A stretch of 42,847 bases of DNA, taken from IMG/VR virus record IMGVR_UViG_3300035698_004247, positions 1 through 42,847 of that record; one strand, written 5' to 3'. The notes beneath the pieces are model-generated. The model searched no databases. It was not told the origin of the DNA and saw nothing but the letters and a program-made list of their open reading frames with translations. This document shows positions 1-42,847 of the stretch, in pieces. Every line of letters begins with the position of its first letter. Position 1 is the stretch's first letter. Made by a program: the position numbers and the translations under genes. This DNA comes from a virus.

Positions 1-2
1 AC

Positions 3-1283
3 TCCCTAGTTGGCGTGAACATCTATCGCTCTGACGTTTCTGACCGAGGTCCTTACTACCGCATCAACACTCTCCCTTATGGTGGAACTTTTTACCGTGA
101 CCAGACTGAACTGATCCTGGTAGATCGGGAACCCATAAACTGGGCTTCCTCATGGGTCTTCAAGGGTGATAAGCCTAATGACCGCATGTGGAGGTTTCAC
201 ACCCAAGTACCTATCCACAAGTCACAAGATGCAGCCCCCCATCAGGTAGCTACTTATGCTAATGCCGCAGCCGATGTGTGTGTTTACATCAATGGGGTGG
301 AAGTGGCAGTGGAGGCTGTCTTTGGGCCTTCTGGAGAAGTGACCCTTGTTAACGTTAGTCCTTTCAACGTGATCACAGAACAGTATGATCCATCTCCTGT
401 CCCCGGGTTGACAGAGTCCGATACAGTGGAGGTTTCCTATTATGCTAAGAGGAACCACGTCCAGACAGGGCTTGGGTTTAATATCTTTTATCGGGTGACT
501 TCCGTAGCGACAGACACCTCTACTTTGAGTGGGTATATCGAGACGGATTTGGAACAATGTGAGCCTGCCAGCACGGTGCAGGTTGAGAGCATGGACTACA
601 TTTGGCGGGAGGCCGTTCGCCGCAATCACTGGATTCTTCAGCAGGGTGGGGAGCGTGTAAAGGTCTTCATCCGAAAGGTCACTGGGGAGTCTTGTGACTG
701 TGGGGTGGATCCATACACTAGAGAATACAACCAGCAACCCAAGAACATGTGCCCGATCTGTTGGGGGACGGGTTTCATTGGGGGCTTTGAGGGACCCTTC
801 GATACGATCATTTCTCCTGATGACGCTGAGAGGCGCATTGCACAGTCTAACAGAGGGCGCAACATGGATCACTCACAAGATGTGTTCATGGGGCCGTCTC
901 CTGTTGTGACCCAGCGGGATTTCATCGTCAAACAGACAAACGAGCGGTACAGCATTGGGCCAATCAGGAGACCTTCTAACCGAGGGAACCTGCTCCAACA
1001 GCACTTTAACATCAAGTACTTGGATGAGGGTGATATTCGGTACACTTTCCCCATTGATGGAGTGGCAGAGTACACATGGCCTGAGACACGGTATGGCTTC
1101 CGCCCCTATCCTTCATTGTCTGTGGATGGGGAGGGCTACACCCCACCATCGACTGCCCCTGATGCTCCTCCGTACCCTGAAGGGGGCGATGCACAAATCC
1201 CCATGGAGACTGATAAGGCCGGGTGGGATAAGAGCAGAGAGCAAAGAGGCCGCTCCCCAGCATGGGAAAATCAAAATGAATAG
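3..1283 (+). CDS. Virion head-to-tail (neck) protein with zinc knuckle, 5' end probably cut by window
   Basis: A GTG occurs at 15, but no Shine-Dalgarno precedes it and the frame is open to the window edge, so the true start probably lies outside. Two Cys pairs (about residues 227/229 and 246/249 counted from the GTG), with the second in a C-P-x-C-x-G-T-G-F-x-G-G context, form a DnaJ-like zinc knuckle that I associate with a conserved neck/head-completion family of large phages. Residues about 85-150 hold a small beta module (V-x-V-x-x-N-G-x-x-V, then G-x-V-x-L, then V-x-V-S-Y-Y) that recurs in the sheath and in the gene at 7120. The C-terminal ~60 residues are Pro/Gly rich and probably disordered. 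It is followed 42 bases later by a tail-completion-like gene. The structural assignment is fairly sure; the exact role is inferred from position. Confidence 0.7.
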   Translation, partial: SLVGVNIYRSDVSDRGPYYRINTLPYGGTFYRDQTELILVDREPINWASSWVFKGDKPNDRMWRFHTQVPIHKSQDAAPHQVATYANAAADVCVYINGVEVAVEAVFGPSGEVTLVNVSPFNVITEQYDPSPVPGLTESDTVEVSYYAKRNHVQTGLGFNIFYRVTSVATDTSTLSGYIETDLEQCEPASTVQVESMDYIWREAVRRNHWILQQGGERVKVFIRKVTGESCDCGVDPYTREYNQQPKNMCPICWGTGFIGGFEGPFDTIISPDDAERRIAQSNRGRNMDHSQDVFMGPSPVVTQRDFIVKQTNERYSIGPIRRPSNRGNLLQQHFNIKYLDEGDIRYTFPIDGVAEYTWPETRYGFRPYPSLSVDGEGYTPPSTAPDAPPYPEGGDAQIPMETDKAGWDKSREQRGRSPAWENQNE

Positions 1284-1325
1284 TAGGCATATTGCCTACC
1301 ATTAATGCTGTGCCAGGGGTGATCC

Positions 1326-1949
1326 ATGCCAATGAAAGCAACAACAGATGGGCGTGTTAGGGGGTCTTACGGGAAGGCGTGGTCCAAGCTCGCCGGTATC
1401 CCTGTGACTACAGCAATGCTTCACGAGATTGGGAAGTGCATGGCAAAGGTCTTTGCTGAAGAGGCCGTTAAGGACTTCCAGAAGAGGGGTTGGTCTCAAA
1501 GAGACCCTAAGAGAGGCCCTCCACTCAGAAAGTCCTTTGGGTACAACTTGAAAGGAAAGAGCACTATTGAAATCACTTGCTCTTTTTATGGGATTTCCCA
1601 TTTGGCTAACCGTGAAGTTCCAGCACACCCTATGCCGTGGCTCACTCAAGAGTCTAAGAATGCCACACCTACCAAATACAAGCTTACCCCATCGGAGAGA
1701 GCCGCCAGAATGAAACGGGGTGGTAAGGTATTGGAGGGAACACGAAAACCTATGGTGATTCCCATTGAGTCCAATGGGACAGTCATCTTTCGTACTGCTC
1801 CGTTGAAGCTCACAAATGCGTGGGTTCACCCGGGGGTTGCCAGGTTCACTTTTGTGGAACGTGGCAGGAGGCGTGCTACTACCGAGTGCCTCAAGGTATT
1901 GCGAAATGCCGCCGCAGAGGCTTTGCGGTCAGGAGATCCTCTGAAATGA
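1326..1949 (+). CDS. Tail-completion / HK97 gp10-like protein
   Basis: 207 aa. The start at 1326 has AGGGGTG about 6 bases upstream; a second ATG lies at 1332. The C-terminal part contains W-V-H-P-G-V followed by F-V-E-R-G at about residues 167-180. This is the hallmark of the HK97 gp10/tail-completion (minor tail protein Z) group, whose members sit at the head-tail joint and end in a helix rich in Arg and Ala, as here. The N-terminal half is basic, consistent with packing in a connector ring. The last codon overlaps the next start as ATGA, so the two are translationally coupled. Family membership rests on one motif and gene order, so I am moderately sure. Confidence 0.6.
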   Translation: MPMKATTDGRVRGSYGKAWSKLAGIPVTTAMLHEIGKCMAKVFAEEAVKDFQKRGWSQRDPKRGPPLRKSFGYNLKGKSTIEITCSFYGISHLANREVPAHPMPWLTQESKNATPTKYKLTPSERAARMKRGGKVLEGTRKPMVIPIESNGTVIFRTAPLKLTNAWVHPGVARFTFVERGRRRATTECLKVLRNAAAEALRSGDPLK

Positions 1950-2551
1950 AAGAAGCACGGGTTACTTGCCGGACTCAATCTATCCGCATTGAGGATCTTT
2001 CCCTTCGTTTGGTGAGGGGTGATGTCGTGTTCCTTCCCTCCAAAACGGCAAGTGCCTCCAAGGACTTGAGGATCGCACAAGGAGCTGGCGCTGTGGAGGT
2101 GTTCTATGTTCAGCGAAGCCGTGAGACACGACCCACCGTTCCTGATTTACCCTTGTCCCCTCCTCCCCCCAAGGAAAAAAAGGCGATAGTTTCTCCTTCA
2201 ATGAAGGCGGGTATTGATGAAGAGAGGTTGGCTGAGATTCTGGCCCAAAAACTTGCTCCTTATGTGGGGGAGAAGGTAGCTGCTGCCACCTTGGAGAGAG
2301 TTCAGGACACTCTCCAAGGCACACTTTCCAATCTCTTTCAAGAGGTTCAGGCACGTCAGGTGCCCTCTCAGGGTACAGTGGAGCAGATGGTGAAGGTGGA
2401 GGAAACCCCCACCTTTATTCCAGAGGGCATCGTTGGTACAATCGACGGGACTGTGGAAGTACGGGAAGATGAGTCGTTAGATACAGGCGGGGTGGATGAT
2501 GCAGCAGCAGCATTGAAGGCTGCCCGCCGCAAGAATAAGGAGTTATCATGA
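1946..2551 (+). CDS. Hypothetical virion-region protein
   Basis: 201 aa from the ATG at 1946, which overlaps the preceding stop; the frame extends further upstream but only inside the previous gene. Residues 1-65 look like a small beta-rich domain containing R-L-V-R-G-D-V-V. A Pro-rich linker with lysines follows, then a long amphipathic helix at about 95-150 (E-E-R-L-A-E-I-L-A-Q-K-L), then an acidic Ala-rich tail ending in basic residues. This resembles a scaffold or adaptor layout: one folded domain plus a coiled region. I do not recognise the family. It is coupled (ATGA) to the homing endonuclease gene downstream, whose insertion may have separated it from its original neighbour. Confidence 0.55.
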   Translation: MKEARVTCRTQSIRIEDLSLRLVRGDVVFLPSKTASASKDLRIAQGAGAVEVFYVQRSRETRPTVPDLPLSPPPPKEKKAIVSPSMKAGIDEERLAEILAQKLAPYVGEKVAAATLERVQDTLQGTLSNLFQEVQARQVPSQGTVEQMVKVEETPTFIPEGIVGTIDGTVEVREDESLDTGGVDDAAAALKAARRKNKELS

Positions 2552-3351
2552 GTGAGGGCACCACAAACCCCCTGCTAGAATGTCCTTTTTGTGGGAGTAC
2601 CTTTCAGAGTAAAAGGGGGCTCTCGAACCATCGTCGGGTACACACAGGACAATCCAAGATAGCAGGGCGCAAGATTAGCCGTACTCGCATTGAGAAGGGG
2701 ATCGCTAAGGGCTCTCGGAACCCTAACTTTGGGGACAAGGATAGACCGTGGTTGGAGGGTGATAAGCACCCTTTCTGTAAATGGCACAAAGACAATCCTG
2801 ATTTTGGGGAAAGGCAGAAGGGGGCAGCTAATCCTGTACATAAGGTTAAACATCTTTATGCTGACCCAGAGTACGTGAAAAGGATTACTTCGGGGATACG
2901 GGCGCATGTGGACAAACGGCGTGGCTCAACCTACGAAGAGGTTTATGGACCAGAAAAGGCTGCGGAATACAGGCAAAAACTTCGGGATGCATCTCCAGTG
3001 AGATTGGCCAAATTCTACCGAAAGGAAACAGCCCCTGAGAAAGCGGTGCGAAAGATGCTGGAACAGTTGGGTGTTTCCTATGTGCAGGAAGCTCCATTAG
3101 GTTTTTACACTGTGGACTTCTTGGTGGAGGAGCCAAAAGTGGTATTTCAAGCGGACGGGGATTATTGGCACGCTAACCCCATCGCTTACCCTGACCCCAC
3201 CCCTAGGCAGAAGAATAGACGTAGAATGGATGCCTCTTGTGATTCCTTTCTTGCAAACAGGGGGTATAGCGTAGTGCGGTTCTGGGAGTCAGACCTTCGG
3301 GAAAGGCCAGAGGTCTGTCAGGCAAAGATAAAGGAGGTTTTACATGCCTAA
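2548..3351 (+). CDS. Free-standing homing endonuclease, Vsr-like (EDxHD type) with C2H2 finger
   Basis: 267 aa. Residues 12-32 form a C2H2 zinc finger (C-P-F-C at 12-15, H-R-R-V-H at 28-32). The middle (about 50-125) has Asn-Pro-Asn-Phe-Gly and Asn-Pro repeats like NUMOD3 DNA-binding segments. From about residue 162 there is a Vsr/DUF559-like nuclease core: E164 in a T-A-P-E-K helix, V-D-F at 189-191, A-D-G-D-Y-W-H at 202-208, R-x-D near 226-228, and G-Y-S-V-V-R-F-W at 239-246. This architecture matches the EDxHD homing endonucleases related to very-short-patch repair enzymes, which nick or cut intron-less alleles and spread by gene conversion. It overlaps both neighbours (4 and 8 bases), and its last codons carry the strong SD (AAGGAGG) of the next gene. 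All visible catalytic positions are intact, so it may be active. Confidence 0.8.
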   Translation: MSEGTTNPLLECPFCGSTFQSKRGLSNHRRVHTGQSKIAGRKISRTRIEKGIAKGSRNPNFGDKDRPWLEGDKHPFCKWHKDNPDFGERQKGAANPVHKVKHLYADPEYVKRITSGIRAHVDKRRGSTYEEVYGPEKAAEYRQKLRDASPVRLAKFYRKETAPEKAVRKMLEQLGVSYVQEAPLGFYTVDFLVEEPKVVFQADGDYWHANPIAYPDPTPRQKNRRRMDASCDSFLANRGYSVVRFWESDLRERPEVCQAKIKEVLHA

Positions 3352-4369
3352 TGAAAAAAGTGCATTGAAAACAATGCCTTACGGTGTGGGCTGTGATATT
3401 GGGACTATGAATTTGATCTCGGCACGTCGGGGTGACAAGGGGATTGTGACCAAGCGGATGCGTGATGTGTTCCTTGACCTCCCTGCAAACGCCAAGAAGA
3501 TGCTCAAGCTCTCCAAGACTAGCTTTGTTGAGAGAGAGGACGACGTCCTTATTCTTGGGGATGCTGCACTGGAACTTGCCAATGTCTTTGGTAAGGAGGC
3601 TCGCCGTCCCCTGTCCGCAGGCATCGTGTCAGCTACTGAGGCTGAGAGCCTGGATGTCTTGGGGCTCCTTATTAAGGAAGTCCTTGGGCCACCCATGGTC
3701 AAGGGAGAGGCATGTTACTACTCTATCCCCGCAGAACCCATAGATCAGCCTGATCAGGATATTATTTATCACCGTGAGGTGTTCCGCCAGATCGTGGCAG
3801 AGTGTGGATATACACCGTTCCCTGCCAATGAGGGCATGGGGATCATCTTTGCAGAGACCGCTAAGGAAGGTTTCTCCGGTTTGGCAATGAGCTTTGGGTC
3901 AGGTATGGTAAATGTGGCTTTGTCTATTAACACCATAGAAGCCCTTACTTTTTCTATCTCAAAAGCAGGAGATTGGATCGATCATGGGGCCGCTAAGTCT
4001 GTGGGGGCCACACAGGCTCGTGCTTGTGCAGCCAAGGAGAAGGGTATTGACCTGACGAAGCCTCAGAACCGAATGGAAGAGGCTATCGTCCACTACTACA
4101 GGGCACACATTGACTACGTCCTTGACCAGATTGCTGCCCGCTTTAAAGCCATCGAAGGCCAGTTTGACCTTCCCCGAGCGATCCCTGTGATTGTATCCGG
4201 TGGAACCAGTTTGGCTGGGGGCTTCATGGAGTTGTTCAACAAGGTGTTTTCAGAACGTCGCAAGAGGTTCCCTATCGAGGTTAGCGAGATCAGGCAAGCT
4301 TCAGAGCCCTTGAATGCTGTTGCCCATGGATTGCTCATCCAAGCTATGCAGGAACATGAGGAGGATTGA
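3344..4369 (+). CDS. Actin-like ATPase (ParM/MreB superfamily)
   Basis: 341 aa. The actin/Hsp70 ATPase motifs are in order: phosphate-1 at residues 14-28 (V-G-C-D-I-G-T), phosphate-2 at about 178-196 (G-L-A-M-S-F-G-S-G), a connecting segment G-D-W-I-D-H at 209-214 as in ParM and MreB, and the adenosine motif at 280-298 (V-I-V-S-G-G-T-S-L-A-G-G-F). Length fits a bacterial actin without a large subdomain insert. Family members polymerise with ATP and act in plasmid partition, cell shape or phage DNA positioning. Unusually, this one lies in the neck/tail operon, not beside a centromere-like repeat array or a ParR-type adaptor. It is overlapped by, and coupled (TGATG) to, the first gene of an MDP-domain series. 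The ATPase fold is confident; the role is unknown. Confidence 0.85.
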   Translation: MPNEKSALKTMPYGVGCDIGTMNLISARRGDKGIVTKRMRDVFLDLPANAKKMLKLSKTSFVEREDDVLILGDAALELANVFGKEARRPLSAGIVSATEAESLDVLGLLIKEVLGPPMVKGEACYYSIPAEPIDQPDQDIIYHREVFRQIVAECGYTPFPANEGMGIIFAETAKEGFSGLAMSFGSGMVNVALSINTIEALTFSISKAGDWIDHGAAKSVGATQARACAAKEKGIDLTKPQNRMEEAIVHYYRAHIDYVLDQIAARFKAIEGQFDLPRAIPVIVSGGTSLAGGFMELFNKVFSERRKRFPIEVSEIRQASEPLNAVAHGLLIQAMQEHEED

Positions 4370-4614
4370 TGTCAAAGTTGGTGGGTGTGACCCTGCAAAT
4401 CATGAGATCCTATGACAACCACAAAGCCGTTGTGGACACCATCAAAATACAGCCACAGGGCTTTCATTACTCAGAGAGCCGCATTGCCTTTCCCAAGGAC
4501 GGGGAACTTCTGGCAACGGAGGAGGCTTTCGTGGTCTTGCATGGTGTGACCCAGGATCTGGTAAGGGATGCACATCAGGTTTTGCTTGGGATGACAGAGC
4601 ATGAGGAGGACTGA
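4369..4614 (+). CDS. Small stand-alone MDP-domain protein (copy 1)
   Basis: 81 aa from the ATG at 4369, which overlaps the actin-like gene stop and follows GAGGA; a TTG one codon upstream is less likely. Nearly the whole protein is one copy of a domain repeated through 7092: V-G-V-T-L-Q at the start, then I-Q-P-Q-G-F (the M-D-P-x-x-F position), then V-V-L-H-G-V at the end of the core. It is closest to the gene at 6012, with matching positions over ~58 residues. I do not recognise the family. Predicted all-beta and soluble; no signal peptide or membrane segment. Coupling to the actin-like gene suggests co-expression and possibly direct partnership, which is inference. Confidence 0.65.
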   Translation: MSKLVGVTLQIMRSYDNHKAVVDTIKIQPQGFHYSESRIAFPKDGELLATEEAFVVLHGVTQDLVRDAHQVLLGMTEHEED

Positions 4615-4919
4615 TGTCCATTCGTATTTACTGTGCGGAAGATCTGTGTGAAGAAGGCATTGAGGAACTGAGGGAGCGAATTCGCATGGGGTTCGATGAC
4701 CCTAACCGCACCTTCGTGGTTAACTTCATTGTTTCGTCTGTGGACGTGCCCGATGGGGCTATTGTGATGGTGGAGGATGCGGACGACGCTCAGGCCGATT
4801 GGGCGCAGGCAGAGATAGAGAAGGCGAGAGCCGACAAGGATTATCTCGCTGTCCTCCCTTACAAAGTGCGGGTAGGACCTATTCTTCGTAGGGACACCCC
4901 CCAAGGAGGGGCATTATGA
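4614..4919 (+). CDS. Small acidic hypothetical protein
   Basis: 101 aa; ATG overlaps the previous stop (TGATG) with GAGGAGG upstream. An N-terminal helix rich in Glu (residues 9-25) is followed by a strand-rich centre (F-V-V-N-F-I-V, G-A-I-V-M-V-E-D) and a second acidic helix (A-D-W-A-Q-A-E-I-E). This could be a small alpha/beta domain. It does not carry the MDP signature of its neighbours, although it lies among them and shares their coupling. I do not recognise it. Confidence 0.6.
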   Translation: MSIRIYCAEDLCEEGIEELRERIRMGFDDPNRTFVVNFIVSSVDVPDGAIVMVEDADDAQADWAQAEIEKARADKDYLAVLPYKVRVGPILRRDTPQGGAL

Positions 4920-5113
4920 AGGATGTGAAAATTACCGTGGAGTGGGTCGATGATGAGGGGGTCCATCGTGACTGTGTGTTTGATATGGACCCACAGAAGG
5001 CTGACATTCAGCTTGGCCTCACAGATGGTGCCCCTACTTTGACTGCAAAGGGTAAGTTCTTTTCTTGGACTGCATGGCCTACAGGAGGGATTTCACCTCC
5101 TCAGGAGGACTAA
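4916..5113 (+). CDS. Small stand-alone MDP-domain protein (copy 2)
   Basis: 65 aa; coupled to both sides (ATGA at 4916, TAATG at 5113) with AAGGAGG upstream. It is a minimal copy of the shared domain: V-K-I-T-V-E at residues 4-9, F-D-M-D-P-Q at about 22-27, and a closing strand L-T-A-K-G-K. The last ~15 residues (Trp/Pro/Gly) are extra. It shows that the domain can stand alone in about 50 residues. Function unknown. Confidence 0.6.
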   Translation: MKDVKITVEWVDDEGVHRDCVFDMDPQKADIQLGLTDGAPTLTAKGKFFSWTAWPTGGISPPQED

Positions 5114-6015
5114 TGGAACAACCATTGACACGAACAGAAATCCTACAGCGTTATGAGAGGACTCCTTTCCTGGTGACCGATGATCAAGGCCAAGAGTTCA
5201 ACGGGAGATTTTTGGTGTCCTATGATCCCGTAACTGGGGAGGCTACGAAGATGGCCGCCCTTGGGGATGACCTCCCTGGTAAGAAGAGCTTCAGTGAGTG
5301 GTTGGCTTCGGAGTACCCTCCAGATCTGGATCCAGACCCCAGGAAGCCCCCTTTTGGGGGGTCATGGCTTTATGACTTTGACACATCGCCCTCAGTAGAG
5401 GCGGATAGAGCGGGAACGAACTTCATGGAGAAGTTCGATGAATGGAAGAAGTACGTTGGGCCTATCCCGGTGAGGATCACCTATGAAAGGCCCCTTCCCC
5501 GCAAGGCCCCCGCTCCCGCACCCACACATAAAAAGGTTCATGTGACCCTGACCCTAGAGCATGACACTGGGACGAGGGTTCTAGGGTTGGAGATGGACCC
5601 CATGGATTTCGAGGCCAAGTGGAAGGGGGACTCCAGGGACCCCTTTGTGACTATTTCTGGGAAGGCATTGTCGCAGTCCGTCAAGGACTCCAGTACGGAT
5701 GGCTCCTTGCAGGAAGTTATCACGACAACGGAGACAGAGTTCGCAGAGGAACTTTTGAACGCCAACCTTGCAGGGCACGACTTGGAAGCACGGGATGACC
5801 TGTCATCCTTTGTGGGGGCCTGCTATGGGTATTGGGATAAGACAGACAATAGGGTCATCCTCATTCCCATTTGGGGTTTATCCAAGGGGTTTGCTGAGAA
5901 GGGTTTGAGAGAACAACTCAAGCTTCAGGATGCCATGGGCCTGTGGACTATCCTCAGGTACTTGCCTGCAAGAGTGGCCTGGGAGAAGCGGTTCTTCGGT
6001 AAGAAGGGCGCATGA
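5113..6015 (+). CDS. MDP-domain protein (copy 3) with flanking unknown domains
   Basis: 300 aa from the ATG at 5113 (SD AGGAGGA 4 bases upstream); an upstream in-frame ATG at 5065 lies inside the previous gene and lacks an SD. Three parts: an N-terminal acidic segment rich in Asp/Pro (1-130), a basic Pro/Ala linker at about 131-140, an MDP domain at about 141-187 (V-H-V-T-L-T-L-E, L-E-M-D-P-M-D-F, V-T-I-S-G-K-A), and a C-terminal ~95-residue alpha/beta part with several Trp and Gly. The C-terminal part has no family I recognise. The domain sits in the middle here, whereas it is C-terminal in the gene at 6274 and alone in others. Confidence 0.6.
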   Translation: MEQPLTRTEILQRYERTPFLVTDDQGQEFNGRFLVSYDPVTGEATKMAALGDDLPGKKSFSEWLASEYPPDLDPDPRKPPFGGSWLYDFDTSPSVEADRAGTNFMEKFDEWKKYVGPIPVRITYERPLPRKAPAPAPTHKKVHVTLTLEHDTGTRVLGLEMDPMDFEAKWKGDSRDPFVTISGKALSQSVKDSSTDGSLQEVITTTETEFAEELLNANLAGHDLEARDDLSSFVGACYGYWDKTDNRVILIPIWGLSKGFAEKGLREQLKLQDAMGLWTILRYLPARVAWEKRFFGKKGA

Positions 6016-6287
6016 CGGCTGAGATCACAGGTGTTTCCATTCAAGTCACCACCTCTTTCAAGGGTCAGAGAGATGCTGTCCATACTGTGGAGATGGACCC
6101 CAAGGGGTTCAAGATCGATGTGGAGAGACCCATACTTTTTGGGGACCAGTTATACCCGGCTCCCTATGCCCGGATGACTATCCAGGGCACCTCTCCTCCA
6201 AGGAAGACCAGATGGTCTGAGGAGTTCAAGGCAGACTTCCAGGCATATCATGGCAAACAAGAAAGGCAACCAAATGATCAATCCTGA
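6012..6287 (+). CDS. Small stand-alone MDP-domain protein (copy 4)
   Basis: 91 aa; ATGA overlap with the previous gene. Residues 4-62 are an MDP domain: T-G-V-S-I-Q-V, then V-E-M-D-P-K-G-F, then E-R-P-I-L-F-G-D, then M-T-I-Q-G-T. The E-R-P segment is shared with copy 5, and the whole core resembles copy 1 most. The C-terminal 30 residues are basic and probably disordered. The 3' end overlaps the next gene by 14 bases (or 38 if the earlier start is used). Confidence 0.6.
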   Translation: MTAEITGVSIQVTTSFKGQRDAVHTVEMDPKGFKIDVERPILFGDQLYPAPYARMTIQGTSPPRKTRWSEEFKADFQAYHGKQERQPNDQS

Positions 6288-7092
6288 GGGTACCACGTTG
6301 GACTCCTACTCTGAGTGTGAGGGTGTCCGTTACACCGTCACAGATGACCTTTTCCGGTGGGCATGGCAGAAGAAAGAGGCTGGGGAGAGCCCCCTCTTCG
6401 TTGTTGAGGGCTGGGGTAATCTTGACAGGCGGGACAACACTTTGGTCGGGTTCTCAGCCCCAGCGAAAGACGGGGATGTCACCTTTGGGTACATCCGGTT
6501 GGGTGACCTGTTGAACCAGCCCCCTTCGGAAGAGGTTGCTGATCTTTTCGGGACCACCTCATCTGAGATCATGTTGCAACTCCACAGGGAGAACTGGCCT
6601 TGGTTGAGCACCACCCTGAGTTCTGATGGGTTCTTTGCAGGAGAGGCCGGGGATCTCCCAGAGGTTGCTGAGCTTCTGTTTGATGATGCCCCACTGGAGA
6701 AGTGGGACAACAAGGGTGACATGGGGATGCCCAAGCCCAAGAGAGATCCTGAAGCTGTGCTGAAAAGGCTTGGGCTTGACCCTGTAAACCAGCAGCGCAA
6801 GACCCGCACGCACACGTACACGCTCCCCAAGCAGGGGGCTGCGGGCGATAGCCGGTCCATTGTTTCCCAAAAGCTGACCCTGGAAACCATTTTGGATGAT
6901 GGGGAGGTTCTCTCTGGGGTCTTCCACATGGACCCACAGGATCTCCACATCGTGATGGAACGTCCCGTGAAGGTCGTCCCATCGGGAGATCCAGAGGCCC
7001 CTTGCCAAATCGTCCCACAGGACCATCTCCATACCTTGTCTATTTCTGGCAGGGTAGTGAAGGACAAGGTTCCTGAGGACAAGGACGGGTGA
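6274..7092 (+). CDS. MDP-domain protein (copy 5), C-terminal domain
   Basis: 272 aa from the ATG at 6274 (AAAGG about 7 bases upstream); an ATG at 6250 is possible but has a poorer SD. Residues 1-160 are an acidic domain with several Trp (R-W-A-W near 25, N-W-P-W near 110) that I do not recognise. Residues 165-195 form a basic linker. The MDP domain occupies about 200-265: K-L-T-L-E-T, F-H-M-D-P-Q-D-L, M-E-R-P-V-K-V, L-S-I-S-G-R-V. It closes the coupled run that begins with the actin-like gene. The next gene continues in the same frame 27 bases later. Confidence 0.6.
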   Translation: MINPEGTTLDSYSECEGVRYTVTDDLFRWAWQKKEAGESPLFVVEGWGNLDRRDNTLVGFSAPAKDGDVTFGYIRLGDLLNQPPSEEVADLFGTTSSEIMLQLHRENWPWLSTTLSSDGFFAGEAGDLPEVAELLFDDAPLEKWDNKGDMGMPKPKRDPEAVLKRLGLDPVNQQRKTRTHTYTLPKQGAAGDSRSIVSQKLTLETILDDGEVLSGVFHMDPQDLHIVMERPVKVVPSGDPEAPCQIVPQDHLHTLSISGRVVKDKVPEDKDG

Positions 7093-7119
7093 CCAATCTA
7101 TTATCAACTGACAGGGGCA

Positions 7120-8295
7120 TTGCGACGACGGTTCATCCTTGAGCTTCGTCGCTTCTGGGCCACTCACCCCAAGTACAGGACTCTCGTGGATAACATCCAG
7201 GGGAAGTACAGCTTTAGGGAGCGCCCACAAGAAAGCATTGTTGTCAAGACATCAGGGGGCAGTCGGATCGATCTGTCTGCGGATAACTTCATTGGGATCA
7301 TCCGTTCTTATGTGTACCTCGCTAAGGTAGGGGATTCACCGGGACTCTCAATTGAGTGGGTTCGGGAAGATTCTATTGCTACGCAGAAGAATTTAGGCCA
7401 ATTCCCTTCCTTGCCTGGTGTTTACTTTATGGAGATTACGGCTGACGGTGAGTTCTATGTAGACCCCCTTTTGGATGTCTATTCTGAACCTGTGACGATG
7501 ATCGATACTCTGACAGGGCAGCTTCAAAATGCTCCTGTGTCAGGAACACTCCGCTTGTTTGAGTTGCCTGCCAATTACCAGTTGGTGGAAGGTACCAACT
7601 ATACATTGACCCTTGATCCAAGTGGGGCTCCCACAGGGGAGATTATCCTGGTTCAGTCTCTTACAGGTGGCCGCACATTGTCCGCAGACTATCGTTATGC
7701 TGGTACTTCTACGGGACCTCATGAGTATCAAGAAGGGTTTGCTAACAACAGGGCTATCCCTGGTGTGGTGTTGGCCTTTGGCCCCCGAACAGAAGTCGGG
7801 GACAAGATGGCTGTTGTGGTGCAAGACATGCGTCGTCCAGCAGCAATGGCTTACGGTGGTCAATGGGAATTGAACCTTGAGATTGAGATCACAACACGGG
7901 ATCTTTACTCACAGGAAGAGATTGCTGATCGCACTACCATTTGGATGTGGAGTGTCTTGCGTCCAGCCCTATCCTCTGAGGGGATTGAGATTACGGATGT
8001 CTCCTTAGGGGGCGAGTCCGAGGAACCCTACGATGATAATGGGGACGACTATTTCTATTCTGCTTCCCTGAGCGTTACAGCACGGACAAATTGGGAAGTT
8101 CATGTTCCTTTGAATATCTATCTTCGCAATGCTGCCTTCTTGACAGTGGGGCAGGCACGGGTTGCTGCTGGCCTTACTGATGAGGCAGTTGCTACCCTTG
8201 AGAACAATTTGAGGGTAACGGAGTCATTGGGACTCCAGTCTGTTGAGGACCCCTTCTTCAAGGATAGAACCAAGACTTACGAGGTGATTCGCTAA
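7120..8295 (+). CDS. Conserved tail/neck structural protein of large myophages
   Basis: 391 aa if begun at the TTG at 7120. That TTG has AGGGG only 2 bases upstream, and the frame is open back to the previous stop at 7092 (coding I-Y-Y-Q-L-T-G-A-L before it). From memory the family begins with a similar Y-Y-x-L-x-G-x-L-R-R-R-F stretch, so a non-standard start such as ATC at 7096 is possible. Recognisable family segments are H-P-K-Y-R-x-L-V-D-N-I-Q-G-K-Y-S-F, L-S-A-D-N-F-I-G and G-L-S-I-E-W-V-R-E-D. Residues about 110-195 carry the beta module seen in the sheath and in the first gene (E-I-I-L-V, then L-S-A-D-Y-R-Y). Position before the sheath suggests a tail-terminator or connector role; that is inferred. 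Confidence 0.7.
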   Translation: MRRRFILELRRFWATHPKYRTLVDNIQGKYSFRERPQESIVVKTSGGSRIDLSADNFIGIIRSYVYLAKVGDSPGLSIEWVREDSIATQKNLGQFPSLPGVYFMEITADGEFYVDPLLDVYSEPVTMIDTLTGQLQNAPVSGTLRLFELPANYQLVEGTNYTLTLDPSGAPTGEIILVQSLTGGRTLSADYRYAGTSTGPHEYQEGFANNRAIPGVVLAFGPRTEVGDKMAVVVQDMRRPAAMAYGGQWELNLEIEITTRDLYSQEEIADRTTIWMWSVLRPALSSEGIEITDVSLGGESEEPYDDNGDDYFYSASLSVTARTNWEVHVPLNIYLRNAAFLTVGQARVAAGLTDEAVATLENNLRVTESLGLQSVEDPFFKDRTKTYEVIR

Positions 8296-8759
8296 TGGCA
8301 CCATTATACGCCTTCCAGTGCGAGTGTGGCATCCGTTTTGAGGCATCTGCCCGAATTGAGAACTGTGACAAGCCTCAAGCTTGTCCTGGCTGTGAGGAGG
8401 ATGCTGCAAGGATTCTGCCAGATGACGTGGGGGTTGTTTTCAACCCTGATACGGACGGTACTCCTGCACCACAGAACACAGGAGTGTCAGAGATTGACGT
8501 CATTGCTGACCGTGCTATTGGCAAGTCTGCCAAAGAAGGTTGGCATGTTGCGGAGAAGCGTGTGACAGACAAGAAAAAGGTACTGGCAGAGACGGGTGTG
8601 AACCCTGAAGACCTTTCTAGGAACCCTGATGGCACCTATCGGGCGATGTCCACGGAAGAAACGGGTGTCCATACAAGGGCAAATACCATCAATAGATTGG
8701 CTATGGAGAGCCTACAAGAGAAGAGGGAAACTTCCTCTCCACCGTCCGATGAGCGGTAA
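8295..8759 (+). CDS. FmdB-type zinc-ribbon protein
   Basis: 154 aa; TAATG coupling with the upstream gene. The N-terminus has the FmdB/CxxC-CxxC zinc ribbon: Y-A-F-Q-C-E-C-G at residues 5-12, F-E-A-S-A-R, then C-P-G-C at about 30-33. The remaining 120 residues are charged and probably helical, with an R-x-x-N-T-I-N-R-L segment near 130. Such ribbons occur in phage structural operons, where they may assist assembly or bind nucleic acid; in cells they are named after a putative formamidase regulator. The ribbon is confident, the function is not. This is the last gene before a ~170-base gap. Confidence 0.7.
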   Translation: MAPLYAFQCECGIRFEASARIENCDKPQACPGCEEDAARILPDDVGVVFNPDTDGTPAPQNTGVSEIDVIADRAIGKSAKEGWHVAEKRVTDKKKVLAETGVNPEDLSRNPDGTYRAMSTEETGVHTRANTINRLAMESLQEKRETSSPPSDER

Positions 8760-8762
8760 ACC

Positions 8763-8778
8763 CTGGGTTTAGGCCCAG
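8763..8778 (+). terminator. Short hairpin after zinc-ribbon gene
   Basis: CTGGG and CCCAG pair around a 6-base loop just after the stop codon at 8759. No T-run follows, so it is at best a weak or factor-dependent terminator, or an RNA end-protection hairpin. Confidence 0.3.
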
Positions 8779-8842
8779 CTAAATGTGAACAGCAGGATGG
8801 ACTGACAACATGTACTTGAGCTGACTTTCCGCCTTTTGGGGC

Positions 8843-8851
8843 TGGTTATAT
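8843..8851 (+). promoter_or_regulatory. Candidate extended -10 promoter upstream of tail sheath
   Basis: The gap 8760-8926 has no gene. It holds TGGTTATAT, which fits a TGn extended -10, 76 bases before the sheath start. The same nine bases recur at 25119 before the tail tube gene, and TGGTAGAAT occurs at 26115 before the tail chaperone gene. No convincing TTGACA -35 lies 16-18 bases upstream of any of the three. A small hairpin (CCGC, 5-base loop, GCGG) precedes the SD GAGAGG at 8914. The shared motif suggests a late promoter class, but three AT-rich hexamers could coincide. Confidence 0.3.
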
Positions 8852-8926
8852 GGGAACAGACGAATCGACAAACAGTGGTGGTTGAACTGAACACCGCAGT
8901 AAGCGGCTCGAATGAGAGGTATCCAT

Positions 8927-11900
8927 ATGGCTTTCCCAGGTAGTGCATACGCCCCCCCCGGAACTTACACTCAGACCAAGCAAGGCAGCCCTATTGGGGT
9001 CTCGCTAGAAACCCTCAAGATTCCGGTATTTGTCGGAGAGGGCAGCGAGTTGCTGGTTCAAGAGGACCTGGAAATGGTTCGAGGCTCGTCCTCAACCATT
9101 GATCAGCGGCGTGTTGATGAAGACATGTCGGGACGTGCTGTTGTCAGTATTTCCCAGGCTGGTCAGGTGACTCTTGGGAACTTTGATGGGGTCTTGACCA
9201 AAGTCCAAGTTCGTAACTACCCACTTGTAACAGGTGACGGCACTGGACGTACCACCAATAGTAGGGGTGACGTAAGTGTCACTCTTGATGGTGAGCCCAT
9301 AGTTGTCCGCTCTGTTGTAGGGGCTACCGGTATCGTCGAGTTGGCACAGGCCCCGCAGCCTAGCCAAGTCGTGCTGGTAACATCCTTCTTCAACAGGACT
9401 GATACCTTGATTACGGATGACCTGTCAGACCAGGTTGACCCTGACCCGGCAGTCATTCAGGGTGCCTCTGGTATTCTGGACACCGATTCTCCAGGTAGTG
9501 TTGGTGGTGGTAGTGGCACCGCTGCGGTGCTGGACTTCCACGGGGATATCACGGACGCCAATGGTGCCGTGGTCGTGGAGAGCAATAATATCCTAAACCT
9601 GACGGTGGACAGCACCGACTATCCAATTGTTATCCCGCCCCGGGTTGACTACACGATGGCTCAGGTGGCCGCAGCGATTACCGCAGCCAATGTGGGAACC
9701 CTGACGGCTTCTTCCTTTACTAACAACTATGGGGCCTCTGCATTGCTCCTGAACGCTGATCATAGCATTGTGGTCAATGAGGGTACGGCTAATGGTCTGC
9801 TAGGGCTCCTGACGGGGCAGGCAGATGCACGAGTGGCAACCTTCTACACCTTCCAAGGACCCATCGTTGATGGTTCCAATGGTGGTGTGGCGACCACGGA
9901 TCCTTCCCACATCACAGTTAAGGTGAATGGCACGCAAGTTATCCCCACGAGTGTGGTGGGCACAACCCGTGCGGTGGCTCTGACACAGGCTCCCAAGGCA
10001 TCCTCCACAGTCACGGTCACTTACTACTTCAATGCGTGGCAGGACACCTTCGATTACCTTGCCCACATTAACATCCAGAGCGTGACCCGCTGTGGGGACG
10101 TTCCCGGTGGTTCTGGGTACACACAGGAAACTGATTTCATCCTTCAGGATGACAAGATTCTGTGGGGAACCGCAGCTACTATTGAAAGTGGTGCAAACTC
10201 TGTGGGCTCAGAGCGGTTTGATGATACACAAATCACCGCAACCCTGATCGACAATCAGACGTTCCTGTCGGTTTGTACCCCAGTCACTACCAGTAGCGGT
10301 GGGACTTCGGTAGCAAGCAAGACTTCCTTCCAGCTTCCCCTTTCCCCGACTACGGGTAACGGTCGAAACACCCCGTTGGGTAGCAGCCTGTTCCAGACGG
10401 TGAGCAACGGTCGTATTGACCTTCCCACCAATCGTCCTGACTTGGTCAAGGCGTACTGGGGCTTCGATGTGCAGGATGCCCTGGATAGAGGTCCTGTCAC
10501 AGTCACAAAGGTTGAGGATACGGTCATCACTCTGGATGAGGTCGTTCCAGTAGGGGCTGTGGTTTACGGTTCCTTCTACTACAACCAGCTTACAGACAAT
10601 GTCTACACGCTGACTTGCGTGAATCCTGGGATGTCTGGCACGGGTACATACTCTGTGGCAGATAAGGCTGGGGAGGACGTTTACGGTCCGTTCTTTGATA
10701 ACAGCACCAAGGGCTCAAACCTTATCGGTGTTACCGTCGAGTTCCCCTCTGGTTCCGAGTTGAAGCCTGATCTTCGCTTTGAGAGCGTGTCTGGTGATGA
10801 CTTCTCTGGTCCAGTTGAGGAAATCGTGACCGTAGAGTTCGGTAGCAAGGTAGCTACGCCCGCCAAGTACTCTGTGGCTGGTTATGGGCCTTATTCCTTC
10901 ATTCCTGACTATTCCGACCATCTCCGCATTCAGGTGCGGAGCAATGAGATTACGAACAGTGCTGGTCTTGACCTGATGAATCCTTCGGGGCATGACTCGG
11001 GATTTTTCGCCAGCCTCGTGGGTGATGAGATCAATTACACGGGTGGCACCGTGGGCACCGTGGGTGAATCCTATGATGTTACGACTTCCGAAGAGTTCAT
11101 TATCTCTACGGATGGTGTAGATGTTCCTGTGAAGACGGGGACAGCCAACGACGTGGACATTAGCTTCTTCTCTGATGCCATCAACGAGGCCGCAGGTGGT
11201 CACGGTGGTTTGGCAACAGGTGGTGGGGCAGCCACAATCACCCTTGAAGTAGCCAGTCGTTCTAATGTGACCAATGCTTACGTTGGTTGGCGAGTGGTCT
11301 TGGGTAACGGTGGTGCTGGTACCGCAGGTGAGACCAGGACAATCTCTGCCTACAATGGAACAACCGGTGTGGCGACTCTGAGTGCCATATGGACGGTTGC
11401 TCCGGTCAACACAGACCCTTACCACATCTACAATCCAGTCAGTCGGGCTGCAATGACTTCTGCAACTGCCTTTGATGGCCCAGTCACTCTGGCAGCAGGT
11501 AGCCATGACAAGTTCCACCTTGCCTTTGTTGGTGACACCAGTGGAGCAACAGGTGCAATTACAGCCGACTTGGGTGACGGTCCTTTCGCTACCCCGAATG
11601 CTCTGGCAACAGAGGTTCAAACGCAGGTTGCTGCTGCCGTCGCTCTCATAGTGCTCGGTAGCCCTGCACACGCAGGTCTTGTTGTTGAAGTTGTAGCCAA
11701 TGCTGATGCTAAGTTGGAATTCCGTATTCAGCTTCCAGGTGTCGATGAGACTGGTTACCTTCAGTTCCTCAACGCTGCCACAGATGCAGCGGACTTCAGT
11801 GTCCTCGCAGGACTGGATACCGCAGCAGCAGCGGGTGGTGGGCAAGCGGCTCTCGTTCAGGGTCCCATTGCCAGAACTTACGAGGTTCCCGCAACGGGTT

Positions 11901-14224
11901 CTACGAAGGCTTATGACCGCCTTATTCTTCGCAGCCGTTTGCTGCCGGGTAATGGTGGCTCTCTGTATCCCGAACAACTCGTGGCACAGACGGGCCTAAC
12001 GATCAAATCCAGTAATACCAAAGCGGGTCTTGCTACGGGTGACTACGGCACAGCCGGTGCAGTAGCAACCGTCAGAGCAGCTACGACTGTTGGTCACCTT
12101 GGATTCTCTGGGGGGATGAACGCTAGTGCTGAACCTCTGGTTACCTTCTACGATGGTACTGGAACCGTTTCGGCTAATGATGAGTTCTCCTTTGAGATTG
12201 ACGGGATTCCCGTCACGGTGAGCTTCACCTCTGTAGCGGCGGGCACAGCGACCCCGCTTGGACCCGTAAGTGGTGCGAGTAACGGGTCGATTCTTGACCA
12301 GATCATTGATGCTATCGCAGCCGTTCCAGGAGCCCCCTTGGGCAACGCAGCTACCATCTTTGCAGACGGGGTTGTGAGGCAGGAAGGTACGGGCATCAGG
12401 CTTGTTTCCCAGCGGTTCGATAGTACAAGCCGTATCACCATGGGATCGGGAAGCGCCAACAGTGCTCTTGGGTTCTCCGGTGGTGGAATCTTCTTGAGGG
12501 TTCAGCCTACAGCACGTCTGACAGCCAGTGCTTTGATGGCAAACTTCAACCTAGGGTCCTTCTCTGGTTGGATGGCCAATACACTTCAGAGTGCTACGAC
12601 CATCTTTGCTAATGTGGCTATTGCCAGCATTGAGATTGATGCAGCAGGGCAAGAGTACCTCTACTTGCAGGATGCTCCTGTCATCGTGGGTAACTTGGGT
12701 GCTTCATCGACAGTGGCACTGCTAGACACCTTCCAGAGTATCGCCAACGCTTTACGCTATGACACGGGCTTGGGGGTTACTTCTGGTGACGGTGGTGTAG
12801 GAGAGGCCGCTCTGGATGGTTTCTTCGTTATCTCTTCAAACCCCAACGGTTCGGGGTCGGTGGATGAATCAATCCTGAACAACGGCACAGGCCAAGACGG
12901 TGTGGTTGGACAGACCTACCGGGATGAGGTGACAGGCTTGACCTTCACCATTCTCCCGAGAGGTTGGGCGTCTAACCAGAATGGTCCTTGGGTCAGTTAC
13001 CCAACTGGTGGTAATGCTACGTTCCGATTCAACGTCACTAAGACCTACACCTGTGACGCCAACATCCCGCACAATGCGCTGCCGGGGTTGGAGCTTCGGG
13101 TAGACAACACGGTCAACGTCGCCATTGGGGACACGAGCCTCGTGCAGTCCTTCGAGCGTGGGGGTGTGGAACCGGCTATTGGTGACCTTTACTACGTGAC
13201 CTACAACTACACGAAGCCTAGCTTTGAGACTGCTTTCTTCACGAAGGTGTCTGCCATTGAGGAAGCTTACGGTGCGGCTACTCCAGATAATCCGGTTAGC
13301 CTTGCCGCATACCTTGCCATTATCAATGGTGCGGTTCTTGTGGGCATCAAACAGGTGCAGAAGGAAGAGGATTCGGAGCAGGCTAGCTTGGCTACTTACC
13401 GAGCAGCTATAGGAGAGTTGGAGGGTGTCCTTCCGGGTCAGGCACAGCCAGACATCATTACGCTACTGCGGGGTGATTCGACGGCCTTGTACCAGATCCT
13501 TAAGAAGTCGAATGATATCCAGTCCAGTATCCGATACAGGTCGGAACGTACCAGCATCGTGGGTACTTCTGCCGGAACCACTCCTGAGCAAGCAGGGGTG
13601 ATGGCACAGACCTTGGGTGCCGCACGTATGCGGCTTGTGTATCCTGACATGGCAGTCCTTACCCTCACGGATAACTTCGGGAACTCTCGTGAGGAGTTGA
13701 TTGACGGTACATACATCGCCGCTGCTTTGGCAGGGTCGGTGGTGAGCCCGAATGTTGATGTGGCAACTCCATGGACAGGGCGTAAGTTGGTTGGGTTTAC
13801 CCAGCTTGGACGCACTATGGATGCGGTACAGCAGAATGTGGTGGCAGTCAAGGGTGTGACGGTCATGGAAGGCCGCCCACCGTTCCTCAGGGTTCGCCAC
13901 GGTCTGACAACCGATATGAGCAACATCCTGACGAAGACGCCGACAGTCATCCAGATTGCCGACGAAGTCCAAAGGCAGGCACGAGGCACCCTGGATAACT
14001 TCATTGGGATTAAGTTCTTGCCAGGTATCTTGTCACAGATTGAAGGTCGGCTGGCCATGATGATGAAGGGCCTTGTACATGCCAAGATCATCGCTGCTTA
14101 CCAGAACATCAAGGCGAATATCTCGGCAGACGATCCTACAACCGCAGAAGTAGAGGCTTACTGGGCACCAGTTTTCCCACTTTTATACATAATTCTTACG
14201 TTCCATCTTCGCAGTAGTTTATAA
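8927..14224 (+). CDS. Giant tail sheath protein with repeated inserted domains
   Basis: 1765 aa from the ATG at 8927 (SD GAGAGG, 7-base spacing; an ATG at 8912 overlaps that SD). The N-terminus P-P-G-T-Y-T-Q-T and the C-terminal ~245 residues (I-Q-S-S-I-R-Y; G-R-K-L-V-G-F-T-Q-L; W-A-P-V-F-P-L-L-Y-I near the end) match contractile sheath proteins, which polymerise round the tube and shorten to drive injection. Between them lie insertions. One beta module (V-x-V-x-G-x-x-V, then V-x-L-x-Q-A-P, then V-x-V-x-Y-x-F-N) occurs at about residues 117-157 and 329-369, and more loosely at 505-555. A second type resembling flagellin-hook IN motifs (strand pair, helix Q-V-A-A-A-I, then a short turn ending A-N-x-x-L-G) lies at about 221-295, 860-970 and 1080-1185. 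The inserts would decorate the sheath surface. At 1765 aa it is far longer than the usual 350-700. Confidence 0.85.
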   Translation: MAFPGSAYAPPGTYTQTKQGSPIGVSLETLKIPVFVGEGSELLVQEDLEMVRGSSSTIDQRRVDEDMSGRAVVSISQAGQVTLGNFDGVLTKVQVRNYPLVTGDGTGRTTNSRGDVSVTLDGEPIVVRSVVGATGIVELAQAPQPSQVVLVTSFFNRTDTLITDDLSDQVDPDPAVIQGASGILDTDSPGSVGGGSGTAAVLDFHGDITDANGAVVVESNNILNLTVDSTDYPIVIPPRVDYTMAQVAAAITAANVGTLTASSFTNNYGASALLLNADHSIVVNEGTANGLLGLLTGQADARVATFYTFQGPIVDGSNGGVATTDPSHITVKVNGTQVIPTSVVGTTRAVALTQAPKASSTVTVTYYFNAWQDTFDYLAHINIQSVTRCGDVPGGSGYTQETDFILQDDKILWGTAATIESGANSVGSERFDDTQITATLIDNQTFLSVCTPVTTSSGGTSVASKTSFQLPLSPTTGNGRNTPLGSSLFQTVSNGRIDLPTNRPDLVKAYWGFDVQDALDRGPVTVTKVEDTVITLDEVVPVGAVVYGSFYYNQLTDNVYTLTCVNPGMSGTGTYSVADKAGEDVYGPFFDNSTKGSNLIGVTVEFPSGSELKPDLRFESVSGDDFSGPVEEIVTVEFGSKVATPAKYSVAGYGPYSFIPDYSDHLRIQVRSNEITNSAGLDLMNPSGHDSGFFASLVGDEINYTGGTVGTVGESYDVTTSEEFIISTDGVDVPVKTGTANDVDISFFSDAINEAAGGHGGLATGGGAATITLEVASRSNVTNAYVGWRVVLGNGGAGTAGETRTISAYNGTTGVATLSAIWTVAPVNTDPYHIYNPVSRAAMTSATAFDGPVTLAAGSHDKFHLAFVGDTSGATGAITADLGDGPFATPNALATEVQTQVAAAVALIVLGSPAHAGLVVEVVANADAKLEFRIQLPGVDETGYLQFLNAATDAADFSVLAGLDTAAAAGGGQAALVQGPIARTYEVPATGSTKAYDRLILRSRLLPGNGGSLYPEQLVAQTGLTIKSSNTKAGLATGDYGTAGAVATVRAATTVGHLGFSGGMNASAEPLVTFYDGTGTVSANDEFSFEIDGIPVTVSFTSVAAGTATPLGPVSGASNGSILDQIIDAIAAVPGAPLGNAATIFADGVVRQEGTGIRLVSQRFDSTSRITMGSGSANSALGFSGGGIFLRVQPTARLTASALMANFNLGSFSGWMANTLQSATTIFANVAIASIEIDAAGQEYLYLQDAPVIVGNLGASSTVALLDTFQSIANALRYDTGLGVTSGDGGVGEAALDGFFVISSNPNGSGSVDESILNNGTGQDGVVGQTYRDEVTGLTFTILPRGWASNQNGPWVSYPTGGNATFRFNVTKTYTCDANIPHNALPGLELRVDNTVNVAIGDTSLVQSFERGGVEPAIGDLYYVTYNYTKPSFETAFFTKVSAIEEAYGAATPDNPVSLAAYLAIINGAVLVGIKQVQKEEDSEQASLATYRAAIGELEGVLPGQAQPDIITLLRGDSTALYQILKKSNDIQSSIRYRSERTSIVGTSAGTTPEQAGVMAQTLGAARMRLVYPDMAVLTLTDNFGNSREELIDGTYIAAALAGSVVSPNVDVATPWTGRKLVGFTQLGRTMDAVQQNVVAVKGVTVMEGRPPFLRVRHGLTTDMSNILTKTPTVIQIADEVQRQARGTLDNFIGIKFLPGILSQIEGRLAMMMKGLVHAKIIAAYQNIKANISADDPTTAEVEAYWAPVFPLLYIILTFHLRSSL

Positions 14225-14229
14225 TCCAA

Positions 14230-14264
14230 TGATTACAAGGGGTTACACAAACCCCTTGTAATCA
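14230..14264. terminator. Long perfect hairpin between converging units
   Basis: 15-base arms (14230-14244 and 14250-14264) pair perfectly round a 5-base loop, 5 bases after the sheath stop and 26 bases before the end of the minus-strand gene at 14291. Arms begin TGATTACAAGGGG. There is no long T-run on either side. Position between convergent genes makes a bidirectional terminator the natural reading. Confidence 0.7.
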
Positions 14265-14290
14265 CCTACCATCGGGTCCCCTCACAGTAC

Positions 14291-14602
14291 CTACCCAACG
14301 GGAGTCAGATTCTTTGTGAGGTACTCGGTTAAGTGTTCCATCGTCTGGATTGCTCCCGGCGGCACCTTCTTGAGGAACCACTTTGTTGAGGTGGCAGGCA
14401 CTTTCCCTGTCCTGAACCATTCGATGGCAATTTTGTCTACCTGTTGTGTTTCCTGCTGTGTCGTGACATGGGGCGCTTCCCGTATACACAGGACACAGCC
14501 TACAACGGACTCCCCTTGCACCACTTCGGTCACAGACATTGCCATGCCCGTGAGGTTTGAGGGAGGGTGGTTTTGTGGACTGCCTTTCTTGGTTTTTTTC
14601 AT
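14291..14602 (-). CDS. Small hypothetical protein with one C-x-x-C
   Basis: 103 aa, starting at the ATG at 14602 with GGAG about 6 bases upstream; an upstream ATG at 14656 lies in the preceding small gene's 3' end and lacks support. The N-terminus is Lys-rich. A central C-V-L-C pair and several Thr/Gln follow, then a Trp-containing helix (I-A-I-E-W-F) and a C-terminal helix. A single C-x-x-C could bind metal in a dimer. No family recognised. Last gene of the minus block, ending at the long hairpin. Confidence 0.5.
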   Translation of the reverse strand: MKKTKKGSPQNHPPSNLTGMAMSVTEVVQGESVVGCVLCIREAPHVTTQQETQQVDKIAIEWFRTGKVPATSTKWFLKKVPPGAIQTMEHLTEYLTKNLTPVG

Positions 14603-14633
14603 GGTTTCTCCATGGGCACGAGCCCCTTCAGCT

Positions 14634-14798
14634 TCAGTTACATGACAGGAACGCAATGAGTTTGATAATGATGAATACGACCCACAAGATAGCAGCCACC
14701 ATCACGAGCACAAGCCAGCGCATCCACATCCGGTTCACCCCGATCTGTGGGTCTGCCTCGTCACCAGGTTGCGCTCTGAGGGATTTCAGCCACTTCAT
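14634..14798 (-). CDS. Small single-pass membrane protein
   Basis: 54 aa, starting at 14798 behind AGGAGA at good spacing. Residues 1-27 are charged (K-S-L-R, then D-E-A-D near 13-16). Residues about 28-50 form one strongly hydrophobic segment (W-L-V-L-V-M-V-A-A-I-L-W-V-V-F-I-I-I) ended by S-C-N. The basic R-M-W-M-R just before the segment suggests the N-terminus is cytoplasmic. Phage proteins of this kind include holins, superinfection-exclusion proteins and lysis regulators, but nothing here selects one. It lies 31 bases before the C-x-x-C gene and 39 bases after a bipartite promoter-like element. Confidence 0.55.
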   Translation of the reverse strand: MKWLKSLRAQPGDEADPQIGVNRMWMRWLVLVMVAAILWVVFIIIKLIAFLSCN

Positions 14799-14836
14799 GC
14801 TTTTCTCCTAAAGGGGGAGGGGAAGTCCCTCTGCGG

Positions 14837-14867
14837 ATACAACCCGAAAGGAGGGTTGGCTAAGCCT
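14837..14867 (-). promoter_or_regulatory. Bipartite minus-strand element, copy 1
   Basis: Read on the minus strand: AGGCTTAGCC, 11 bases, CGGGTTGTAT. Exact spacing and near-identical boxes recur at 15133, 17406 and 21738, each just upstream of a minus-strand gene. The first box is itself an odd palindrome (GGCT-T-AGCC). The downstream box lies 39-48 bases before the small membrane protein start. Best read as a phage-specific promoter; a repressor or activator site is possible. Confidence 0.55.
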
Positions 14868-14874
14868 AAGGGAA

Positions 14875-15105
14875 TCAGCCTTCGGTTGTTTCCCTGGCAA
14901 GTTCGATGTATTTTTCCAGCACATCCAGGGGCACGTAGCGGGTGTTTAACCCTTCGTAGTCTGCCAGAACTTCAAAGGAGAGGGTTGTAACCCCTTCGTG
15001 GGAGCCAAAGATTCCCACCTCAATTTCGTCACCACCGCTCAGAGTCGGACTGTGGCCCTTCCTCTGCGAGATTTTCCAGCCATCTTTTTCCCAGATCACA
15101 GTCAT
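14875..15105 (-). CDS. Small acidic hypothetical protein
   Basis: 76 aa; ATG at 15105 with AGGAG upstream. The sequence alternates short strands (M-T-V-I-W; I-E-V-G-I-F; T-L-S-F-E-V-L) and ends in a helix (P-L-D-V-L-E-K-Y-I-E-L-A). It reads like a compact alpha/beta protein of the early-gene type. No family recognised. It has its own copy of the bipartite element upstream and is followed by another copy, so it may be a single-gene transcription unit. Confidence 0.55.
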   Translation of the reverse strand: MTVIWEKDGWKISQRKGHSPTLSGGDEIEVGIFGSHEGVTTLSFEVLADYEGLNTRYVPLDVLEKYIELARETTEG

Positions 15106-15132
15106 CTTGCAACTCCTGTCTTTCGTCTAATA

Positions 15133-15163
15133 GTACAACCCGATAGGAGGGCGGGCTAAGCCT
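15133..15163 (-). promoter_or_regulatory. Bipartite minus-strand element, copy 2
   Basis: AGGCTTAGCC, 11 bases, CGGGTTGTAC on the minus strand, 28 bases before the start at 15105. Upstream of it on the minus strand is an A-rich stretch (CCCAAAATAAAGG) that is also seen next to copy 3 at 17406. The rest of the 15106-15231 gap holds TTGGGTT-like repeats on the + strand and no gene. Confidence 0.55.
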
Positions 15164-15231
15164 TTATTTTGGGTTGGACTTTTGGGTTGGGTTCTGGGGT
15201 TTCTTTTTGGGGCTTCAGGAGCCCTGTCTTT

Positions 15232-15714
15232 CTATAAGTAGCGGATGCAGTAACGGCTGGAAGATCTCTTCCAGTAGTTTTTCTCTGGTTTGAGCCCTGT
15301 GGATAGAACCGAAGATACGGACCCTCTTGGCAGTTCTTCCTCGGGCTTGGCAGGGCGGTCACGCTTTCCACGATCAGCCTTTAGACAAGCTGTTCCAGCA
15401 TGGATCTCAGAGAGGGTCATGCCAGAGGCGGGACCATTGAGCAGAACCTTCCGGATCAGGGCTGCAATAGTTCCCTGAGTAGGCTCCTGCATTTTGGTAG
15501 GGGCTTTGGTGCGGCTCGCAGGGCGTAGCCGCACTTTTTCGGCACCACTGGGGTCTTCTGTGAAGTCTTTCCCTGAGGTGTCATAGGCTTCTGCAAGCTC
15601 CTGTTCCCTGATGGCCATTTCTTGCATAGCTTCTGAAACTCGCCGTTGGCAGACCCCCAGATGATTCCGTGCAGAGGCACATAAGTGCAAAGCTCTTTGA
15701 ATGGGTACACTCAT
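15232..15714 (-). CDS. Hypothetical protein, possible winged-helix C-terminal half
   Basis: 160 aa; start at 15714 overlaps the upstream gene's stop (ATGA), with GGAG upstream. Residues 1-50 are helical (R-R-V-S-E-A-M-Q-E-M), 50-80 a basic linker. Residues about 82-160 read like a winged helix: I-A-A-L-I-R-K-V-L-L then M-T-L-S-E-I-H-A, a charged loop, S-V-S-S-V-L-S-T-G-L, and aromatic residues near the end (Y-W-K-R, S-R-Y-C). That layout is common in small phage regulators, but I cannot name a family. Same operon as the two genes upstream. Confidence 0.5.
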   Translation of the reverse strand: MSVPIQRALHLCASARNHLGVCQRRVSEAMQEMAIREQELAEAYDTSGKDFTEDPSGAEKVRLRPASRTKAPTKMQEPTQGTIAALIRKVLLNGPASGMTLSEIHAGTACLKADRGKRDRPAKPEEELPRGSVSSVLSTGLKPEKNYWKRSSSRYCIRYL

Positions 15715-16277
15715 GGTTTGTTGATCTCCTCCAGAAGGTTAAGGGGTTGTCCTTTTGCGGAGGGCCCCCCTCTCTTCTTTACCTGTAGTTCCTCTAGGTA
15801 GGCCAGAATTTCATGGTGGTGGATCATATAGATGTCCCTGTTGTAAAGCTTTTTGCCATTGCTTTTCTTAGTCTGCCCCAGAAGAACAAGCCATTTCCTG
15901 TTGATGAGAGCCTTAAGGGTTGCAGGGAAACAACCCAGGTCTTCCGTGACTTGTATGCTGGAAATCGTATGGATACTTTCGGTTACAGGGATGAAGGTGT
16001 CGGATAAGACAGCCCCCTTCGTCCCTTCCAAAGGTGCTGAGGGGAGGGGCACCTCAGTCCTGGTGGGGGGCTGGCTGGCAGCCCCCTGCTCGGTTTTCCA
16101 GAAAAGATCTGCTTCTCTGATCCCCTTTTCCCACAGGGTTCCCCAGTAGTGAAGATTTTTCCCGAAGAGTGCCCCCATGGCAGAGTCATTGTGACAATTC
16201 TCTTCCCTGAAATCGGACAGCTTACGGAGAATGAAGTCTGTCAGAGTCAAGGTATTCGATGTGGTTCTGTGTGGCAT
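15711..16277 (-). CDS. Hypothetical protein, possible winged-helix region
   Basis: 188 aa; start at 16277 with a run of G (GGGGGG) as SD, 14 bases after the gene upstream. The N-terminal 60 residues are helical with two Trp; a Pro/Ser/Thr-rich linker spans about 65-90. Residues 100-165 look like a helix-turn-helix with a wing (L-K-A-L-I-N-R-K-W-L-V-L-L, then K-L-Y-N-R-D-I-Y). Like its downstream neighbour it could be a DNA-binding regulator; this is structural guesswork from pattern, not family recognition. Confidence 0.5.
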   Translation of the reverse strand: MPHRTTSNTLTLTDFILRKLSDFREENCHNDSAMGALFGKNLHYWGTLWEKGIREADLFWKTEQGAASQPPTRTEVPLPSAPLEGTKGAVLSDTFIPVTESIHTISSIQVTEDLGCFPATLKALINRKWLVLLGQTKKSNGKKLYNRDIYMIHHHEILAYLEELQVKKRGGPSAKGQPLNLLEEINKP

Positions 16278-16291
16278 GACCCCCCCAGTTT

Positions 16292-17344
16292 TTAGATGAC
16301 CTTGACGGAAGCAAGGAGGTTCTTGTAGGTTTGCAAGTTGCGTTGGTCTGTGTCGAAGCGGGGGAATGCCTTCTTGGCTGAAAGTGTCCTGACCTCTCGG
16401 CCTGGGATAGCCGCATCAAGCCCATGTAGGCAGTAGCGCATGAGATTGAGGCGATCTGTGATGGTCCGGGTCTGTCCGCTTTGACTGGTCAAAAACAGCG
16501 TGTGGAGGGCTGACCTTGGGATCAGCATGTCATTGCTGATGAGCTTGGGCCAGAATACTTCCCGAATTGCCCGGTACTCCATCTGACTGGGGGCGTAGGC
16601 ATTGAGAGCCCATATGAAGGCTGCGAGAACGGGGCCTTGTCGGAATGCCCCGTATGCCTTCCCTACTCTGATGGAGGGGAGGAGATCCATGTAGATGTCT
16701 CGGTAGATCATGGAAAGGGTGTTGAGTTCTCTACCGGTCTCAGCCCAGGGGAGGGGTTTCCCGATGACGTAGTTTCGGAGGCACTTGAGTGTCTCAAAGA
16801 AGAGGGGTGCCTTGTCAACTGCTGCCACGATAGCTAGTTGCTGTGCGGGAGTGCGTCCAGTAGCTCCGTCAACCAAGGAAACATCGATACTGCTTACAGG
16901 GCCCCTCAGCAGGAAGTCCTGTGCTTTGCCTGTTTCCTTGACGCAATGCATACGCCCATAGCCATTCACCACGACCCCGTTCTGATTGTACATGAAGGGG
17001 ATCCCTACAGATTGGTGCCACCGGTCTTCCCGCATGACATTTTTGTATGCCCTGAGAGAGGGAGAGGCTCCATCACGACGTCGGTTCTTCATGAGGAGGT
17101 GTGGGTTCCATTCTTCTTTCCCATTGGCCAGGATCTTCCGGCTGCCATCAGGAAGAGTCGTGTACTCTCCTTGGCTTTCCAAGAATCGGATAAACTCGGG
17201 GGTAATCTGGACGATGTCAAGTTGGAGGGGGTCATTGGAACCTCGTCGGACTCGCTTCCAGAACTTTAAGCGGTCTGTCACTTGGGAGAGATCCAGATCT
17301 TTGCTTTGTTGAACAGGGTCGAAATGCGGAATGATGGGGCTCAT
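16292..17344 (-). CDS. ParB/sulfiredoxin-like 'DGQHRL' family protein, degenerate motif
   Basis: 350 aa from the ATG at 17344 (AAAGGAG, 6-base spacing); an ATG at 17380 has no SD. Residues 87-140 follow the pattern of a ParB-like family widespread in phages and actinobacteria: N-R, a helix Y-K-N-V-M-x-x-D-R-W, then G-I-P-F-M-Y-N-Q-N-G, then a position usually D-G-Q-H-R-L that here reads N-G-Y-G-R-M-H. The following G-A-T-G-R-T-P-A-Q-Q-L and the helical C-terminal 200 residues also fit that family. Its function is unknown in general; related folds bind CTP or DNA. The change of the Gln-His pair suggests altered or lost chemistry. First gene of the minus operon. Confidence 0.55.
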   Translation of the reverse strand: MSPIIPHFDPVQQSKDLDLSQVTDRLKFWKRVRRGSNDPLQLDIVQITPEFIRFLESQGEYTTLPDGSRKILANGKEEWNPHLLMKNRRRDGASPSLRAYKNVMREDRWHQSVGIPFMYNQNGVVVNGYGRMHCVKETGKAQDFLLRGPVSSIDVSLVDGATGRTPAQQLAIVAAVDKAPLFFETLKCLRNYVIGKPLPWAETGRELNTLSMIYRDIYMDLLPSIRVGKAYGAFRQGPVLAAFIWALNAYAPSQMEYRAIREVFWPKLISNDMLIPRSALHTLFLTSQSGQTRTITDRLNLMRYCLHGLDAAIPGREVRTLSAKKAFPRFDTDQRNLQTYKNLLASVKVI

Positions 17345-17405
17345 GGGTGTCTCCTTTGCGATGGTTCTTCTGAACGCCATTGGTGTTCTTTACCCTAATG
17401 TGCAA

Positions 17406-17436
17406 GGTCTACCCGATAAATCTTTCCGCTAAGCCT
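17406..17436 (-). promoter_or_regulatory. Bipartite minus-strand element, copy 3
   Basis: AGGCTTAGCG, 11 bases, CGGGTAGACC on the minus strand, 62 bases before the start at 17344. This is the most divergent of the four copies but has identical spacing and an A-rich tract just upstream as in copy 2. It would drive the three-gene operon 17344 to 15232. Confidence 0.5.
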
Positions 17437-17469
17437 TTTTTATTTTTAGGGTGGGCTTTAGGGTAGACC
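17406..17469. repeat. Quasi-palindrome in divergent intergenic region
   Basis: GGTCTACCC (17406-17414) and GGGTAGACC (17461-17469) are perfect 9-base inverted copies; inside them AAGCC (17431) and GGCTT (17454) are also inverted. The gap 17381-17495 separates minus-strand and plus-strand genes, so the right half may carry the plus-strand promoter with the same CGGGTAGACC-like box. A shared operator is an alternative. Confidence 0.45.
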
Positions 17470-17495
17470 TATTAGAAACAACTAAGGAGATTCTC

Positions 17496-17927
17496 ATGCC
17501 AAGTCCCAACACGTTCGCTAGTAAGTTCGAGGGTAAGTGGTACGGACCACAGGTCACGTCCGCTATGGAGAAAGCAGACGAGACCTTGAAGGTCTTCATG
17601 GACCCTTCCGATCAGTATTGGATCGCCGCCGTTTCCCGTGAGGATGCAGACAAGCATTTGCGGGAGTACTTCGTACAGGAGGGGCGGCACGAGGATGCCA
17701 TTCAAGAGTATTTCCAGCCCTGTGAAGATGAGGAACCGTCAACTCCTGTGGACTACCGTGAGCTTGACTCCCGCCTGAAGCTGGATTGTTGGGTGTCCCC
17801 TGATTCGGAGGGCAACATGAAGCCTGATGAAGAGGGGTATGATAATGTAGAGCAGGTGACCCTGTATGCTGCTGAATGGGCTGCTGTGTTTGGGTCCAGT
17901 GTTATGTTTGGTTGTGAAGGCCGGTAG
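17496..17927 (+). CDS. Acidic hypothetical protein
   Basis: 143 aa from the ATG at 17496 (AAGGAGA at 17484). Strongly acidic, with W-Y-G-P at about 14-17, a helix with D-A-D-K-H-L-R-E-Y near 50, and an acidic linker near 75-85. The C-terminal part contains an A-A-E-W-A-A-V-F-G helix. No family recognised. First gene of a four-gene plus-strand operon. Confidence 0.55.
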   Translation: MPSPNTFASKFEGKWYGPQVTSAMEKADETLKVFMDPSDQYWIAAVSREDADKHLREYFVQEGRHEDAIQEYFQPCEDEEPSTPVDYRELDSRLKLDCWVSPDSEGNMKPDEEGYDNVEQVTLYAAEWAAVFGSSVMFGCEGR

Positions 17928-17957
17928 AGTAAGGGAAGAATCTTGCAAGGAGTTCCC

Positions 17958-18155
17958 ATGGAAAAAGTCGTGATTCGAGCTAGTTACAATGGTGATAATC
18001 CTTCAGAAGAGACCTTGGCTAAAGTCAGGGCTAAGATCATAGAGGTCGTCCAGAAGGATCTGGCGATGTCTGAAGAGGAACACAAGGAAAGCTTGAAGAA
18101 GCCTACCTTGTGGCCTTTTGACCCGATTAAGAAAGTTGGAGAGGAAAAGATATGA
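17958..18155 (+). CDS. Small charged hypothetical protein
   Basis: 65 aa from the ATG at 17958 behind AAGGAG. It starts with a strand (V-V-I-R-A-S-Y) and continues with a long helix (E-E-T-L-A-K-V-R-A-K-I-I-E-V-V-Q) and a Lys-rich tail. It overlaps the next start as ATGA. No family recognised. Confidence 0.5.
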   Translation: MEKVVIRASYNGDNPSEETLAKVRAKIIEVVQKDLAMSEEEHKESLKKPTLWPFDPIKKVGEEKI

Positions 18156-18400
18156 CAGACAAAGAAAATCCTACAGGGGCAGCACGTTATGCATCCTCTA
18201 GCCTTAAAGTTGGGGATGTTGTGGAACTTATGAGTGGTGGTCCTATGATGACCGTTACGGGTGTTGAGAGTGGGGATGTTTCATGTGACTGGTTTGCCGG
18301 TCTTGACGCGATGTCCGAGAACTTTATACTCGCCGCCCTTCAGGTTGTCCCTGCGGAGCAGGTCAAAGCCGGACTAAATTCTTTGAGGGCAAAGCTTTGA
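18152..18400 (+). CDS. YodC-like (DUF2158) small protein
   Basis: 82 aa; coupled to the gene before it. Residues 18-65 fit the YodC/DUF2158 pattern: L-K-V-G-D-V-V-E-L, S-G-G-P-M-M-T-V, then V-S-C-D-W-F and a later F-I-L-A-A-L. The family is a small SH3-like beta barrel common in proteobacteria and phages; its role is unknown. The match covers all the invariant positions I know, so the family is fairly sure. Confidence 0.7.
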   Translation: MTDKENPTGAARYASSSLKVGDVVELMSGGPMMTVTGVESGDVSCDWFAGLDAMSENFILAALQVVPAEQVKAGLNSLRAKL

Positions 18401-18615
18401 TAACTCCCCCCATCGGAGTCGGCGGTGTTGTGTCCCACATGGTGTGGTCAAGCAAGGAGCCCCGTAGCAGGATGCCCCTAGACAAGTTAGTGGAGGGCCT
18501 TCTGAGGCGCTTTGATACTAAGGAGACTGTGGTAAGGTTGGCCATTCACATAGCGAAGGTCTGCGGGACTATTACGGTTTCTGAGGGGTTTGTGAGCCTT
18601 TCTGTTGGACGTTGA
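18397..18615 (+). CDS. Small hypothetical protein, TTG start
   Basis: 72 aa from a TTG at 18397 that overlaps the previous stop (TTGA), with GAGG 8-9 bases upstream. It contains a helix with K-L-V-E-G-L-L-R-R-F and a C-terminal strand region. No better start exists before codon 15. The stop codon is part of the terminator hairpin. Function unknown. Confidence 0.45.
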   Translation: MITPPIGVGGVVSHMVWSSKEPRSRMPLDKLVEGLLRRFDTKETVVRLAIHIAKVCGTITVSEGFVSLSVGR

Positions 18616-18640
18616 TTATGCCAGGGAAAGCCCTGTCAAC
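18611..18640. terminator. Hairpin between convergent genes
   Basis: CAGGG, AAAG loop, CCCTG (18622-18635) extended by GTTGA/TCAAC (18611-18615 and 18636-18640) across a one-sided 6-base bulge. It lies exactly between the ends of the plus and minus operons and probably stops both. Confidence 0.5.
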
Positions 18641-18656
18641 ACAGTGATCAATAGCT

Positions 18657-18992
18657 CTAACGAGTTCCACATTGAGGGGGGGTGTGATTGACTTCCCTTT
18701 TCAGGTGTGCATGGATCTTTGCTAGGAACTTCTCTGCTTCTTGCCATTCCTTGATGGTAATGGTCCCGTCCGGTATCATGGGATGCATTGCAGAAAAGAT
18801 TACCTGGCCATCTGTGCATAGGGCGTGTACTCCAGTGCAGGGGTTGAAGCGTAAACCGGTGGCACATAATTCCCCAGATACAATTTGCGTGTCCCTTACC
18901 GTTGAGACCACGGGCTTTTCTTGTCCACCACAGCCGCTTAGAGAAACAGCACCCCAAAAGATGCCCACTAATACTGGCAATAGACGTTTCAT
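18657..18992 (-). CDS. Lipoprotein with type II signal peptide
   Basis: 111 aa; ATGA overlap with the NUDIX gene and AAGGAG upstream. Residues 1-20 form a signal peptide: M-K-R-L-L, a hydrophobic core, and a lipobox L-S-G-C with Cys20 as the lipidated residue, followed by G-G-Q. The mature part (~90 residues) has three further Cys (two near C-A-T-G and N-P-C-T-G, one near the end) that could form disulfides in the periplasm. Phage lipoproteins include Rz1-type spanins and superinfection-exclusion proteins. Spanins are usually shorter and Pro-rich, and no partner i-spanin is adjacent, so exclusion is the better guess, but it stays a guess. Confidence 0.65.
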   Translation of the reverse strand: MKRLLPVLVGIFWGAVSLSGCGGQEKPVVSTVRDTQIVSGELCATGLRFNPCTGVHALCTDGQVIFSAMHPMIPDGTITIKEWQEAEKFLAKIHAHLKREVNHTPPQCGTR

Positions 18993-19375
18993 GTTGCATA
19001 CTCCTTAATGAGCTTCTTTGAAATGGGGCCTGTGTTTTCAGGCATATCCTGTGCATTGAACCACCCGTAGGCATCATGTTCCCATGACACGACTACTTGT
19101 CCAGTGGCTACGACCTTGAGCTTGAAGACATCTATGAGAGTACCCGACTCTTTTTGCTGAAGGATGTGTTCATAGGAAAAAGCTCCTAGACCTGATTCCT
19201 CTTTCAGTTCCCTCCTAGCAGCATCCTTTGGGGCTTCATCCTCATCAACCATACCACCTGGTATGGCCCAGATGCCTGCTTCAGTAGGGGCAGTGGGACC
19301 TCTGCGAAGCAGCAGGACTTTACCTTCTTCATTGAGCACAAGGGCAAGGGCCGCTCGCTTCTGTGTGTCTTTCAT
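18989..19375 (-). CDS. NUDIX hydrolase
   Basis: 128 aa from the ATG at 19375 (AAGGAC upstream), one base after the RNA ligase stop; the frame continues upstream but inside the ligase gene. The NUDIX box G-x5-E-x7-R-E-L-x-E-E-S-G-L is complete at about residues 37-60 (G-G-M-V-D-E-D-E then R-R-E-L-K-E-E-S-G). The core strands on either side (A-L-A-L-V-L-N-E-E-G-K-V-L-L-L-R-R-G and W-A-I-P-G-G) are intact, so it should be active on a nucleoside diphosphate linked to X. The substrate cannot be read; MutT-like dNTP, NAD or capped RNA ends are the usual options. Coupling to an RNA ligase makes an RNA-related substrate attractive. Confidence 0.85.
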   Translation of the reverse strand: MKDTQKRAALALVLNEEGKVLLLRRGPTAPTEAGIWAIPGGMVDEDEAPKDAARRELKEESGLGAFSYEHILQQKESGTLIDVFKLKVVATGQVVVSWEHDAYGWFNAQDMPENTGPISKKLIKEYAT

Positions 19376-19376
19376 G

Positions 19377-20432
19377 TTAGTCCTTTTCTTTGGAGAGGTA
19401 TTCAGGGCTCCGTTGCTTAAGGAACATTCGGTGAAGGCCCCCATCAAAGGACCCCATCAGTTCTTCCATGGTCTTCACCACGATACCCTCACGGCGAGTT
19501 TCAGGGCGCAGCACACTATGACCATTGCTAGCTTCTTGGAGGGTCCTTCCATTTAACCACTCTCGTAAAGTAATGCCAGAGGCCAACACGGGAACTCGAA
19601 GGCATTCTGGTAGATACCCTACAAATTGCTCAGGGGGGAGGTAATCCCGACCCACCTGAAGATCAAAGAACCTGAACTCAGTGTGGATACGCCTGTAAAG
19701 GTTCTTGCGGATACCCGGCCCAATAAGCTCCCCTCGCAGCACTAGCTGTTCGTCGGGGAAGGCTTGAGCCAGGTCCTTTAGGATGTCAGGAACACCCATG
19801 CTGCGGGCGGTGTCACAGTAAACATTTGCCTTACCAGGGATTTCCTCAATCCGGTTCTGATGCTGGCAGAAGTATATCTCACCATCTACTGTGCGGACAG
19901 CAGCAAAGTTGGAGCCCTCAAGCTTCTCTGTCACATGGACGGTAATGTCCATCATTTGTTGTGCAATGTCAGGGAAGCGGTCGGCTCCTTCAATGTTATA
20001 GACACCCACGCTGTCTGGCAGGGCATATAGGATACAGTGTCCTGTGTCGTTTGGGGCAGGTTCATACTTTTCTACACCCAAGTGTTCAGTCAAAGCATCA
20101 GCAGAGAGGTCCAGCCCTTCCCAATGTTCCCCCAGAACAGTCTCAGGGCGACAAACGAGCCCTTGGCTCACCTGTCCACGCAGCTTGACCGTTTTGATCC
20201 GGTTGCAGTCCTTGCCTGAAAGTCTGCCTACGAGCCCTAGCTTTTCGATCACAGGCACAGGTAGCAAGCTGTCTACGGGGAAGTAGAGAACTTGTTCACC
20301 GGCTTGGTGGGTGTCTTTGAGGACAACAAACTGAAAGTTCATCCCCTTTACCTTGGCAAGGTCCAACCTGTCTGCATTGGGATGTGCCCAGACTTTTTCT
20401 AGCTCTTCTAGTGTTACGCCGAAGAATGCCAT
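19377..20432 (-). CDS. RNA ligase, DraRnl (Rnl5) type
   Basis: 351 aa. Residues 1-120 form the N-terminal OB-like domain typical of Deinococcus RNA ligase: H-P-N-A-D-R-L near 17-23, F-P-V-D-S-L-L-P near 51-58, and R-I-K-T-V-K-L-R-G-Q-V-S-Q-G near 78-91. The nucleotidyltransferase core follows, with motif I E-K-L-E-G-S-N (Lys170 is the adenylated residue), R-G-E-L-I-G, F-F-D-L-Q, motif IV E-G-I-V-V-K-T and motif V L-K-Q-R-S-P-E-Y. DraRnl enzymes seal 3'-OH/5'-phosphate nicks in RNA with ATP, and phage versions may repair RNA cut by host defence. All motifs are intact. It heads a three-gene operon with NUDIX and lipoprotein. Confidence 0.88.
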   Translation of the reverse strand: MAFFGVTLEELEKVWAHPNADRLDLAKVKGMNFQFVVLKDTHQAGEQVLYFPVDSLLPVPVIEKLGLVGRLSGKDCNRIKTVKLRGQVSQGLVCRPETVLGEHWEGLDLSADALTEHLGVEKYEPAPNDTGHCILYALPDSVGVYNIEGADRFPDIAQQMMDITVHVTEKLEGSNFAAVRTVDGEIYFCQHQNRIEEIPGKANVYCDTARSMGVPDILKDLAQAFPDEQLVLRGELIGPGIRKNLYRRIHTEFRFFDLQVGRDYLPPEQFVGYLPECLRVPVLASGITLREWLNGRTLQEASNGHSVLRPETRREGIVVKTMEELMGSFDGGLHRMFLKQRSPEYLSKEKD

Positions 20433-20466
20433 ATCATATCCTCATTCTAAAAGTTATATGGGGGAG

Positions 20467-21276
20467 TTAGTTTCCCATCACCCAGCCAAGAGTTCTCTCC
20501 CCAACAGGGATAACCATCTCTAAGCCGTTTTGGTAAGCATCCCTGATGCCCACCGTTAATAGATTGGGATCCTCTTCCATCCAACCTTTCTTGGCCGCCA
20601 CCCAAACCATAAGGGCGGCCCTGGCGGCCCTGGTGTCCCCGGCGTCCCAGGCGGCACAGGTGTTCTTGGCGGCCCAGGTGTTCTTGGTGGTCCTGGCGTT
20701 CCAGGCGGTCCTGGCGTTCATGGCGGCCCTGGCTTTCCATGTGTCCCTGGCGGTCCAGACACCTAGAAGATTATTTACAGAATCGAACTCCTTGAGTTCC
20801 CAATCATGGAGACCTCTGGCATCCAGAGCCTGTCGGAGCCCTTGCTGGACTTTTTCAGGGTCCTGCACAGGCCGGGACAATGCTTCACGCCACAATAGAA
20901 CCTCTTTGGTTAACTCCTTTTTGAGAAGATTCCCGAAAGGTTTATGCATTTTGAGCAGGAACGGTTCAATGTCTAGGATCTCTTCTGTGATAGTCCAAGA
21001 AGAGGATCGGATCTTATTTTCCCGTTTAAAGACTTCTTCGTTGGTCTCGACTCTAAAGAGTCTTGACGGACGCCCACTAGGCCACAGCCCTGCGATGCTC
21101 AGTGCTACGTGTGCCTTAAGGCAAGCGTTCCACCCTGCACCGCACTCCTCATCAGAAGGATCTACTTCCACGGTAGGGAGCGTGTAAGGGAGCGTACCGT
21201 CCCATACAGGCTCACCACCTCGGATGGGAGACCTAAGATCGTGAGTGAAGACTTTGTAAGCTTTAGTAATGAACAT
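20467..21276 (-). CDS. DUF7666-like protein with Ala-rich three-residue repeats
   Basis: 269 aa; AAAGGAA upstream of the ATG at 21276. The first ~100 residues match a phage family that I recall as DUF7666: [34 protein letters not shown], and a K-I-R-S-S segment. Residues about 170-220 are a run of triplets of form x-(A/T)-(R/W/K), encoded by an imperfect 9-base repeat, and should form a long helix. A C-terminal G-L-E-M-V-I-P-V-G closes the protein. Function unknown. The C-terminal domain after the repeat is only ~45 residues. Confidence 0.55.
20614..20757 (-). repeat. Imperfect 9-base repeat tract inside the DUF7666-like gene
   Basis: About 16 consecutive 9-base units of form GGCGGCCCT / GGTGTTCCT (plus-strand view). 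In the minus coding frame they give Ala/Arg/Trp/Lys triplets; on the plus strand the same bases would read as Gly-X-Y. The composition is much richer in G+C than the flanking sequence. Confidence 0.75.
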
Positions 21277-21294
21277 GCCAAATTCCTTTGTTTG

Positions 21295-21717
21295 TCAGCC
21301 TGGATCTGCGAGGCCCATGATACAGTTGCCCCCACTTCCGCCTGCCATGGGGTTTCCTGCGTACCTAGTGTAAGGGGAGTGTCCTGCTCCTCTAAATGGC
21401 CTAGGCTTTTCCCGACGTTGTAGATGAAGACCATAGTCTTTCAAGGCACCCACGATTTCTCGATGTGAGAGTTTCAGCCTGCGGTTCAAGCAGTTTAGTT
21501 CCTGATAGGTGTAGGAATCTCTCTCATCTTCCATTAGGGATTCAATGAATGTTTCTAGAGACTCGAACTCAGGAAACTCTGGCTTGAGATCCCCAAATCT
21601 CCAGTCTGGGGTCTCGTAATCGATTTCCTCATCCCTAGCCTTACGACGTGCGGCACGCTCTTCTATCTTTTGTGTCTCTCTGTCCTCGTTATATGGGACA
21701 TACTTGAAGCGAGCCAT
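21295..21717 (-). CDS. Hypothetical phage protein with Gly-rich C-terminal tail
   Basis: 140 aa; start at 21717 with AGGAGGTG directly upstream. The N-terminus is highly charged (E-E-R-A-A-R-R-K). Residues about 60-100 resemble a helix-turn-helix (Y-Q-E-L-N-C-L-N-R-R-L then S-H-R-E-I-V-G-A-L). The last 35 residues, with R-G-A-G-H-S-P-Y-T-R-Y-A-G-N-P and a G-G-S-G-G-N near the end, match a short motif that I recall at the end of uncharacterised proteins in many tailed phages. Its SD lies in a 10-bp hairpin with the upstream promoter-like element. Function unknown. Confidence 0.6.
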   Translation of the reverse strand: MARFKYVPYNEDRETQKIEERAARRKARDEEIDYETPDWRFGDLKPEFPEFESLETFIESLMEDERDSYTYQELNCLNRRLKLSHREIVGALKDYGLHLQRREKPRPFRGAGHSPYTRYAGNPMAGGSGGNCIMGLADPG

Positions 21718-21758
21718 ACTTCACCTCCTACAGGCACATACAACCCGAAGGTGAAGTA
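21717..21758 (-). promoter_or_regulatory. Hairpin that would sequester a Shine-Dalgarno
   Basis: Arms 21717-21726 and 21749-21758 are perfect 10-base complements (AGGTGAAGTA on the mRNA side, covering SD and the A of the start codon) with a 22-base loop. The loop contains the CGGGTTGTAT box. A transcript begun at that box would lack the upstream arm and be translatable; a read-through transcript would be folded shut. Confidence 0.5.
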
Positions 21759-21768
21759 GGCTAAGCCT
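21738..21768 (-). promoter_or_regulatory. Bipartite minus-strand element, copy 4
   Basis: AGGCTTAGCC, 11 bases, CGGGTTGTAT on the minus strand, 21 bases before the start at 21717. Both boxes are identical to copy 1, although the 11-base spacer differs, which argues that the boxes and not the spacer are selected. Confidence 0.55.
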
Positions 21769-21818
21769 AGAATGGATGCACAATGCAGGGAAAGGTGTGG
21801 TGAGGGTTTGGGGGAGGG

Positions 21819-22010
21819 CTACCAGGACTTCTGATCCTCAAGGATTTGCTTGCGGATCAGGTCCATGCTCTTCTTGCACTCCTGAAGTGTCTTGCGGATC
21901 CGGGGCCCTGCGGCCTTCTGCTTCTTGACATCATGCTTTTCCGCATCACCTTCGAGGTCTTGCAGTTTGGCGATGAGGTCTTCGATCCGGCTCTGGATGT
22001 TCGGTGTCAT
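21819..22010 (-). CDS. Histone H1-like (Hc1 family) nucleoid protein
   Basis: 63 aa; start at 22010 with AAGGAG upstream. Residues 1-20 form a helix (I-E-D-L-I-A-K-L-Q-D-L); the centre K-Q-K-A-A-G-P-R-I-R-K-T-L-Q-E matches the core of small bacterial and phage histone H1-like proteins (K-A-A-G-x-R-x-R-K-x-L-x-E), and a basic helix with I-R-K-Q-I follows. Members bind DNA and are found in chlamydiae, Bacteroidetes and phages. It is transcribed divergently from the MerR gene. Family likely; the role (DNA compaction or host nucleoid change) is inferred. Confidence 0.6.
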   Translation of the reverse strand: MTPNIQSRIEDLIAKLQDLEGDAEKHDVKKQKAAGPRIRKTLQECKKSMDLIRKQILEDQKSW

Positions 22011-22033
22011 GTTGAGACTCCTTCTCAGTGTTG

Positions 22034-22050
22034 GGGGCTTTAATGCCCCG
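22034..22050. promoter_or_regulatory. GC hairpin in leader of histone-like gene
   Basis: GGGGC, a 6-base loop TTTAAT, and GCCCC lie 24 bases upstream of the start at 22010. It could be a leader structure for the minus gene or an operator; no T-run follows on either strand. Confidence 0.35.
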
Positions 22051-22091
22051 TGATTCTCTTATTACCCGATCCAGACACGGTTTGAACCATT

Positions 22092-22105
22092 AAAAGTGAA
22101 CTTTT
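22092..22105. promoter_or_regulatory. Dyad AAAAGT-GA-ACTTTT in divergent region
   Basis: A perfect 6-base inverted repeat with a 2-base centre lies 25 bases upstream of the MerR -35. It could be a second operator in the divergent region 22011-22187. TGACAG occurs three times nearby (22118, 22131, 22141). Confidence 0.35.
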
Positions 22106-22129
22106 TTATCAGAAACTTGACAGTAGTAG

Positions 22130-22158
22130 TTGACAGAACGTGACAGTTCTAGTATCGT
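22130..22158 (+). promoter_or_regulatory. Sigma70-like promoter with MerR-type internal dyad
   Basis: TTGACA (22130-22135) is a perfect -35; 17 bases on is TATCGT as a -10. Between them AGAAC (22135-22139) and GTTCT (22146-22150) form an inverted repeat with 6-base spacing, which is where MerR-family regulators bind. The gene it serves is itself a MerR family member starting at 22188, so autoregulation is likely. The -10 matches only 4 of 6 positions, and classic MerR promoters have 19-20 base spacing, so details are uncertain. Confidence 0.55.
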
Positions 22159-22187
22159 CCTCATCAGAACAAGCCGTGAGGAACCCT

Positions 22188-22628
22188 ATGACTTACAACC
22201 TAACCGAACTTGCCGAGAAATCAGGCACCACAGCACGGACGATCCGTTACTACATCTCACAGGGGCTTTTGTCCTCTCCTGTGGGAAAGGGTCGTACCGC
22301 ACACTACACAGAGGATCATCTGAAGACCCTAACCAGGATCAAAGGAGGTAAGGAACAGGGTCTTCCATTAGAGAACATCCAGAAGCTGCTTGACCAACTG
22401 GAGTTGATGGAGAAGGACCCTGACCACACCATCATCCTTCCTTTTTCCTTTGACTATGATTTTTCAACTCCTCAATGGAAGCTAAAGGGGGAGCCTCCAA
22501 GGGCTTCTTGGACAGCTTACGAGGTGGATAAGAATATACAAGTCATGGAACGAGTGGGGATCAGCCCCGACAAACACGCTGCCCTTATGAAGTCCCTTAG
22601 GGTATTCAAAAAAGAACTCACAGAGTAG
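22188..22628 (+). CDS. MerR-family transcriptional regulator
   Basis: 146 aa from the ATG at 22188 (GAGGAA upstream); an upstream in-frame start lies inside the promoter. Residues 3-70 are a MerR winged helix-turn-helix: Y-N-L-T-E-L-A, T-A-R-T-I-R-Y-Y-I-S-Q-G-L-L, G-R-T-A-H-Y-T-E-D-H-L, and the helix G-L-P-L-E-N-I-Q-K-L-L. The C-terminal ~70 residues carry no Cys pair for metal and no long coiled coil, so it is not a heavy-metal sensor. The T-R-I-K-G-G segment is the usual dimer helix lead. It is transcribed just before the VIT-VWA gene, 11 bases apart, from a promoter with a MerR-style dyad. Confidence 0.85.
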   Translation: MTYNLTELAEKSGTTARTIRYYISQGLLSSPVGKGRTAHYTEDHLKTLTRIKGGKEQGLPLENIQKLLDQLELMEKDPDHTIILPFSFDYDFSTPQWKLKGEPPRASWTAYEVDKNIQVMERVGISPDKHAALMKSLRVFKKELTE

Positions 22629-22639
22629 GAGACCAACCC

Positions 22640-25063
22640 ATGCCACAGATTATGCCAAACCCTTTGCACGGCAACGTGCTCTTGGATGCACAGACCCGGC
22701 AGCCCATTGCCCTTTCTATGCAGCACCTTCATTTGGCCGGTCAGGTGAGCCCCGCAGGAGCACTTCTGCGATCCACCCACCGGTTCAAGTGTTCCACAGA
22801 CAAGCCCTTGGAGGCGTTGTACGTCTTTATGCTGCCTCGTAACGGAACACTTCGTCGGTTCATTGTTAAGGGGGAGGACTTTGAGATTGAGTCCAAGTTG
22901 TCCCCCAGAGAGGATGCTCGTAAGGAATATGAGCAAGGCATCGACAATGGGCACCTCTCCGTTCTGGCTGAGACCTCTTCGGATGGTCTTGTGACTTTGT
23001 CTGTGGGTCAGGTAAGGCCCGATGAAGAGATCACAGTCATTGTTGATGCCATCTCTGGGGTGGACGTGAAGGATGAATCCTTCCGTTTCCGCTTCCCCTT
23101 TACGTTGGCCCCGTCCTATCATGCACAGGCGAAAGTCACTCCGACAGGTAAGCTCGAACTGCCTGAGGACATCTTCGGGGATATCCTCCTTCCCGACTGG
23201 AAGTCAGGTACGAAGGGCCTTCACCAGATTTCCTTTCAGATGAAGATGGAGCCAGGTGGCACGTTGGGGACGGTGTCTTCACCCTCCCACCGGATTAGTG
23301 TGACCCCGAATGACGATGGGTCTGCCACGGTGGAGATGGCTTCGGATATGGAGACACCAAACCGGGATCTTGTTATTGATGTGTCTGCAAGGGAAGCTGT
23401 CCCAACATTGTTCGTGGATAAGATGGTAGACAAGAAGCTCCCCAAAAAGGCACCTCATTGGACTGCTGTGGTTCCATCGAATGCCCTTCCGAAAGCACAG
23501 GGTGCTCCTCGGAGAGTGTGTTTCCTTGTGGACACTTCGGGGTCTATGCGGGGAGTTCCCTTGGAGCGTGCTAAGGCGGCTCTGGATGCCATGTTGGCGG
23601 GCCTAGATCCAAAGGATGAGTTTGGCATTGTCCGCTTTGGGTCTACTACGGATGTTTTTGACAGGAAGATGGCTACCGCTACGGAGTCCAATCGCCGCTT
23701 GGCAAGGAAGTGGCTTGAAGCACTGAACACTAATGGTTGTACGGAACTTGCTAAGGGTCTTGGGGAAGCTGTTGAGGTTCTTGGTGGTCCCGGTGGAGAC
23801 ATCTTCCTGATGACTGATGGGCAGGTCTTCGGTACAGGCCCGATCATTGAGCAGGCATCTGCTGCGTGTTCCCGAATACATGTCCTTGGGATCGGGGCAG
23901 CTTCCCAGGATCGCTTCTTGGCCTCTCTGGCTCGCCGCACAGGTGGTGTGAGTGAGATGGTAGGAGTGCGTGAGGATGTGGCTAGCATGTCCTTGAAGCT
24001 CTTCAGTGCTGTCCAGCAGCCCGTACAAGTGGATGTGACAGCTACCATTGGCATGGGAGGCAAGAAGAAGGGTCAAACGCAGGACGTTGGGACCGTGTGG
24101 GAGGGTAAGTCCATCCTCTTGACTGATAACGGTGAGACGAGCCTGAACCGACCCAAGAGCATTACCTTCAATTGGGCAGGTGGTTCCGTCAAGGTGGACA
24201 TTGCACAGGTTTTTGAGACTCCCCCAGGTCTCTCTGCTCTTTTGTGGGCAGGTGGACAGATTGAGGATTTGGAGTCTACGAGGGACATGGGTCTGGGAGG
24301 TCCTGTCCAAAAGGCAGCAGAAAGAGACCTCAAGGAGATCTCTTCTACCTACGGGCTTGCAAGTCGGGTCATGTCTCTGTGTGCCGTGATTGAACGCATT
24401 GGGGATCAGAAGGGTGAAGAGGTGCAGCAGCAGATCATTCCTGTGGGGATGCCTGAAGACATGAGTCAAGATGTTCAGGTTCCGTTCTCGGGTCGTATTG
24501 GCAGCAGGGGGCTCTCAACCTGTTTCCTGTCTGCGGTGAGCACCAGCTATGAGAGCACTGGTCAGGATCTCGGAAATGATCTCTTGGTTGGGTGCAGTAC
24601 TTTGGAGGATTCCTTTGCCCCTTCCCGTGGTGTATCTAATGTCAGGCATCAGAGTCCTGGGGTGGAGGCTTCAACAACGTGGGTTCGTGAACATCGGGTA
24701 GGGTCCGCTGATCTTTATGAGAGGGCCAAGAAGAAGGTGGATGCATCCAATTCTACTACTCTCATTAGTAGTGTGACCCTTCTCATGGAGGATGGTGGGA
24801 TGCCTGGGAATGACGAGGAAGCCCGCCTTGCTACAACTGTTCTTCTGGCATTGTCATGCTTGGAGATGGGTGAGTTGTTCGCTCATCATCTTCGTCGTAT
24901 GGCAGACTACATTGAGAACAGTGGCCGCTTCCCAATGGTGGTTGAGGCAATTCGCAAGCAGTCTCCCAATAAGGCTGAAAGGTGGGTGGATTTGTTTAAG
25001 AAAGCCTCAGTGGGCAATCTTACTAATGATGAAACCTTCCTGAAGATCTCTGCTTCTTTCTGA
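22640..25063 (+). CDS. VIT domain plus VWA domain protein
   Basis: 807 aa; AGGAG 8 bases before the start. Residues about 20-140 match a VIT domain (S-T-H-R-F-K-C, Y-V-F-M-L-P, Y-E-Q-G near 97, G-L-V-T-L-S-V-G-Q-V). A VWA domain at about 290-460 has an intact MIDAS: D-T-S-G-S-M at 298-303, T368 in G-C-T-E-L, and D393 in L-M-T-D-G. Metal-dependent ligand binding is therefore likely. The C-terminal 300 residues include segments typical of VIT-VWA proteins (a helix with A-E-R-D-L-K-E-I-S-S-T-Y-G-L-A-S-R-V-M-S-L near 555-575) and a helical tail. No signal peptide or membrane span is seen, so it should be cytoplasmic. Such proteins are known in animals, amoebae and many bacteria; in a phage beside a MerR gene it is unexpected. 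Confidence 0.85.
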   Translation: MPQIMPNPLHGNVLLDAQTRQPIALSMQHLHLAGQVSPAGALLRSTHRFKCSTDKPLEALYVFMLPRNGTLRRFIVKGEDFEIESKLSPREDARKEYEQGIDNGHLSVLAETSSDGLVTLSVGQVRPDEEITVIVDAISGVDVKDESFRFRFPFTLAPSYHAQAKVTPTGKLELPEDIFGDILLPDWKSGTKGLHQISFQMKMEPGGTLGTVSSPSHRISVTPNDDGSATVEMASDMETPNRDLVIDVSAREAVPTLFVDKMVDKKLPKKAPHWTAVVPSNALPKAQGAPRRVCFLVDTSGSMRGVPLERAKAALDAMLAGLDPKDEFGIVRFGSTTDVFDRKMATATESNRRLARKWLEALNTNGCTELAKGLGEAVEVLGGPGGDIFLMTDGQVFGTGPIIEQASAACSRIHVLGIGAASQDRFLASLARRTGGVSEMVGVREDVASMSLKLFSAVQQPVQVDVTATIGMGGKKKGQTQDVGTVWEGKSILLTDNGETSLNRPKSITFNWAGGSVKVDIAQVFETPPGLSALLWAGGQIEDLESTRDMGLGGPVQKAAERDLKEISSTYGLASRVMSLCAVIERIGDQKGEEVQQQIIPVGMPEDMSQDVQVPFSGRIGSRGLSTCFLSAVSTSYESTGQDLGNDLLVGCSTLEDSFAPSRGVSNVRHQSPGVEASTTWVREHRVGSADLYERAKKKVDASNSTTLISSVTLLMEDGGMPGNDEEARLATTVLLALSCLEMGELFAHHLRRMADYIENSGRFPMVVEAIRKQSPNKAERWVDLFKKASVGNLTNDETFLKISASF

Positions 25064-25118
25064 TTTCTTGCCTCTTTCTCGGTATTCCTTCTTTCCAGCC
25101 CTATAGGTAGAGCAAGGG

Positions 25119-25127
25119 TGGTTATAT
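25119..25127 (+). promoter_or_regulatory. Candidate extended -10 upstream of tail tube
   Basis: TGGTTATAT, identical to the motif at 8843, lies 81 bases before the tube start within the gene-free stretch 25064-25207. It sits in the loop of an inverted repeat TAGAGC (25108) / GCTCTA (25130). A second AT-rich hexamer (TATAAA) lies about 25 bases before the strong SD AGGAGG. No terminator-like hairpin is evident after the VIT-VWA gene. Confidence 0.35.
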
Positions 25128-25207
25128 CCGCTCTATCTCTCCTTTCCTGGGGTTCGTTGGACTGCCTATAAAGCCCCTGTGATGAGGAGAGCTTATAGGA
25201 GGTTCCC

Positions 25208-26101
25208 ATGGCGGATGCTAATGCACAAACCAGACCCACCAACACCGACAACGCTGCTGATTCAGGTGTCGGTGGAAAGTCGTACCTTTACGACTTTGGT
25301 ACGTCCCCCAACACTAGGACTGCGGTGTCACAGAAGGTGAGGATTCTTACTCCTCACTATGGAAATACGCAGGCAATGCATCAGATGGGCGTGCTCAGTA
25401 CGTTCAGTCCGACCCAGAGCCGTACCATTGAACCGGTACGTGGCATTGGGTTTGGGGATCAGATTGCAGAACTGGTCCCGTGTGTGACTGAACCTACCAC
25501 AGGCAACTTTGAGAGAGCCTTGCTCTATCTTTGCAACCTGTGGCAGGCTGCTGGATATGCAGCGGGTGTTGACGGTCCTGTCAGATCGCTGGCCCATCAT
25601 CGTTGGCCCTTCGATATCGAGCAGCAGTTGGTCTTTTCGACGCTGGCCGATATGGACATGGGTGTAGCAAACACAGGTCTCGGTGGTGAGCCTGGAACTT
25701 TCCAGGGTGGCACCAAGGCCATTGAGTTCCCGCAGGTCACTACGGACTCAGGGACTGGCGACTATGTCGGTGGGGTACCTGACGCAGGGGCAAACCCGGG
25801 TAGAGGCCACAGTGCCGTTATCACTATCTATGAGGCTTGCTGGTTCAACCAGTGGGCAACATCCTTCGTAAAAGATGCTGGGGTGATCATGGAGTCCGGT
25901 GATGTGACTATTTCGGATGTCCACGACTTCGCTAGTGTTTATGGTGAGTTCCTAGCAACAGGTAATGACCCGACAGTGGGCCAGTTGGGTTCCATCCGCT
26001 TTGCAGAGGCCGGGTCCATTACACAGGCAGGAACTGGTGTGACCGGTGGCGGGACAACCTCCCTCTTCGCTCAAGGTGCCTTGAATGAGACAACCGCCTA
26101 G
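25208..26101 (+). CDS. Tail tube protein
   Basis: 297 aa; ATAGGAGG directly upstream. Family segments I recognise from jumbo-type phages are R-T-I-E-P-V-R-G-I-G-F-G-D-Q-I-A-E-L-V-P near residues 74-93 and A-L-L-Y-L-x-N-L-W near 105-113, followed by G-P-V-R-S-L-x-H-H-R-W-P-F. Tube subunits stack as hexamers inside the sheath and are ejected into the cell. The C-terminal 50 residues are Gly/Thr/Ala rich. It starts the second half of the tail operon, but the sheath gene that would normally precede it is 11 kb away. Confidence 0.8.
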   Translation: MADANAQTRPTNTDNAADSGVGGKSYLYDFGTSPNTRTAVSQKVRILTPHYGNTQAMHQMGVLSTFSPTQSRTIEPVRGIGFGDQIAELVPCVTEPTTGNFERALLYLCNLWQAAGYAAGVDGPVRSLAHHRWPFDIEQQLVFSTLADMDMGVANTGLGGEPGTFQGGTKAIEFPQVTTDSGTGDYVGGVPDAGANPGRGHSAVITIYEACWFNQWATSFVKDAGVIMESGDVTISDVHDFASVYGEFLATGNDPTVGQLGSIRFAEAGSITQAGTGVTGGGTTSLFAQGALNETTA

Positions 26102-26311
26102 TCAAGTGATTGGCTGGTAGAATGTAATGAGACCAAACGGGATCAGCCCAGTGGGTAGACAGACGCACGAGAGAACGAACAGACCTTTTGAGCTTGGCAC
26201 CACCTGATCAGCAGGTTGGTTAAACCAACATGGAAACGAATAGCTAGACCCACTTTTCTTGCACTGTCAGGACCCCTGTGCGCTGCTCCCCTTTCAAAAA
26301 GAGGGAGCCTT
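26102..26311 (+). promoter_or_regulatory. Structured leader of the tail chaperone gene
   Basis: 210 bases without a gene. It holds TGGTAGAAT at 26115 (candidate extended -10), then two overlapping hairpins (ACCTG...CAGGT around 26202-26217, and GTTGGTT-A-AACCAAC at 26215-26229) that cannot both form, and finally a hairpin GCTCCC (26285-26290) with GGGAGC (26303-26308) that covers the SD GAGGGAG of the gene at 26312. The arrangement resembles an attenuated or translationally controlled leader. Confidence 0.45.
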
Positions 26312-26812
26312 ATGGAACTTACACTGGCAGCCTTGGAGCAAGCACTCCAACCAATTTCTGACATCGGCATGGAAGAACTGTCGTTCGTGGCCGCTGGCCA
26401 GGACGTTACCTTACGGGTAATGACTCCTGAGCAAGAGGCACAGGTTCAAAGGTATTCCACGGCAGCACTCTCTGGGGGGGAAAGAGATCCTTCCGCAGAG
26501 GCTGTCATGTCCTATTTGGAAAAGTTCAAGTTAGCAACCCTTTCTCATTCCATCATTCAGGTGGGATCCTTGGACTTCAGAGATACGGAGTTTGTAGGGA
26601 CCGGGGAGACGCTGGATAACGGAAAGGTTGTCAAGATCCCACGGTACGAGGCCGTTCGCCGGATCCTTTCAAGTGGCCTGGGGGAGTTCGGAATACAGTA
26701 TTCCTTCGTTACTATGAACTGTTGGAGAAGTTTGAGCGTCGGGTGGAGCAGTCCATTGAGTTTGAGCCACCCGATCTGGATGCAGAGATTGAGAGGGCTA
26801 CCGCTTACTTAG
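26312..26812 (+). CDS. Tail assembly chaperone, short (0-frame) form
   Basis: 166 aa from the ATG at 26312 (SD GAGGGAG); the frame is open upstream but unlikely to be translated. Residues 1-124 read like a natural helical protein (E-L-T-L-A-A-L-E-Q-A-L; V-V-K-I-P-R-Y-E-A-V-R-R-I-L). After residue ~125 the sequence turns Ser/Trp/Leu rich and unlike a folded domain, while the -1 frame becomes helical and charged. This is the two-product layout of gpG/gpGT-type chaperones, which lie between tube and tape measure and coat the tape measure during tail assembly. Confidence 0.75.
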   Translation: MELTLAALEQALQPISDIGMEELSFVAAGQDVTLRVMTPEQEAQVQRYSTAALSGGERDPSAEAVMSYLEKFKLATLSHSIIQVGSLDFRDTEFVGTGETLDNGKVVKIPRYEAVRRILSSGLGEFGIQYSFVTMNCWRSLSVGWSSPLSLSHPIWMQRLRGLPLT

Positions 26813-27507
26813 AGAAGCTTAAGCAATCCAAGGCTCGCAAGAACATGGAAGTCCAGGATAGCTTCTCAAAGCAGGTTCAGGCAGTAGCCACGGACACGCT
26901 GGACACCTCAGAAGATAAACGGAGAGACCGCCGCAAGGCAACAGCTTCTATTTTGGGTGTGGAAGCGGATCCTGTGGAGGAAGAGGTTATTTCTGAGCCA
27001 GTTGCTGTCCCTGTTCCTGAGCCAGTGGTTGCCCCTACCCGCACATCAATTATCCCGAATCAGGCAAACCCTCCTGCCCATGCCAACACATTGCCTGATC
27101 CCCCTCCTGAGCCTGAGCCAGTTGTTGCAGAGAAACCTAAACCTGCGGCTCCCTTCAACCCGCCCCCTGTCACGGACTCCTTTGTGGATACTTCGGATCC
27201 AGATGCAATGGCGGTAGAGGTAGCAGCAGAGACAGCCCGATTGATACAAATGCGGCGTGGTGCTCTTAAGGAAGCTCCTTCGGCTCTTACGGCTGTGCAT
27301 GAGACGCTGAGAGAGCAACAGCAGCCCCCACAGCAGCCCCCACAGCAGGTAGGGGAGCATGAAGGGATGCCTGTTTACAAGATGCCCCCACAGGACATGA
27401 CAGCAAGGCCACAGGTTAATGCTGCTCTTGTGGCCGACCCAAGAATTGATCAGGGGCCAAAGGGCGACAGCAAAAACCCTAGGTTCAGGAAGCCACAAAC
27501 GCCTTGA
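26312..27507 (+). CDS. Tail assembly chaperone, long form through -1 frameshift
   Basis: About 398 aa if ribosomes slip -1 near the five G at 26680-26684 (codons CTG GGG GAG). The -1 frame is closed by TAA at 26617-26619 and open from 26620 to 27507, so the shift must fall between 26620 and 26812. From 26683 it reads G-V-R-N-T-V-F-L-R-Y-Y-E-L-L-E-K-F-E-R-R-V, a convincing helical continuation. The long form then has a charged helix, and a Pro/Val/Glu-rich region (about 200-260) and Gln/Pro stretches near 320. The site permits clean re-pairing in the P site (GGG to GGG) but not in the A site, so it is not a perfect X-XXY-YYZ heptamer. Confidence 0.7.
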
Positions 27508-27517
27508 GGGGAGCACT

Positions 27518-28720
27518 ATGCCAACGACACTTCCCAAGAGCACTTCCGAGCAAAGGTCTCCATACTATGAAGATGTGGAAACCCTGCTTTCTGTAGGGTT
27601 CCTTTCACATCCTGTTTCCATCAATGGGCTTTCCCTATCCATGCGTTCTCTGAGCCCTTCAGACAGGTTCCTTTTGAGGACACGGGCCAGCGGATCAGAT
27701 GACAAGGGTTGGAAGTGTTGGGTTGTGGCTTCTGCTGCATGGATGGTGGACGGTTACTGTGTGTTAGGAGAGGATCATGCAGTTCCTTCCCTGAAGAAGA
27801 AGCTGGAACTGTTGCCCCCTAGCTCTTTGGACATTTTGTTCAGCATTGTCATGGGTTTGTTTGCTAGGCAAGACAGGGCTATGTCTGCTGTGGAATCCTA
27901 CAGTTATGAGTCTGCTTCACGGTACTTGTGGAGATCTAGTGGGGGGAAATTTAAGAGTGGGGTTCCAGGGGCTGGATCTTTGGGGTTGAACCATGTCCAG
28001 CAGATGTGGGCCTTCTTTAACTATGTGGAGGACTTGAGGCACGCACAGGATACACAGTGGGAGGGGCAGAAGTTCGTGGCCTCTACAATGTCCTCTGGTG
28101 TCAAGAAGATTGATCAGAAGGACAAGCAGCGAAGACAAGAGGAAGAGGAGCAGCGCCAGAGGGTGCAGGATACGTTCTTCTACACCTCTGTTGGGTTAGT
28201 TTCGGCAGAACCTAGGGATAAGGAAAGCTCTGACCCACGGCTCGGCGGGATAGGACATGCTTCGACTCCCGATGAATTGGCAGAAGAGATGCGTCGTTGG
28301 GTTGAAGGGGAAGAGGACTCCCACGACCAGGTCATCAGTGACTACAAACGTAAGGCGGTCAAGAAGTTCATGTTGGAGAAGGAAGCGAAGGAGTCTCGTG
28401 CACAAGCTTTCCGAAAGCGCATGGAAACGGAAGAGGCAGGTCCTGTGAAGTTGGTTGGGTATACCCCTGAGCATCTTGCAGCCATCTTGAAGGATCGCCA
28501 GCCGGGTGCCCCTGCTCCGGGTGTTAGGTTTGTGTCCGGTGGACAACATGGCAGTCGAGAATACCTCTATGAGAAATACCTAGAGAGGGCTCCCGACTCT
28601 GGCGCTCTCACCACCGCTGACGGAAAGCTTGTTCGTCAGGGGGATACTTCCCTATTGGAGCAGGTGTCACAACGCCAGCTTTTGTTTGGGAAGTCTGTTT
28701 CTGATGAGCCTGAGGAGTAG
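27518..28720 (+). CDS. Tail protein between chaperone and tape measure
   Basis: 400 aa from the ATG at 27518 (GAGGGGAG just upstream). Residues 1-190 are a compact, Trp-containing domain (S-L-S-M-R-S-L-S-P-S-D-R-F-L-L; A-S-A-A-W-M-V-D-G; L-F-A-R-Q-D-R-A). Residues about 205-245 are a Lys/Glu/Gln coiled segment; the rest is charged and partly disordered. The position and the helical domain resemble proteins that accompany the tape measure in large myophages. The name and exact role cannot be read. Confidence 0.65.
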   Translation: MPTTLPKSTSEQRSPYYEDVETLLSVGFLSHPVSINGLSLSMRSLSPSDRFLLRTRASGSDDKGWKCWVVASAAWMVDGYCVLGEDHAVPSLKKKLELLPPSSLDILFSIVMGLFARQDRAMSAVESYSYESASRYLWRSSGGKFKSGVPGAGSLGLNHVQQMWAFFNYVEDLRHAQDTQWEGQKFVASTMSSGVKKIDQKDKQRRQEEEEQRQRVQDTFFYTSVGLVSAEPRDKESSDPRLGGIGHASTPDELAEEMRRWVEGEEDSHDQVISDYKRKAVKKFMLEKEAKESRAQAFRKRMETEEAGPVKLVGYTPEHLAAILKDRQPGAPAPGVRFVSGGQHGSREYLYEKYLERAPDSGALTTADGKLVRQGDTSLLEQVSQRQLLFGKSVSDEPEE

Positions 28721-28723
28721 CCG

Positions 28724-31700
28724 ATGCCCCCTTCTGCCAATGATATTATCGTTCGAGTTATCCCAGATATTCAAGCATCTGGTGGGGCTCTTTCTTCACA
28801 ATTCAAAAAGATCGCTGCACCGATCCAAAAGGTTGTGGGCGATGCTTTGGCGAATGCCTTGGACTCATCCTTCTCCCCACGGGAACTGAATAAGATTCAA
28901 AAGCGTATGGCCAACATGCAGGTGGAAGCGGTCAAAGCTCGTGAGGTGGCTGACATCAAGGCGAAGGCTATTGAGAAACGGCTGCGGAAGAAGAACCTGG
29001 ATGAAGAACAGAAGAACAAACTCAGGAATGTCAAGCAGCAGGCAAATTTGGAGGCCAAGAGTCTAGAGGACAGGCTTAAAAAAGAGGCCACCCACGTTAC
29101 AGTGCAAGCCGCAAGGAGCAAGAAAGCTCTGGAAGCACTGGGTGGGAATCTGACCAAGCTTTCAGTAGCATCCGCAGAGAAGTTTGGAGACTCCTTGTCC
29201 GCAGCTTTCTCTGACATTACATCGGGAGAGCTTGGCAACATGACTTCTCTTCTCAAGAGAATGGGGGAGAAGACAGAGGAGGCGGGGTTAAGGCAGCAGG
29301 CTAAAGCAGGTACGGGTAAGGGTGGGGCAATGCAGTCCAAGATGGGCGAGTTCTTCACTAAAATGGGTCCCGCCATCATAGCCATTGCAGGCATTGCAGC
29401 GGGTCTTGCTGCCATTGTGAAGATCATCATTGATGCAGACTCTGCGGGCAAAGAGTTGAATCGGACTCTGCTTGAGGGGGGTGTGTCTGTCCTAGACATG
29501 AAAGCAGGTCTCGGAGAGGTGGGGGACCGGCTGAAGGAGATCCAGAATACCTTTGCTGGAAAGGATGCCTGGGACTTCAACCGTAAATGGGGGACAACCG
29601 CCAAAGACCACTATGCGGTTTTGACAGCCCTCTCGGATGCCGGTGTCACTTTTGAAGAGCTTACAAAGAATGTAGCGGACAACTCCAAGGCTCTTCAGGA
29701 TGCATCAGGGAAAGTACATACCTACGCCAAGCTGTTGGGCATGACCACCCAAGAAGTAGCTACGAGCATGGGTGAGTATATGGAGGAACTCGGCCTTTCC
29801 ATTGCAGGGATTTCTGAAAGGTTTAGCTCTCTGGCAATGGCAGCACAGCAGTCCGGTTTTAGCACCAAGCGTTTTGTAGGGATGGTGCTCCAAGCTACTT
29901 CCGGGATGTCCATGTACAATGTCCGGTTGGAAGAGACTGCGGCACTGTTGATTAAGCTCGGGGGCATTCTGGGAGAGAAGATGGGGGGTGACTTCCTTGG
30001 AGATCTCATGGGAGGCTTCAAGGGAGAGTCTACACAGGACTTGACCAAACGGGTCATGAACACTGGTCCGAATAGGGCTGAGGACATAGGCCGTGGAGCG
30101 TCTAAGAAGCATCTGGCGGACTTAGGCAGAAAGGTTGCAGGTCTGGATGACGATGCACAGGTTAGGATGCACCGCTATATGAAGGAAGCGGGTCTGAAAG
30201 AAGGTATTGAAGGCTTCAAAGATCCTGTGGCGTTGGGGAAAGCTTTGGCAAAGGTCCCCTTGGCTGTGAAGGATACCCTTGTGGCAAAGGTAGGTGCCTT
30301 GAGTGCAGGTATCGGCAGAGACCTCGCCACGGCTTGGGAAAAGTCCTTGGTACATAAGGGGACCCGTGGGGGCACTGTGGCCGCTGTGGGGGCTATGGCC
30401 GGTCCTGAGAAGCTTCTGATGCAGCTATACAGTGCTGCTAAGGTACTGAAGGGTAAGCGGCTGGATCAGATCAGCCCCGACGATCTTACGAAAATGATGG
30501 CTGCCGAAGGGGTCTCAATGTCCCGAGAGGAGCTAATGAAGTTCAGTAGGGTCGGGGGACAGTTTAGTGGCCAAGAGGCTGTCATTTCGGCTCACCAGAA
30601 AAAGATTCGGTCGGAAAAAGATCCCGCAGAACAAGCGAAGTTGATTAAGCAATACAACGAGGAGTTTGGCAAATCTTTCGGGGTCTATCTTGATAAGTCT
30701 GGTGATCGGTATCGGATGGTCACAACGCAAGACGGCAAGGAGATCCAGGCGAAGTTAGATGACGGTTATAATGCCTTGGTGCTGGCTTTGGGGGAGGAGT
30801 TCCTCAAGGCTGGTGACAAGGGGCTTACCGGGGATGAGAAGATTGCCCAAGAGGTTGCCTTCCAGACTACGGACCTCATGAAGTTCATGGAGCAGGGCCT
30901 TGAAGTGCTCTTGACGGAGATCCGCAATTGGACTGAGAAGATCTACTATGCCATGCCGTGGACGGATACGAAGCTAGAGGGAAAAGACAAAGTGGCACAG
31001 GAGGAGGCCGTTTTAGGGATCTCTGAAGAAATCAAAAGGCTGAGGGGTGCCCAGAGCGGTGATATGAAGGAGGCCGGAAAACTGCGTACACAGGCTCAAA
31101 GAACAGAAGATGAGGGGGAAAAGGCTACACTTTTGGCAGAGGCTAAAAGGCTTGAGGAACAGGCAAGACGACGTAGCCTGAGAGTCGAGAACCTACAGGA
31201 TCAAAAGGCTAAGATACTCACAGCAGATACCGTGGAGGATGTTGAAGCTAGGGGTGGTGCCGGGTCCGCAGGTACCTATAAACGGTTCGGGGCACTTTCC
31301 AGGCCCAACATTGAGAAGATGGGCAAACTCTTGTCCCAGGAGAAGGGTGTCCTTGGTGAGGAATACATTAAAGAGAGGGATGCTCACCGGGGCAAAACTT
31401 CTGAGGAATACTCTAGGCGAATAGCTGCAAAGAAGCGGGAAATTGCTGTGGAGGGGGAGCAGACCGGATATAGCCTTCCTGAACTTCGGGGTGAGTTGAG
31501 GGCTCTCCAGGAAGAGGCTAAAGCTGCAATGTTTGTTGCAGATGAGTTTGTCCAAAGTAAGTTCCTAGACCCCGAGTACCAGAAGGAAATCCTAGATTCT
31601 GCTAATAGGAAGTCAGAGAAGCGTGAGGATGCAAAGAAGCCTAGCGATATGCGAAAGGCTGCTGTTATTACCGAGGAGGTACGAGAAAGGGCAGCAAAGA

Positions 31701-32101
31701 CAAAGCTTGCACAGTTGTTGGAGGCAATGGGTATTGCTAACCCTGAGTCTACTTCATCTACCCTGAGATCCACAGGAAAAGGTCTTGGGATGCTTAGTAG
31801 AGCACAGGCCAAGGAACTCTTAGAGGATTACCCTGGTTTGATGACTCCCGCAGGACTTGCTGGGTTGAGGGAGAGAGCAGCAAATGACTTTGTCATGCAG
31901 GTTGGTCGTGGGGGTGTGAAGTTTGCCCAACGAGTGGACCCCAATGATGTGGGTGTTTTCTCGAAGCCCGGTGGGGCCTTGTCCAAGATGGGTGGTGGCG
32001 GCGGTGGTGGCGGTAGTGTTAACGTTTTCCACCTATACAATGATGGGCCGGGATCTTTGCAGACAATCATAAAAGCCCAAAAGGCGGGGATTTTGGATTA
32101 A
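28724..32101 (+). CDS. Tape measure protein
   Basis: 1125 aa; starts 3 bases after the previous stop with GAGGAG upstream. Long Lys/Glu/Ala coiled helices cover residues 50-150 and again about 760-1000; a hydrophobic stretch at about 207-240 (A-I-I-A-I-A-G-I-A-A-G-L-A-A-I-V) is typical of tape measures, which enter the host membrane after ejection. Near the C-terminus is a Gly run (seven or so) followed by V-N-V-F-H-L-Y-N-D-G. By the usual rule of ~0.15 nm per residue the tail would be about 170 nm long. No peptidase or transglycosylase motif was seen in it. Confidence 0.85.
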   Translation: MPPSANDIIVRVIPDIQASGGALSSQFKKIAAPIQKVVGDALANALDSSFSPRELNKIQKRMANMQVEAVKAREVADIKAKAIEKRLRKKNLDEEQKNKLRNVKQQANLEAKSLEDRLKKEATHVTVQAARSKKALEALGGNLTKLSVASAEKFGDSLSAAFSDITSGELGNMTSLLKRMGEKTEEAGLRQQAKAGTGKGGAMQSKMGEFFTKMGPAIIAIAGIAAGLAAIVKIIIDADSAGKELNRTLLEGGVSVLDMKAGLGEVGDRLKEIQNTFAGKDAWDFNRKWGTTAKDHYAVLTALSDAGVTFEELTKNVADNSKALQDASGKVHTYAKLLGMTTQEVATSMGEYMEELGLSIAGISERFSSLAMAAQQSGFSTKRFVGMVLQATSGMSMYNVRLEETAALLIKLGGILGEKMGGDFLGDLMGGFKGESTQDLTKRVMNTGPNRAEDIGRGASKKHLADLGRKVAGLDDDAQVRMHRYMKEAGLKEGIEGFKDPVALGKALAKVPLAVKDTLVAKVGALSAGIGRDLATAWEKSLVHKGTRGGTVAAVGAMAGPEKLLMQLYSAAKVLKGKRLDQISPDDLTKMMAAEGVSMSREELMKFSRVGGQFSGQEAVISAHQKKIRSEKDPAEQAKLIKQYNEEFGKSFGVYLDKSGDRYRMVTTQDGKEIQAKLDDGYNALVLALGEEFLKAGDKGLTGDEKIAQEVAFQTTDLMKFMEQGLEVLLTEIRNWTEKIYYAMPWTDTKLEGKDKVAQEEAVLGISEEIKRLRGAQSGDMKEAGKLRTQAQRTEDEGEKATLLAEAKRLEEQARRRSLRVENLQDQKAKILTADTVEDVEARGGAGSAGTYKRFGALSRPNIEKMGKLLSQEKGVLGEEYIKERDAHRGKTSEEYSRRIAAKKREIAVEGEQTGYSLPELRGELRALQEEAKAAMFVADEFVQSKFLDPEYQKEILDSANRKSEKREDAKKPSDMRKAAVITEEVRERAAKTKLAQLLEAMGIANPESTSSTLRSTGKGLGMLSRAQAKELLEDYPGLMTPAGLAGLRERAANDFVMQVGRGGVKFAQRVDPNDVGVFSKPGGALSKMGGGGGGGGSVNVFHLYNDGPGSLQTIIKAQKAGILD

Positions 32102-32104
32102 GTT

Positions 32105-32872
32105 ATGCCGAATTCTCTCCATAGTAGTGCATTGCCTGTCTTCAAGTCAGCCTTCCGATCACAGGATGACGAGTTTGATACGGATAAGGGAAAACGCCCT
32201 GTAGTCCTTGACGTGCTGGCACCTGATAGAGAGACCAGTATCCTCCCTGAGGGGTTGGCCATGGTTCTTCATGTTAATCCTAAGACAATGACCCTTAGTT
32301 ACACAAAGGTTGTTTCACGGATTCAGACCAAAGGTGGTTTTGTGGAGCAACATTGGGGGGAAGGTGTCACAAGCATCTCCTTCGCTTTAGCCACAGGTGG
32401 TTTCCAGAGGCTCTATACGGGGCTCTCCAATATCACAGGGGGTCCAGGTGCTTATCAGGCTAAGGGTACGAGGCGAGAGACCATCGCTTACGACAAGTAC
32501 CTTGATTTGTTGTCTTTGTTCCACAACAATGGCAGCGTCTATGACGTTTCAGGCACCCTTGTGTTCCAGGGAATTCTTAAGATTACATTTGATGGGGGTG
32601 TCTATTACGGCTGGTTCAATGATTTTGTGGTAACAGAGGCTGTAGAAAGCCCTTATCAGTTTCAGTTGACTACGAACTTTACGGTGGAGCACGAAGTTCA
32701 GAGGTTCCGCACACTGCCCTATGATAGAGGTTTGCTACCGGGTGCACCTAATATGCGGGATGTAGACCCGGGGGTCATTGTCCCAACGACGACACAGATT
32801 GCTTCCTTCGGTCAATTAGCAAGCTCAGGCACACGGCTTGCAGGTGTCCTTTCGGGTGAGGGGGTGCTCTGA
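32105..32872 (+). CDS. Baseplate/tail-end protein, paralogue A
   Basis: 255 aa; overlaps the next start by one base (TGATG). The core at about 55-200 has V-N-P-K-T-M-T-L-S-Y-T-K, then H-W-G-E-G-V-T-S-I-S-F, D-K-Y-L-D-L-L-S-L-F-H-N-N-G, and F-D-G-G-V-Y-Y-G-W-F. The same series of motifs appears in the following gene, so the two are duplicates. Proteins like this follow the tape measure in jumbo-type phages and probably cap the tube or start the baseplate. Confidence 0.7.
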   Translation: MPNSLHSSALPVFKSAFRSQDDEFDTDKGKRPVVLDVLAPDRETSILPEGLAMVLHVNPKTMTLSYTKVVSRIQTKGGFVEQHWGEGVTSISFALATGGFQRLYTGLSNITGGPGAYQAKGTRRETIAYDKYLDLLSLFHNNGSVYDVSGTLVFQGILKITFDGGVYYGWFNDFVVTEAVESPYQFQLTTNFTVEHEVQRFRTLPYDRGLLPGAPNMRDVDPGVIVPTTTQIASFGQLASSGTRLAGVLSGEGVL

Positions 32873-34191
32873 TGGTTCAGTTTACTAATATCCCTTCTCC
32901 GCCTTCTGCTATGGGGGGTGACTATGAGGACAGAAAGTTTGCCCAAGTTGGGCAGGCTGTTTCTAACCCACCCGTACCTGATGCTTACAAGGGATTGCGT
33001 ACTGGCCCTGAGATGGCCATTGATTTAGAGACGGCACATGCTTCTCCAATTTCAATGGCAAAGAGTCTTCTGAGGAACCTGTCTCCGTTCATGTTCCAAG
33101 TAGAGCCCCCCATAGTATTTGGGGAGGATGCTGCTTTCACAAGTAGCCCCAAGGGTTCCTTCAACCCTGACGTGTATGGAAGGGCTGCATCTACAGGGAT
33201 GTCGGCCTACCAAGCGGCTCGGGCAAAGGTGTCCCAATCAGGTATTGCAGGCATCAGTTATGAGGCAACAAGCTCACAACAGTACATCGTACAGAACTCT
33301 GTGAGTGCCACTTCACAAAAAGCGGCAGATGGTAGTTTGACAGATGCCGATGGGGGAGGGTCTTCAAAGCTAGGCCAACCTGCGATTGCAGATTTGTATA
33401 CAGCAACTGATATTGCCATGCAGTTGTCAGCGATCCTGAACACCCCTCCGTTGGTGTTACTCATTAACCCTAGCAACCTCTCGATCACGTACACGAAGAT
33501 CCAACAGTTTCAAGACAGGTCTCGCTCAGGATACATCTTCCACTCGTGGGGTGAGGATCAGCCCAAGTTGAGCATCACGGCTAAGTGTGGTGCTTTCATG
33601 TCCTCAGGGCGTGGGGTCCAGTTTGCTAGTAAGAGGGATTCTGCTGCATGGCAGAATCTGATGAGTGCCTTTCAGTTCTACAAGAACAATGGGTACATTT
33701 ACGACACAGTTGGGAAGTCCAATGCCCACCTTTTTGTGGGGGCTTTGTCTATCCATTTCGATGGATGGGTTTACTACGGACATATGGAGTCTTTCTCGTG
33801 GGGTTTTGAAGAGAGCCTTCAGCATGGTGGCATTGAGTTCTCCATGGAGTTTGTTGTGTCTGCCATGTTGGATACGGTGCAGCCCACCTATGCGGTTGCT
33901 CCAATGCGGGCACCTACGCCCAGCCTTAGTGACCCCCGGTACATGGGGATGGCTTCAAGGGATGGGGACAACAAACCTGGTGTCTATTCCGTGGACTTGT
34001 TCTCCAGTCGTCCCAACGTCTCTTTGCAGGGGCGTGTGGTTGTGGGAGCAAATGATACTGAACAGGATCTTCCAGGAGACCGTGTGACTGAAAGGCAGAC
34101 TAGTACAGAGGGTTTTCAGCCTACCGAGGAAGAAGATGACTTAGAAGTAGCCCAGGTGCCCGTTTCGGACGCACAGGCTTACGGGGTGTAA
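32872..34191 (+). CDS. Baseplate/tail-end protein, paralogue B
   Basis: 439 aa. The core at about 200-345 repeats the pattern of paralogue A: I-N-P-S-N-L-S-I-T-Y-T-K, H-S-W-G-E-D-Q-P-K-L-S-I, F-Q-F-Y-K-N-N-G, F-D-G-W-V-Y-Y-G. It differs by a ~180-residue N-terminal extension rich in Ser/Pro/Ala, and a C-terminal acidic tail (E-E-E-D-D-L-E). Paired A/B copies suggest rings with different symmetry partners at the tail tip. Confidence 0.7.
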   Translation: MVQFTNIPSPPSAMGGDYEDRKFAQVGQAVSNPPVPDAYKGLRTGPEMAIDLETAHASPISMAKSLLRNLSPFMFQVEPPIVFGEDAAFTSSPKGSFNPDVYGRAASTGMSAYQAARAKVSQSGIAGISYEATSSQQYIVQNSVSATSQKAADGSLTDADGGGSSKLGQPAIADLYTATDIAMQLSAILNTPPLVLLINPSNLSITYTKIQQFQDRSRSGYIFHSWGEDQPKLSITAKCGAFMSSGRGVQFASKRDSAAWQNLMSAFQFYKNNGYIYDTVGKSNAHLFVGALSIHFDGWVYYGHMESFSWGFEESLQHGGIEFSMEFVVSAMLDTVQPTYAVAPMRAPTPSLSDPRYMGMASRDGDNKPGVYSVDLFSSRPNVSLQGRVVVGANDTEQDLPGDRVTERQTSTEGFQPTEEEDDLEVAQVPVSDAQAYGV

Positions 34192-34192
34192 C

Positions 34193-37100
34193 ATGGGGAT
34201 CGAACATCGCCCATACGTTGGTAGCTGGAAGATGGAAGGCCGGGGGCTTGTGCAGCACACTCCGGATGCATTGGTTTATTTGAATGGAGACCTGTCATTG
34301 CCGGGTTGCCACAAGTGCAACGGTCGCATTGACATCCAGAAGTACGTGATTGAAGTGGCAGTTGATGCCGGGACGGAGCCTACTTCTGCAACGGGTAGCT
34401 TCACTCTTTCCGTGCCTTATAACGACAACCATTCCTTTGCTCGGGATGCACGTTCCATTCTGCGCCCTGGTTTGGAAGTCCAGATCTACGAAAGGGGCTT
34501 CTTTCCTGTCAAGGGTATGTACTCGAATTTAGGGGAGCCCCGGAACTTAGAAAGTGGTTTCATCACCACCAGTGGGCAATCAGGTGTCGCTCCTGCAAGT
34601 TCTTTCTCAACCCATTCGTCTTTGTATCCACCCTCTAGCCTTATTTCAGGTGGTACTCCAGATTCGGAAGATCTGGCCAATCTCATTATTGTAGGTGACA
34701 TGCTGACTGTTTTACAGGGTTATCTAGAACAACAAGGTTGGAAGGACACCACTTTAGAGATGTCCCAAAATGGAGGGTATACAGAAAAGCAAGGAAGCCA
34801 CACAGCAAACACAACCCATTTCGATGGCAAAGCAGTGGATTTTCAGGGGGTTTACACGAATGCGGCTGGTAGAAGGCGTAGGATTGATCCCAATGTTATT
34901 TGGGCTTCTATCAGGCGTCTCCGAAAAGAGAAGCTTTTACCAAAGGGTGGTATTGGGATGTACCTGAACCCTGGTCAGGAGCTTTCAGACAGCCCTGACT
35001 GGTCTGCTTCTGTTCACATGGATCATGGTGGCTCCCGAGAGTGGGTTAATGAGGGGGGTGAAGGGTCCACTAGAAAGTGGGAATGGATAAGGAAGCTTGA
35101 TGAAGAGATTACGGATAAACTGGTGGAACCGACTGGTAAACTTCCTTCAGAAATCCCGGCGCAAGAGAGCTTGGAGGCCACCCCAATGGAGGGGGACGAG
35201 AGCCCCGATAGAAGTGCTGCACCTGATTTGCAGGCCCCTCTCCTAGATGAGTTGGGCTTGCAAGGTCAAGGGATCGAGGATGTACTGGCATATCCCTATT
35301 ACCCCGTATTCCATGGGGTGGTGACAAGCGTGTCCGTGAGCCGTAGTGGCCCGACACAAACCATCACGGTGCAATGTGCCTCCATGCTGCATTTTTGGCA
35401 GTACCACCGCATCAGCACGAATGCTTCACTGTTTGGTGTTCGTCCACAGAATTCGAAGCTTAAAACGAGTCTTGTGGGCCACAACTTCACAGGGATGCAC
35501 CCTTATGAGATCATCTACACCCTGCACAATGACGTGGGGGGTGCTGCTGCGGGAGTTTCATGGGCTCTTGCGCAAAAGACAAACCAAGATGCTTCTGCAA
35601 TTTCCGGGAAATCTATGTTTTCCTTGAACATCCAGTACTGGGAGCAAAGGTTCCAGAATCGGCAGACAAAGCTCAGGCTCCACGGTGCTGATGGGCGTCT
35701 GTTCAGTGCAGCACAAGCAGAGTGGTTAGGTCAAGCATCAAGCGAAGAGTTGACTTCTTACATGAACCAGCGATTTGAACCTGTTGCGGAGACATCTAAG
35801 CATTTCATGGCACAGGCAGAGTTTGTGGGGATGCGGAGTCCTCAGATGGCCCGATCCCTCCTGTTCCTTCAACGGTCCCGTCCTGGTGGAGTAGGTAAAG
35901 ATGGGCCACGATTTGAGATGCGGATGGGGGAGATGCAGGCATTTGCATTGGACATTGGGAATATGGGTCAGGTGCAACTGTTTGAATCCACTTATCAGTC
36001 CAAACAGGACATTGCTAGCCAGGTCACAGAAATTACAGGGTTTGAGTTTTTCCAAGATGTTGATGGGGACTTTGTGTTCAAGCCTCCCATGTACAACCTA
36101 GATACGAGTGGCAGTCGGGTTTACCGCATTGAGGATATTGACATTATCTCAATCAGTTTCACTGAGAAAGAGCCCGAAGTCACATACATGACAGGAAAAG
36201 CGGGGGGTATCAAGAACACGTCAGGTACGGGCCTTGAAGGAGAGTGGGGCGTCCAGGGCCAGTACATAGACTACAGGCTTGTGGCACAGTATGGCTGGCG
36301 TCCTGGGGATTTTGAAGTGGCTTACTTCAATGATCCTAAGAGTCTGTTCTTTGCTTCGGTCAACCGCATGGACCTGATGAACATTGGGGTCAATTCAGCA
36401 CAGTTGACTATTCCGCTACGCCCTGAACTCCGTCCTGGGTATCCTGTCTTCATCCCATATCTGGATGCCTTCTACTACTGTAATTCCTTCTCCCACAGCT
36501 TCTCTGTGGGTGGGGATTGCACGACAGCATTGGAATTGACGGCAAAGAGGGCGAAGTTCTATGCCCCAGGAGATCCCTCCCGATCTGGGATTGAGGCAAT
36601 AGATCTGGCCAACACGTACCTTCCTGAAAGGCCCCTTGAGGTTCTTGGGAATGACGGGAGACCTCGTTTGTCAGGGTTCCCCAATGTTGTGATGGCTTTG
36701 GATCCCACACAGATTAACCCTTTGTTCTTTATTGTTGGTGAAGACATTGACAATATCACTAACGACTTCACCTTGCAGTCAGTTTTGAATATGGGTGTTA
36801 AGCTGGGGATCCTGTACACAGAAGATCCTTCTGATCCCGGGCCACGTTATTGGACTGTTGAGGACGAGGAGAGGGACAGGGAGTTCTATTTCGTTGGCCC
36901 TGAAGGTTACTCTGCGTCTGCGGAAGGTTCTACAAAGCCTTCAGGTGCAGTGGATTTGAAGAAGGCTGCGAAGGAGTATTCTGAGGATCGGCAAACCTTT
37001 TTGAAGGAGAGTTCTGATAAGATTGCACAGCAAACACGGTTGCAGAATGAGATTACTCAACTGAAAGCAGAGCTTCGGGATCTTGAGAGGGAGACTACAA

Positions 37101-39463
37101 GCTTACCCGTAAAAGAGGATGAGACTGCCGCTGAGAGGAGGGCACGAAAGAGGAAGGAAAAGGTTCGTCGGAGGGCACATGATAAGAGGATTAAAGCCAT
37201 TAAGCGTAAGCTTAATGGTGGGACTAGGACCACCTCAGTTAAAGATAAAGAAGGGAAGGTAGTTAAAGGCGTAGATGGGAAGGTGACCAAGAAGACTAGA
37301 AAAGTCAAGGGTCTTCTTAGCCAAAAGAAAGATTTAGATAAGGCATATGCAGCCGCAGAACAGGCTTATCAAGAGAGAACCTCTATTGCTAGTAAGGATG
37401 GGATCTCTGATATTGTGTACCTTTTGAATAAGGTCGGTCGGAGTTTCTTGTCAAAGGCACGTCCAGGGGAAACCTCAGAGGATACCAATGCTACATATAA
37501 CCTTCTAGACATGCTGAGTGACAAGAAAGCCATCATGTCGAATGGGACCTTGCCCGGTAGCTATCGGTACTACTCAGCTTCTCATCCCAATGCTGCACAT
37601 CAGGGTCAGATGGAAATCAGCTTTTCCGTCAAAGATGCACAGGATGATAAGTCTGTGGAGATGGCATTGCCTACCTTAGCAGAAGAGTGGCAAGGTAAAG
37701 AAGTAGTTGGATATGGGGAGGTCACTTCACATCTGGCAGGGTCAAAAAACCCAGAGGCAGAGGTCCTGAAAATTATTCCAACTCGTGGTATCCGTGTGCT
37801 CACGAATAATCCTGAAGCTCCTAGAGGGGAGGTGCTTCCAACTAACGCTATCTACGACCTCATGTTTGCAACCCATGATGTACGCCATAGACGTAAAGGA
37901 ACAAGCACGAAGAGGAAGATTCAGCGCACTGCATGGACTACAGTTCTTAGAGGGGGTCTCAGACGGGAGTTTGGGGTGAAGTCTACTCAGGCTGCCGAGA
38001 GGAACACCATTGTGCAAGTGTTCTCTGGGCTGTATGCAGATGATATCCCTGGCTGGATTTTTGAGGCCCATGAGCAGGCACAGGAAGCTGTGGTGAAGAA
38101 TGAGGATGGGCTCACTATCACAATTCCTGAATTCCCTCAAATCACGATGCCTGAGGAAATTACTCTGCGGGGCACATCAATCCCGGTGGACACTGTAATC
38201 AACGACTATGTGTTTAGTGATAATAAGGGTGCAGAGGAATCCCTATTTCGGGGATCCTCTGGTAAGACCCTGGATGCTTTTTGGAAAATGGCTTCTTTAG
38301 CTCTTGCTGACAGTTTTGGTAAGTCCGTGGTTCTAGCAAGAAGGGAGTGGGAAGCAGAGATGGAGACGGCGGGGATTGACTTGGGATACCGAGAGGATGC
38401 TATCTCTGCTTTTACTACAGCATGGGAGAGTTCTTTTGGGGTCAAGCAGGCCCCCAAAAGCAAGAAGAAAAAAGGGAAAAGGGGCAAGAAGGGATCCTTA
38501 AAGACCACCTTGTCTACTCCTGTGTTCCCCGTTTCCGATGAACAGGGTTATCAGGTCATCGGTTCTTACAGGTATGGGAGAGGGTTGGACATTTCCTCTG
38601 ATGGGGTGTGGAACGCTCTTGCCAAGCAGGACATTCTTTCTATGGTGAACTCTCGTCTTGTCACACAGATCAATGATGTTATGTTGAGGGGTGAAAGTCT
38701 TTATGTGGATAAAACGGAAGAGTTAGCTGATGGAACTAAGAGGACCACGAAAGTGGAACTTGAAGGGAGTGTCGCTGTGAGCTACCTTGAGCGGGCTCTC
38801 AAGGAGGATCTCAAATCCAAAGCAACGGACAAGCAGATCCTGGATCTCAGCGTGATGTTACAGACAGGGGACCCTGACATGCTTCAGATAAACTTGTCAA
38901 ACTACTTGTCTACCAAGGGCAAGGACGGGGTGCAGAAGCTTCCGATTCAGAATGCTGCTTTTTCCTTGGCAGATCTGAACTTGCAGACCGGACAGAACAT
39001 CTGTTCCTGTAAGAGTGCCGAAGCTGACGTTTTGCTGGAAGCTGCTGGTCAACAGGACTTCGTACAGTTCTTCAAGCCAGGTGTGCTTGTCCCACAAGAG
39101 TATGGGGACGGAACACAAGATAGTTCCACACAATGGCTCATTTCCCGTGCTGCTGAAGCGTCTTCAGATTGGAAGCTTGCTCAGGATGCCCTGAGGGGTT
39201 CCGCACCTAGTCGTACACCTACAGGTTTTGTGCAGTCTGCACGAGATCTGCATGAGAAATTCCAAGGTGGTATTGAGAATGATTCCTCAATAGCCAGTGC
39301 TGTGGGGGTGTTGGATGATGCTGTGGGTTCTTTGGAGCAGGCAGGGCGTGATGTCAGGGGTGCTTTTGGGGGCGAGTCCACAACACCTGAGCAGTTCAAT
39401 GCAGAAGTAGCGGCTCTCCGGGCACAGCAAGAGGCCCTAGAGTCGGATGAGGGAGATAGCTGA
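34193..39463 (+). CDS. Giant baseplate hub protein with M15-type peptidase domain
   Basis: 1756 aa. Residues about 170-290 hold a peptidase M15-like domain: H209-F-D-G-K-A-V-D216 fits H-x-x-G-x-A-x-D, and V-H275-M-D277-H278-G supplies the second metal/catalytic group. Such domains cut peptidoglycan peptide stems, giving the tail tip its own lysin. Gp27/gpD-like hub segments flank it (F-H-G-V-V-T-S-V-S-V-S-R near 370; L-R-P-G-Y-P-V-F-I-P near 745). Residues about 920-1060 are a strongly basic coiled coil, rich in Lys/Arg/Glu. The C-terminal ~650 residues are mixed and ended by a coiled acidic tail. Starts one base after the previous stop; the last codons overlap the spike gene. Confidence 0.8.
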   Translation: MGIEHRPYVGSWKMEGRGLVQHTPDALVYLNGDLSLPGCHKCNGRIDIQKYVIEVAVDAGTEPTSATGSFTLSVPYNDNHSFARDARSILRPGLEVQIYERGFFPVKGMYSNLGEPRNLESGFITTSGQSGVAPASSFSTHSSLYPPSSLISGGTPDSEDLANLIIVGDMLTVLQGYLEQQGWKDTTLEMSQNGGYTEKQGSHTANTTHFDGKAVDFQGVYTNAAGRRRRIDPNVIWASIRRLRKEKLLPKGGIGMYLNPGQELSDSPDWSASVHMDHGGSREWVNEGGEGSTRKWEWIRKLDEEITDKLVEPTGKLPSEIPAQESLEATPMEGDESPDRSAAPDLQAPLLDELGLQGQGIEDVLAYPYYPVFHGVVTSVSVSRSGPTQTITVQCASMLHFWQYHRISTNASLFGVRPQNSKLKTSLVGHNFTGMHPYEIIYTLHNDVGGAAAGVSWALAQKTNQDASAISGKSMFSLNIQYWEQRFQNRQTKLRLHGADGRLFSAAQAEWLGQASSEELTSYMNQRFEPVAETSKHFMAQAEFVGMRSPQMARSLLFLQRSRPGGVGKDGPRFEMRMGEMQAFALDIGNMGQVQLFESTYQSKQDIASQVTEITGFEFFQDVDGDFVFKPPMYNLDTSGSRVYRIEDIDIISISFTEKEPEVTYMTGKAGGIKNTSGTGLEGEWGVQGQYIDYRLVAQYGWRPGDFEVAYFNDPKSLFFASVNRMDLMNIGVNSAQLTIPLRPELRPGYPVFIPYLDAFYYCNSFSHSFSVGGDCTTALELTAKRAKFYAPGDPSRSGIEAIDLANTYLPERPLEVLGNDGRPRLSGFPNVVMALDPTQINPLFFIVGEDIDNITNDFTLQSVLNMGVKLGILYTEDPSDPGPRYWTVEDEERDREFYFVGPEGYSASAEGSTKPSGAVDLKKAAKEYSEDRQTFLKESSDKIAQQTRLQNEITQLKAELRDLERETTSLPVKEDETAAERRARKRKEKVRRRAHDKRIKAIKRKLNGGTRTTSVKDKEGKVVKGVDGKVTKKTRKVKGLLSQKKDLDKAYAAAEQAYQERTSIASKDGISDIVYLLNKVGRSFLSKARPGETSEDTNATYNLLDMLSDKKAIMSNGTLPGSYRYYSASHPNAAHQGQMEISFSVKDAQDDKSVEMALPTLAEEWQGKEVVGYGEVTSHLAGSKNPEAEVLKIIPTRGIRVLTNNPEAPRGEVLPTNAIYDLMFATHDVRHRRKGTSTKRKIQRTAWTTVLRGGLRREFGVKSTQAAERNTIVQVFSGLYADDIPGWIFEAHEQAQEAVVKNEDGLTITIPEFPQITMPEEITLRGTSIPVDTVINDYVFSDNKGAEESLFRGSSGKTLDAFWKMASLALADSFGKSVVLARREWEAEMETAGIDLGYREDAISAFTTAWESSFGVKQAPKSKKKKGKRGKKGSLKTTLSTPVFPVSDEQGYQVIGSYRYGRGLDISSDGVWNALAKQDILSMVNSRLVTQINDVMLRGESLYVDKTEELADGTKRTTKVELEGSVAVSYLERALKEDLKSKATDKQILDLSVMLQTGDPDMLQINLSNYLSTKGKDGVQKLPIQNAAFSLADLNLQTGQNICSCKSAEADVLLEAAGQQDFVQFFKPGVLVPQEYGDGTQDSSTQWLISRAAEASSDWKLAQDALRGSAPSRTPTGFVQSARDLHEKFQGGIENDSSIASAVGVLDDAVGSLEQAGRDVRGAFGGESTTPEQFNAEVAALRAQQEALESDEGDS

Positions 39464-41889
39464 TGGTAGATAACTTGACCCGTAGGCGTCCCGTGTCTGT
39501 GTTGGATACTGTGTCCTTGGGACAGATGCAGGGGTCATCCGCTAAGATTCGTAAGGATCTCAAGAGGCAATCCCCTGACTCTAATTATGGGCTTGGGGTC
39601 GCAGAAGTTGTCAACATTGACTATGAGGAGTTCTACGTCACCCTAAGGACGATCACGGGGGCTTCAGAGACTTTCCAAAGAGTCCCGGTTCCTATGACTT
39701 TCCCTGGTGCCGGTGCGAGGCACTTCCTTGGGGCAATGCCTGAAATTGGCGACTTGTGCATGGTGGATTGGGTTGCCGGGTCTTCAGGTAAGACTGACCA
39801 AACCAAGATCCCTGTTATTGTGTCATGGGTCATTCCCGGGGTGTGGCCGGGACGTGATTGGATCACTACTGCCGATTACGAAGTTGATGAGTATGACATG
39901 GACGCTCCGAAGGATCGTCAGATCTCTTCGTCTCTTCGGCGTATTCGGCATAAGCTACACCACATGCAGCCGGGGATGATCGTTGGGTCTTCAGCACAAG
40001 GGTCAGACCTCGTGTTGGATGAAAGTGTTCTCCTGTCTAACAGACGGAATACAGAATTCATCCTTAGGGACCAAGATCAAGCGGCTGTGATTCGGGCACT
40101 ACAGCATTTCCAGGCTCTTGCCGGTGCTCGTGTCTATGCAGGCATGGTACAGAGGGATGCTACCTTCTTGTCCCCTGATATGGTGAGTGATGGTGTTCTG
40201 TGGGATGGCACACCGCAGACCGTGGATGGGGAACCTATTGCTGAGTGGGATCTACTTGAGGACCCTCACCATGCTGAAGGATTCCTGACACCTGCAAGGC
40301 CCATTCAGAGAGCTAGCCTAGATGCTAGTGAAGGATACATGGGGAAGCCTGCCATTCCTTTGGATGCACCCCTTGATCCGTACCAGTTCCTTCAGTTGGG
40401 TGGTTTCATTGATGAAACAGGCTTTGCCGTAGGGGATCAGGCTCGTTCTGATGCCATCTATGGGGGCAAGTCCTTTTATCGGGTGTCTGCACAAAGCCGT
40501 GCAAATGCGGTGCTGGATCCTAATGCACAGACCTTGGCAGAGTATCGGATTGAGGTCTCTCACACTTCCGATGGGCGTTTGCCTGTCACAGAGCAGACGG
40601 ATGGGTTTGATGCCGAAAGGCTCCCCTCTCAGGATCCCAACACCCCAGGTGTGAACCCCAATGCTCCTTTCATGGAGTTCGTCATGGGGTCGGTCATTGG
40701 TAATGATCCCTATTCTCAGGTGGGGAAGTCGATGTATGGCCTTCCCCTTAAGGCAGTTGTCTTTGATGGTGCCTTGGCCAACCCGAGACTTGAGGCAGTA
40801 AACATCCCTGCACAAGGCTCAGGGGCCACCCCTACGCCTCTAGGGGAACACGCAGCGTCCTTGTTCCGTATCTTGCCACCCTTCTCTGAGGGGGGCACAC
40901 AGACCTTCGTTTCCTATAACAAGAAGGGGCAACTGAGGGCGGCTCTCGGGGGTCCTGTGAATGAAAACTCTGCTGAAGTGTACATGCAGGGTGGGTTGAA
41001 GTTGGGGATGGGTGGAGCCTTTGAGTTCCTCCTTCAGGGACACACCCATATTGGGACTCTTTCAAAGTCTAGCCTGCACTTAACGGCAGAGGATGGAGCA
41101 GTCCGTATTTATGGTGCAGGACCCATCAGGGACGCATCAGGAGAAATTGAGCGCACCACAGGAACGGGGCAAGGGGAAGGTGATCTTCCTTCCGTAGATA
41201 TTGAGGCCCTGACCAATATGCGGCTTAAAGCGGCACGGGCGATTTTCATTCAGGGTGACCGTCTAGAGACAAGCACAACGTCAGCTAGAATCCAGGCCCA
41301 CCAGGATCTCAATCTGGATGGGGTCAAGAAGGTTGGGATCACCACAGAGCAGTTCCAGAAGACGGTGAGTGCCAAGGCGGCAGAGTCCTACAGTGGTCCC
41401 AAGCTGTTTATGCCGACCAATGGGCCGCTGCATGAGCGTACTTACACACCACCTTTCCCAGGGCTTGTATGTGAGAAGGTTATCTATGCTTCAGGGGATC
41501 GTGAAGAGGAGTTTTATTTAGGGAATCACAAGACCACGATTTTGGTCGGGAATATGACCTATGAAACTAACGTGGGGACGTGGACAGCAAGGGCGGTCAC
41601 ATCCAAGATGAAGCTTGGACCCACAGGGATCAAGGGCACTGCTACTGCGGGGAGCGTTTCTCTTCAGGCTTCTGCTGGGACCTTGACGATGCAGGCTCTT
41701 GCCAGTGCAAGCCTTGTGTCTACAGGCGGGCAAGCATCTGTGCGAGGGGCAACTAGTGTTTACTTGGGAGCACCCTTGTATGGGCCAGATTCCGGGCCAA
41801 TTCTCTGTTCTGGATCACTAGAACCTTTCACGAATTTGCCTTTCAGTACCTGGGGTTTGGGAGCCAAAGCTCACGTTGTGGGGGCCTGA
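39463..41889 (+). CDS. Baseplate spike protein (gp5/VgrG-like OB fold and beta-helix)
   Basis: 808 aa. Residues about 40-135 look like the OB-fold of gp5/VgrG/gp45 spikes: L-G-V-A-E-V-V-N-I-D, then P-V-P-M-T-F-P-G-A-G, then M-P-E-I-G-D-L-C-M-V-D-W. The middle is long and loop-rich; residues about 495-800 are short Thr/Ala/Gly strands (K-M-K-L-G-P-T-G-I-K-G-T; A-S-A-G-T-L-T-M-Q-A) that fit a triangular beta-helix needle. No lysozyme domain is present; the peptidase in the hub gene next door may replace it. Confidence 0.75.
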   Translation: MVDNLTRRRPVSVLDTVSLGQMQGSSAKIRKDLKRQSPDSNYGLGVAEVVNIDYEEFYVTLRTITGASETFQRVPVPMTFPGAGARHFLGAMPEIGDLCMVDWVAGSSGKTDQTKIPVIVSWVIPGVWPGRDWITTADYEVDEYDMDAPKDRQISSSLRRIRHKLHHMQPGMIVGSSAQGSDLVLDESVLLSNRRNTEFILRDQDQAAVIRALQHFQALAGARVYAGMVQRDATFLSPDMVSDGVLWDGTPQTVDGEPIAEWDLLEDPHHAEGFLTPARPIQRASLDASEGYMGKPAIPLDAPLDPYQFLQLGGFIDETGFAVGDQARSDAIYGGKSFYRVSAQSRANAVLDPNAQTLAEYRIEVSHTSDGRLPVTEQTDGFDAERLPSQDPNTPGVNPNAPFMEFVMGSVIGNDPYSQVGKSMYGLPLKAVVFDGALANPRLEAVNIPAQGSGATPTPLGEHAASLFRILPPFSEGGTQTFVSYNKKGQLRAALGGPVNENSAEVYMQGGLKLGMGGAFEFLLQGHTHIGTLSKSSLHLTAEDGAVRIYGAGPIRDASGEIERTTGTGQGEGDLPSVDIEALTNMRLKAARAIFIQGDRLETSTTSARIQAHQDLNLDGVKKVGITTEQFQKTVSAKAAESYSGPKLFMPTNGPLHERTYTPPFPGLVCEKVIYASGDREEEFYLGNHKTTILVGNMTYETNVGTWTARAVTSKMKLGPTGIKGTATAGSVSLQASAGTLTMQALASASLVSTGGQASVRGATSVYLGAPLYGPDSGPILCSGSLEPFTNLPFSTWGLGAKAHVVGA

Positions 41890-42497
41890 TGGCATTGATT
41901 CCTTCTAGCATTCAGGGGGCTTTACTGTCGGCAAGGGCTTCAGGTGTCTATAGCTTTGCCGGGGTTAACTATGACCGTTTGGCAGCCGGGATTGGGCTTG
42001 GGGTGTCTCAGTGGGGCGTGGGGCAACCTCATAATGTGGCACTGTTGGGAGCCTCTGCGGGTTTGGCGGGTGCCGGGATAGTGGCTCCTGTGACTACAAA
42101 GCTTATTGTTCCGCCAAATGTGGGTGTCATGCAGGCTGCTTTGGCAGGAGCCGGGATGGTTGGTCCCTTGTCACAGAGTTTGGCAGTAGTTATCCCCATA
42201 GGGATCTCACAGGCTATTGCGACATCAGGGCAATACTCGGGTGTGTCTGTGGGAGTTGGTGTTGGTTCGGATGTTTCCAAGGTCACAGTGGCTAACGGAG
42301 CTTCCTTGATTGGTATCTTGAAAGGGACCCTCAGTGCAACGATGGGAGCCGGTCCAGCATTGGATCGGATGGTCATGGGCCTGGGGAATGGAATTGCAGC
42401 ACTAATGCTGTTGGGGACAGGCACCGGAACCGTTACAGGGTCCTCAACGGTTCCTTCTGTACCGGCTGCTGGTGTGACAACTTCGGTGATGGTGTAA
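41889..42497 (+). CDS. Gly/Ala-rich conserved baseplate protein
   Basis: 202 aa; TGATG overlap with the spike gene. Very rich in Gly, Ala, Ser and Val with almost no charged residues in the C-terminal 180; recurring phrases A-G-A-G-I-V/A-G-A-G-M-V and S-G-V-Y-S-F suggest tandem short repeats. I recall similar proteins beside spike genes in jumbo-type phages (M-A-L-I-P-S-S-I-Q at the start). It may cover or plug the spike. Despite hydrophobic stretches, Gly content argues against a plain membrane protein. Confidence 0.65.
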   Translation: MALIPSSIQGALLSARASGVYSFAGVNYDRLAAGIGLGVSQWGVGQPHNVALLGASAGLAGAGIVAPVTTKLIVPPNVGVMQAALAGAGMVGPLSQSLAVVIPIGISQAIATSGQYSGVSVGVGVGSDVSKVTVANGASLIGILKGTLSATMGAGPALDRMVMGLGNGIAALMLLGTGTGTVTGSSTVPSVPAAGVTTSVMV

Positions 42498-42498
42498 A

Positions 42499-42847
42499 AT
42501 GGGTTTCTCTTTTGATGGTTTCGTTTTGCGTCCTCCTCGGATTTCTCCGGCTAACTTCAAAAGCACGGGGGAACCCGATAATGGTGTGATCCGTTTTCCT
42601 TCCATTATTCCTGATGCTTATGCAATCAAGAAGCAATCCCCGGAATTCGTGGATGCTTATGCAGATCAGTACAGGGCAGCTATTCTTGACGGGCCCGGTT
42701 CCGCACCTGTTGAATACTTGGTGTGGGCGCAGAACACAGCACAGCTTGCTACCGTGGATAGTACTGATTGGTGGACAGAGCAAGGCACGGGCACATTTCC
42801 CGTTGGACTTCTCACAGTTCAAGAAAACAACCCTATATCTTTGAACC
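42499..42847 (+). CDS. Baseplate-region protein, 3' end outside window
   Basis: 116 codons visible, open to the window edge; ATG at 42499, one base after the previous stop. It opens M-G-F-S-F-D-G-F-V-L-R-P-P-R and later has D-A-Y-A-D-Q-Y and V-E-Y-L-V-W-A-Q-N. Position right after the spike and the Gly-rich protein suggests another baseplate component such as a wedge. No further claim is possible from the fragment. Confidence 0.65.
   Translation, partial: MGFSFDGFVLRPPRISPANFKSTGEPDNGVIRFPSIIPDAYAIKKQSPEFVDAYADQYRAAILDGPGSAPVEYLVWAQNTAQLATVDSTDWWTEQGTGTFPVGLLTVQENNPISLN

Follow-up and report, generated by a model that had tools for sequence, protein, structure and literature searches.

Filaments encoded by phages can move capsids or assist DNA replication, with the tubulin PhuZ (PMC7950403) and the actin AlpC of prophage CGP3 (PMC4446434) as described examples, and a further relevant filament protein is Volactin of Haloferax volcanii (PMC10869688). 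The locus described here resembles these systems in that it includes a Volactin-family actin gene; it differs from them in that our finding concerns small proteins encoded beside that gene rather than the putative filament protein itself. To our knowledge, no binding protein has been described for this phage actin.

Hypervariable accessory slots of the "moron" type occur in phage structural operons, and the genes studied here are likewise short, optional, variable between phages and flanked by conserved structural genes, with unrelated genes sharing the same place. They depart from that pattern in that one family occupies the slot across a branch of huge phages, with between one and five copies per slot, and is accompanied by a second, shuffled module.

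The window and its block of overlapping genes

The window, meaning the whole stretch of DNA that was analysed, is a 42.8-kb linear virus record (42,847 nt, IMGVR_UViG_3300035698_004247). Relatives of its actin come from IMG/VR records of up to 402 kb and from uncultured huge-phage records of 485 and 595 kb, and the window is therefore most likely a piece of a huge-phage genome. Neck-type and baseplate-like genes are present, as are the actin-like gene, the five-copy block and genes for a putative tail terminator (7120), a zinc-ribbon protein, a sheath-like protein (8912) and a tape-measure-like protein (28724); the neck, sheath, tape measure and baseplate labels are ones we assume from the order of the genes and from what is generally known of phages. 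A block on the opposite strand (14291-21717) separates the sheath-like gene from the later tail genes, and Nudix-like and RNA-ligase-like proteins were noted in it by eye. A protein of 807 aa that combines VIT and von Willebrand A domains is also encoded in the structural region (22640-25063), just preceded at 22140 by a gene that looks, by eye, like a MerR-type regulator.

The actin-like protein scored 237.5 bits against the Volactin family model (cut-off 35), and its nearest solved structure was MamK (E 6e-5). In all nine phage actins aligned, the Asp of the MamK phosphate-2 motif (VDIGAGTT) is replaced by Ser (SFGSGMTN-type), and because of this replacement hydrolysis may be altered. One 297-kb record (G042, the record of L154) has two Volactin-family genes, at 131852-132814 and 293993-294952. 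The terminator assignment draws on 155 confirmed relatives in viral contigs and on a distant match (E 4e-4) to a gene of phage Tunturi_5 annotated as tail terminator; in a genome collection search the gene was present in a single contig only.

A preliminary description of this DNA had proposed a family of five paralogous units in genes starting at 4369, 4916, 5113, 6012 and 6274. All five genes are present on one strand with overlapping stop and start codons (Table 1) and, as had been reported, the block lies next to the actin gene, which it overlaps. Strong, AGGAGG-type ribosome sites precede 4369, 4614, 4916 and 5113, and the stop-to-start overlaps of the genes at 4369, 4614, 4916, 5113, 6012 and 6274 suggest translational coupling across this run.

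Table 1. Features between the actin-like gene and the putative terminator; leave-one-out and other-phage-only E values refer to 12,979 unique ORFs.
Feature	Position	Strand	Basis
Volactin-type actin-like gene, immediately 5' of block	3344..4369	+	Pfam PF25216 Volactin, E 3e-70
Copy 1, whole protein, 81 aa, IKIQPQGF; start overlaps actin stop	4369..4614	+	Leave-one-out E 0.074; other-phage-only profile E 9.5e-6
Interposed 101-aa gene, non-member	4614..4919	+	No domain match
Copy 2, whole protein, 65 aa	4916..5113	+	Leave-one-out E 1.6; other-phage-only profile E 0.016; pair with copy 5 Z 5.5
Copy 3, probable; domain about 5533-5670 of 300-aa protein	5113..6015	+	LEMDPMDFEAK...FVTISGKA; leave-one-out E 55; other-phage-only profile E 160
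Probable GHD, first half, C-terminal to domain in 5113 protein	5737..5883	+	E 0.0005 among six block proteins
Copy 4, whole protein, 91 aa	6012..6287	+	Leave-one-out E 0.012; other-phage-only profile E 0.002
Copy 5; domain about 6859-7059 of 272-aa protein (alternative start 6250)	6274..7092	+	Leave-one-out E 0.10; other-phage-only profile E 5e-7
Possible GHD, middle part, N-terminal to domain in 6274 protein	6487..6585	+	E 0.004-0.03 among six block proteins
Putative tail terminator, conserved 3' border of slot	7120..8295	+	Relatives and distant annotated match

The domain makes up the whole protein in three copies and is fused to other sequence in two, in agreement with the preliminary description. 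It spans about 55 residues and probably consists of beta strands throughout, the first followed by one that bears a Met/Leu-Asp/Asn-Pro turn and then by a closing one with Gly at its end. The M-D-P unit ascribed to all five copies does not hold for the copy at 4369, which has I-Q-P in its place, and the E-R-P said to occur often is confined to the 6012 and 6274 copies and absent from the other three. The interposed gene at 4614-4919 matched a third small slot family (xxGDxVxVxx...) weakly, at E 0.023 among six proteins; members of that family lie at L055:186-410, L079:8301-8582 and L029:8691-8975 and in L062.

Recovery of the family by profile searches

Smith-Waterman comparison of the copies against shuffled sequences gave strong scores for two pairs (4369-6012, Z 8.6; 4916-6274, Z 5.5) and a weak one for a third (6012-6274, Z 2.2), and no other pair was significant relative to the shuffles. 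Single-protein searches of viral contigs found no relatives for the 5113, 6012 and 6274 copies, and those of phage records found nothing meaningful for 5113 and 6274.

Profile searches covered 12,979 unique ORFs from 170 loci (10,737 ORFs in an earlier round). Two kinds of exclusion test were made, one leaving out each copy in turn and one using a profile built on eight other-phage proteins with no window copy included (Table 1). The preliminary description had proposed that copy profiles scoring no better than random would speak against the family; when this comparison was run, the copies at 4369, 4916, 6012 and 6274 scored better than random, and the copy at 5113 failed both exclusion tests. 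Beyond the window, every match of the five-copy profile at E<0.02 was to a protein encoded in the corresponding slot of a related phage (E from 5e-7 to 0.015 among the 12,979 ORFs), the best reversed decoy having an E of 5.3. In the earlier round its top non-window matches were three tandem proteins of L027 (E 5e-7 to 2e-6), followed by proteins of L055, L023/L026 and L030; each of these matches is encoded in the slot, just 5' of the terminator gene. The iterated profile gave 16 matches among the 12,979 ORFs, the five seeds included, all 16 in the slot, and reversed decoys never fell below E 1.1.

Could the five copies be alike by chance, or through short convergent motifs? Most single pairs are non-significant and the 5113 copy was not recovered by either exclusion profile, as such a reading would have it. 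It is contradicted already for the four copies recovered by profiles that excluded them, decoys do not score, and the matches in other phages all fall in one slot; we give it almost no weight. On these profile scores, the copies at 4369, 4916, 6012 and 6274 firmly constitute one family. The 5113 copy, with a fitting motif and position and a weak score, is retained as a probable member. The proposed five-copy family thus holds for four copies and probably for the fifth.

The best matches of the domain were 0.047 in Pfam, 0.063 in PHROGs and 1.5 in the PDB, each from a single member or fragment. By these comparisons the family is undescribed, in line with the earlier statement that no name for it was known. 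One candidate relative was the tail-tube initiator (PF23980), which has in common with the domain a short hydrophobic-N/D-P-hydrophobic strand-turn-strand pattern; the domain is much shorter and has no convincing profile score. The same N/D-P pattern is present in the window gene at 32105 (weak Pfam Phage_tail_tube_init match, E 0.054), and profile comparison aligned the domain exactly at that pattern, better than three controls. These observations would fit a virion part, that is, a reduced relative of the tail-tube initiator fold that decorates the tail or neck. However, the alignment covered 21 columns only, with a probability of 1.6%, a D/N-P turn may arise repeatedly and the PDB gave no match. 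Homology to the initiator, a matter of motif only, was rejected, and we regard a role as such a virion part as very unlikely.

The slot in related huge phages

Of 77 distinct huge-phage loci with the putative terminator, 67 have a Volactin-family actin gene immediately 5' of it, and the other 10 have no actin. Scored with an extended profile at E<=1e-3, the domain was present in 15 of the 67 actin-bearing loci and in none of the 10 actin-less ones (Fisher p 0.19). All 21 domains found with this profile were inside the actin-terminator slot; its alignment includes some members chosen from the slot by eye, and the five-copy profile is the unbiased measure. In 45 records searched whole, the slot was the one place with a well-scoring domain; two stray matches elsewhere (E 0.012 and 0.03) are excluded from the counts. 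A 436-kb phage has three domain copies. A search limited to slot ORFs gave a weak, probable copy in L039, whose 169-kb record is without a Volactin match and may be a fragment. IMG/VR records are often fragments, and little weight can therefore be put on a gene's absence from one of them.

Unrelated genes are found in the slot as well, encoding a TnsA-like endonuclease, GroES (Cpn10), PAPS-reductase, SocA/Panacea and DUF7768 proteins (L002, L008, L058, L068, L078 and L038). Another small multi-copy slot family has the pattern VVMTPxFW...GYVWGxKIWLS (L007:11493-13028, L032:1-780, L045:7892-8933, L048:8547-8918), with no Pfam match in the three proteins tested.

On a tree of the terminator, the domain is confined to a 40-row part, with eight changes, at least four of which well-supported branches make unavoidable. 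L002, the closest relative of the window and its sister on this tree, has an actin 85% identical to that of the window and no domain copy. Since close relatives lack copies, the family is not a core part of the actin system or of the tail. Between L027 and L028, identity was 93% for the actin, 86% for the terminator, 78% for the GHD module (see below) and 37% for the domain, in a pair that may compare paralogues; in the group of L007, L048, L045 and L037, flanking genes were 79-84% identical and the domain 55-70%. Judged by such identities, the neighbouring genes change far more slowly than the domain does. A recent tandem expansion of the five window copies was not favoured, their identities being 21-35% and a low-support tree mixing them with copies of other phages.

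The preliminary description had read the copies as adaptors or subunits of one complex with the actin. If they link the volactin-type filament to capsids, tails or membrane, it would be consistent that the first copy begins within the actin's stop codon, that the actin lies 5' in each of the 15 loci scoring above threshold, and that a phage cytoskeleton moving capsids has a precedent in PhuZ (PMC7950403). However, the domain is missing above threshold from 52 of the 67 actin-bearing loci, the association with actin is not significant and actin is common anyway, L002 retains actin with no copies, and the actin-less, possibly fragmentary L039 record holds a probable weak copy. The domain accordingly failed as an obligate actin partner, and the adaptor claim found no support; we consider an adaptor role, which would have to be an optional one, unlikely. 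By analogy with jumbo-phage tubulin, the domain might form a modular, quickly diversifying toolkit of filament-binding or virion-trafficking adaptors, of a new kind, that attach capsids or tails to the phages' own volactin-type cytoskeleton, a proposal less likely still.

Several slots contain a second undescribed module, GHD, defined by WL...GHDL...DDPxxRxxGF and a C-terminal LLxTxxGR. It follows the domain in L017, L023 and L024, precedes it in L041 and is encoded by a separate adjoining gene in L027 and L028; the two co-occur (Fisher p 0.0007, with loci counted without kinship correction). Searches of Pfam, PHROGs and the PDB with GHD gave nothing beyond single weak matches, and a match to PDB 8vd6 "CAP REPEAT" (E 0.003 over 39 columns) was judged to be due to chance. 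The two long window proteins had been described as fusions to different large domains. Both are fusions, and that the fused parts differ is doubtful: partial, weak and complementary matches (E 0.0005-0.03 among six proteins) suggest that both may carry GHD, the match in the 5113 protein having an E of 0.4-2.4 in the full ORF set. The module order of the 6274 protein is that of L041. GHD proteins are also found far from tail genes in some huge-phage records (L202, L203, L204, L205 and L206), that of L204 having 385 aa.

Candidate roles of the slot proteins

Based on the copies being missing from close relatives, shuffled, small and co-operonic, we tentatively favour, at somewhat less than even confidence, their being optional, late-made binder modules that act in or on virion assembly from an accessory slot. 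The slot is an optional, fast-changing stretch of the structural operon in one huge-phage branch, between the actin and putative terminator genes. Operon position and gene overlap suggest production together with the actin and tail proteins, presumably late in infection, and the size, speed of change, copy number and shuffling of the proteins fit binding modules rather than enzymes. We speculate that the modules attach to some product of the operon or to assembling virions, that this attachment tunes assembly, trafficking or particle contents, and that fusion to GHD would supply a second partner. Against this reading, confinement to the slot could be plain inheritance in place, patchiness and fast change equally fit host-directed cargo, and GHD is also found away from tail genes.

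Host-directed cargo ranks close behind, as a possible if rather unlikely explanation. The slot would then be a landing place, and the family would consist of small inhibitors of host defences or functions, diversified by an arms race and lying in a structural operon by chance. The unrelated genes that share the slot, from the TnsA-like endonuclease to DUF7768, are what a landing place would be expected to hold, and the copies are small, mostly acidic, fast-diverging and dispensable. Cargo gene families usually change genomic location, however, whereas well-scoring copies were found nowhere else in the 45 records, and searches of Pfam and PHROGs revealed no known inhibitor that the domain resembles.

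Seeded from one genome and recovered elsewhere by profile, this so far nameless domain family has a well-defined position in huge-phage genomes, a spot where these phages keep swapping small proteins beside tail genes and a conserved phage actin. Binding to the actin or the virion would make the proteins a lead to partners of a phage volactin, whereas binding to host proteins would make the slot a place to seek new counter-defence genes.

What the first reader, a model, noticed from the sequence alone, without database searches (positions are those of the whole stretch)
22188..25063. MerR regulator plus VIT-VWA protein in a phage
An intact VIT domain and a VWA domain with full MIDAS are rare in phages. 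Paired with a MerR regulator and its own promoter, this is a self-contained two-gene unit, perhaps a moron acting on the host. VWA proteins often assemble complexes or partner ATPases, but none is adjacent here.
Basis: partly seen in the sequence, partly recalled or inferred. Interest (0 to 1): 0.75.

Follow-up and report, generated by a model that had tools for sequence, protein, structure and literature searches.

The report
Self-regulated MerR–VIT-VWA cargo in huge phages
Some very large bacterial viruses carry, between two tail genes, a removable two-gene unit also found in a few bacteria: a DNA-binding regulator with a conserved, probably self-controlling switch, and a metal-site binding protein of the blood-protein ITIH and vault PARP4 type, whose job is unknown.

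Summary
MerR (22188-22628) and VIT-VWA (22640-25063, complete MIDAS) are real and lie in the tail cluster of a huge-phage fragment. The pair sits between the tail-sheath gene and the tail-tube gene. It recurs in at least 24 other IMG/VR contigs and in rare chromosomes (Acidobacteriota, Lentisphaerae, a deltaproteobacterial MAG, one actinomycete), always with MerR directly upstream. It behaves as a portable unit: near relatives have clean empty sites, the tube gene keeps its own different promoter, and several loci have a hairpin terminator after VWA. A shared element, CTTGACA(G/C)TG with repeated GACA(G/C)T, overlaps the -35 box of MerR in 25 of 26 loci, phage and bacterial. The -35/-10 spacing is mostly 16-18 bp, so MerR is best read as an autorepressor rather than a classical spacer-type activator. 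MIDAS residues are invariant; no signal peptide or membrane segment was seen. The 'moron' reading is supported architecturally; action on the host is untested. Most likely it is an autoregulated cytosolic MIDAS adaptor carried as dispensable cargo. It is not a virion part and not a MoxR-VWA or sortase system. The target is unknown. I found no published description in the library searched.

The parts
22117..22148 (+). Putative operator array: TTGACAGT (22117-22124), TTGACAGA (22130-22137), TGACAGTT (22141-22148)
   Evidence: CTTGACA(G/C)TG / repeated GACA(G/C)T element, conserved upstream of MerR in phages and bacteria; also in Nonomuraea
22130..22158 (+). sigma-70-type promoter of the cassette (TTGACA, 17 bp, TATCGT)
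   Evidence: spacer 16-18 bp in 22 of 25 loci
22188..22628 (+). MerR-family regulator, 146 aa; HTH plus C-terminal beta-hairpin and helix instead of a metal loop
   Evidence: PF13411 E=1e-18; homologue starts; AlphaFold model pLDDT 86
22640..25063 (+). VIT-VWA protein, 807 aa, complete MIDAS, no signal peptide or membrane segment, disordered linker 599-703 and C-terminal helical domain
   Evidence: PF08487, PF13768; alignment; MIDAS and hydropathy; model pTM 0.77
25154..25172 (+). Separate promoter-like motif of the tail-tube gene (TCGTT-N5-GCCTATAAA), shared with a relative that lacks the cassette
25208..26101 (+). Tail-tube-like protein, downstream anchor of the insertion site; conserved in at least 110 IMG/VR contigs
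   Evidence: tube role inferred from position after sheath
21819..22010 (-). Small 63-aa gene, upstream anchor of the insertion site (present in the empty-site relative L008)
   Evidence: window 21818-21976 matches L008 9539-9694
8912..14224 (+). Tail sheath (C-terminal about 350 aa) fused to a very large N-terminal part; upstream border of the variable slot
   Evidence: phrog_2839 tail sheath E=1e-31

Best explanation
The locus is a moron-type cargo cassette: a self-contained, MerR-controlled two-gene transcription unit inserted between the sheath and tube genes of a clade of huge contractile-tailed phages. It is a phage branch of a bacterial MerR-VIT-VWA operon. MerR most likely represses its own promoter by binding repeated GACA(G/C)T sites that overlap the -35 box. 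When repression is lifted, host RNA polymerase makes MerR and, by translational coupling in most loci, the VIT-VWA protein. The latter is a soluble cytosolic adaptor that uses its metal-ion site (MIDAS) to grip a host or phage protein. By analogy with HspR/DnaK (from memory), the VWA protein may itself feed back on MerR. Shown by sequence: the pairing, the conserved element, the insertion and its absence in relatives, the invariant MIDAS. Inferred: MerR binding to the element, repression, ligand binding. Speculative: the feedback and the target.
For: MerR lies directly upstream of VIT-VWA in every phage and bacterial locus, usually with an ATGA stop/start overlap. CTTGACA(G/C)TG occurs in 18 of 26 MerR upstream regions and essentially nowhere else in about 895 kb (both strands) of the same loci. 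In a 435-kb phage record the double site occurs once, at this promoter. The spacer is 16-18 bp in 22/25. The same element precedes a divergent Nonomuraea MerR-VIT-VWA pair, while sortase-type VIT-VWA genes lack MerR. Empty sites: window versus L008; L025 versus L017 (5806-9055 replaced by 74 bp); L025 versus L019. The tube gene has its own promoter-like motif; hairpin-T terminators follow VWA in L022, L028, L029, L110. MIDAS invariant; dN/dS 0.15-0.19 in most phage pairs.
Against: No binding, expression or phenotype data. No clear hairpin-T terminator follows VWA in the window itself. L038 lacks a clear element. Cassette occurrence is clustered in one part of the tube tree, so it is not hopping freely. 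Morons are classically defined in prophages, and lysogeny is unknown here. The feedback idea rests on analogy only.
Confidence: 0.68

Rival explanations
1. The pair is a conflict module: MerR senses stress or infection and the VIT-VWA protein blocks competing phages or neutralises host defence (superinfection exclusion, anti-defence).
For: Accessory, hypervariable location; decays and is lost repeatedly. VWA proteins serve as peptide-binding co-chaperones in MoxR conflict systems (PMC7159879). In L092 a MoxR-type AAA gene and an ADP-ribosylglycohydrolase flank the bacterial pair. MerR's HTH scores against PADLOC mad1.
Against: No PADLOC hit for VIT-VWA. The mad1 match covers only the common HTH. 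No MoxR or other shared third gene in other loci.
Confidence: 0.25
2. MerR is a classical activator sensing metal or redox stress, and VIT-VWA is a stress protein.
For: MerR HTH resembles CueR, SoxR, PbrR and CadR.
Against: 16-18 bp promoter spacing rather than the 19-20 bp of classical MerR promoters; element overlaps -35 instead of lying in the spacer; C-terminal region is a beta-hairpin plus helix without a conserved cysteine loop.
Confidence: 0.12
3. VIT-VWA is a tail component or tail-assembly factor.
For: Directly upstream of the tail-tube gene in nearly all phage loci, same strand.
Against: Absent from many relatives with the same tail genes, including the closest (80% tube identity); different promoter type from the tube gene; homologues in bacterial chromosomes that lack tail genes next to them.
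Confidence: 0.07
4. A largely selfish, homing-like cassette; some MerR copies carry a GIY-YIG nuclease-like domain that could drive its spread.
For: T5orf172/MUG113 GIY-YIG fused to MerR in L022 and by sequence in L013 and L029; single fixed insertion slot; clean empty sites.
Against: Most copies, including the window's, lack the nuclease domain; VIT-VWA is under purifying selection; no target repeats seen at junctions.
Confidence: 0.06

Closest known systems
Phage morons (cargo units with own promoter and terminator)
   Same: Own promoter, terminators in several loci, inserted between conserved genes, absent in close relatives
   Different: Found in huge phages of unknown lifestyle, carries its own dedicated regulator, same slot each time
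Inter-alpha-trypsin inhibitor heavy chain (ITIH1, 6fpy) and PARP4/vault VIT-VWA
   Same: VIT followed by VWA with MIDAS; Foldseek E=5e-31 to ITIH1, sequence E=8e-12 to PARP4
   Different: No signal peptide, no ART domain, extra C-terminal helical domain, prokaryotic operon
Marine proteobacterial sortase target proteins (TIGR03788)
   Same: VIT-VWA core, 218 bits
   Different: Far below the 551.65-bit cutoff; the family's examples sit beside a class GN sortase without MerR
MoxR-VWA chaperone and ternary conflict systems
   Same: MIDAS VWA as candidate client-binding part
   Different: No MoxR ATPase beside it in phages or most bacterial loci
HspR autorepressor (MerR family)
   Same: Autoregulated MerR-type gene in an operon; weak sequence match
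   Different: Different operator and different C-terminus; partner is VIT-VWA, not DnaK; co-repression untested
VIT-VWA proteins of giant eukaryotic viruses (Terrestrivirus, Fadolivirus, Tupanvirus)
   Same: Full-length structural match, E 1e-34 to 1e-40
   Different: 15-18% identity; eukaryotic hosts; MerR link not examined

Membership tests
Phage moron | Own promoter independent of neighbouring phage genes | tested here: met
   Conserved sigma-70-type promoter and operator-like element; tube gene has a different promoter-like motif
Phage moron | Own terminator | tested here: inconclusive
   Hairpin plus T-run in L022, L028, L029, L110; strong hairpins in L050, L051; none clear in the window
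Phage moron | Inserted between genes that are adjacent in relatives | tested here: met
   Three empty-site comparisons
Phage moron | Not needed for phage growth; alters the host | not testable with these tools
   Absence and decay in relatives suggest dispensability only
MerR family | MerR-type HTH | tested here: met
   PF13411 67.7 bits against cutoff 21.6
Classical metal/redox MerR activators | 19-20 bp promoter spacer with operator inside it, and a ligand loop | tested here: not met
   16-18 bp in 22/25, element on -35; no conserved metal loop
VIT-VWA proteins | VIT domain, VWA domain, complete MIDAS | tested here: met
Marine sortase target protein TIGR03788 | Score above family cutoff, class GN sortase neighbour | tested here: not met
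   218 against 551.65 bits; no sortase found in the window
MoxR-VWA systems | Adjacent MoxR AAA ATPase | tested here: not met
   None in the window; only weak AAA_5 hits in a 435-kb relative, far from the pair; one bacterial exception, L092
HspR-like feedback circuit | Partner protein acts as co-repressor | not tested
   Analogy only

The most novel reading that the evidence does not exclude
A previously undescribed regulator-effector system shared by bacteria and huge phages: a MerR autorepressor whose activity is set by its partner, a cytosolic MIDAS protein, so that titration of that protein by its clients switches the operon on. This would be a chaperone-style sensing circuit built on the VIT-VWA fold, carried by phages as cargo.
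Probability: 0.2. Interest if true: 0.75.

Novelty: new variant of a known kind. Interest (0 to 1): 0.56.

Why it matters
It defines a compact, testable MerR-VIT-VWA system with a specific predicted operator, found in several bacterial phyla and carried by huge phages. VIT-VWA proteins also occur in giant eukaryotic viruses and in the human vault and ITIH proteins, yet the role of cytosolic prokaryotic forms is unknown. A two-gene unit with a clear promoter makes that question directly testable.

Tried and rejected
(1) Single-sequence scans of viral contigs and phage records found no relative; the family appeared only by walking from the conserved tube gene and then with an alignment. (2) A link between the VWA protein and the volactin-like actin (3344-4369): rejected as unsupported, because volactin occurs in phages without the cassette. 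(3) Acidic C-terminal tails of MerR as MIDAS ligands: set aside, because these codons overlap the ribosome-binding site of VIT-VWA and may be acidic for that reason. (4) A conserved third partner gene in bacteria: all-against-all comparison of flanks gave only the pair; L092 alone has a MoxR-type AAA. (5) The dyad AGAAC-N6-GTTCT at 22135-22150 looked like a MerR operator in the window but is not conserved; the GACA(G/C)T repeats are. (6) The 700-870-aa genes in the same slot of other phages are not divergent VIT-VWA; they carry HTH, MucR zinc-finger, methylase-like or NUDIX domains, or nothing recognisable. (7) Other sites for this MerR in a 435-kb phage record: only its own promoter found. 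(8) Literature: no paper pairing MerR with VIT-VWA in the library searched.

Full report
What is there. The window is a 42.8-kb virus record from the tail gene cluster of a huge phage. Its tape-measure protein (28724-32101) and the 808-aa protein at 39463-41889 match the 485-kb record LR745208. The tail-tube-like protein at 25208-26101 matches at least 110 IMG/VR contigs, some over 400 kb, and the cultivated 309-kb phage Tunturi_5 of an acidobacterium (PMC11924767). MerR (22188-22628) and VIT-VWA (22640-25063) pass the Pfam cutoffs easily.

Conservation of the pair. Local searches of the tube loci found VIT-VWA in 21, each with a MerR gene directly upstream, placed between sheath and tube. An independent scan with the VIT-VWA alignment gave 22 loci, three of them on new contigs. 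All of the newly fetched loci have MerR, and all but one truncated contig show the tube gene, so the position is not an effect of searching by the tube gene. Seven bacterial loci came from genome contigs and two more from genome sampling. All have the same MerR upstream. The family is rare in bacteria: 4 of 297 genomes in the phylum of the Bryobacterales hit, 1 of 284 and 1 of 289 in two other phyla. The phage and bacterial VIT-VWA proteins form two well-separated groups (100/100 support), with one deltaproteobacterial MAG gene (L089) inside the phage group. That gene has an ABC transporter next to it, and no tube homologue was found in its genome, although that search had no positive control. 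It suggests at least one transfer between phage and bacterium; the direction is not shown.

The control element. Comparing the regions upstream of MerR showed a striking shared element, CTTGACA(G/C)TG, often with one or two further GACA(G/C)T copies 10-13 bp away. TTGACA(G/C) is found in 25 of 26 loci against 0.4 expected in random segments, and the longer form in 18 of 26 against 0.1. The longer form is essentially absent elsewhere in the same loci. The surrounding DNA looks unalignable between phages and bacteria, so this is selective conservation. The element extends the -35 box, and a -10 box follows at 16-18 bp in 22 of 25 (the choice among equal -10 matches slightly favoured this range). 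Classical MerR activators use 19-20 bp spacers with the operator inside (from general knowledge), so an autorepressor is the better reading. A diverged pair in Nonomuraea, found through a plasmid-collection search, carries TTGACAGTGTAATAGTGACAGTGTCA upstream. Sortase-type VIT-VWA loci have no MerR.

Cargo behaviour. The window and its closest relative L008 share the small gene at 21819-22010 on the left and the tube promoter-like motif (from 25149) on the right; L008 has about 200 bp where the window has 3.1 kb. L017 lacks exactly the MerR-VIT-VWA part of L025 (5806-9055, replaced by 74 bp) and keeps the neighbouring PLD gene; L019 lacks the cassette plus part of that gene. L023/L024 and L026/L027 carry large internal deletions in VIT-VWA while MerR stays open. 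The tube gene has its own motif (TCGTT-N5-GCCTATA), shared by some phages with and some without the cassette and not accompanied by a TTGACA box (the CTATA core is seen in 28 of 61 tube upstream regions against 1.5 in random segments). Hairpin-T terminators follow VIT-VWA in four loci. On the tube tree, presence and absence need at least five changes.

The proteins. The VIT-VWA MIDAS residues are invariant in all intact homologues, phage and bacterial. Hydropathy shows no signal peptide and no membrane segment, so the protein is probably cytosolic. The AlphaFold model (pLDDT 75, pTM 0.77) matches ITIH1 and full-length proteins of giant eukaryotic viruses. dN/dS is 0.15-0.19 in most phage pairs compared and higher in one phage pair (0.47) and one bacterial pair (0.36). 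MerR has a normal HTH; its C-terminal part is a beta-hairpin and helix with no metal loop, and its role is unknown.

Reading. The data fit a moron-type, self-regulated cargo unit. They argue against a virion protein, a MoxR-VWA system and a sortase substrate. What the VIT-VWA protein grips is not shown. A feedback circuit in which it controls its own MerR is attractive but speculative.

Limits. IMG/VR contigs are metagenomic; some are near-duplicates. Counts from sampled genomes depend on the sample. The bacterial scan used short patterns and undercounts. Function, host and lifestyle were not observed.

Noticed in passing
window 3344-4369: Full-length match to the archaeal actin family Volactin (PF25216, E=3e-70); homologues in 13 related loci, in the same tail-side gene cluster. 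A phage-encoded actin of this family may deserve its own study.
   Followed up: partly
window 8912-14224: Tail sheath domain is only the last about 350 aa of a 1770-aa protein; the long N-terminal part is of unknown role and conserved in relatives.
   Followed up: no
window 2548-3351: Vsr/DUF559-type endonuclease with an N-terminal C2H2 zinc finger, homing-endonuclease-like, not found in the related loci fetched.
   Followed up: no
L013 6489-7211, L022 6663-7346, L029 6590-7279: MerR of the cassette is fused to an N-terminal GIY-YIG (T5orf172/MUG113) domain.
   Followed up: partly
L089 7544-10322: Deltaproteobacterial MAG copy nested inside the phage clade, next to an ABC transporter gene: phage-bacterium transfer.
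   Followed up: partly
L092 6497-12469: In a Lentisphaerae MAG the pair is flanked by an ADP-ribosylglycohydrolase gene and a MoxR-type AAA ATPase gene.
   Followed up: partly
L138 4078-7358: Nonomuraea MerR-VIT-VWA pair with the same operator-like element, suggesting an actinomycete branch of the system.
   Followed up: partly
window 14225-22010 and the same slot in L013-L076: The sheath-tube interval is a hypervariable cargo slot (RNA ligase, MucR-type zinc-finger/methylase proteins, PLD nuclease).
   Followed up: partly
L023 7102-9005, L026 8388-9076: Independent internal deletions in VIT-VWA while MerR stays intact, each seen in two contigs from different metagenomes.
   Followed up: partly
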